Source: a virus. Taken from it: a stretch of 32,834 nt of DNA. Position numbers and translations under genes: made by a program. Below are positions 1 to 32,834 of this stretch, piece after piece (positions within the stretch are counted from its first letter, which is position 1; each line of letters opens with the position of its first letter). The stretch is from IMG/VR virus record IMGVR_UViG_3300014839_001409, positions 1-32,834 of that record. One strand, written 5' to 3'. The notes below the pieces were generated by a model. It had not been told where the DNA came from and ran no database searches. It saw nothing but the letters and a program-made list of their open reading frames with translations.

Positions 1-249
1 ATGAGGGACGGGTACCTGCGCGGCGCACTCTCGCCGCATGCGACGCAGCGCCAGATGGACGTGCTCGCCGCCTACGTCGCGGCTGGCGGATCCGTCCAAA
101 ACGCCGCCGAGCTCGTGGGCATCCGGCCGAGCACTGTGAAGCGCCACCTCGCTGACCTCCGCGCGCGGTCGGGCTTAACCACGGAGCAGCTGATCTACAC
201 GGGTCGTGCATCCGGTCGGCTCATCATCCCAAGCTTGGAGCCCATTTGA
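1..249 (+). CDS. LuxR-type helix-turn-helix protein, or C-terminal part of a longer protein
   Basis: This 82-residue frame has a GerE/LuxR-type DNA-binding domain at about residues 10-65. A 'TQRQMDVLAAYVAAGG' stretch is followed by 'AAELVGIRPSTVKRHLADLRAR', the usual scaffold and recognition helices. There is no receiver, PAS or ligand-binding domain, so if it is complete it is a minimal DNA-binding protein. It begins exactly at the first base, so the true start may lie outside. If the sequence is circular, the frame would continue in phase from the serine recombinase at the other end. The role could be transcriptional control of the phage, but the target is unknown. The fold is fairly certain; completeness is not. 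Confidence 0.6.
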   Translation: MRDGYLRGALSPHATQRQMDVLAAYVAAGGSVQNAAELVGIRPSTVKRHLADLRARSGLTTEQLIYTGRASGRLIIPSLEPI

Positions 250-317
250 GCCCGGATGACGAGCGGCACGTGGGTTCTGCACCCGCAAGCCGATTGTCGC
301 CGCGGCACCTTTGATGG

Positions 318-1148
318 ATGCTGCGAGCCGGCATACGCCCGGGCTCATCTACCAATCTGGCCGAGGTCCCGCCAGCCTTCCTAGGCGATCGGGAAGTTGC
401 GAATCAGCTGGATCCGGGGTCTGCTCGTAGCATATGGTTCGGATTCGAGACGGACGGAGCACGTTCAGGGAGGCAAGTGGTGCTATCCGGTATCCACGCC
501 ACGAGGGGCGCGTCGCCCGTCCGGGTTGGCGTGCCGATCGAGGAGGCTGCCCTGACGCGGCTCGTTCAGAGCCAGTCTGACCGTGTCCTTCCTGGCGACC
601 CCGACTCGTCCACCATCGTCGTTCTGCACGAGGTCGAGCTCGGTGTCGGGCGTCCGGACGTTGTCGTACTGTGGGTCGATCTCGCTGCGCTCGCGCTGCG
701 GCGGCATGCCCAACTCCGACTCAAGAACCTCACGGAGGCGCGCGCTCTCGGCGCCGCACTCGACGGCGACCCTGAGATGTCGGGTGTGTCCCCGAGGCAC
801 ACGGCCCGCGTCGTCCACGGGCTAGAGGCGCGGGGATGGCTCGATCCTGTGCCCCTCTCCCGCGTCGTGCGCGACTCAGTCCTCATCGAAGCCAAGGTTG
901 AGCACTGGGGTCTCGGGATTGGCCAGCTCGCGCGAGTCCGGTGGGCAGCGAACCACGCCGCCCTACTCGTGCCCCGCGCGCTGGCAGGCCGCATACCGGA
1001 GCAGATGCTGCGGTTCAACGAGATCGGGCTGCTCACCGACGAGGCCGGGAGCTTGGAGTGGCAGGAACACCCGCCGCGGAGAGACCTCCCGATGCACCTC
1101 GACGCTTGGCTCGGTGAGCTGGTCCTTAGATCCCTGGAGGCGGCCTAG
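318..1148 (+). CDS. Probable PD-(D/E)XK nuclease-fold protein with an inserted winged-helix region
   Basis: 276 residues, no named family recognised. Residues about 104-119 read HEVELGVGRPDVVVLW and residues 189-205 read LIEAKVEHWGLGIGQLA. Together they resemble the PD...ExK core of restriction-endonuclease-like proteins, with D114, E191 and K193 as candidate catalytic residues. The following helix and LLVP strand also fit that fold. Between them, residues 130-178 look like a winged helix (a Ser/Pro-rich turn, a VHGLEARGWLDPVP wing). Proteins of this shape may bind and cut or sense DNA. The stop overlaps the convergent neighbour's stop by CTAG. The ATG start has no strong Shine-Dalgarno sequence. 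The motif assignment is by eye; the function is inferred. Confidence 0.55.
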   Translation: MLRAGIRPGSSTNLAEVPPAFLGDREVANQLDPGSARSIWFGFETDGARSGRQVVLSGIHATRGASPVRVGVPIEEAALTRLVQSQSDRVLPGDPDSSTIVVLHEVELGVGRPDVVVLWVDLAALALRRHAQLRLKNLTEARALGAALDGDPEMSGVSPRHTARVVHGLEARGWLDPVPLSRVVRDSVLIEAKVEHWGLGIGQLARVRWAANHAALLVPRALAGRIPEQMLRFNEIGLLTDEAGSLEWQEHPPRRDLPMHLDAWLGELVLRSLEAA

Positions 1149-2314
1149 AGCCCCTCTGCCGCCCTGGCATCGGCCGCAGCCGCGGCGAGATTGAGAACTG
1201 CGGTCGTGTGCACTGGGTCGACGCGGGCGCCATTCCGCGCGAGCTCGACCAACAGTCGGCGGGCCTCGCTTGCTGCGGCGGCGAGGAAGTCGAGGCGAGC
1301 TGGAATAGGCCCAGCTGCCTCCATTCTCGCCACGAGTTCCCCGAGCACGACGAGGTGCTGCACGACGGCCTGGGGGTTAGTCCACGACTCTGGCCGCCTC
1401 GCCATGCGCTCGCGCAGGACATCATCAGGTAGGACCTGGGGCCCAACGGGAGACCGAGCAGCCCCGTCCATCTCGCCCAGGCCGAGCAGCGCGGAGATCA
1501 GCGGACCCGAAGTGACCCGCGGCACCGGGGCCTGACCGCCTGCGCGCGGGACCCAACGCTCGGACAGGAAGTGTCGCTGCCGGTAGTTCCACCCGGAAGC
1601 GATGGCGTCGGCGCCCATGGCGATGGCCGCCAGGCCGCCCATGTCGGCATATCCGATCACCAGGCGGTACTCATTGAGGATTTGGAGCCGGTAGATGATC
1701 CGTAGAAGATTGCAGAGGGCAACGCGGTCCCAGGCGGCAGGGTACGGGGTCCGCCTGCCGATCACGATGTAGAAGCCCTGCAGATCGAGCGTCGTGGCCA
1801 CGTCGAGCCAGCGCTCGATCCCAGTCCAGTCGCCGAGTGCCGCCTCCTCCACCACTACCGACGCTAGGACGGCCCGTCCGCCAGCTCGCGCGCTGGTGGT
1901 CCGCGCGTACTGGAGCGCCACCGGCAGCCATAGGTCGTTGAATGTGCCTTGCCGCGGTGCGGGCGCGATCACGGGTCCGGTTGTGCCGATGGTGACATTG
2001 GCCGCGATGACGGCCTCAACTTGCGCCTCGATGTCTGCGGGTGTGATCGATCCCCAGTAGATGGTTCCGAAGTCCAGACCGAGTTCTCCATGGCAACGAC
2101 CGACGGCGTTCGGGATCGTGTAGACATACGTCTGGGGATCCAGCAGCGTCTCGACGTTCTTGGTCGCCATGACACGGGCCGTTCCTCGGAGGGCGTCGAT
2201 CGACTCGTCGGCTGGGCTCAGGATCACGCCGCCCAGGACCCCCCGGTCGGCGAGCACCTCGAGCTTGTCCGACTTGCCGTAGCCATGCTGTGCGTAGAAG
2301 CTCAAGGGAGGCAC
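1145..2314 (-). CDS. Conserved-looking protein of unknown function, possibly TIM-barrel-like, kinase partner
   Basis: 389 residues, not recognised. The protein alternates hydrophobic strands and helices. Strand-end motifs include GVILSPADES near residue 30, TIYWGSITP near 85 and IGYADMGGLAAIAMGADAIAS near 220, which is the kind of pattern seen in (beta/alpha)8 barrels such as nucleoside- or flavin-binding enzymes. Residues after about 300 are helical and Ala/Arg rich. It has no signal peptide or membrane segment. It starts at GTG and overlaps the end of the upstream kinase gene by 13 bases, so the two are almost certainly co-transcribed and translationally coupled. It may be a substrate, effector or partner of the kinase. 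The barrel assignment is a guess from pattern only. Confidence 0.6.
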   Translation of the reverse strand: MPPLSFYAQHGYGKSDKLEVLADRGVLGGVILSPADESIDALRGTARVMATKNVETLLDPQTYVYTIPNAVGRCHGELGLDFGTIYWGSITPADIEAQVEAVIAANVTIGTTGPVIAPAPRQGTFNDLWLPVALQYARTTSARAGGRAVLASVVVEEAALGDWTGIERWLDVATTLDLQGFYIVIGRRTPYPAAWDRVALCNLLRIIYRLQILNEYRLVIGYADMGGLAAIAMGADAIASGWNYRQRHFLSERWVPRAGGQAPVPRVTSGPLISALLGLGEMDGAARSPVGPQVLPDDVLRERMARRPESWTNPQAVVQHLVVLGELVARMEAAGPIPARLDFLAAAASEARRLLVELARNGARVDPVHTTAVLNLAAAAADARAAEGL

Positions 2315-3177
2315 CCCTGGATGGCTCGCCTGGCCTGGGCGGCCGTGCGATAGCGCTCGTGCGGCTTGGCGCGAAGGAGGCGGCGGAGGACCAACTGCAT
2401 GGGCACGCTCGCGAGCGTCTGCAGGGCCGCGTCGTCGAGCTGGCCCTGCATCAGGCGGTTCAGGTAGCCGCTCGGGTCATCCGGGCCAAACGGGTGGGAT
2501 CCGACGACCGCCTCAAAGACCACGATCCCCACCAGGAATTGGTCGGTCCGAGAGTCGATTGGAGCTGACAACCGAACCTCAAACTGCTCAGGTGCGGCAT
2601 ACCTGTTCGTCCGGGGCGAGAACGCGAAGGCATTCGTCAACGGCGTCAGATCCACGTGGAGTGCGATCCCGAGGTCAAGGAGTACGGGACCATCGGGGCC
2701 GAAGACCACGTTCCCGGGCTTGATGTCGCGGTGGACGAGCCTGGCTTGTCTCCAGAGGTCGTCGACTCCTTCCAGCAGGGCATCGGCGAGTAGCAGGCCG
2801 TCCCGTTCCGAGAGGCGCTGGCCAGCGCGCGCCTCGAGGGTCCCTCCACCGTAGAACGGCTCGAGGTACCAGACATACGGAGCGCCGCCGATCTTCCTGA
2901 TGTCAGGTCCACCAAGCACCTTGACGACTCGCCTGCTGTTGACGCGCTGCATCGCCGCGATCTCGCGGTCGAGCCGCGGTGGCAGGGCGTCCTCGCCAGG
3001 GTTCTGCGGCAACGATGCTGGCTCTTTGACCACCTTGAGGACGGCGTCACCTGCCGCGGTCACGACGCGATACGCGGCCTTGAACGACCCACAGCCAAGC
3101 TCCGGCAGCACGATCTGCATCTCCGGAAATGCAGCGACGAGGTCGGTGTCACTGAATTGGGGCGGCGCGGCTCTCAT
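2302..3177 (-). CDS. Hanks-type serine/threonine protein kinase, soluble
   Basis: 291 residues from the chosen ATG. The glycine loop is LGCGSF (27-32), the ATP-binding lysine K48 lies in AVLKVVK, the catalytic loop is HRDIKPGN (149-156), the metal-binding DFG equivalent is DLG (168-170), and the APE motif is AAPEQF (194-199). All catalytic residues are present, so it should be active. There is no transmembrane helix or PASTA/sensor domain after the kinase fold, so it is cytosolic. An in-frame start 26 codons upstream (3255) is possible, but the extension is not kinase-like and the ATG at 3177 is preceded by a weak purine-rich stretch. It is first in a two-gene unit with the overlapping unknown protein. 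Its position beside phage genes suggests a host-takeover or defence role, which is inference. Confidence 0.9.
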   Translation of the reverse strand: MRAAPPQFSDTDLVAAFPEMQIVLPELGCGSFKAAYRVVTAAGDAVLKVVKEPASLPQNPGEDALPPRLDREIAAMQRVNSRRVVKVLGGPDIRKIGGAPYVWYLEPFYGGGTLEARAGQRLSERDGLLLADALLEGVDDLWRQARLVHRDIKPGNVVFGPDGPVLLDLGIALHVDLTPLTNAFAFSPRTNRYAAPEQFEVRLSAPIDSRTDQFLVGIVVFEAVVGSHPFGPDDPSGYLNRLMQGQLDDAALQTLASVPMQLVLRRLLRAKPHERYRTAAQARRAIQGCLP

Positions 3178-3302
3178 CGATCCCAACTCTAGTCTGCCGG
3201 CGGCTATCCCGTGAGCGCAATAGTCCGTTCCGCCTTGGTCCCGGGGGTGTAGCACCTCAGGCGAATGGTCGGCGGGGGCCGTATGGACCAGGCTTCTTGC
3301 TG

Positions 3303-3671
3303 ATGAAACTGTGCACGGTCTGCGGCGTTGTCACCAGCCGACCCGGCAGTCGCTGCACCGAGCACGCGCGCCAGTCGGGCATCGGCGCCAACCATCACAT
3401 TCACGCTGATCCGCGATGGATGCGCCTATCTCAGCGCGTGATCGATCGACACGTCGGGCAGTACGGTTGGGTCTGCCCAGGCGATGGCCCCGAGCATCTG
3501 GCCCATCCGAGCCACGACCTGACCGCGGACCATGTCATCCCCCTGGCGGAAGGCGGAGCGCCCTTCGATCCTCGCAACGTCCGAGTGCTCTGTCGCTCGC
3601 GCAACTCCGAACTCGGGGCCCGCCTGGTCAATGCTCGCCGGATTATCCAGGCGGACCATGCTCGTGCATAG
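3303..3671 (+). CDS. HNH endonuclease-like protein, possibly with altered metal site
   Basis: 122 residues. An N-terminal CxxC...C..H knuckle (CTVCG, CTEH) is followed by the HNH core: LTADHVIPLAEGG, then NVRVLC and RNSELG. HNH proteins of this size beside terminase genes assist DNA packaging and terminase cleavage in many phages, and the location just before the packaging module fits that. The usual second cysteine of the C-terminal CxxC pair is arginine here (LCRSRN), so zinc binding or activity may be altered. The start at ATG 3303 is preferred over an in-frame TTG six bases upstream, because the family normally begins with a short stretch before the first cysteine. Confidence 0.8.
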   Translation: MKLCTVCGVVTSRPGSRCTEHARQSGIGANHHIHADPRWMRLSQRVIDRHVGQYGWVCPGDGPEHLAHPSHDLTADHVIPLAEGGAPFDPRNVRVLCRSRNSELGARLVNARRIIQADHARA

Positions 3672-3885
3672 ACCGCCCGAGAGAGGCAAGAGCCGACCGC
3701 AAGGCATACGGGCTAACGCGGGCCGCCACACCCCCACTTTGATAGGCGCCGACCCACCGGTGGGGAGGCATCGAAGGCCGGGCGACGCCGAAACGTCCGC
3801 GCCTTCCCTTTTCGTGCGCACTGCCACGTTTTCCGGATTTCTGTGCAGCCGTCTATGCAGCCGACGGCTCCTGGGTGCATAGCCG
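3672..3885. other. Intergenic leader with a perfect palindrome and a hairpin before the methyltransferase
   Basis: No gene is seen here. It contains a perfect 12-base palindrome, CCCACCGGTGGG, at 3753-3764. Close to the methyltransferase ATG is a 7-bp inverted repeat, AGCCGTC at 3847-3853 and GACGGCT at 3863-3869, with a 9-base loop, about 16 bases before the start codon. The Shine-Dalgarno sequence is weak. The palindrome could be an operator and the hairpin could affect translation, but neither matches a known site. No U-tract follows either, so they are not intrinsic terminators. Confidence 0.4.
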
Positions 3886-5196
3886 ATGACCGCTCCGACC
3901 GCTCCCTGGCGTAACCGCATCGTCGGCTCCGGCGAGGAGGACCCGACCCAGCTGTTGGCCAACCCGCGCAACTGGCGCACGCATCCTGGCCCCCAGCGTG
4001 ACGCCCTCCGGGGCTCACTCTCTGAGGTTGGCTGGGTCCAGCAGGTCCTCGTCAATCGCGCGTCCGGGCACGTCGTCGACGGCCACGCCCGCGTCGAGGA
4101 AGCCATCTCCGCCGGTGCCGCGACCGTCCCGGTGCTCTACGTCGACCTCACCGACGAGGAAGAGGCGCTCGTCCTCGCCACCTTGGATCCGATCGGGGCG
4201 ATGGCAACGACCGACGAAGCCAAGCTCGCCGAGCTCCTGGCCGGCATCAGTGTCGACGATGCCGGCCTCCTCGCCCTGCTCGGCGATCTCGCCGGCAACG
4301 ATCCGAAGGCCGGCCTGACCGACCCCGACGAGGTGCCCGAGGCGCGCGACGAACCGACCGTCAAGCGCGGCGATCTGTTCGTCCTGGGCGACCACCGCCT
4401 CCTGTGTGGGGATAGCGGCGACACCGCCGATCTGGCGCGACTCCTGGACGGTGCATCGATCCATCTGGTCAACACCGACCCGCCGTACAACGTCAAGGTG
4501 GAGCCGAGGAGCAACAACGCTATCGCCGCCGGCCTGTCCTCGTTCTCCATGACGCACCACCAGGGTCTCGATCTGGCGCGACATCCCGAGAAGGCCAGGC
4601 CCAGGGGGAAGATGCGAGCGAAGGACCGGCCACTCGTCAACGATTATGTGACCGACGAGGCCTTCGTCCAGCTGCTCGACGTTTGGTTCCACTCCATCGC
4701 CGAGGCCCTCGAGCGCGGACGCAGCTTCTACATCTGGGGTGGGTACGCGAACGTCGCCAACTACCCACCGGCCCTCAAGGCCAACGGCCTGTACTTCTCG
4801 CAGACCATCATCTGGGACAAGGAGTGGCCGGTCCTGACCCGAAAGGACTTCATGGGCGCCCACGAGTGGTGCTTCTACGGGTGGCGAGAGGGCGCAGGCC
4901 ACTGGTTCAACCCCGAGATCCACAACGCGACGGACCTCTGGTCGGTCAAGAAGATCAACCCGAACGACATGGTCCATCTAACGGAGAAGCCGGTCGAGCT
5001 GGCCGAGCTCGCCATGACGTACAGCTCCCGCCCGGGCGAGAACGTGCTGGACCTCTTTGGCGGATCGGGATCGACGATGATTGCCGCGGAGCGGATGGGC
5101 CGGCACGCCTACATGATGGAGATTGACCCGGCCTACTGCGACGTCATCGTTCGACGCTGGGAGCAGTTCACCGGCCGCAAGGCGGAGCAGATCTGA
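3886..5196 (+). CDS. ParB-like nuclease domain fused to DNA adenine methyltransferase
   Basis: 436 residues. Residues about 17-100 form a ParB/Srx-like domain, including ANPRNWRTHP and VVDGHARVEEA. Residues about 160-435 form an amino-methyltransferase with GDLFVLGDHRLLCGDS, the catalytic DPPY at 198-201, and the S-adenosylmethionine motif FGGSGST at 391-397. This motif order (DPPY first) is the beta-type arrangement. It should methylate adenine (or N4-cytosine) in phage or host DNA. The same fusion is common next to phage terminases, where it may protect the genome or mark packaging DNA. Its stop overlaps the small terminase start (TGATG), so they share an operon. No cognate restriction enzyme is adjacent; the Type III pair far downstream has its own Mod. 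Confidence 0.93.
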   Translation: MTAPTAPWRNRIVGSGEEDPTQLLANPRNWRTHPGPQRDALRGSLSEVGWVQQVLVNRASGHVVDGHARVEEAISAGAATVPVLYVDLTDEEEALVLATLDPIGAMATTDEAKLAELLAGISVDDAGLLALLGDLAGNDPKAGLTDPDEVPEARDEPTVKRGDLFVLGDHRLLCGDSGDTADLARLLDGASIHLVNTDPPYNVKVEPRSNNAIAAGLSSFSMTHHQGLDLARHPEKARPRGKMRAKDRPLVNDYVTDEAFVQLLDVWFHSIAEALERGRSFYIWGGYANVANYPPALKANGLYFSQTIIWDKEWPVLTRKDFMGAHEWCFYGWREGAGHWFNPEIHNATDLWSVKKINPNDMVHLTEKPVELAELAMTYSSRPGENVLDLFGGSGSTMIAAERMGRHAYMMEIDPAYCDVIVRRWEQFTGRKAEQI

Positions 5197-5684
5197 TGGG
5201 CGCCCGCGGCCCGGTCCCCGCCCCGACCAAGGTCAAGCTCGCCCGCGGCGATCGCTCGAGCCGCATCAACTTCCGTGAGCCCCTGCCGGCCACCGGCCTG
5301 CCGGCGATGCCGGCGGATATGGACGACGAGGCCAAGGCCGTGTGGCGCCGGGTGGTCAAGGTGATGGGCCCGACCGGCACGATCAAGCTCTCCGACGCGG
5401 ATGCCCTGCGCTGCTATTGCGAGGCCGTCAGTCGGTACGCCGTGGCCGCGCGCCTCTACGCCCAGAGCGGGCCGCTCGTCAAGACGCGCAACGGCATCAC
5501 GAAGAACCAGCTTCACCAGATCGTCCGAGAGAACGCCGACCAGGTGCGGCTCTTCGCCCGCGAACTCGGCCTGACTCCCTCTGCCCGATCCGGACTGCAC
5601 GTCGAGCCGGAGCACGCCGCCGACTCCGTGTTCGCCGACCTCGGTCTGCCGGCACGTCTTCGGGTGGTCGGCGATGGGCGCTGA
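5196..5684 (+). CDS. Terminase small subunit, P27-like
   Basis: 162 residues. The N-terminus, GARGPVPAPTKVKLARGDRSS, matches the GPxPxPTxxK...RG signature of P27-family small terminases. A helical DNA-binding body follows (EAKAVWRRVVKVM, DADALRCYCEAV) and a C-terminal helix with PSARSGL. The protein recognises packaging sites on phage concatemers and regulates the large subunit. It starts by ATG overlap with the methyltransferase stop; GGAG lies a few bases upstream. Length is normal for the family. Confidence 0.92.
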   Translation: MGARGPVPAPTKVKLARGDRSSRINFREPLPATGLPAMPADMDDEAKAVWRRVVKVMGPTGTIKLSDADALRCYCEAVSRYAVAARLYAQSGPLVKTRNGITKNQLHQIVRENADQVRLFARELGLTPSARSGLHVEPEHAADSVFADLGLPARLRVVGDGR

Positions 5685-5687
5685 GCC

Positions 5688-7205
5688 GTGGTTCCCGACG
5701 CTCTCACTGAAGGCCCGCGTTTCGCTGCCTATTGCCAGCACTACATCCGGCAGACGAAGGGACAGTGGGCCGGCAAGCCGCTCGTCTTCGAGCCCTGGCA
5801 GCGCGAGTTCTGGTGGGAGGCCCTCGAGTTCGATCCTGCCACTGGACTTCGGGTCTATTCCGAGATCGGGCTCGGCCTGCCCCGCAAGAACTCCAAGTCC
5901 ACGATGGCCTCGGCAGCCGGTCTCTACATGCTCGATGCCGACGGCGAGGCAGAGCCCGAGGTCTACGTCGCCGCTGCGGCCCGCAACCAGGCCGGCATCG
6001 TCATGGGCCAGTCCATCAGCATGGTCCGGCAGTCGCCCCTGCTCGGAGACCGGCTCCGGCCCCAGAAGTACCGCATCGAGTGCCCGCGCAACGGCGGGAT
6101 CATGCGCTCCCTGTCCTCCGACGCCGCCCTGCAGCACGGCCTCAACCCATCGGCCAACATCGTCGACGAGCTCCACGCTCACGTCGACGGGGGGCTCTAT
6201 ACCGCCCTCACGACCGGCGGTGGCGCCCGTGAGCAGCCCTTCACTCTCTGGATCTCGACCGCCGGCGTCGCCGGCGAGGGCATCCTGGCCGACCTGTACG
6301 AGTCGATGTTCGGCGGGAAGGGCGAGCTCGAGGACCGCGGGTCGCTCCTCATCTACCGCAATCGGGGCTCCGGCACGCTCATCTACTGGTACGGCGCCCC
6401 GAAGGGCGCCGATATCGAGGACCCGGCCGTCTGGCGGGCCTGCAACCCGGCCTCGTGGCTCCAGGACTGCCACTACCTGGGCCAGCAGTACGCCCGCCTG
6501 TCGGCGCGCGGCGGCCTCCTGGAGTGGCGCCGCTACCACCTCAACCAGTTCCTCGGCCACGAGGACACCTGGCTCGCCCCGGGCCTCTGGTCCGGCTGCG
6601 CGGGCGATCTGCCGCTCAACGTCGCCCTTCCGATCGGCGTGGGCATCGACCGCAGCCCCGACGGCGAGCATGCGGCGATCGTCGTGGCTCAGCGCCAGGG
6701 GGATCGGGTCGTGGTGAGGTCGCAGGTGTTTGCTGCGGAGACGGCGACCGGCATCGTGTCGACCGAGGCGATGCGCGTCGCCCTGCGGCAGCTGCGCACC
6801 GACTACCCGCTGCCCCAGACCGCCGATGAGAAGACCCGCAGGGGCATCCCGGGGCCCGCCTTCGGCTTCGATCGCGTCGCCTTCGGCGAGAGCGCGGAGA
6901 TGCTTGAACAGGACGGGCTCAACATGGTCGACGTCCCGATGACGGCCGCGGTCATGGCTCCGCCCACGACCGTGACCCACGAGCTAATCGCATCGGGTCG
7001 CCTCATTCACGACGGCGATCCGATCCTCGCCGAGCACGTCGCCAACACGACCGCGACCCTGACCGAGCGCGGCATGAAGGTGACGCGCTCCAAGCACGGC
7101 TCGACCCGCCCGAACGTGGCCTGCGTGGCGATGGTCCGGGCGATCGCGATGGCCAACCAGGAACCCCCGCCGCCCCACAAGAGGCCTCGGGCCATGAGTC
7201 TCTGA
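5688..7205 (+). CDS. Terminase large subunit
   Basis: 505 residues, GTG start three bases after the small-subunit stop. The motor domain has a Walker A-like GLPRKNSKST at 63-72 and a Walker B-like ANIVDELHAH with D160 E161. The C-terminal part (from about residue 315) begins with GVGIDRSPDG and provides the RNase H-like nuclease, with DRVAFG and later acidic residues as candidate active-site positions. It is the ATP-driven packaging motor that cuts concatemeric DNA and docks on the portal. The gene is complete and typical in length. Long antisense open frames across it are GC-rich shadows. Confidence 0.95.
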   Translation: MVPDALTEGPRFAAYCQHYIRQTKGQWAGKPLVFEPWQREFWWEALEFDPATGLRVYSEIGLGLPRKNSKSTMASAAGLYMLDADGEAEPEVYVAAAARNQAGIVMGQSISMVRQSPLLGDRLRPQKYRIECPRNGGIMRSLSSDAALQHGLNPSANIVDELHAHVDGGLYTALTTGGGAREQPFTLWISTAGVAGEGILADLYESMFGGKGELEDRGSLLIYRNRGSGTLIYWYGAPKGADIEDPAVWRACNPASWLQDCHYLGQQYARLSARGGLLEWRRYHLNQFLGHEDTWLAPGLWSGCAGDLPLNVALPIGVGIDRSPDGEHAAIVVAQRQGDRVVVRSQVFAAETATGIVSTEAMRVALRQLRTDYPLPQTADEKTRRGIPGPAFGFDRVAFGESAEMLEQDGLNMVDVPMTAAVMAPPTTVTHELIASGRLIHDGDPILAEHVANTTATLTERGMKVTRSKHGSTRPNVACVAMVRAIAMANQEPPPPHKRPRAMSL

Positions 7206-7238
7206 GCGCAGCAAGCGCACCCCCCGACCGCGTGAGAT

Positions 7239-7273
7239 GCGAGTGGAGCGGCCGGGGTCCTCCCCCTACTCGC
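7239..7273 (+). promoter_or_regulatory. 35-nt hairpin element, copy 1 (before portal)
   Basis: Outer arms GCGAGT (7239-7244) and ACTCGC (7268-7273) pair perfectly, with an inner GGGG/CCCC helix around a short loop. GGGGAG (7274-7279), the probable Shine-Dalgarno sequence, starts at the foot of the hairpin, 7 bases before the portal ATG. Two further copies precede the capsid and major tail genes with the same length and spacing. There is no U-tract, so it is not an intrinsic terminator. It may control translation or mRNA processing. Confidence 0.75.
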
Positions 7274-7286
7274 GGGGAGCTAACCG

Positions 7287-8822
7287 ATGTACGGAATGCC
7301 CCGCGACATGCCGAGCATGCCGAATGTCGCGTCCGACGCCCCGGTCGGTTCCTCGCCCTGGTGGATCGACCGCCTGTCCAAGGTCCTCGATAACCGCGCC
7401 GCGCCGATGCGCAAGTACGAGGAGTACTACCGCGGCAAGCACCCGATGCTCTACGCCGGCAGCAAGTACCGGGCGGCGTTCGGGAACCTGTTCTCCGGCT
7501 TCGCCGACAACTTCTGCGGCCTGGTGGTCGACGCCGTCGAGCAGCGCCTCGACATCGAAGGCTTTCGGATGGGCTCCGACGAGAGCCTCAAGGCCGACGC
7601 GGACGCCTGGCGGATCTGGCAGAGCAACAACCTCGACGCCCGCTCGCAGATCGCCCATACCGAGGCCCTCGTCAAGGGCGAGACGAGCGTCCTGATCTGG
7701 GTGGATCCGGACGACTCCGACCAGGTCCAGATCACCGTGCAGGACGCGCTGCAGATGGCCATCGGCTACGACCGCGCCACCGGGCAGCGCCTCGCCGCGC
7801 TCAAGCGCTTCGTCCAGGACGACGGTTCGACCTGGTTCACCCTCTACCTGCCTGACCGGATCGAGAAGTACCAGACCCTGCCGAAGGGCGCGAGCAACGC
7901 GATGCTCAAGTTCGGCCGCTACGCCCTCGAGCAGCGCCAGACACCCGGCGAGAACTGGCCGCTCCCCAACCCGATCGGCGTCGTGCCGGTCGTGCCGCTC
8001 CTCAACCTGCCGCACTTCGACGGAACCGGGACGTCCGAGATCGCGTCAGTGATTCCCCTCCAGAACGCGCTCAACAAGCTCTTCCTCGACATGCTCGTGG
8101 CCAGCGAGTACGCCGCCTTCCGGCAGCGCTGGGCGACCGGGCTCGAGCTGGAGATCGACGAGGACACCGGCAAGCCCAAGAACCCGTTCCAGGCCAACGC
8201 CGGGTCGATCTGGACGGTCGAAGAGGCAGCGACCAAGTTCGGCGAGTTCGACGTCACCGACCTCGAGAACTACGTCAAGGCCATCGAGACCACGATCCAG
8301 CACATCGCCACCATCACCAGCACGCCGCCGCACTACCTGCTGGGTTCCTCGGGCGCCTTCCCCTCGGGCGAGTCCCTCACGGCCACCGAGACAGGCCTGG
8401 TCGAGAAGGCCAAGCGCAAGCAGCGCTACCTCGGCGAGGGCTGGGAGGAAGTGATTCGCGTCGCCTTCAAGGTTCTCGACGATCCGAAGGGCGACATCAT
8501 GGACAGCGAGACCATCTGGCGCGACCCCGAGTCGAAGAACGAGGGTGTCCACATCGATGCCCTGGTCAAGCTCGGCTCGCTCGGCGTGCCCGAGGAGATG
8601 CTCTGGGAGATGGCCGGCCTGACGCCCCAACAGATCGAGCGGGCCAAGGCCATCATCGCCAAGGAGCCGCCCGAGCTCGTCCCGGCCATCACCGCCATCG
8701 GCACCGCGGCACCGCCGGCCGTGGCCGGCACCGCACCCCTGCCCCCGGCCGCGGGGGGAGGCGCCAACGGCGCCCCGATCCCGGCCATGACCGGCGCCCC
8801 GGCCGCGAAAGAGGCGGCCTGA
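7287..8822 (+). CDS. Phage portal protein, SPP1 gp6-like
   Basis: 511 residues. The N-terminal part has YEEYYRGKHPM and YRAAFGNLFSGFADNFCGLVV, and the middle has GVVPVVPLLN and LNKLFLDMLVASEYAAFRQRW, a pattern typical of the SPP1 gp6-like (Gp6) portal family. The C-terminus is Ala/Pro rich and probably disordered. Portals form the dodecameric ring at one capsid vertex through which DNA passes and on which terminase and connector proteins dock. It directly follows the large terminase and is preceded by hairpin element copy 1 with a GGGGAG ribosome site. Confidence 0.93.
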   Translation: MYGMPRDMPSMPNVASDAPVGSSPWWIDRLSKVLDNRAAPMRKYEEYYRGKHPMLYAGSKYRAAFGNLFSGFADNFCGLVVDAVEQRLDIEGFRMGSDESLKADADAWRIWQSNNLDARSQIAHTEALVKGETSVLIWVDPDDSDQVQITVQDALQMAIGYDRATGQRLAALKRFVQDDGSTWFTLYLPDRIEKYQTLPKGASNAMLKFGRYALEQRQTPGENWPLPNPIGVVPVVPLLNLPHFDGTGTSEIASVIPLQNALNKLFLDMLVASEYAAFRQRWATGLELEIDEDTGKPKNPFQANAGSIWTVEEAATKFGEFDVTDLENYVKAIETTIQHIATITSTPPHYLLGSSGAFPSGESLTATETGLVEKAKRKQRYLGEGWEEVIRVAFKVLDDPKGDIMDSETIWRDPESKNEGVHIDALVKLGSLGVPEEMLWEMAGLTPQQIERAKAIIAKEPPELVPAITAIGTAAPPAVAGTAPLPPAAGGGANGAPIPAMTGAPAAKEAA

Positions 8823-8825
8823 GCC

Positions 8826-9575
8826 ATGGCCGTCGCCGCTATCTCGATGGTGCACAACGAGCAGGACGTTATCGGGTACGTCGTCCGGCACATGCTGGCC
8901 GAGTGTGACCTGGTCCTGGTGGCCGACAACGAGTCGACCGACGCGACGCGCGAGATCCTCGAGGCGATCGACGACCCGCGCCTGCTGATCTTTGACGAGC
9001 CCTGTCGGGACTTCGCCCAGGTGATGGTCCTGATGCGGCTCACCCGCGAGGCCGAGGTCCGACATGCCAGCTGGATCGTGCCCTTCGATGCCGACGAGTG
9101 GTGGTACTGCCCGACAGACCAGCGCATCGCCGACGTCCTGGACGCCTTCCCGTCGGTGGTTCACGCCACCCGGGCGGAGGCGCTGGACATGGTCCCGCAG
9201 CCGTCCGACCCGGCGGATGAGTCCGATCCGTTCGCCCGGCTTCGGTGGGCCCGTCCGGCCACCGCCGCCAGTCCGGAGAACCGCAAGATCGCCTTCCGGC
9301 CCGGCGGCATGCGGCGCCTGACCCAGGGCTGCCATGCGCTCCAGGGCGAGCCGTTCCCGCCGTTCGGCCCGCTCCGGATCAAGCATGTCCCGTATCGGTC
9401 CTTCGAGCAGGCAAAGACCAAGCTCCGCCACGGCCGTTCTGCCCTGGCGCGGTCGAACGAGCCGCCCGGGTCCGGCTGGCACTGGCGTGAGTGGGGAGCC
9501 CTGCCTGATGCCGGGCTTCGCGAGTGGTGGCGCGTCTGGACCAATCCGGTCGGCCTCGAGAGGTGGACGCCATGA
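8826..9575 (+). CDS. Family 2-like glycosyltransferase
   Basis: 249 residues. VLVADNESTDATREIL near residue 32 is the nucleotide-sugar binding strand-helix of GT2 enzymes, and FDADEWW near 85 supplies the DxD-type metal-binding motif. The C-terminal half contains a FPPFGPLRIKHVPYRSFEQ segment typical of this group. It probably transfers a sugar from a nucleotide-sugar donor to an unknown acceptor, possibly a capsid or tail protein, or the host surface or phage DNA. It lies between portal and scaffold, an unusual place, and starts three bases after the portal stop, so it is in the late operon. No transmembrane helix is seen. Confidence 0.85.
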   Translation: MAVAAISMVHNEQDVIGYVVRHMLAECDLVLVADNESTDATREILEAIDDPRLLIFDEPCRDFAQVMVLMRLTREAEVRHASWIVPFDADEWWYCPTDQRIADVLDAFPSVVHATRAEALDMVPQPSDPADESDPFARLRWARPATAASPENRKIAFRPGGMRRLTQGCHALQGEPFPPFGPLRIKHVPYRSFEQAKTKLRHGRSALARSNEPPGSGWHWREWGALPDAGLREWWRVWTNPVGLERWTP

Positions 9576-10273
9576 TGGACCGCCCCACCAGCTTCGCCAT
9601 CGCCACGCCGTCCCGCGGCCTGGTCCATTCCCGGACGATCGAGGCGGTGCTGGCCAACTCCGCGGCCGCGGACATCCGCGGCACCGGCTGGTTTCTGACC
9701 CACGACCTGCCGATCCCGGATTGCGACGAACACGTGGCCGAGCTCGCGCTGGCATCGGGCGCCGAGGCCATTTGGTTCATCGAGGAGGATGTAATCCCGC
9801 CGACCGGTGCCTTGTCGGCGTCCCTCGACCTGTCCACCAAGTACCCGGTCGTGGCGATCGACTACCCGGTGGGCGACCCGGCCGACTCCTGGACGTGCCT
9901 GCAGCGCGACCCTGTCGACGGGACGATCCTCTGGTGCGGCCTGGGCTGCACGCTGGTCCGGCGCGAGGTCTTCGAGACGCTCGCCCGCCCCTGGTTCAGC
10001 ACCATGTTCCGCTGGGTCGACTACCACAACGGCGCCGGCTGGCAGAAGGAGCTCGCGCCCGAGAGCAACGACCTGCGCTACGGCCACCAGGACATCTACT
10101 TCGGCTTCGCCCTGCGCGAGGCCGGCTTCCGCATCGGCCAGGTGCCCGATATGACCGCCTCGCACGCCTACGTCGCCGAATGGGGCCACCAGGGCACCAA
10201 CGTGGGCGCCCACAAGATCGGGATCCGCGACCACGTCATCAAGGGCGCTTGGCCCGGCCCCATCAATCCGTGA
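9572..10273 (+). CDS. Second glycosyltransferase-like protein (GT-A fold)
   Basis: 233 residues from the ATG overlapping the first glycosyltransferase stop (ATGA). SFAIATPSRG opens the protein, AIWFIEEDVIPP (around residue 65-75) resembles a GT-A metal/sugar site, and GCGCTLVRREVF is replaced here by CGLGCTLVRREVF near 133-145. GHQDIYFGFALREAGFRIG and a following His fit the acceptor-side and metal-binding regions of similar phage proteins. A more upstream start (9524) is open but lacks support, because it would overlap the previous gene by 50 bases. Acceptor and donor are unknown. With the neighbour it forms a two-enzyme sugar cassette inside the head module. Confidence 0.75.
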   Translation: MMDRPTSFAIATPSRGLVHSRTIEAVLANSAAADIRGTGWFLTHDLPIPDCDEHVAELALASGAEAIWFIEEDVIPPTGALSASLDLSTKYPVVAIDYPVGDPADSWTCLQRDPVDGTILWCGLGCTLVRREVFETLARPWFSTMFRWVDYHNGAGWQKELAPESNDLRYGHQDIYFGFALREAGFRIGQVPDMTASHAYVAEWGHQGTNVGAHKIGIRDHVIKGAWPGPINP

Positions 10274-10274
10274 T

Positions 10275-10289
10275 TGGCCCTGTAGGCCA
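10275..10289 (+). other. Small hairpin between glycosyltransferase and scaffold genes
   Basis: TGGCC (10275-10279) and GGCCA (10285-10289) form a 5-bp stem with a 5-base loop just after the glycosyltransferase stop. It is not followed by a U-tract. It may be incidental in GC-rich DNA. The scaffold ribosome site, AAAGGA, follows. Confidence 0.2.
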
Positions 10290-10317
10290 GTTGTACCCGA
10301 AAGGACGCGCAGCTACG

Positions 10318-10947
10318 ATGGCAGAGACAACTCCCGGGACCGCGACGGTCCCCGCGGCGGGTGCGACGCCCGCCCAGACTCCACCGGCTGAGCCGCCGGC
10401 GCCGCCCGCGACAGGCAGCGACGAGCCACTCGGCGAAGGCGGGAAGCGAGCCCTCGAGAGGGAACGACTCGCGGCGCGCGATGCGATCAGCCGAGCCGAG
10501 AAGGCCGAGAAGGCGCTCAAGGATCTCCAGGACGCCCAACTCTCTGAGGCGGAGAAGCGCGACAAGCGACTTGCCGAGCTCGAGACCTCCCAGGCCAGCT
10601 GGGAGACCGAACGCCAGGGGCTTCTGCTCCAGGCCCAGGTCGAACGACTGGCAGCGAGGCTGGGGTTCAACGACCCGGCAGATGCCCTTGGTCTCCTCGA
10701 TCGCAAGGAGATCGAGTTTGACAAGAATGGCGAGCCCCGGAACCTCGAGAAGCTGCTTGCTGACCTGCTCAAGGCCAAGCCCTACCTCGGAGGACGCCGA
10801 ATGATGGGCTCGGCAGACGCCGGCGGCCTCACGAGCGCCGCGCCGCAGACCAGCTTCACGCGGGCCCAGATCCGCGACCAGAAGTTCTTCGAGACCCACA
10901 GGGCCGAGATCCTCCAGGCCGCGAAGGAAGGCCACATCACCGGATAG
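10318..10947 (+). CDS. Phage scaffolding protein-like, coiled-coil
   Basis: 209 residues from an ATG preceded by AAAGGA. After a Pro/Ala-rich disordered N-terminus (residues 1-40), residues about 45-105 are a highly charged heptad coiled coil (RAEKAEKALKDLQDAQLSEA). Then comes LAARLGFNDPADALGLLD, and finally a Gly/Ala-rich linker and QFFETHR-like helix (KFFETHRAEILQAA). This layout and its position directly before the capsid gene match scaffolds that direct capsid assembly and are released afterwards. A much longer in-frame opening upstream overlaps the two glycosyltransferases and is not used. Confidence 0.75.
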   Translation: MAETTPGTATVPAAGATPAQTPPAEPPAPPATGSDEPLGEGGKRALERERLAARDAISRAEKAEKALKDLQDAQLSEAEKRDKRLAELETSQASWETERQGLLLQAQVERLAARLGFNDPADALGLLDRKEIEFDKNGEPRNLEKLLADLLKAKPYLGGRRMMGSADAGGLTSAAPQTSFTRAQIRDQKFFETHRAEILQAAKEGHITG

Positions 10948-10977
10948 CGCAGACAGCGCGAGCCGAGCCGCCCGAGT

Positions 10978-11012
10978 GCGAGTGGGGGCGGCGAGGACAA
11001 GCCCCTACTCGC
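10978..11012 (+). promoter_or_regulatory. 35-nt hairpin element, copy 2 (before major capsid)
   Basis: GCGAGT (10978-10983) pairs with ACTCGC (11007-11012). The stem extends to 12 bp through a G-T/U position and GGGGC/GCCCC, with an 11-base loop. This is the best paired of the three copies. GGGGAG at 11013-11018 is the ribosome site, 7 bases from the capsid ATG. Confidence 0.8.
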
Positions 11013-11025
11013 GGGGAGCCCTGAA

Positions 11026-11970
11026 ATGGCCGACACGATTGGGACGAGCCAGGCCCAATACTTCATCCCGGAGATCTGGGGGAACTACGCTCTCCCGATC
11101 CTTCGGTCCGTCATCGCCACGTCGCCGCGGGTCCTCAAGGACACGGACGTTGCCAGCTTCAGCGTCGGCAACGTCCTGCACGTCCCTTACCCGGGCACGC
11201 TCGCCGTCGAGGACAAGACCGCGGGCGCCGAGTACACCCTCAGCCAGCCGGCCTCCAGCGGCGAGGTCCAGGTCACCCTGGACCACCACAAGGCCGTGAC
11301 GATCAACGTCGAGGACATCGTGCGGGCGCAGGCCAGCTACGACGTCATGGACATCTATGCCCGGGCGCAGGTCATCAGCCTGGCCGAGCAGATCGAGTCC
11401 GACGTGATCGCCGGGATCGTCGCCGGTGCCAAGCTCGAGCGCGACGGCTCGACGCCGCGCACCAAGTCCACGATCGGTACGGCGGGCACCGCCCTGTCGG
11501 CCACGGCCATGCAGACCGCCTGGAAGGCCATGACCGACAACAAGGCCCCGCAGCTCGAGCGGACCGCGGTCATCTCGACCAAGGACTGGCAGGCACTGCT
11601 CGCCGACACGGCCCTGCAGACCTACTTCGCCTTCACCCGGACCACAGCCATCAGCGCAGCCGACCTCGGCCTGCTCTACGGCTTCCAGACCTTCGCCTCC
11701 CAGCTGGTTCCGAGCATGGCCGGCACGCCGACCGAGTACGACAACATCGCCTTCACCCGCGACGGCGTCATGCTCGCGATGCGCGGCCTGCCCGAGCCGC
11801 CTCCCGGATCGATGGCCAGCCGCTACACCGTCCGCGACGACGTGTCCGGCCTGGTCCTCTCGGTCCTCATGGGCTACGACGTCCGCCGGGGCGGCGTGCA
11901 GGTGGTCTTCGAGGCCCTGTACGGCGTCAAGGTGCTCGAGCCCGCCAAGGTCCTGCTCATCAAGAGCTAA
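11026..11970 (+). CDS. Major capsid protein, P22 coat-like
   Basis: 314 residues. The N-terminus (QYFIPEIWGNYALPILRSVIATSP split here across the first 35 residues), the VLHVPYPGTLAVED strand, the VTINVEDIVRAQASYDVMD segment and the C-terminal YDVRRGGVQVVFEALYGVKVLEP pattern correspond to the P22 gp5-like branch of HK97-fold coat proteins. It forms the icosahedral shell around the scaffold. It lies between a strong upstream hairpin/ribosome site and a very stable downstream hairpin, so its transcript segment is insulated, consistent with high expression. There is no maturation protease gene nearby, so head processing, if any, is by another route. Confidence 0.88.
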   Translation: MADTIGTSQAQYFIPEIWGNYALPILRSVIATSPRVLKDTDVASFSVGNVLHVPYPGTLAVEDKTAGAEYTLSQPASSGEVQVTLDHHKAVTINVEDIVRAQASYDVMDIYARAQVISLAEQIESDVIAGIVAGAKLERDGSTPRTKSTIGTAGTALSATAMQTAWKAMTDNKAPQLERTAVISTKDWQALLADTALQTYFAFTRTTAISAADLGLLYGFQTFASQLVPSMAGTPTEYDNIAFTRDGVMLAMRGLPEPPPGSMASRYTVRDDVSGLVLSVLMGYDVRRGGVQVVFEALYGVKVLEPAKVLLIKS

Positions 11971-11978
11971 GAACGCGC

Positions 11979-12012
11979 GATCGGGGGCCGGGCCGATCCC
12001 GGCCCCCTGATC
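11979..12012 (+). terminator. Strong GC hairpin after the capsid gene, no U-tract
   Basis: GGGGGCCGGG (11983-11992) and CCCGGCCCCC (11998-12007) form a perfect 10-bp stem with a 5-base loop, flanked by GATC on both sides with one bulged base. It lies just after the capsid stop. No run of T follows, and the next gene's GAAGGAGG is immediately downstream, so complete termination is doubtful. A partial pause, attenuator or mRNA 3'-end stabiliser is more likely. Confidence 0.55.
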
Positions 12013-12025
12013 GAAGGAGGCGGAC

Positions 12026-12682
12026 GTGAGCCTCACGACCGTGGCCCAGCTTCGGGCCCTGGTCCCGGCAACGCAGACCGAGAGCCAGCTGCAGGAGGTC
12101 ATCGACCGGGAGGAATACTGGCTGGCCCACGAGCTGCGCGGGACGCTGGCCGGCTCCCGCATCCAGACGTTCTATGTCGGCGACCCCTCCGCCATGGGCC
12201 TCTGGGTCGATACCCGCGTCCTGCTACCCGGCTCGCCCATCTGGATGATGAGCGACCGGATGGGGCTTCTCTGGCTGCTCCGCCACACCGACACGGCCAC
12301 CATCGCCGGCACGCCGCCCCAGGTGTTCGCGGTCGTCGACAACGGCGTCGACGTGACCAGCGACATCCGCCTGGTCAAGCACGGCACGGCCGTGGAGCGG
12401 GCGTCGGGCGGATGGAACGGCCCGATTGTCACCGTCACCTACACCCCGGTCGACTCGCTGGAGGTCCAGCGCGTCACGATCGAACTCTGCCGCCTCACCC
12501 TGACCGAGACCGGCTTCTACTCCGAGATGATGGGCGAATACCGCTACATGAAGCGCGATACCGGGCAGGACGAGAACCGCCTGTCGCTGGTGCGCAAGCT
12601 CAAGACCCACCTGCCGCTGTCGATGATCCACGTCCAGACCGCCTCGGAGGACGACCGCGTGGGCGCGGTCGGCAACCTGTGA
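12026..12682 (+). CDS. Head-tail connector-like protein
   Basis: 218 residues, GTG start after a strong GAAGGAGG. The N-terminus, LTTVAQLRALVPATQTESQLQEVIDREE, is the helical hook typical of head-completion (gp6/gp15-like) proteins. The rest is beta-rich (VDTRVLLPGSPIW, VTVTYTPVDSLEVQRVTIELCRL). The last helix and 'MGEYRYMKRDTGQDE' fit connector proteins that stack under the portal. It begins the head-tail joining block; its stop overlaps the next GTG. Confidence 0.7.
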   Translation: MSLTTVAQLRALVPATQTESQLQEVIDREEYWLAHELRGTLAGSRIQTFYVGDPSAMGLWVDTRVLLPGSPIWMMSDRMGLLWLLRHTDTATIAGTPPQVFAVVDNGVDVTSDIRLVKHGTAVERASGGWNGPIVTVTYTPVDSLEVQRVTIELCRLTLTETGFYSEMMGEYRYMKRDTGQDENRLSLVRKLKTHLPLSMIHVQTASEDDRVGAVGNL

Positions 12683-13074
12683 GCCTGCCGCAGATGCTCC
12701 GGACGCCCGTGGTGATCGAGCGGGCCTCCGTGGCGATGACCGCCGGGACCCCGCCGGTCCCGGTGCTCGACGACTACGGGCAGCCGGCCCGGTCCTGGCT
12801 GCCCCTCACGCCGGCTGTCAGCTACGACCCGGACAACCCGGCCTTCCAGCTCGCCTCGATCCAGGTCATCAAGGCGACGGAGGTCCCGCAGTTCAGCCAG
12901 GGCGGTGCCCGGGACCTGTACGCCACGATCTTCATGGCGCCCACCGACGTGATTGCCGCCGACCGGATCCGGCTTGCGAGCAACCCGACCGGACCGTATT
13001 GGGAGATCAGCGGTGTGATCGACCCGGCCGGGCGCGGCCATCACCTGCAGCTCGACGCAAAGCTGGTGCAGTGA
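12679..13074 (+). CDS. Head-closure or head-tail joining protein
   Basis: 131 residues from the GTG in the GTGA overlap with the previous stop. Short, beta-rich, with 'PVVIERASVAMTAGTPPVPVLDDYGQP' (split) and a C-terminal YWEISGVIDPAGRGHHLQLDAKL. Size, gene order and the closing strand pattern fit head-closure proteins (SPP1 gp16-like). No unique motif is visible, so the assignment rests mainly on position. The stop overlaps the next ATG (TGATG). Confidence 0.6.
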   Translation: MSLPQMLRTPVVIERASVAMTAGTPPVPVLDDYGQPARSWLPLTPAVSYDPDNPAFQLASIQVIKATEVPQFSQGGARDLYATIFMAPTDVIAADRIRLASNPTGPYWEISGVIDPAGRGHHLQLDAKLVQ

Positions 13075-13655
13075 TGCCTAGCCCGAAGACTCCGAGCGCG
13101 GCCCTGGTGGCACGCCGCCAGGCGAAGGTGACGCTCAACCACGCCGCGCTCGACGCCCTGACCATGGGCATCGCCGACGGGCTCGCCGACCTTGGCGACG
13201 CCATCATCGCCGACGCCTCGAGCAACGCCCCGCGCGATCCGGACATCGCCGCCAAGCGGGGCGTGCCGATGATGAAGGGCACGGGTCACTGGGGCGTGTT
13301 TGTCGACGGCAAGCAGGTCAGTGGCGAGCCCGGCAAGCCCAAGGGCCTAACGGTCGTTGCCGGCCAGGTCGTGCTGTGGGTCGGTTTCGGCTCGCCGCTG
13401 TCCCACTTCGCCGAGCGCGGCACCATCAAGGAACCGCCGCACCCCTTCCTGCTCCCGGCCGTCGAGAGGTTCGTCCCTGGCACCAAGAAGTTCGTGCTGC
13501 CGGCCATGGAGGCACGCGCCGCCGGCGCCGAGGCCAGGACTGCGGTCCTGGCGGCCGGCGGGACCACGGCCCAGGCGGCCCAGACTGCGCGCAAGGCGAA
13601 GAGCAAGGCCTGGAACCGGGTCTCGGCCGCCCTGAATGCGGAGAGCGGGCTGTGA
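13074..13655 (+). CDS. HK97 gp10-like tail-component protein
   Basis: 193 residues. DALTMGIADGLADLGDAIIADAS near residues 24-46, GHWGVFVDGKQVSG, VVLWVGFGSPLSHFAERGT and PHPFLLPAVERF give the layout of HK97 gp10-like neck/tail completion proteins: an N-terminal helix, a central beta sheet, and the 'HFAERGT...PHPFL' signature. It is complete. It likely caps the tail tube end or forms part of the neck. The next GTG overlaps its stop. Confidence 0.8.
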   Translation: MPSPKTPSAALVARRQAKVTLNHAALDALTMGIADGLADLGDAIIADASSNAPRDPDIAAKRGVPMMKGTGHWGVFVDGKQVSGEPGKPKGLTVVAGQVVLWVGFGSPLSHFAERGTIKEPPHPFLLPAVERFVPGTKKFVLPAMEARAAGAEARTAVLAAGGTTAQAAQTARKAKSKAWNRVSAALNAESGL

Positions 13656-14059
13656 GCGCCCAGTCGCCCCTCGCGTCGGCCGTGGCCGAGCTGGCCGCGG
13701 CCCTGCCGTCCGTGCTCATCCGGGCCAATGAGCCAGCGCCCGGCGACGCCCTGGGCCCGGGCAAATACCAGCGGTTCATCGTCGTGAACTGGCTCGCCGG
13801 CATGCCGCGGCACCGGACCCCGATCCGGATGGTGGTCCTGGGCGTCCGCTCCTACGGCGTGACGCCTCCGGACGCCGAGGCCCTGGGGATGGCGGTGGAG
13901 GCGGTCTTCCACGACAAGGGCGCCCGCCAGACAGCGGGAGCGGGCGTCTGGTTCAGCCTGGTCACGGCTTCGGGCCCGGACACGGATCCCGATACCCGCC
14001 AGCCGCTGTGGCACTCGACGGTCGACTACCCGATCACCTACTCGGAGACCGCGACCTAG
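13652..14059 (+). CDS. Tail terminator/tail completion protein
   Basis: 135 residues from the GTG overlapping the prior stop. The domain is small and alpha/beta: LASAVAELAAALP helix, RFIVVNWLAG, MVVLGVRSYGV, then VEAVFHDKGARQT and a C-terminal VDYPITYSET. This arrangement (helix followed by sheet, no catalytic motif) and its place between gp10-like and major tail genes fit the ring-forming tail terminator that stops tube growth. An upstream in-frame extension overlaps the neighbour and is rejected. Confidence 0.65.
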   Translation: MSAQSPLASAVAELAAALPSVLIRANEPAPGDALGPGKYQRFIVVNWLAGMPRHRTPIRMVVLGVRSYGVTPPDAEALGMAVEAVFHDKGARQTAGAGVWFSLVTASGPDTDPDTRQPLWHSTVDYPITYSETAT

Positions 14060-14087
14060 GGATCGGTCGCACCCGTTCCGCCCGAAT

Positions 14088-14122
14088 GCGAGTTGAGGCG
14101 GACCGGCCAAGCCCCTACTCGC
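14088..14122 (+). promoter_or_regulatory. 35-nt hairpin element, copy 3 (before major tail protein)
   Basis: GCGAGT (14088-14093) pairs with ACTCGC (14117-14122), with GGC/GCC inside and two mismatches between. The 3' arm sequence CAAGCCCCTACTCGCGGG is identical to copy 2. GGGAG at 14123-14127 is the ribosome site, 7 bases before the ATG. Length and spacing equal the other two copies, though the inner stem is weaker. Confidence 0.75.
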
Positions 14123-14134
14123 GGGAGAAACGAA

Positions 14135-14674
14135 ATGGCCATCACGGTAAGCAGCAAGGACATCCTCTTTGGGCCCCCGAGCTCGATCACCTTCTCCATC
14201 GGGAGCACGCCCACCGACCTCGGCGCCTCCGAGGATCCGGCCAAGCTCACGATCACTACCACCCGATACGAGCCCGACTTCATCAACGCGACCGGGCCGC
14301 TGTCGGGCCTGACGCGCATCACCAAGATCAAGGCCGAGCTCACCACCAGGCTGAACGAGCTCAGCCTGACCAAGCTCCAGGCCATGCTCCAGAACGCGAG
14401 CATTGCCACGGTGGCCGGGACACCCGTGACGTACCTCCTGACGGAGTCCATTGGCGCGATCCCGGCCGCCCAGCATGGCAACCTGGTCGTGACCGCAGTC
14501 GGCCCCGACGGCAACAACTGCGTCATCACGCTCCAGAACGCCCTCCAGGTCGGCAACCTCGACATCATCTTCGGCATCACCGGCCCCACCGGGACGCCGG
14601 TGACCTTCCGCGGCTACAGCGACCCCACGACGCCGACGCTGGCCCCATTCTCGATCCAGCGCGTCACGCAGTAA
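14135..14674 (+). CDS. Major tail (tube) protein
   Basis: 179 residues. The protein is nearly all beta strand with short turns (ITVSSKDILFGPPSSI, KLTITTTRYEPDF, GNLVVTAVGPDGNNCVITLQ). A helix, NELSLTKLQAMLQNAS, lies near residues 76-91. This is the tube-forming fold of siphoviral major tail proteins. It is preceded by hairpin copy 3 with GGGAG and followed three bases later by the tail chaperone gene. No immunoglobulin-like extra domain is present. Confidence 0.82.
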   Translation: MAITVSSKDILFGPPSSITFSIGSTPTDLGASEDPAKLTITTTRYEPDFINATGPLSGLTRITKIKAELTTRLNELSLTKLQAMLQNASIATVAGTPVTYLLTESIGAIPAAQHGNLVVTAVGPDGNNCVITLQNALQVGNLDIIFGITGPTGTPVTFRGYSDPTTPTLAPFSIQRVTQ

Positions 14675-14677
14675 CCG

Positions 14678-15151
14678 ATGGACGCGAAGCAGGAGCAGGA
14701 CGTCATCGATGGCGTCCTGCCCTTCACAGTCCACGGCCAGACCCGGCTCGTGCCCGAGCTGCGCTGGCGCGAGAACCGGGAGTGGCAGCGTGGCCTCGAG
14801 GCCAGCATCGCCCGGCTCGTGATGGTTCCCCAGGACACCCCCGACGGGGTCCGTGCCATCAGCGACGCCGAGCGCGAGGCGGTTCTGGCCTACGACCGGA
14901 CCGGCGTGCTGGGCAACCTCGAGGACGCGAGCGAGCGCGAGATCGACGCGATCTACGAGCGCCTCCTGGAGGTCGCCTACCCAAAAGCATCGAGCCAGAC
15001 GCTGCTGGCCGTGGCGATGGTCCGCCAGGCACTTACATCGGTCCAGGCGAGCTCGCCGAGTGGGCCCTCGCCGTCTGGCATCTCCCCGACCTCTCCGCGC
15101 TCACTCTCCGGCAAGTCGTCCTCTTCCGGCAGAAAGCACAGGAGCGGCTAG
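14678..15151 (+). CDS. Tail assembly chaperone, zero-frame product
   Basis: 157 residues. Folded-looking part up to about residue 120 (PFTVHGQTRLVPELRWRE, REIDAIYERLLEVAYPK), then a Ser/Pro/Gly-rich tail which looks like out-of-frame reading. This is the position and size of the lambda G-like chaperone that binds the tape measure protein. The ribosome probably slips to the -1 frame in the CCCAAAA at 14980-14986 in some passes, giving the longer product described separately. The zero-frame protein would be the abundant form. Confidence 0.8.
   Translation: MDAKQEQDVIDGVLPFTVHGQTRLVPELRWRENREWQRGLEASIARLVMVPQDTPDGVRAISDAEREAVLAYDRTGVLGNLEDASEREIDAIYERLLEVAYPKASSQTLLAVAMVRQALTSVQASSPSGPSPSGISPTSPRSLSGKSSSSGRKHRSG
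14980..15009 (+). promoter_or_regulatory. Probable -1 programmed frameshift site with downstream hairpin
   Basis: The heptamer C CCA AAA (14980-14986) fits the X XXY YYZ rule exactly in the zero frame. After a 7-base spacer, GCCAG (14994-14998) pairs with CTGGC (15005-15009) around a 6-base loop. Position in the tail chaperone gene, direction of slip and spacing match the known siphoviral mechanism. Confidence 0.75.
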
Positions 15152-15372
15152 ACCAGGAACGGCGGCAACGCATGACAGAGACCTTCGTGGCGGTGCGGGA
15201 TGCGATCCAGCGGACGGCCGCGCCGACCTACGGCGTGGTGCTGGAGCAGGTACCCGACCTGCCGCGGCCCTGGTACCTGCCTGAGCCGCCGCCCACGAAC
15301 AAGAGCCAGGGCGCTGCCCTGATGGCCGCTCTGGCGGCCGAGTTCCCCGACAACGTGAAGGGCTGGCACTGA
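14986..15372 (+). CDS. Tail assembly chaperone, -1 frameshift extension (GT-type product)
   Basis: This -1 frame section has coding-like sequence (GELAEWALAVWHLPDLSALTL, RQVVLFRQKAQERLDQERRQ) and is joined to the first 103 codons of the chaperone when ribosomes slip on CCCAAAA. The fused product would be 231 residues, like the lambda G-T chaperone. The extension has no good start codon or ribosome site of its own near its beginning; the first internal ATG is 15173. It ends one base before the tape measure TTG. The extension reads better than the zero-frame C-terminus, which supports the fusion. Confidence 0.72.
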   Translation, partial: SIEPDAAGRGDGPPGTYIGPGELAEWALAVWHLPDLSALTLRQVVLFRQKAQERLDQERRQRMTETFVAVRDAIQRTAAPTYGVVLEQVPDLPRPWYLPEPPPTNKSQGAALMAALAAEFPDNVKGWH

Positions 15373-15373
15373 A

Positions 15374-17224
15374 TTGGCGAGCTTGGCGGACATCTTCGCG
15401 AGTGTGAGGCTGGCCCTCGACCAGACGACGCTCGAGGCCGACGCCGCTGCCGCCGGGACCCAGGCGGGAGCCAGCGCCGGCGACGCCATGAACACCGAGC
15501 TCAACGCCAAGCTCGCGGCGAGCAGTGGTGTGAAGGATGCGCTGGCGCTCGAGGCAACGGGCGCCGCCGGCACGAAGGGCTCACTTGCGACCGATGCTGC
15601 CGGCCTCGGCCTGGTCAGCACGGGCGCCAAGGATGCCACTGCGGCCTCCAAGGACGCCTCTGTGGCGGTGAAGGACGCGACATCCGTCGTCAAGGACCTC
15701 GGCAAGAATGCGAGCAACGCAGCATCCGGCCTCGTCAGCATGGTCAGCAGCCTTACCGGCCTGCCGCCCCAGGCGGCGCTGGCAGGGGCTGCGCTCGCCA
15801 TCACGGTCGGTGTGCTCTACGAGGCCGGCCAGACCTCCGACGCGGTCAATCAGCAGGTCTCGCAGCTGACGATCGCCATGCAGGACCATGGCGAGAGCTA
15901 CGTCGACCTCGCCCCGAAGGTTGACGCGGCGATCAAGTCCGGCGAGCAATACGGCTACACCGCTGACGATACCCGGGCTTCCATCCTGAAGATGACCGAG
16001 GCCGGGATCACGATGGGCGAGGCGCAGGACGCCCTCGGCCCGATCATGGACCTCGCCCGCGCGAAGAACATCTCCCTGTCCGACGCGACCGAGATCTACA
16101 CCAAGGCGATGATGGGCTCGGCCAAGGGCCTCAAGGACCTCGGCATCATCCTGCCCTCGGTCTCCGCCGCCGCTGCGGACGTCGAGAAGGCAACGGCCAA
16201 GGTCACCACGGCGCAGGACAACCTGACCAAGGCCCAGGACGCCGGCAAGAAGGCCGGCGAGAACCTGAGCGTCGCCCAGCAGGAACTCGCCATCGTCCAG
16301 GACTCCCTCAAGGGCAAGACCACCCTGACCGCGGCCGAGTCACTGAAGCTCCAGCAGGCCCAGGACAAGGTGACGACCGCGCAGGAGGCCCTGACACAGG
16401 CAGCCACCAAGACGACCGACGCCCAGGACAAGCTGAAGGCAGCGCAGGACGCCCTGACCCTCGCCCAGAACGGCGGCGTGGACAAGGCCGCGCGACTCGC
16501 GCAGATCAACGCCGACCTCACCAAGGCCGTGGGCGATCAGCGCGCCAGCGTGACGCCGATGGAAGTGGCCCAGGCGAAGATGAACGACACCTGGGAGCGG
16601 TTCGCGGTCACCGTCGGACCCTGGGCCCAGAAGGAGTTCGTCTGGATCGAGACGGCCGTCGCGAACCTGGCCAGCAGCGCCATGGATCTCATCGACTGGC
16701 TCTCGAACCTGTGGGGCAGCATCTCCAAGCTGAACGGCCCGCTCGGCACCGTCCGCGACGTCATCCTCAACTTCTGCACCGGTGGTCTCGTGCTGTTCTG
16801 GGGCCACCTGAGCGACATCGCCAACATCATCCAGACCGTCATCACCTGGCTCGGAAACCTCGTCGGAGCGGCCCAGAACGATGCGAAGCAGATCGCCAAT
16901 GCGCTGAAGCCCGTCACGGACGCCCTGGGGGCCGTCAGTGGGGCTGTGTCCAACGCTGGTGGCGTATTCAGCAGCTTGACCAGCTGGGTCCCTCACTTCG
17001 CCTCTGGTGGCCCCTATCAGCCCGGCCTGCGCATCGTGGGCGAGAACGGACCCGAGCTGGACGTGTCCGGGACCCCCGGAACGATCATCCCCAACGGCCA
17101 GCTCGCCTCGGCCCTGGGAGGCGGCCAGCAGCCCATCGTCATCAACATCGGCAGCTACACGGGCACGGTCGACCAGCTGGCGGCCAAGCTCGCCCACCAC
17201 ATCCGCCTCGCAAGCGCGACCTAG
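15374..17224 (+). CDS. Tape measure protein
   Basis: 616 residues, TTG start one base after the -1 chaperone frame ends. Short hydrophobic helix PPQAALAGAALAITVGVLY near residue 135; a long coiled coil at about 270-375 with repeated TTAQDNLTKAQD-like heptads; two further hydrophobic stretches near 455-500; and a C-terminal FASGGPYQPGLRIVGENGPE typical of tape measure ends. It sets tail length and may aid DNA entry. The length predicts a fairly short tail (by the usual residue-to-length rule, less than 100 nm). No lysozyme or peptidase motif is seen. Confidence 0.88.
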   Translation: MASLADIFASVRLALDQTTLEADAAAAGTQAGASAGDAMNTELNAKLAASSGVKDALALEATGAAGTKGSLATDAAGLGLVSTGAKDATAASKDASVAVKDATSVVKDLGKNASNAASGLVSMVSSLTGLPPQAALAGAALAITVGVLYEAGQTSDAVNQQVSQLTIAMQDHGESYVDLAPKVDAAIKSGEQYGYTADDTRASILKMTEAGITMGEAQDALGPIMDLARAKNISLSDATEIYTKAMMGSAKGLKDLGIILPSVSAAAADVEKATAKVTTAQDNLTKAQDAGKKAGENLSVAQQELAIVQDSLKGKTTLTAAESLKLQQAQDKVTTAQEALTQAATKTTDAQDKLKAAQDALTLAQNGGVDKAARLAQINADLTKAVGDQRASVTPMEVAQAKMNDTWERFAVTVGPWAQKEFVWIETAVANLASSAMDLIDWLSNLWGSISKLNGPLGTVRDVILNFCTGGLVLFWGHLSDIANIIQTVITWLGNLVGAAQNDAKQIANALKPVTDALGAVSGAVSNAGGVFSSLTSWVPHFASGGPYQPGLRIVGENGPELDVSGTPGTIIPNGQLASALGGGQQPIVINIGSYTGTVDQLAAKLAHHIRLASAT

Positions 17225-17227
17225 GCC

Positions 17228-20131
17228 ATGCCCACTCCGCCGGCGGGACTGCACCTGTGGATCGGGGGGGTCGACGTCCTGCCGTACCTGTCCGACCAGC
17301 TGACCATGACCGACAGCGGCTTCTCCGCGATCGGTGTGATGCAGTTCCGCGCCGAGGCGCCGGTCGGCGTCCTCTCGCTGCAGAACGAGCAGACCGTGCA
17401 GCTGGTAAACGGGGCCACGGTCTACTACTACGGCCTCCTCAAGACCGCCACGCCCGTTGCCGAGCTCTGCACGCCCGGCTGGCGCGCCTACGACATCGAG
17501 TGCCAGGACCCGACCATCCTGGCCGGCCACGACGTGATCTCGACCGAGCTCTCGAGCCTAACCGACATCAGCGGCTTCACCGATCGCCAGCTGATCTCGC
17601 TGGCCTTCTCGACCTTCGGCACCAAGGGCATCGTCATCGGGAGCGAGTGCCAGACGCTGTCCACGCACATCCCGACCACGGCCTTCCTGGGGATGACGCT
17701 GGCCGCGTTCATGAACGCCCTGTGCGGGCTGACCGGGGGGTCCTGGTACGTCGACTACAGCCTGCACCTCCACTATTTCGTAACCGAGTCGGTGTTGGCG
17801 CCCTTCGCGATCAGCGACGCGCCGAACAACGTGACCTCGTTCGGCTACGACCTGTTCAGCCTCGCCCGCGACACGGTCGACCTGCACAACAAGGTTCTCT
17901 ACATCCCGGGCGGCGGCGGGACCGCGGTGCCGACCTGGTACAGCGACCCGGTCTCCATCGCCGCCGTGGCGGCGGCCTGCGGCGACAACGGCATCCGCGC
18001 GACGAGCGTGACCGACCAGACCATCACGAGCCAGACCGTCCTCAACGAGGCAGGCGCCGCCTTCCTGCTCGCCAATGCCGCCAAGCAGCTCGGATCCTGC
18101 ACCGTCTTCCAGCCGGGCCTGCGCGCGGGCATGCAGGTCTCCATCACCAACGCGAACGAGGGGCTCTCGGCGGCTACGTTCGCGATCACGGCCGTCACCA
18201 TGACCTTGGTCGCCAACAGCACGCCGGTCTATCTGATCGGGTTCGGTAGCCGGCCGCTCGACCGCCTTACGAGCGTGATCGGCTCCGTCGCCAACCAGGC
18301 CGTGCCCGTGCTGCCCCAGGTTGACGCCGCGCTCGCAAACGCCGTGGCTATGAACTATGCCGCGGGCATCATCCCCCCGCAGATCGTCAACAGCCTGCCG
18401 AGCCTGCCCAATGCTAAGTACCCGCTCGACTGCCTGGTGGTGCTGACAACCGACAACCGCCTCTACCAGAACGTCGCGAACTCCTGGGTCAACGCCGTCC
18501 ACCAGGGGCTCCCTACAGGCTTCTCGGGCATTCCCTCGGTCGGCTCGCTGCCAAGTCTGCCGGACACGAACTACCCCGCCGGCATGGTCGTGTTCTACTC
18601 GGTCGATGGCAAGCTCTACCGCAACGTCGCCAACGCCTGGACGAAGGCCGTTGACGGCGCGGACATCACCGCTGCCACGATCACCGGCGACCGCCTGGTG
18701 GCGGGGACCATCCAGGCCGCGCAGATCGCCGCCGGCACGATCACCGGCGACAGGATCGCCGCGGCCACCATCGGCGCAGATCGCCTGGTGGCCAACTCGA
18801 TCACGGCCGGGCAGATCGCGGCCGGGGCCATCGGAGCGACGCAGATCGCAGCCGGGGGCGTGACCGCCGACAAGATCGCCGCCAACTCGATCGACTTCAC
18901 CAAGCTCGGCAACACCGCCTACGACCTGATCTCCTCCGGTATCCCGCACGGCTCGTTCATCGACGCGACCGCCGGCGGCGTCACGCTGGGGAGCAACCGG
19001 GACGATGCCGCAGGAAAGCACGCCTCGATCCCCGGCTGGACATGCTGGAGCGGCAATACCAACGGCTTCCTCGCGATAGTAGGCGACGCCTCATGGCCGG
19101 GTGGACACTACGCCTCGCTCACGTTCAATGGCACCGGCTCCGCCTCCGTCAACAACGTGGCGATGACGAGCGACCTGTTCCCGATCCCGGCACAGGCGCA
19201 ACTCACCTCGCAAATCGTCCGCACGCGCAACGTCCCGGCGGGTGTCACCCTGAACTTCACGAGGACCATCCTCTACTACGACTCCGGCGGCAACTACATC
19301 AGCGCCGACAGCGACACGTCGGCGGTCGTGGGGCCAAACAACATCAACGGGGCATCCATCGGCAATCCCCACATGGTCCCCGTCAACGCCCGCTATGGCC
19401 GCGTCGAGGTCAACCTCTGGGAGACGGGCAGCCACAGCGCCTCGACGTACTACTACCTCGGCTGGAACGGCCTACTCGTCCAATGGTCGTTCGGGAACTA
19501 CCTGTACGACCTGACGGTGGGCGGCAACCTGTGGCTGGGCGGCGGCAGGTCCACCACGGCTGGCGCGGCGATGCTGAACGCCGCCGACGCCGGGGCGCAG
19601 CGGTCGCTATTGGGCCTTGGCAGTATCGCCACCTACAACGTCGTGGACGTTGCCGCGCCGTGGATCGGAATGGACCTCAACCTTCAGAACCCCGGCTTTG
19701 AGCAGGGACTTACAGGTTGGCAATGCAACGGGAGTATGTGGACTGAGCCAAATCCGGGCGGTGTGAATATGCCCGGTAACTCTCAGCTAGTCATCTGCAA
19801 GCAGCCCGGTGCCTACGGCTTTCTCCAGCAATACGCACCCTACGGCATCCTGATCCCTGCCGGGTCGGGAGAGACTATCCGCTTCGGCGTCTATGCGCTC
19901 GCTCCATGGGGTAACTGCTCCTTCACGGTCTGGGGCATCTGCCTTGATATCAACGGCAGCGAGTTCTCGTGGCCCTCCAACACCTTCACCATCACGAACG
20001 GGCAGGGCTGGTACGTAGCCGATGTTGGTCTTTCCGCCCAGACGCGCTACTTCTATCCACGCTTCCAGTCGAACTCAGACAATACCTACGTGTTCATCGC
20101 GCAGGTGCTAGTTAGAAGGGCTTCGGTGTAG
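17228..20131 (+). CDS. Tail-tip/receptor-binding protein with repeat and carbohydrate-binding-like modules
   Basis: 967 residues in one gene. Residues 1-350 are beta-rich and may serve as tail-tip/baseplate attachment (IGGVDVLPYLSDQLTMTD, WYVDYSLHLHYFV). Two 36-residue repeats lie at 389-424 and 440-475. Residues 478-560 carry ITGDRLVAGTIQAAQIAAGTI-like pentad repeats, typical of triple-stranded fibre shafts. The last 380 residues contain two jelly-roll-like parts, ending in an NPGFEQGLTGW module like carbohydrate-binding domains. No separate distal-tail gene is found, so functions may be combined here. The 3' end has visibly lower GC than its neighbours, suggesting exchange of the receptor-binding tip. 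Confidence 0.82.
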   Translation: MPTPPAGLHLWIGGVDVLPYLSDQLTMTDSGFSAIGVMQFRAEAPVGVLSLQNEQTVQLVNGATVYYYGLLKTATPVAELCTPGWRAYDIECQDPTILAGHDVISTELSSLTDISGFTDRQLISLAFSTFGTKGIVIGSECQTLSTHIPTTAFLGMTLAAFMNALCGLTGGSWYVDYSLHLHYFVTESVLAPFAISDAPNNVTSFGYDLFSLARDTVDLHNKVLYIPGGGGTAVPTWYSDPVSIAAVAAACGDNGIRATSVTDQTITSQTVLNEAGAAFLLANAAKQLGSCTVFQPGLRAGMQVSITNANEGLSAATFAITAVTMTLVANSTPVYLIGFGSRPLDRLTSVIGSVANQAVPVLPQVDAALANAVAMNYAAGIIPPQIVNSLPSLPNAKYPLDCLVVLTTDNRLYQNVANSWVNAVHQGLPTGFSGIPSVGSLPSLPDTNYPAGMVVFYSVDGKLYRNVANAWTKAVDGADITAATITGDRLVAGTIQAAQIAAGTITGDRIAAATIGADRLVANSITAGQIAAGAIGATQIAAGGVTADKIAANSIDFTKLGNTAYDLISSGIPHGSFIDATAGGVTLGSNRDDAAGKHASIPGWTCWSGNTNGFLAIVGDASWPGGHYASLTFNGTGSASVNNVAMTSDLFPIPAQAQLTSQIVRTRNVPAGVTLNFTRTILYYDSGGNYISADSDTSAVVGPNNINGASIGNPHMVPVNARYGRVEVNLWETGSHSASTYYYLGWNGLLVQWSFGNYLYDLTVGGNLWLGGGRSTTAGAAMLNAADAGAQRSLLGLGSIATYNVVDVAAPWIGMDLNLQNPGFEQGLTGWQCNGSMWTEPNPGGVNMPGNSQLVICKQPGAYGFLQQYAPYGILIPAGSGETIRFGVYALAPWGNCSFTVWGICLDINGSEFSWPSNTFTITNGQGWYVADVGLSAQTRYFYPRFQSNSDNTYVFIAQVLVRRASV
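18392..18652 (+). repeat. Tandem 36-codon repeat in the tail-tip gene
   Basis: Two 108-base units, 18392-18499 and 18545-18652, encode SLPSLPNAKYPLDCLVVL...NVANSWVNAV and SLPSLPDTNYPAGMVVFY...NVANAWTKAV. They are separated by 45 bases. Conserved positions are SLPSLP, YP, V, LY, NVAN, W and AV. The unit may be a small beta domain at the head of the fibre shaft; two copies suggest duplication. Confidence 0.8.
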
Positions 20132-20133
20132 AC

Positions 20134-20358
20134 ATGGCAGACGTACCAGCGATGACCGCTGAGGTGGCGGCGCAGCTGAAGATCGACACCGACATCCAGA
20201 CCGCCCAGGCGCGGCTGATCGAGGCCGTGAAGGCAGGGCACGCGGTCCTCGCCGCCGAACCCGGCCACACATGCCCCTACTGCCAGCCATTGAGCGACCT
20301 CGCGGCGGCAGAGGCAGCGCGGAGCGCCGCACTGCAAGCGAAAGCCGGGAACCCCTGA
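20134..20358 (+). CDS. Small protein of unknown function with CPYC motif
   Basis: 74 residues, starting three bases after the tail-tip gene. Mostly helical (VAAQLKIDTDIQTAQARLIEAVKAG, LAAAEAARSAALQAKA), with a central HTCPYC pair that could bind metal or form a disulfide. It has no signal peptide or membrane segment, so it does not look like a holin. Gene order after the tail tip could suggest a tail-fibre assembly or late accessory role, but nothing more can be said. Confidence 0.65.
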   Translation: MADVPAMTAEVAAQLKIDTDIQTAQARLIEAVKAGHAVLAAEPGHTCPYCQPLSDLAAAEAARSAALQAKAGNP

Positions 20359-20531
20359 TGACCGACCAGCCGACGCCCAGCCCCGAAGTCATCACGCCGG
20401 CCGTGCCGCCCGATCGCGACAAGGCCGATCCTGTGCTGGGTCAGCACGACCCGACCCTCACCATCGAAACCGACGTCGACGGCCAGGCTGTGGTGGTCGT
20501 GGTATCGGCGCCCCCGGCCAAGAGCAGCTAG
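20358..20531 (+). CDS. Small hypothetical protein
   Basis: 57 residues, ATG overlapping the previous stop (TGATG). Pro-rich N-terminus, then charged residues, a DPTLTIETDVDGQAVVVVVSAPP strand pair, and a short basic end. The last gene of the late plus-strand operon. No family recognised and no membrane segment long enough for a holin. Its stop overlaps by CTAG the stop of a small minus-strand frame. Confidence 0.55.
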   Translation: MTDQPTPSPEVITPAVPPDRDKADPVLGQHDPTLTIETDVDGQAVVVVVSAPPAKSS

Positions 20532-20662
20532 GGCGCCCCCGCCACCGTCAGGGTCCAGGAGCACTCCGAGTTGACCTCGACGTGGTAGGGCCCGGTCGTG
20601 TTCGCGAGATAGATGGTCGTGCTGTCGTTGCCTGAAGCGCCCAGCGCGTGGCGATGCCCCAC
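20528..20662 (-). pseudogene. Small minus-strand frame resembling the end of a secreted beta protein
   Basis: A 44-residue frame starting at GTG 20662, with GGAAGGAG 8 bases upstream, and ending convergently with the phage operon. The sequence IYLANTTGPYHVEVNSECSWTLTV resembles the final beta strands of larger secreted or surface domains. The same frame stays open about 90 bases further upstream without a start before a stop. It may be the remnant of a longer gene or a genuine small protein; the evidence for either is modest. Confidence 0.35.
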
Positions 20663-20910
20663 GGTCGTCGCTCCTTCCGGGACAGACGCCGTGATAGATC
20701 CGGGTGACGGAGCCGCAGATAAGCCGTAGCTAATCGGCGCTCGCTACCGTTTGGCCGCCCCCGCTCCGCGCGTCCGCTGCGTCGTGAAAGCCTGACGGAC
20801 GGCGACGGGGCTTCGGGCCAAATAGCGTAGGCGACGGTCACCGCAACATCCTTCCAGCGGAGCATCCCGACGCTCCCAGTGTTGGAGGATGACACCCGGG
20901 AATGGCCGCG
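20532..20910. other. Junction region between late operon and RM cargo
   Basis: Apart from the 44-residue minus-strand frame, no supported gene is seen. A longer minus-strand frame (20548-20895) is open but is low-complexity and Arg/Ser rich, like noncoding GC-rich DNA. No terminator with a U-tract and no tRNA or attachment repeat could be found. This is where a terminator for the late operon and for the convergent Res gene would be expected. Confidence 0.4.
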
Positions 20911-23415
20911 TCATCCCTCCCGCTGGTAGAGGTTGAGTAGCTCGGCGGTGCTCGCGAGCGCATCGACCTTGCTGCGGATCGCCAACTGGTCTAGGTGGAG
21001 CCGACGGTAGCGAGTGCCGATCTTGGCGACCAGATCGACGTGGCCGAGTCGTTCGGCGTGGGTTGCGGCGTAGGAGGACAAGCCCTTCGCCTTGCCGACG
21101 GCGTCGAGCTTCGTGTGGTCATGGGGGTCGATGATGTCCACGACTAGGCGCTCGCCGTCCTCGCGCACGACGAGGAAGTCCGGGAAGAAGCCGCGCCAGA
21201 TGTTGCCGTCGCGCCAGGGCACGCAGAACCAGCCCTCGCGCTCGCCGTTGCGCAGCCAGCCGATCGTGCTCGGCTTCGCCGTCTCGGGACCGATACTGTC
21301 GGCCTCCCAGCCGTTGAGGTAGACGAGCGCCTCGCCATCGTCGGCGTACACGTGGCCCGGCAGGCTCGCTGTCCCCCGGCGGAAGATCGCCACTTCGGGC
21401 AGTTTGAGCGACACCAGCGAAGGGGCCGGGACCTGGCGCAGGATCGCCCGGTAGCGCGCCTGCTTGGCCGCTGACCGGCCCTCGATCGTGCCGCCGTGCT
21501 CGGCGCGCAGGGCGTCGATCCGCGTGCTCGCGTGGGAGTTCACCGCATCCATGACCTCGTCGCGGGACGCGAGGGCAAAGGCTTCGAGACGCGCGACCCC
21601 GATTGAGGCCGGGTCCGCGGCGAGTCTCAGTCGCACATACGCGCTCGCCGCCTCGTTGGTCAGCCGCCGGGCCGCAGCGACGAAGAGCCGCCCGATGCTC
21701 TCCTCGGTGGCCGGCAGCGTTCGCGTCGTGGCCGTGATCGCGCCGCCCTCGCCGAGCACCAGTTCGCCGTGGAGTACGACAATCTCGCCCTGGTCGGTGA
21801 CCTCCTTGGCAAAGTCGGCATCGCCCGCGAGCGCATCGCGCCGCGTGACCAGGAGTGCCGCGACGGCGGCCATCTCGCGCTTGAAGGCGGCAGGGTCGAT
21901 GCCCGAGCTCGAGAGGAAGTTGCCGAGGTCGGCCAGGGTCCTGATCTCCGGGCGCGAGCGCGGCGTCGGGACAAGGTAGGAGGGTACTGCCTCGATGGCG
22001 GTGATCGCCCGGTCGAGGTCGGTGCGGCGGGGCAGGCTAATCGTCTCGCGCCGGGGAGCCACGGTGCCCGCGATCGCCTCGTTCCCCGTGTCGTTGAGCT
22101 TCGTGATGATCGCCCGCACCCCCGCCTCCTCGTAGAAGGGCAGGAACACGAAGGCGGAGTTGAGATCCTCGTTCTCCTCGATCCGGCGCGCCAGCGGTGT
22201 GCGGACCATGCGCCCGATCGTCTGGGCGATCGAGGTAGGATCGACCGCTCGTCGGAACGAGAACATGACCTCGGCGCGCGGGCAGTCCCAGCCGACATCG
22301 AGGCTCGACTTGAAGAACACGACGCGCGCGTCGGTGTCGCCCGCGATCTTGGACGCTTCGATGTAGCGGATCACCCGGCCACCGACGGGCTCGGGCGTGC
22401 CGGTGCCAAAAGCGTGGGTGAAGGCGACGTCGGGCATCGGCCCCGCGACTTCGGTGATGACCCGGATGAGCGCGTCGAGATCGGTCGCGGTCACGTTGGT
22501 GCCCGTCTCGTTCTCGACCTGGACGATCAGCGCGGGCACCACGAGCCGCTCGCCGCCGGCCTGGCCGTAGGCCGCGTGGTAGGCCGCCCAGCCGTCGTGC
22601 GACGCCTTCCAGACCCTCACCGCCTCGGGGAACAGCGCCATCGCGTCGTGCTGGCGTTCGCCCGCAAAGTCGGCGAGCGTCTTGTCCTTGATGAGCCCCG
22701 ACGCCCGGACCTCGTCGGGCGGCACGTCCCACTGGCTGGTCGTGCGCCCCGCGCCCTGGACGACCGCGAGGAATCGCGCAGGCGTCGCGCTGATGCCGAG
22801 CACGATCGGGGCGGCGGGCATCCCCTCCTCGGGGTAGCCCTTGATGAAGCGCTGGATGATCGAGTTGGCCTCGGCGATCTTGCGCGCCTCGGTCATGCCG
22901 CGGTGAGCCTCATCGACGACTAGGTAGAGCGTCTTGGCCGGGTCCTCGATCGTGCGCCGCACGACATCCCAGAAGGTGAAGGTCCTCCCGACCAGCGGCC
23001 CGCGCTTCACGAGGTCGGCCTTGGCCCCGAGCTTCTGGGTGTTGAGGAAGTAGACCCTGCCGGGTGCCAGGCTCTCGGGGTTGAAGGTGCTGTCGATCTC
23101 GGGCAGCAGGTTAAAGCGGAGGTCGCCCAAGGCGTCGAGCATCTTGCCCTGCGTCTGGGCGTTGAGTTCGGGCTTGTCAGTCATCCACAGGAATACCGCC
23201 CCTGGATCGGGCGCGATCCCGTCCTCGACCGAGCCGAAGAGGATAGCCTCGATGACCGCTGTGGCGATGATCGTCTTGCCGGCCCCGGTAGTCGCGGTCA
23301 GACCCACGGCCTGGCGCTGGCCCGAGCCGCCGCGATAGCCGACCTTGGCCGTGTCCAGGCGGCTGAGCAACTCCACGACCGCGTCGGTCTGGAAGTCTTT
23401 GAGGGCGAGTTTCAC
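20911..23415 (-). CDS. Type III-like restriction enzyme, Res (helicase/nuclease) subunit
   Basis: 834 residues, GTG start overlapping the Mod stop. Superfamily 2 ATPase: Walker A ATTGAGKT (41-48), DEAH box VVDEAHRG (166-173), SAT at 209-211, GWDCPRAEVM (374-383) and motif VI QTIGRMVR (397-404). The C-terminus, FFPDFLVV...LVVDIIDPHD (about 743-766), looks like the PD-(D/E)XK nuclease region, but the expected ExK is DIID, so the active site is variant or impaired. With Mod it should form a complex that cuts unmodified DNA after ATP-dependent communication between two sites. It is phage or island cargo, and its strand is opposite to the late genes. Confidence 0.9.
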   Translation of the reverse strand: MKLALKDFQTDAVVELLSRLDTAKVGYRGGSGQRQAVGLTATTGAGKTIIATAVIEAILFGSVEDGIAPDPGAVFLWMTDKPELNAQTQGKMLDALGDLRFNLLPEIDSTFNPESLAPGRVYFLNTQKLGAKADLVKRGPLVGRTFTFWDVVRRTIEDPAKTLYLVVDEAHRGMTEARKIAEANSIIQRFIKGYPEEGMPAAPIVLGISATPARFLAVVQGAGRTTSQWDVPPDEVRASGLIKDKTLADFAGERQHDAMALFPEAVRVWKASHDGWAAYHAAYGQAGGERLVVPALIVQVENETGTNVTATDLDALIRVITEVAGPMPDVAFTHAFGTGTPEPVGGRVIRYIEASKIAGDTDARVVFFKSSLDVGWDCPRAEVMFSFRRAVDPTSIAQTIGRMVRTPLARRIEENEDLNSAFVFLPFYEEAGVRAIITKLNDTGNEAIAGTVAPRRETISLPRRTDLDRAITAIEAVPSYLVPTPRSRPEIRTLADLGNFLSSSGIDPAAFKREMAAVAALLVTRRDALAGDADFAKEVTDQGEIVVLHGELVLGEGGAITATTRTLPATEESIGRLFVAAARRLTNEAASAYVRLRLAADPASIGVARLEAFALASRDEVMDAVNSHASTRIDALRAEHGGTIEGRSAAKQARYRAILRQVPAPSLVSLKLPEVAIFRRGTASLPGHVYADDGEALVYLNGWEADSIGPETAKPSTIGWLRNGEREGWFCVPWRDGNIWRGFFPDFLVVREDGERLVVDIIDPHDHTKLDAVGKAKGLSSYAATHAERLGHVDLVAKIGTRYRRLHLDQLAIRSKVDALASTAELLNLYQREG

Positions 23416-25505
23416 CGCGTCGCCCCCCGCAGCGTTTCGAGGTAGTCGCGGTAGAGCCGGACCGTCTCGATCCCCTCTTGGGGCAGGTCGGCCACGACTT
23501 GGGCAAACGACTCGGGCGAGTCGGCCACGATGAAGACATGCGTGATGTCGGTTCGTGCAGCCAATGCCGCCAGCAGGTCCGGCAGCCCGGCTGGGTCAAA
23601 GAGCACCGCGTAGGGCGAGTGGGCTGGCAGCCCGAGCGGTGCTGTGGGGTCGAGGGCCTCGCGCTCGCCGATCCCGCCGGCGCGGAGCCAGAGCAGCGGC
23701 TCGATCTCGCCATAGCGCAGGCCAAACTCGACCTCGGCAGGATCGAGGTAGTCGAGGCGGAAGAACTCGACGTTGGCCGGAAAGCCCTCCGCGTAGTCGC
23801 GGCCATCGAGATAGGTGCCGGTGAGCGGGGTCCCGTTGCCTTGGACGCCCGTGATCGCGGCGGTGACGCGGGGCTTGGTCGCCATCTCGAACACGCCCGC
23901 AGCCTCGAACTCGGGGTCCCCGTGGAAGTGTCCGGACCGGTTGAGGCGCTCGGCTGCGGTGTAGGTGACCTCGTTGTTGGTGACGAGTACGCAGCGCCGC
24001 TTGCCGCCGTCGCGCTCGTTGAGCATCAGGGTGGCGTGGAGCGTCGTGCCTGATCCCGCGAAGAAGTCCAGGATCAGGGCGCTCGTCCGGTCGCCGATCG
24101 CTACGTCGAGCGCGTCGCGCACGGCGTAGACCGACTTGGGATACGAGAAGGCCCCGCGCCCGCCACACAGTTCGGCCACCAGCGTCGTGCCACCAACGCC
24201 GCCGGCGGTGTGGCGACCACGGTGCCACATCGTCTTGGCGACGCCCCCCGCCTTGGGCGCGAGCAGGACCTCGTTCTGCGGTCCCCGTCCCCGAATCTCG
24301 AGCGTGCCGGCGGCGATCGCGCGGGTCCCGCCCGAGGGCATGTATTTGAGCGTCCAGCGGTCGCGCTCCGCGTCGTAGGAGGAGACAAAGGCGTAGCCCT
24401 GCGCGTGGAGGTCGAGCAGGGTCGCGGCGTTCACATGCCAGATGCCGAGCCGACCGTCGTTGCGCACCGGCCAGGCGAGCCGGTAGTCGCCGTGCGTGGT
24501 CGGGCGAGCGGCCTCGTCCTCGCCCGTGAAAGGCTCGCCCGCGCCCGCGATCCGGCCATCAGCGTCGATGAACACCGGGTAGCAGAGGTTCGGGCGCGCG
24601 ATCCGCGTCCAGGCACTCCCCCGGCGCAGCAGGCTCTCCCACCACGACGCCGAGGTCCTGTCCTCGGGGCCCAGGAAGTCCTCGAAGGTGGCGACCGGGC
24701 CAGCGCCGCCAAAGAACAGGAAGAACGCGTATTCGTCCGCCCGCGCCAGGCCGTCGCTCGATGCGCCCGAGGGGTTGATGCAGATTGTGACCATCTGGCG
24801 CAGGGCCTCTGGGAACATCTGCTCCAAGAGCATCCCGAGGTGGTGGACTTCGAAGCGGTCGATCGTGACGACCATCACGCCGTTCGGGCGCAGCAGCCGG
24901 CGGCCAAGCCGCAGGCGGCGCTCCATGAACGCGAGCCACTTACTGGGTCGCCACGCATCAGCGGGATCCACGAAGTCATTGTTGTAGGACCAGTCGTGCT
25001 CGCCGGTGTTGTACGGCGGGTCAAGGTAGAGGCAATCCACCTTGGCCTCGTAGGCCGCCAGCAGCGCCTCGATCGCGTGGTAGTTCTCGCCCTCGATAAC
25101 GGTGTGGTAGGGCGCGTCCTCGGGGCCGTGGCGGACCGCGTCGATCGGGGTCGGGACCGGGAAGACCGGCTCGGCAAAGTCCTGCTCGACCAGCACCTCC
25201 GAGCGCGCGATCCGCTCGGGTTGCGTGTCCGCTGCCGCGGTCGTCTTCCCGGGCTCCGCGACGACGAGCAGGTCCGCGCCGTCGATCGAGCGCACCCGGA
25301 GCCGGCGCGGGGTCATCGTGCGCCGCTCCCAGACGACCGAGCCGGGCCTGATCGGGGCCGATAGTGCCCGCACGTTCTCGGGCAGGTGGCGCTCGAAGAC
25401 GAGGCCCCAGTCGAGGCGCTTCTTCATCTCCGCGACTTCGCAGGCCAACTTGTCGCGCAGGGCCGAGTCGTCTATCTGGGTGATGAGAGTCTCGATAGTC
25501 GCCAT
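23412..25505 (-). CDS. Type III-like DNA adenine methyltransferase, Mod subunit
   Basis: 697 residues. The catalytic motif LDPPYNTG is at 161-168, followed by YNNDFVDPADAWRPSKW and the AdoMet motif LDFFAGSGTT at 479-488; FSYPKS lies near 453-458. This order (DPPY before FxGxG) and length are typical of Type III Mod. The long insert between the motifs probably carries target recognition. The product methylates adenine on one strand of the site and gives the complex its specificity. It is first in the two-gene operon; upstream AAAGG is the ribosome site. No repeat tract for phase variation was noticed in it. Confidence 0.93.
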   Translation of the reverse strand: MATIETLITQIDDSALRDKLACEVAEMKKRLDWGLVFERHLPENVRALSAPIRPGSVVWERRTMTPRRLRVRSIDGADLLVVAEPGKTTAAADTQPERIARSEVLVEQDFAEPVFPVPTPIDAVRHGPEDAPYHTVIEGENYHAIEALLAAYEAKVDCLYLDPPYNTGEHDWSYNNDFVDPADAWRPSKWLAFMERRLRLGRRLLRPNGVMVVTIDRFEVHHLGMLLEQMFPEALRQMVTICINPSGASSDGLARADEYAFFLFFGGAGPVATFEDFLGPEDRTSASWWESLLRRGSAWTRIARPNLCYPVFIDADGRIAGAGEPFTGEDEAARPTTHGDYRLAWPVRNDGRLGIWHVNAATLLDLHAQGYAFVSSYDAERDRWTLKYMPSGGTRAIAAGTLEIRGRGPQNEVLLAPKAGGVAKTMWHRGRHTAGGVGGTTLVAELCGGRGAFSYPKSVYAVRDALDVAIGDRTSALILDFFAGSGTTLHATLMLNERDGGKRRCVLVTNNEVTYTAAERLNRSGHFHGDPEFEAAGVFEMATKPRVTAAITGVQGNGTPLTGTYLDGRDYAEGFPANVEFFRLDYLDPAEVEFGLRYGEIEPLLWLRAGGIGEREALDPTAPLGLPAHSPYAVLFDPAGLPDLLAALAARTDITHVFIVADSPESFAQVVADLPQEGIETVRLYRDYLETLRGATR

Positions 25506-25541
25506 GAAGGCCTTTCGCGACGATGAAGACGGAACAGCGAC

Positions 25542-25569
25542 AGTGTGGTAGCGGCGGTGGCGAAGTCAA
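25542..25569 (-). promoter_or_regulatory. Possible weak promoter for the Mod-Res operon
   Basis: On the minus strand, TTGACT (25564-25569) lies 16 bases before CACACT (25542-25547). The first box is a good -35; the second matches only half of a -10. It lies 37 bases before the Mod ATG in the divergent gap, so it is reasonable by position but weakly supported. Confidence 0.3.
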
Positions 25570-25687
25570 CCGCGCCGACCCCATCGCAGGATGATAGACG
25601 GCCGCTTCGTCCGCAGCTCATGATTGGCACCAGGATCCGCCGCTCAGCGCCTGAAGCGTGCGGCGCCGTGCCCATAAGGACGCAAAG

Positions 25688-26611
25688 GTGGTCTACGAGC
25701 CCAAGCGAATCCTTGTCGTGGTCAAGACCTACCCGAACCCGAGCCAGACGCACATCGAGACCGTCTGCTGTGCTGGGGTCGACCTGGACACGGGTGGCTG
25801 GGTGCGCATGTACCCGATCACATTCCGCAGGCTGGCCGATAACCGGTTCAAGAAGTACCAGGTCATCGAGTGCCAGGCGACCAGGCCACGCAACGACGCC
25901 CGACCGGAGAGCCTCAGGGTCGACCAGGACTCGATCAAGCTCGTCGGCCAGGTCATCCCCTCGTCCGACCGGTGGCGCCGGCGGATGGCGCTGCTCCCGG
26001 CACCGTCGGGTTCCCTCGAGGAGATCAAGGCGGCGAATATCGCAGCCGACGTCAGCATCGGCATGTTCCGCCCGAAGGCCATTCGTCGCCTAGTCAAGGA
26101 GCACGCGGACGCGTGGACGGAGAAGGAGCGGACAGCGCTCCGCCAGGAACGCCTCGGACTCGGCGAGGAGGAGATTCGGGAGCTGAGCGAGCTCGAGCAG
26201 ATCCCGTGGAAGTTCAGCTACGAGTTCTACTGTAATGACGCCGGATGCGGCGGGCACAAGCTCCAGATCTTCGACTGGGAGCTGGGCCAGTCCTATCGCC
26301 GCTGGTCGAGATCCGATCCCTTGCGATGGGAGGAGATGATCCGGCAGAAGTACGGGCGCGAACTGCCAGCCAAGGACCTACACCTGGTCGTCGGGACCCT
26401 TGCTGCTCACCCGAAGACCTTCGTGATCATCGGGCTCGTCTACCCGCCCCGGTCGCAGATGGACGGTGCTTACGTCCAGCAGTCCCTGGATCTCATGGGC
26501 CAGGAGCGAGCGGTGACAGGCAAACGGATCGGCCTCGAAGCACAAGAGGCAGACGCGCTCGCTGGAGATGAGCGGGACGAGGCTCTGGAGCTCTTCCCGG
26601 ACGAGGGCTAG
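25688..26611 (+). CDS. Conserved protein of unknown function, DUF488-neighbour family
   Basis: 307 residues. A start at GTG 25688 is chosen because AAGGA lies 7 bases upstream; an in-frame GTG at 25658 would add 10 basic residues with no site. Signature-like stretches: RILVVVKTYPNPSQTHIETVCC at the start (split), WVRMYPITFRRLADNRFKKYQ near 40, and ELPAKDLHLVVGTLAAHPKTFVIIGLVYPP near 235-265. CNDAGCGGHKLQIFDWEL gives a possible metal site (C..C..H). From memory, such proteins often occur with DUF488; that pairing is seen here, with the genes converging and overlapping by 234 bases. Function is unknown, perhaps nucleic-acid related. Confidence 0.75.
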   Translation: MVYEPKRILVVVKTYPNPSQTHIETVCCAGVDLDTGGWVRMYPITFRRLADNRFKKYQVIECQATRPRNDARPESLRVDQDSIKLVGQVIPSSDRWRRRMALLPAPSGSLEEIKAANIAADVSIGMFRPKAIRRLVKEHADAWTEKERTALRQERLGLGEEEIRELSELEQIPWKFSYEFYCNDAGCGGHKLQIFDWELGQSYRRWSRSDPLRWEEMIRQKYGRELPAKDLHLVVGTLAAHPKTFVIIGLVYPPRSQMDGAYVQQSLDLMGQERAVTGKRIGLEAQEADALAGDERDEALELFPDEG

Positions 26612-26866
26612 GCGATCGCGGTATCCATCGGCGAACCGATCCCAATCCGAAACGACGGCACGGAGTTCACGCGGCGCACCGAGAGCTGGGACGGAGAGAT
26701 AGCGGATCCCCGCTGCCGCTAGCGCCGCGTCGAGCGACTTGCGGCGGAATTCCGGCCGTCTGGACATAGGCGTCTCGCGGGTGTCGACGAGAACCGAAAC
26801 GTCGGCGGCGGCGAGGGTTTCGACGAGACGTTCCAGGCTGGCGCCCTGGTAGCCGATCGTGAACAT
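26378..26866 (-). CDS. DUF488 family protein
   Basis: 162 residues. It opens with the characteristic MFTIGYQGASLERLVETL, then VSVLVDTRETPMSRRPEF and the signature RVCLLCFEADPFACHRSLLAHEI at about 104-126, with the conserved C..E...CHR arrangement. The family is of unknown biochemical function; the Cys/His set suggests metal binding or catalysis. ATG 26866 gives the usual family start. A GTG at 26950, overlapping the upstream gene's stop, would add 28 residues and cannot be excluded. The 3' 234 bases overlap the convergent unknown protein. It is downstream of the small gene in the same strand. Confidence 0.88.
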   Translation of the reverse strand: MFTIGYQGASLERLVETLAAADVSVLVDTRETPMSRRPEFRRKSLDAALAAAGIRYLSVPALGAPRELRAVVSDWDRFADGYRDRLALVREELQSLVPLISSERVCLLCFEADPFACHRSLLAHEIQGLLDVSTVHLRPGRVDEPDDHEGLRVSSKGPDDQV

Positions 26867-26946
26867 CGCATCGGGCGCGCTCCGACCCTGGCTCCGGGAG
26901 GTCGCCTTGGAGCGGTCAGGTCCGAGGCTCGGTCGTACCTCCACGG

Positions 26947-27174
26947 TCACGCGTGAGCCTCGACAGGGTGGTCGGCGAGATGCACGTCGTCGGCCGGCCA
27001 CGGGAGCCCCTCGACGTCTTGGTCCGCTTCGTTGCGTGCCTCCCACTCACCCCGCGAACAGACCCACACGACCGGGAAGTCCCGGCCCATTTCGACTCCG
27101 GTCAGCGCCACCCGCTCCAGCAGGTCACCGAATGCGGTCCGGACTGTGACGGCATCGCCGCGCTTGATCTCCAT
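26947..27174 (-). CDS. Small conserved protein with DFPVVWVC motif
   Basis: 75 residues, ATG preceded by a strong AGGAGGT. The sequence KRGDAVTVRTAFGDLLERVALTGVE opens a beta-rich SH3-like fold, followed by RDFPVVWVCSRGEWEARNE and an acidic, Trp/Pro end. It resembles small actinobacterial-type proteins of unknown role. It probably forms an operon with DUF488 (17-81 bases apart, depending on the chosen start, or coupled by GTGA). A longer frame extending upstream is noncoding, since the ribosome site marks the start clearly. Confidence 0.75.
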   Translation of the reverse strand: MEIKRGDAVTVRTAFGDLLERVALTGVEMGRDFPVVWVCSRGEWEARNEADQDVEGLPWPADDVHLADHPVEAHA

Positions 27175-27297
27175 TGACCACCTCCTAACCTTCATCGTAT
27201 GCACGACTCCAAACTTCCTCTGGCGTGGCACTGCTCTCCGGCTTCGCCACGAACTGCCACGGAGGCCGTCAACCCGCACGCGGGGTCCTACTGACAC

Positions 27298-27356
27298 TAT
27301 GGCTTGTGCTGTGGCATTGGCGGTGCCATAATGATGACCAGACGTAGCCATAGCCA
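27298..27356 (+). promoter_or_regulatory. Promoter with inverted and direct GCCAT repeats before the DUF5343-like gene
   Basis: TTGTGC (27304-27309) and CATAAT (27327-27332) are spaced by 17 bases, as in a sigma-70-type promoter. Around them, TATGGC (27298-27303) pairs with GCCATA (27325-27330), TGGCA (27312-27316) with TGCCA (27324-27328), and TAGCCA is repeated directly at 27345-27356. The overlap of repeats with the core promoter suggests an operator. AGGAG follows before the gene. The region also lies between divergent genes and could control the minus-strand operon. Confidence 0.55.
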
Positions 27357-27369
27357 TTAGGAGTCGGTG

Positions 27370-28146
27370 ATGACGGACGAACCCACGAAGCGCTACGCGC
27401 CGTATCTGGCGTGGCGCACCTTCTTCAACTTGATCCTGCAGCTCGACGAGAAGGGACTCCCGACCCGGATCGACCGGAGCTTCCTTAGCCAGCGGTCTGG
27501 CGTCGATCAGGGCTATCTCATCGCCACCCTCAAGGCCTTCGCCATGATTGCGGACGATGGGACGGTCCTCGATCCGTTGAAGGACCTTGTCGGGAACAGG
27601 GACGGGCGGCAGGCGCTTGTGGCGCAGGTTCTCCGCTCCCACTACCCCGAAGTGTTCGGGCTGCCGTCGAATGCCACCCAGGCGGAGTTGGACGAGGTCT
27701 TCCGCGAGGTCTTCGCGCAGACCGGCGCGACGCTGCGAAAGGCGCAGACGTTCCTGCTCCATGGCGCGGCTTTCGCCGGCATCAAGCTGAGCCCGTACTT
27801 CAAGACGCCTCGCGGTGTCCCAGGAGCGGCTGGGCAGAGACGGACGAGGAAGCGGGCAATGCCCCGCGGATCAGCCGCCGCCACGGCCACGGTCACGTCG
27901 ATCAGCATCCCGGCTGAGACGAGCATCGCAGCGCGCCCCGAGGCGACCGCCGATGAGATGAAGCTTCGGTACTTTGAGGTTTTGCTCAAGAAGGTCGACT
28001 CGGCGGACGAGACGGACGCTGACCTCCTGGACCGGATCGAGCGCCTGATCAGCGTCGACCGACCTGCGGCGCACAGGGCTCAGCGGAGGCAGTCACAGGA
28101 TGCGGCCACCGCCGAACCCGCCGACGAACACCCCACCGAGGCCTGA
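27370..28146 (+). CDS. DUF5343-like protein
   Basis: 258 residues, ATG after AGGAG (an in-frame GTG three bases earlier is less likely). Residues 1-140 fit the DUF5343 pattern: APYLAWRTFFNLILQLDEKGLPTRIDRSFL (split), GYLIATLKAFAMIADDG, and LVAQVLRSHYPEVFGL with a later AQTFLLHGAAFAGIKLSPYFK. The rest is an Arg/Ala/Ser-rich linker and a coiled C-terminus. Such proteins look like winged-helix regulators in accessory regions. It is led by the promoter at 27298-27356 and precedes the replication genes, so it may be a phage regulator. Molecular function is not established. Confidence 0.72.
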   Translation: MTDEPTKRYAPYLAWRTFFNLILQLDEKGLPTRIDRSFLSQRSGVDQGYLIATLKAFAMIADDGTVLDPLKDLVGNRDGRQALVAQVLRSHYPEVFGLPSNATQAELDEVFREVFAQTGATLRKAQTFLLHGAAFAGIKLSPYFKTPRGVPGAAGQRRTRKRAMPRGSAAATATVTSISIPAETSIAARPEATADEMKLRYFEVLLKKVDSADETDADLLDRIERLISVDRPAAHRAQRRQSQDAATAEPADEHPTEA

Positions 28147-28184
28147 ACATCATCTGACCAGCAGCTCCGCCATCCTGGCGTCCA

Positions 28185-28625
28185 ATGCGCCATCCCGACC
28201 CCTTGATCATGTCGGCGGATATCGCCCGGATGGCAGCAGAGCGCCCCGAGCTCGATGGGGAGCTCGTTCAGGCGATCTACCAACACCTCGTTCTAATCGA
28301 AGGACGTCAACCAGGGTTGGGAGAGTTGCGGGAGTACGTCGACCGCGTCTCCAGCCTCGACCAGGACACGCTCCGGCAGCGCCTCGGTTTGGCGGCGCGT
28401 CGCAGACGTCCCGCTCGCGCACCAGCCAAGCCAAGTCGCGGTCGCCCGAAGGGCACGGGTCTGCTGACGGCGGCGATCGTCCTGGGCGGCAACAGAGTCC
28501 TGCGGACCGAGCTCCAGGGCCGCACCCCGACCCAGGAGGCGCTGGCCTCGCGGCTTGAAGTCTCGGTCCGCACCCTCCAGGACTTCCTGAAGGCGAACGG
28601 CATGGGGTGGCCGCTCGCGGATTAG
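28185..28625 (+). CDS. HTH-like protein of unknown function
   Basis: 146 residues by the first ATG (an alternative, 28209, removes eight). There is no clear ribosome site for either. The C-terminal segment, PTQEALASRLEVSVRTLQDFLKANGM (split), is a probable helix-turn-helix. The middle, Arg/Ala/Pro-rich RRRRPARAPAKPSRGRPKG, would bind nucleic acid nonspecifically (an AT-hook-like GRPKG is present). It may assist replication or regulation. No family recognised. Confidence 0.55.
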   Translation: MRHPDPLIMSADIARMAAERPELDGELVQAIYQHLVLIEGRQPGLGELREYVDRVSSLDQDTLRQRLGLAARRRRPARAPAKPSRGRPKGTGLLTAAIVLGGNRVLRTELQGRTPTQEALASRLEVSVRTLQDFLKANGMGWPLAD

Positions 28626-28700
28626 TTCGCGCCTAACCCGAGCGTTCTTCGCGGCTTCAGCACGTTTATTTCGCGGCCCGGGCCGTCGTTCAATCTGGTC

Positions 28701-28967
28701 GTGCCATCGCTGACGATCAGACTTCCCGAACGAGCCGCCGCAGCACTCCAGGACCTCGCGCAGGTCGAGTGCCGTTCGACGCGGGATCAGGCTGCGTTCC
28801 TGATCCTCGAGGGACTCCGGGCCGCGTCACCGGCGACGGCGCCCGCGGCGGGGCCGCGACGGCGGCAGGACCGCCGGCCGAGCGGGAAGGCAGCTGCATC
28901 TGGTCGCTCCGTCCGGACAGCGCGCAGGCAGGAGCCTGAGAACGCCGTTGAGTCGACGGGCACATGA
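28701..28967 (+). CDS. Ribbon-helix-helix (CopG/Arc-like) DNA-binding protein
   Basis: 88 residues, GTG start. SLTIRLPERAAAALQDLAQVECRS is the beta strand plus helix of an RHH fold and RDQAAFLILEGLRAA the second helix. The tail is basic and disordered. It should act as a dimeric repressor or DNA-organising protein. It overlaps the primase gene (ATGA), so both are co-translated, consistent with control of phage replication. No toxin partner is adjacent. Confidence 0.65.
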   Translation: MPSLTIRLPERAAAALQDLAQVECRSTRDQAAFLILEGLRAASPATAPAAGPRRRQDRRPSGKAAASGRSVRTARRQEPENAVESTGT

Positions 28968-31555
28968 ACGCCCCCGTCGAGAGCGCCCTGGCGATGGCAG
29001 CTGCGGGCTGGGCAGTGATCCCGTTGCACACGCCGATCGACGGCGCGTGCGATTGCCATCGGCCCGATTGCTCCTCGCCGGGCAAGCATCCCCGGACGAA
29101 GAACGGCCTGAGCGACGCGACCACGGAGGCCGATCAGATCCGCATGTGGTGGAGCATGTGGCCCACCGCGAACATCGGCGCGGTGGTTCCGGACGACCTC
29201 ATCGTCGTCGACGTGGACGTGGCCGACCTCGCCGCGGTCTTCCGGAGCGACGAGCTGCCGAGAACGGCGACCTCGAGGACGGGTCGCGGCCGGCACCTGA
29301 TCTACCGCACCTCTGCCCCGATCCGGCCAAAGGTCGGCGTCCGAGAGCATGTCGACCTCCGGGGGCCCGGCTCCTACATCGTCGTCCCGCCCTCGCTCCA
29401 CATCAGCGGCGTACGCTACGAGTGGGTCCTCCCGATCGAGGACGGGATCGCGGACGCGCCGGCATGGATCGCCGACGCCGTCCGATCACCTCGGACGGCA
29501 GGCGATCGTCCCGAGGATTCAGACGCCATCCCAGACGGCCAGCGGAACGCGACTCTGGCCTCGCTGGCGGGCACGATGCGTCGCCGGGGCATGATCGTCG
29601 CCGAGATCGAGGCCGCGCTGCTGGCGGTGAACGCCGGCCGCTGTCGACCGCCCCTCCCTGATGACGCGGTCCGGGGCATCGCCGCCAGCGTCGGGCGCTA
29701 CCCGCCGGGCGACGGGCGGACCTCCCCGCCGTCGCCACTCACTGACGCCGGCGATGACAGTGATCCTGCCGCGACCGACGACCGCGACGGCGCGCCGGAG
29801 TCGGAGCCTGGCGATCCGGGACCGGCGGAGCCCGCGGCGGGCGGGAAGCGATCCCAGGCGACCATGATCCTCGACCTCACGGCGGACGTCGAGTTCTTCC
29901 ACACCGCGGACGACGTCGCCTACGCCCGTATCGAGCGTGACGGTCATCATGAGGTCTGGCCGCTCGGCTCGAAGTCCCTTCGGGCATGGCTGTCCCGCCG
30001 GTTCCACCAGGCCTACGGCCGAGCCGCTGGCGGCCAGGCCCTACGCGATGCGCTCGACGTGCTGATGGGGCGGGCGCTCTTCGAGGGGCTCGAGTGCCCG
30101 GTATACGTCCGGGTCGCCGGTGATGGCCACGACATCTACCTCGACCTGGGCGACCCGCTCTGGCAGGCGGTCAGGATCTCCCCCGACCACTGGGAGATCG
30201 TCGCCGATCCACCTGTGCGGTTTCGACGCCCGAAGGGCCTGCTCCCTCTCCCGGTACCCGTCCGCGGCGGCAGTGTCGATCAGCTCCGTCGGTTCGTGAA
30301 CGTCCGTGATGACGACCAGGACAACCAGTGGCGCCTGTTCATCGGCTGTCTTGTCGTCGCCTTCCGGCCGAACGGTCCGTATCCGATCCTCGCCCTCAAC
30401 GGCGAGCACGGCTCGGCCAAGTCCACCGCGGCCAAGATCCACCGTCGCCTGATCGACCCCAACAAGAGCGTCACCCGCGCCGCGCCGCGTGATGAGCGAG
30501 ATCTGGCCATCGCGGCCACCAACGGCGCCGTCATCTCCCTCGACAACCTCTCGACCATCCCGGACTGGCTCAGCGACACGCTCTGCCGGGTTTCGACCGG
30601 ACTGGGCTTCAGCACTCGCACCCTCTACGAGAACGACGAGGAGACGCTGTTCGACGCCTGCCGCCCGATCGTCATCAACGGCATCGGCGTCCTGGGCACG
30701 CGCAGCGATCTGCTCGACCGCACCATCGAGCTCGAACTGCCGCGGATCCCGGACGACCGCCGCCAGGATGAGGCGCGGTTCTGGGCCGCCTTCGATCGCG
30801 AACAGCCGGCGATCCTCGGCGCGCTCCTCGACGCGGTGTCGGGTGCGGTCGGTCGGCTGGACCTGGTCCAGCTCGAGCGGGCGCCGAGGATGGCCGACTT
30901 CGCCCGCTGGGTCGTCGCCGCCGAACCGGCGCTGGGCTGGCCCCCCGGCTCGTTCCTGAAGGCGTACACGGGCAACCGCGACGCCATCCACGAGATCGCC
31001 CTCGACGCGGCGGTGATCTATCCGCCGATGCGCACGCTGCTGGAATCGGGCGAGTTCCTCGGGACCGCGACGGATCTTCTCGACCGCCTTGCGAGCATCG
31101 TGGGCGAGTCGGCCACGCGTCGAAGGGGCTGGCCAGGCAACGCGACGTCGCTGTCGCGGGAGCTCGCCCGGATCGCGCCCAACCTCCGATCGGTTGGCAT
31201 TGAGGTCGAGAAGCGCCGCGAGTCCCACGGGCGCCGCCTGATCGCCATCCGGACGGTCCCGGAAACGCCGTCACCCGCGTCACCACCGTCACCGGCATCG
31301 GGCGCAGGTGACGCAAGGTCGCTGGAAGGTGACGGGACGGGTCTGTGGGATGAGGCGAGCGTCACCGAGGATCGTGCTCGCGGTGACGAGGGTGACGCTG
31401 GTGACGGTCTTCTATCTCCTCCATCGCCTGTTGACCTCGACGTCGCCCGCGAGGCGTTGCGGATCTTTGCCGACGACCTGACCGACGAGTCGGCAGCACG
31501 CCTCAAAGCCGTGGTCGATGGGCCAGACGGCTACGAGTGGGGCGGCCTCGCGTGA
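28964..31555 (+). CDS. Primase-polymerase fused to a superfamily 3-like ATPase
   Basis: 863 residues. N-terminal prim-pol domain: a CDCHRPDCSSPGKHP zinc-type segment (28-43), catalytic DVD at 83-85 in IVVDVDVADL, GRGRHLIYR (107-115) and VDLRGPGSYIVVPPS. Residues about 180-235 resemble a PriCT-like helical domain. The ATPase has GEHGSAKST (480-488) and a Walker B-like VISLDNL with D527. A Ser/Pro and Gly/Asp linker (about 765-820) separates a C-terminal helix. It probably primes, unwinds and replicates phage DNA. Its 3' end carries the GTCACC cluster described separately. It begins by ATGA overlap with the RHH gene. Confidence 0.88.
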   Translation: MNAPVESALAMAAAGWAVIPLHTPIDGACDCHRPDCSSPGKHPRTKNGLSDATTEADQIRMWWSMWPTANIGAVVPDDLIVVDVDVADLAAVFRSDELPRTATSRTGRGRHLIYRTSAPIRPKVGVREHVDLRGPGSYIVVPPSLHISGVRYEWVLPIEDGIADAPAWIADAVRSPRTAGDRPEDSDAIPDGQRNATLASLAGTMRRRGMIVAEIEAALLAVNAGRCRPPLPDDAVRGIAASVGRYPPGDGRTSPPSPLTDAGDDSDPAATDDRDGAPESEPGDPGPAEPAAGGKRSQATMILDLTADVEFFHTADDVAYARIERDGHHEVWPLGSKSLRAWLSRRFHQAYGRAAGGQALRDALDVLMGRALFEGLECPVYVRVAGDGHDIYLDLGDPLWQAVRISPDHWEIVADPPVRFRRPKGLLPLPVPVRGGSVDQLRRFVNVRDDDQDNQWRLFIGCLVVAFRPNGPYPILALNGEHGSAKSTAAKIHRRLIDPNKSVTRAAPRDERDLAIAATNGAVISLDNLSTIPDWLSDTLCRVSTGLGFSTRTLYENDEETLFDACRPIVINGIGVLGTRSDLLDRTIELELPRIPDDRRQDEARFWAAFDREQPAILGALLDAVSGAVGRLDLVQLERAPRMADFARWVVAAEPALGWPPGSFLKAYTGNRDAIHEIALDAAVIYPPMRTLLESGEFLGTATDLLDRLASIVGESATRRRGWPGNATSLSRELARIAPNLRSVGIEVEKRRESHGRRLIAIRTVPETPSPASPPSPASGAGDARSLEGDGTGLWDEASVTEDRARGDEGDAGDGLLSPPSPVDLDVAREALRIFADDLTDESAARLKAVVDGPDGYEWGGLA
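31270..31405. repeat. Symmetric iteron-like cluster of GTCACC/GGTGAC, candidate replication origin
   Basis: Nine copies of one hexamer occur within 136 bases. GTCACC is at 31270, 31279 and 31288 (9-base period). GGTGAC, its complement, is at 31307 and 31328; GTCACC is at 31361; and GGTGAC is at 31382, 31391 and 31400 (9-base period). The outer triplets form a large inverted repeat. The coding strand uses TCA for Ser and GGT GAC for Gly-Asp, although TCA is rare elsewhere in this DNA. This favours selection at the DNA level. Lambda-type phages carry origin iterons inside a replication gene. Confidence 0.55.
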
Positions 31556-31761
31556 CCAGCCAGGCGCCGCACCAGCAGATTGCCGCCGGCATGAACGGTC
31601 TCGCTTCGACCGACCTGCGGGACCGTGGCGGCCGTGACCCCGTCCCTCGACCGATCAACCCCGTCATCCTCGCCCTCGTCGCGGCGCTTCGGGATGTTGA
31701 AGAACGGCGTGGCCGAGGTAAGGTGCTGACCACCTTGACCAGCAAGAGGCCGGCAGCATGA
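31552..31761 (+). CDS. Small hypothetical protein before the integrase
   Basis: 69 residues by the GTG that overlaps the primase stop (GTGA); a second in-frame ATG at 31591 is possible. The sequence is basic in the middle (DRGGRDPVPRPINPVILALVAALRDVEERRGRG). Such short genes between replication and integrase genes may be excisionase-like directionality factors, but no HTH is clear. Its stop overlaps the recombinase ATG (ATGA). Confidence 0.5.
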   Translation: MTSQAPHQQIAAGMNGLASTDLRDRGGRDPVPRPINPVILALVAALRDVEERRGRGKVLTTLTSKRPAA

Positions 31762-32834
31762 AGCGTTCTCTCCCCCAATCGCTCGACCAGGTCGGCGGCA
31801 TGCGGGCGGCGCGCTGGTTCCGCGAGTCGACCGCCGGACAGTGGGACAACTTCGGGCCTGATGCCCAGCGCGAACAGCAGGACCGCGCCATCGTCCGGTA
31901 CGGTCTCGTTGACAGCGCCCTCGAGTGGTCCGTTGCCTCCTCGGGCTGGACCTCCGCTTGGCGCACGCCCACATGGGAGGCCATGGTCGCCTCGGCGCAG
32001 GCGGGTGCCTTTGACGTGCTCGTCGTCGGCTACGTGAGCCGCTTCCTGCGCAACCTCAAGCAGACCCTGATCGCGGTCGAGGATCACCTGCACGCGGCCG
32101 GTGTGGTGGTCCTGTTCGCCGACGAGCGGCTGCTTTCATCGGATCCAAGCAGCTGGGACCAGTTCGTCCGGGAAGCTCACGAGGCCGAGGCGTACAGCCG
32201 CAAGCTCTCGAAGCGCGTTGGTGAAGGCTATGCCGCCAAGCGCCGTCGGCTCGGGGTCCCCGGTGGCAACCGAGCCCCGTACGGCATCATCCGCGAAGGC
32301 AAGCCTTCGACGCTCCGGATCGACGAAGCGACTGCCCCTACCGTTCGTCAGGCCTACGAGCTGGCCGCCACGGGGCTCACGGACTGGGAGGTGGCAGCCC
32401 AGGTCCACTTGGCCAAGACCCACGTGGGCGAGATCCTGACCAACCCAATCTACGCGGGCCGGTTGCGCACCGGCGAGGCAGCCGGAGTCCCGCCGATCGT
32501 CGAGCCCGCTGTTTGGTCGCGCGTCCAGGTCATGCGCGCCATGCGCCGCACCCGAACCCCCGGTCGGACCGTGAAGCGCAACTACCCGCTGCGCCTGCGT
32601 TGTTCTGGCTGCGGACGCTACCTCTATGGCGACACCGGGCGCTACCGTCATCCGGCGCCTACATGCGACGCGTTCATCGCTGCGACCCCGCACCTTCGGC
32701 GCCGGTACAGCGCCGCGCACGACAAGCGGGTCCAGGGCCACTCCTATCCCCAGGACTGGTACGAGGACGCGATCGGTGAGCTTCTCGAACAGGTCGGTGG
32801 CGTCGACGAGAGGAGCATCTCAGAGGCCGTTCGC
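31758..32834 (+). CDS. Large serine recombinase (phage integrase), truncated by window end
   Basis: 359 codons remain open at the last base. The catalytic domain has ARWFRESTAGQ (Ser in FRES at about residue 24), then PDAQREQQDRAI, VVGYVSRFLRNL near 90-101 (conserved Arg) and KLSKRVGEGYAAKRRRLG near 147-164 (end of the catalytic domain). Next come the recombinase domain (GNRAPYGI, ILTNPIYAGRLRTG) and a zinc ribbon, LRCSGCGRYLYG...TCDAF, near 281-304. It should integrate the phage between attP and attB. The ATG overlaps the previous stop. If the sequence is circular, its frame continues in phase into the HTH frame at base 1. Confidence 0.92.
   Translation, partial: MKRSLPQSLDQVGGMRAARWFRESTAGQWDNFGPDAQREQQDRAIVRYGLVDSALEWSVASSGWTSAWRTPTWEAMVASAQAGAFDVLVVGYVSRFLRNLKQTLIAVEDHLHAAGVVVLFADERLLSSDPSSWDQFVREAHEAEAYSRKLSKRVGEGYAAKRRRLGVPGGNRAPYGIIREGKPSTLRIDEATAPTVRQAYELAATGLTDWEVAAQVHLAKTHVGEILTNPIYAGRLRTGEAAGVPPIVEPAVWSRVQVMRAMRRTRTPGRTVKRNYPLRLRCSGCGRYLYGDTGRYRHPAPTCDAFIAATPHLRRRYSAAHDKRVQGHSYPQDWYEDAIGELLEQVGGVDERSISEAVR

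What the first reader, a model, noticed from the sequence alone, without database searches (positions are those of the whole stretch)
20911..27174. Type III RM plus DUF488 cargo between tail and replication genes
The RM pair, the unknown protein, DUF488 and the small protein occupy 6.3 kb mostly opposite to the phage operon and are flanked by a gene remnant. This arrangement suggests a self-contained defence cargo that was acquired as a block. The conserved unknown protein with DUF488 may add a function to the RM system.
Basis: partly seen in the sequence, partly recalled or inferred. Interest (0 to 1): 0.55.

Follow-up and report, generated by a model that had tools for sequence, protein, structure and literature searches.

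The report
Phage defence cargo with clamp-tethered candidate
A temperate phage, probably of Chloroflexota, carries two bacterial defence-type modules side by side, an ordinary restriction-modification system and a poorly known gene pair whose proteins look built to act on DNA at the replication clamp.

Summary
The five genes are real and at the stated places: Res 20911-23415, Mod 23412-25505, unknown protein 25658-26611, DUF488 26378-26866, small protein 26947-27174. They sit in a variable cargo site of a temperate phage, between tail and replication genes; relatives carry other defence-type genes there. They are not one block. The Type III RM segment (about 20860-25616) is found without the DUF488 pair in a related phage and, at 89.5% DNA identity, in a Chloroflexi MAG. 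The 'remnant' next to Res contains a host-type dispersed repeat (20717-20810). The DUF488 pair is the existing PADLOC candidate PDC-M19. It has no general tie to Type III RM (0 of 131 Mod loci), although adjacency recurs in alphaproteobacterial elements. The new point concerns the unknown protein's family: it models as a tandem OB-fold ssDNA-binding protein, and its relatives carry two short peptides of the bacterial sliding-clamp-binding type (C-terminal 26 of 42, inner 33 of 42; shuffled 0.4 and 1.8). I infer that it brings the phosphatase-fold DUF488 enzyme to DNA at the clamp. In this phage both peptides are degenerate and both genes have run past their usual ends into each other.

The parts
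20717..20810 (.). 94-bp dispersed repeat at the left edge of the cargo
   Evidence: 86% in phage G010 and 88% in phage G001; core also in L278; matches in 19 of 177 genomes of the class of the Chloroflexi MAG, up to 4 places in one genome
20860..25616 (-). extent of the RM module as shown by DNA similarity (outer limits of two comparisons)
   Evidence: 20924-24140 at 89.5% and 24712-25616 at 80% to Chloroflexi MAG L055/L277; 20860-25515 at 77% to phage G001; the gap 24140-24712 lies inside Mod
20911..23415 (-). Res, Type III restriction subunit (834 aa)
   Evidence: Pfam ResIII; 84% identical to G001 Res
23412..25505 (-). Mod, Type III N6 adenine methyltransferase (697 aa)
   Evidence: PADLOC PDLC03645 5e-133; Pfam N6_N4_Mtase
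25658..26611 (+). PDC-M19B: tandem OB-fold protein; homologous core ends near 26464 (residue about 269), the last 48 residues are antisense to DUF488
   Evidence: PADLOC 8e-53, residues 16-267; AlphaFold2 model pLDDT 77; OB-fold matches; codon-position GC changes at the core end
26144..26161 (+). degenerate inner clamp-motif-like peptide QERLGL
   Evidence: near the position of the inner QxxLF motif of homologues
26477..26494 (+). degenerate C-terminal clamp-motif-like peptide QQSLDL
   Evidence: lies just after the homologous core, where homologues have the terminal QxxLF
26378..26866 (-). PDC-M19A: DUF488 protein (162 aa from this ATG); homologous core ends near 26473
   Evidence: Pfam DUF488 3.2e-27, PADLOC PDC-M19A 1.1e-31; the 20 residues invariant in A8, incl. 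C109, C117, H118, R119, present; model pLDDT 87
26378..26611 (.). 234-nt antisense overlap of the two M19 genes
   Evidence: annotated convergent homologues overlap by at most 62 nt with stops, or not at all
26947..27174 (-). small protein (75 aa) upstream of DUF488, same strand
   Evidence: phrog_37576 1.6e-5, function unknown; no relative in the loci fetched by then
27367..28146 (+). DUF5343 protein; right edge of the cargo lies between 27175 and 28185
   Evidence: Pfam DUF5343 2.4e-7; no relative in the fetched loci, whereas the next gene 28185-28625 has relatives in phages G014 and G007
28964..31555 (+). phage primase
   Evidence: phrog_1156 3.4e-26; matches in 4 of 16 related records
31758..32834 (+). 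serine recombinase, runs off the record end (temperate lifestyle)
   Evidence: open ORF that reads like the start of L030:7329-8831, which is Pfam Resolvase 2.4e-11; this ORF itself was not scanned

Best explanation
A temperate phage, probably of Chloroflexota, carries two separately acquired host-protecting modules in a variable site between its tail and replication genes. Module 1 is a complete Type III restriction-modification system: Mod methylates adenines in its site, and Mod-Res cuts DNA that lacks the mark, so that a lysogen is protected from other phages. Module 2 is the PDC-M19 pair. I infer that its OB-fold subunit binds single-stranded DNA and, through two sliding-clamp-binding peptides, docks on the beta clamp; there it positions the DUF488 subunit, a phosphatase-fold enzyme with invariant Cys and Cys-His-Arg residues, to process DNA ends or strands at replication or repair sites, most usefully those of an invader. 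Shown here: gene content, module boundaries, variability of the site, predicted OB fold and phosphatase-like fold, and motif statistics for the family. Inferred: clamp binding, the chemistry of DUF488, the defence role, and that the pair still works in this phage, where both peptides are degenerate and both reading frames run past their usual ends.
For: RM: families and close copies in a related phage and a Chloroflexi MAG. Separate modules: similarity ends at 25515/25616, M19B absent from the fetched G001 stretches and the MAG genome. Variable site: RmrA + Type III RM in G001, HKD/Snf2 helicase in G010, Type IIG RM + HerA-like in G007, another Type III RM in G006. Temperate: serine recombinase after primase. 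M19B motif: among 42 representatives under 70% identity, of 67 full-length homologues, Q..[LIM][FL] within the last 14 residues in 26 (shuffled mean 0.42, max 3), 100-145 from the end in 33 (1.76, max 7), both in 21 (0.015, max 1); real-protein controls 2 and 6 of 99 neighbours, 1 and 0 of 48 DUF488 partners. With the published revised consensus 14, 12 and 4 of 42 (shuffled 0.15, 0.61, 0.00). Fold: ssDNA-binding OB proteins; DUF488 resembles PTP-type phosphatases and diphthine synthase.
Against: The window's own M19B has no strict motif. M19 neighbours are mostly not defence genes, and M19B is common in Chloroflexota genomes (47 of 400), so housekeeping repair is possible. The strictest consensus QL[SD]LF is met by only 1 (C-terminal) and 3 (inner) of 42. 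Homologues are not independent, so shuffling overstates significance. Fold matches are weak for DUF488 (best Foldseek E 4.9e-3), and its VIA Z of about 9 is only slightly above the usual best for models without a clear match. No interaction or activity was tested.
Confidence: 0.55

Rival explanations
1. One composite defence island acquired as a block, with the DUF488 pair acting as an accessory of the Type III RM.
For: Recurrent adjacency: DUF488-M19B-Mod-Res on one strand in a Rhodobacter MAG (L276, Mod 37%, Res 33%), and M19B followed by a Mod start at the contig end of L144. In Haloquadratum plasmid PL100 an M19B-like gene lies by two DNA methyltransferase genes.
Against: RM alone in G001 and in the Chloroflexi MAG; 0 of 131 Mod loci with the pair; no overlap of 47 and 3 in 400 Chloroflexota genomes; no Type III genes annotated beside the pair in the 12 plasmid and phage loci read.
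Confidence: 0.15
2. M19 is not a defence system but a replication or repair factor (gap or end repair at the clamp) that mobile elements carry for their own DNA.
For: Presence in 47 of 400 Chloroflexota genomes; neighbours mostly metabolic or mobile; OB-fold relatives include RecO, PriB, SSB, RPA; clamp-type motifs are typical of replication and repair proteins (passages).
Against: Patchy: 4 of 296 Actinomycetota and 9 of 398 Pseudomonadota; found on plasmids (23 records) and Gordonia phages (7 records), next to an immunity repressor and integrase in Eviarto.
Confidence: 0.35
3. The M19 pair in this phage is decaying: loss of both usual stop codons added antisense tails to both proteins, and the clamp peptides are degenerate.
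For: 234-nt overlap against at most 62 nt or a gap in annotated convergent relatives; the tail of each frame has the codon-position GC pattern expected of the antisense strand; no strict motif.
Against: Both frames are open and the DUF488 invariant residues are intact; inner QERLGL and tail QQSLDL fit a loose hexamer form.
Confidence: 0.4

Closest known systems
PADLOC candidate system PDC-M19 (A and B)
   Same: Both genes match, M19B 8e-53 and M19A 1.1e-31; adjacent and convergent as in many relatives
   Different: Antisense overlap of 234 nt; degenerate motifs; PADLOC lists it only as a candidate, and the held papers do not mention PDC-M19
Type III restriction-modification (Mod PDLC03645 subtype)
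   Same: Adjacent Mod and Res; Mod full-length match 5e-133
   Different: Res is divergent from PADLOC REase_III models (2.3e-7); nuclease region PD...[DE]PH...K in place of a plain (D/E)xK (the plain form is recalled)
Phage hotspots of antiviral systems (P2/P4 type, PMC9122126; listing and abstract start seen)
   Same: Variable cargo site with different defence-type genes in related phages
   Different: Other phage group and probable host (Chloroflexota), site between tail and primase, host-type repeat at the edge
DuOB and DUF488 families; RapZ-C-DUF488-DUF4326 clade (Burroughs and Aravind 2023, recalled, paper not held)
   Same: DUF488 with an OB-type partner; phosphatase-like fold; predicted DNA-end processing in conflict systems (recalled)
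   Different: Pfam DuOB is only a sub-threshold match (E 0.059); the clamp-type motifs are my observation and I could not check whether that paper notes them
Archaeal ParB-CTPase-DUF488-HTH fusion that binds CTP (PMC12704722, passages seen)
   Same: DUF488 beside an M19B-like gene in Saccharolobus and Haloquadratum
   Different: No ParB domain in the phage protein (162 aa)

Membership tests
Type III restriction-modification | Adjacent mod and res genes in one operon | tested here: met
   Mod stop and Res start overlap by 4 nt (23412-23415), same strand
Type III restriction-modification | Mod of the N6/N4 methyltransferase family with DPPY-type motif | tested here: met
   Pfam N6_N4_Mtase, PADLOC MTase_III; DPPYNTG and FAGSGTT in the sequence
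Type III restriction-modification | Res with helicase motor and PD-(D/E)xK nuclease | tested here: inconclusive
   ResIII helicase match, TGAGKT and DEAH motifs in sequence; nuclease region conserved as PD...[DE]PH...K in 105 aligned loci, not a plain (D/E)xK
Type III restriction-modification | Methylation and restriction activity at an asymmetric site | not testable with these tools
   needs long-read methylome or cleavage assay
PDC-M19 | M19A (DUF488) next to M19B | tested here: met
PDC-M19 | anti-phage activity | not testable with these tools
   only a candidate in PADLOC; no held paper names it
beta-clamp-binding proteins | QL[SD]LF or Q-phi-x-[LM]-[FL] type peptide in the protein family | tested here: met
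   revised consensus C-terminal 14 of 42, inner 12 of 42 against shuffled 0.15 and 0.61; consensus from passages of PMC13254535
beta-clamp-binding proteins | same peptide in the phage protein itself | tested here: not met
   no strict match in the window protein; only QERLGL and QQSLDL
beta-clamp-binding proteins | physical binding to DnaN | not testable with these tools
   no complex prediction or assay available
Phage defence hotspot | same site, different defence-type cargo in related phages | tested here: met
   RmrA, Type IIG RM, HKD/Snf2 helicase, Type III RM variants
Phage defence hotspot | relative with an empty site | tested here: inconclusive
   no cargo-free relative seen among the records read; most relatives are fragments

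The most novel reading that the evidence does not exclude
M19 is a clamp-tethered mobile system: a tandem-OB ssDNA-binding protein that occupies the sliding clamp with two peptides, in the manner of DNA polymerase III, and brings a phosphatase-fold DUF488 enzyme that chemically alters DNA ends at active forks, so that invaders that replicate through the host clamp expose themselves. In the phage studied the two genes also share 234 nt on opposite strands.
Probability: 0.3. Interest if true: 0.8.

Novelty: new member of a known kind. Interest (0 to 1): 0.5.

Why it matters
As a locus it is another phage cargo site with defence-type genes, here in a poorly known phage group. The wider point is testable: a widespread, unexplained gene pair (bacteria and archaea, chromosomes, plasmids and phages) gets a concrete molecular prediction, docking on the replication clamp through two short peptides, which can be tested by changing a few residues. 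If right, it would place an uncharacterised enzyme family at the replication fork and suggest a way to sense or treat replicating foreign DNA.

Tried and rejected
Gene remnant: ORF 20548-20895 and a peptide from another frame of that stretch gave no family or tblastn match. RNA element: no Rfam match in 20100-27500, and the repeat does not fold better than shuffles on either strand (z 0.93 and -0.29). Promoters and terminators: no more than in shuffles. tRNA: none in the window. PCNA-type motif in archaeal relatives: the Sulfolobus C-termini only loosely resemble one and the Haloquadratum one does not, so not claimed. M19 as a general companion of RM: rejected as a rule; of 99 neighbour proteins scanned (chosen by hand, mostly from the 292 of at least 130 aa listed) only 3 matched N6_N4_Mtase (one is the L276 Mod) and 3 ResIII. 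Sequence search of the PDB with both M19 families: no hit. Close relatives of the phage's own M19B in viral contigs with the single protein: none; a second search with a closer alignment gave 13. Papers: DUF488 search listing of 25 papers, none on this pair by title; PDC-M19 none; DuOB terms nothing relevant among the 40 listed; DUF488 with clamp gave only PMC12704722, where DUF488 occurs once, in a ParB-fusion context. Not done: the G010 1136-aa gene, the G014 repeat-rich giant ORF (called RHS/YD-like by eye) and the window's recombinase ORF were not scanned by family libraries; only 40 of the 80 genomes with a Mod locus were searched for M19B; the shuffled control ignores relatedness; genome tallies use samples of 400, 296 and 398 genomes.
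Full report
What is in the window. The record is an IMG/VR virus contig of 32834 bases, a fragment. It has terminase, portal, major head, tape-measure and tail genes and a primase, and ends in an open reading frame (31758-32834) that reads like the serine recombinase of a related phage, so the phage is probably temperate. Between tail (ends 20131) and the replication genes lie Res, Mod, an unknown protein, DUF488 and a small protein, as reported.

Identity of the genes. Mod is a Type III methyltransferase (PADLOC PDLC03645, 5e-133) and Res has the ResIII helicase domain. The unknown protein and DUF488 are the two halves of a PADLOC candidate system, PDC-M19B (8e-53) and PDC-M19A (1.1e-31). The small protein is phrog_37576, function unknown. 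So the 'conserved unknown protein with DUF488' is an already catalogued candidate pair, but I found no paper on it in the held library.

The cargo site. A terminase search gave 28 related viral loci. I searched 16 of these records for the primase and tail proteins: 4 of 16 had the primase and 1 of 16 the tail protein, and I fetched stretches of eight. After the tail genes, phage G001 carries an RmrA homologue (2.6e-110) and a Type III RM close to ours (Mod 69%, Res 84%); G010 a helicase of the HKD+Snf2 kind (1.6e-54); G007 a Type IIG restriction-methyltransferase (6.2e-234) and a HerA-like protein; G006 a more distant Type III RM (Mod 8.3e-208); G014 a giant repeat-rich ORF that I judge by eye to be RHS-like. 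None of the fetched stretches has M19B or this DUF488 type. This is a variable cargo site; no cargo-free relative was seen.

Two modules, not one block. Against the Chloroflexi MAG fen_1076 (L055/L277) DNA similarity covers 20924-24140 (89.5%) and 24712-25616 (80%); against G001 it covers 20860-25515 (77%). In the MAG the Res match is split between two frames. Neither similarity reaches the M19 pair, and M19B is absent from that MAG genome and from the G001 stretches fetched. The RM module therefore has its own history.

The left edge. The stretch 20717-20810 is 86-88% identical to sequences in G010 and G001; its core occurs in one more viral contig, L278. In all four contigs it lies within about 200 bp of the 3' end of a cargo-region gene. 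It also matches 19 of 177 genomes of the class to which the Chloroflexi MAG belongs, at up to four places in one genome. I read it as a dispersed host-type repeat, perhaps a point of exchange, and as support for a Chloroflexota host. It is not a recognisable gene remnant.

Is M19 tied to Type III RM? Of 80 genomic and 51 viral Mod loci, many with short flanks, none has M19B or DUF488 within the fetched DNA. M19B is in 47 of 400 Chloroflexota genomes (some are weak partial matches), 4 of 296 Actinomycetota, 9 of 398 Pseudomonadota, and 2 of 40 genomes chosen for a Type III Mod (40 of the 80 available were given); the Mod type is in 3 of the same 400 Chloroflexota genomes, with no overlap. Yet tblastn of Mod and Res on 103 M19 loci (redundant) hit L276 (Rhodobacter MAG; L200 is the same place), where DUF488, M19B, Mod and Res follow on one strand, L144, where M19B is followed by a Mod start at the contig end, and weakly L263, where DUF488 and M19B are followed by three long genes (961, 616 and 636 aa). 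The aggregate scans list one DrmD, two GmrSD and two Type III MTase matches among the 99 neighbours; that the DrmD-, one GmrSD- and one MTase-like match belong to L263 is my reading of the lengths. The association is thus occasional and may be clustering of defence genes.

What the pair looks like. With 12 relatives M19B models at mean pLDDT 77. Foldseek's best PDB matches are OB-fold DNA-binding proteins (telomere end-binding protein 2.1e-4, HIN domains, SSBs, RADX); VIA-align gives LEF-3 Z 9.0 (rmsd 2.2, 75 aligned), PriB 8.7 (2.4, 81), RecO 8.6 (2.2, 72), and two-domain alignments with LEF-3 (Z 8.9, rmsd 6.4, 176 aligned) and HIN domains at larger rmsd. DUF488 models at 87; Foldseek ranks DUF442 and dual-specificity phosphatases first, weakly (4.9e-3), and VIA-align diphthine synthase at Z 9.1 (rmsd 2.9, 109 aligned). 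That agrees with a published placement of DUF488 among rhodanese-phosphatase enzymes, with predicted DNA-end processing in conflict systems, which I recall but could not read. An archaeal ParB-DUF488-HTH fusion binds CTP (PMC12704722, passages).

The clamp-type peptides. Aligned homologues end in QISLF, QLSLF, QAELF, QPSLF, QADLF and the like, and carry a second such peptide about 104-142 residues from the end. Of 67 full-length homologues I kept 42 under 70% identity: C-terminal motif in 26, inner in 33, both in 21; shuffled sequences give 0.42, 1.76 and 0.015. At 45% identity: 11, 14 and 8 of 21 (shuffled 0.20, 0.86, 0.00). With the revised published consensus: 14, 12 and 4 of 42; with the strictest form QL[SD]LF only 1, 3 and 1. 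Among 99 neighbour proteins 2 and 6 have the motif at these places, among 48 DUF488 partners 1 and 0. The consensus, and the fact that DNA polymerase III has both an internal and a C-terminal clamp motif, come from passages of PMC13254535; PMC9690074 passages place the bacterial motif at the C-terminus. Linkers before the last motif vary in length and sequence, as expected of a short docking peptide. That these peptides bind the clamp is an inference.

The phage copy. The homologous parts of M19B and DUF488 end near 26464 and 26473, where convergent relatives stop (annotated overlap at most 62 nt with stops, or a gap). Here both frames run on, into 48 and 31 residues antisense to the partner, with the codon-position GC pattern of an antisense frame. 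Its peptides are only QERLGL and QQSLDL, and strict forms are absent. DUF488 keeps all 20 residues invariant in A8. The pair may be working with unusual tails, or decaying.

Verdict. An ordinary Type III RM and a catalogued candidate pair, separately acquired, in a defence cargo site of a temperate phage. The clamp-docking prediction for the candidate family is the part worth testing.

Noticed in passing
window 20911-23415, residues 745-775 of Res, and 105 aligned loci: The nuclease region of this Type III Res subtype is conserved as PD...[DE]PH...K (P745 in 104, D746, [DE]763, P764, H765 in 105, K775 in 104 of 105 aligned loci), a departure from a plain (D/E)xK.
   Followed up: partly
window 20717-20810: A dispersed repeat shared by phages and by genomes of the probable host class (19 of 177), up to four places in one genome.
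   Followed up: partly
L051 5980-7277 (Gordonia phage Eviarto): The M19 pair sits beside the immunity repressor and integrase in Gordonia phages; 7 records match.
   Followed up: no
L292 2480-4670 (Haloquadratum walsbyi PL100): An M19B-like gene is next to a protein that begins like ParB and ends in a DUF488-like part, and to two DNA methyltransferase genes.
   Followed up: no
L034 15579 to L035 3471 (phage G014): The cargo site of this relative holds a very long repeat-rich ORF, RHS/YD-like by eye, followed by a 192-aa ORF.
   Followed up: no
window 3886-5196: A ParB-type/DNA methyltransferase-like protein (by eye) upstream of the terminase is kept in many related phages; not scanned by family libraries.
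   Followed up: no
L055 around 13596-13629: In the Chloroflexi MAG the Res gene matches in two different frames, a frameshift or assembly error.
   Followed up: no
L137-L147: In many viral contigs DUF488 lies upstream of M19B on the same strand with overlapping frames, so two gene arrangements of the pair exist.
   Followed up: partly
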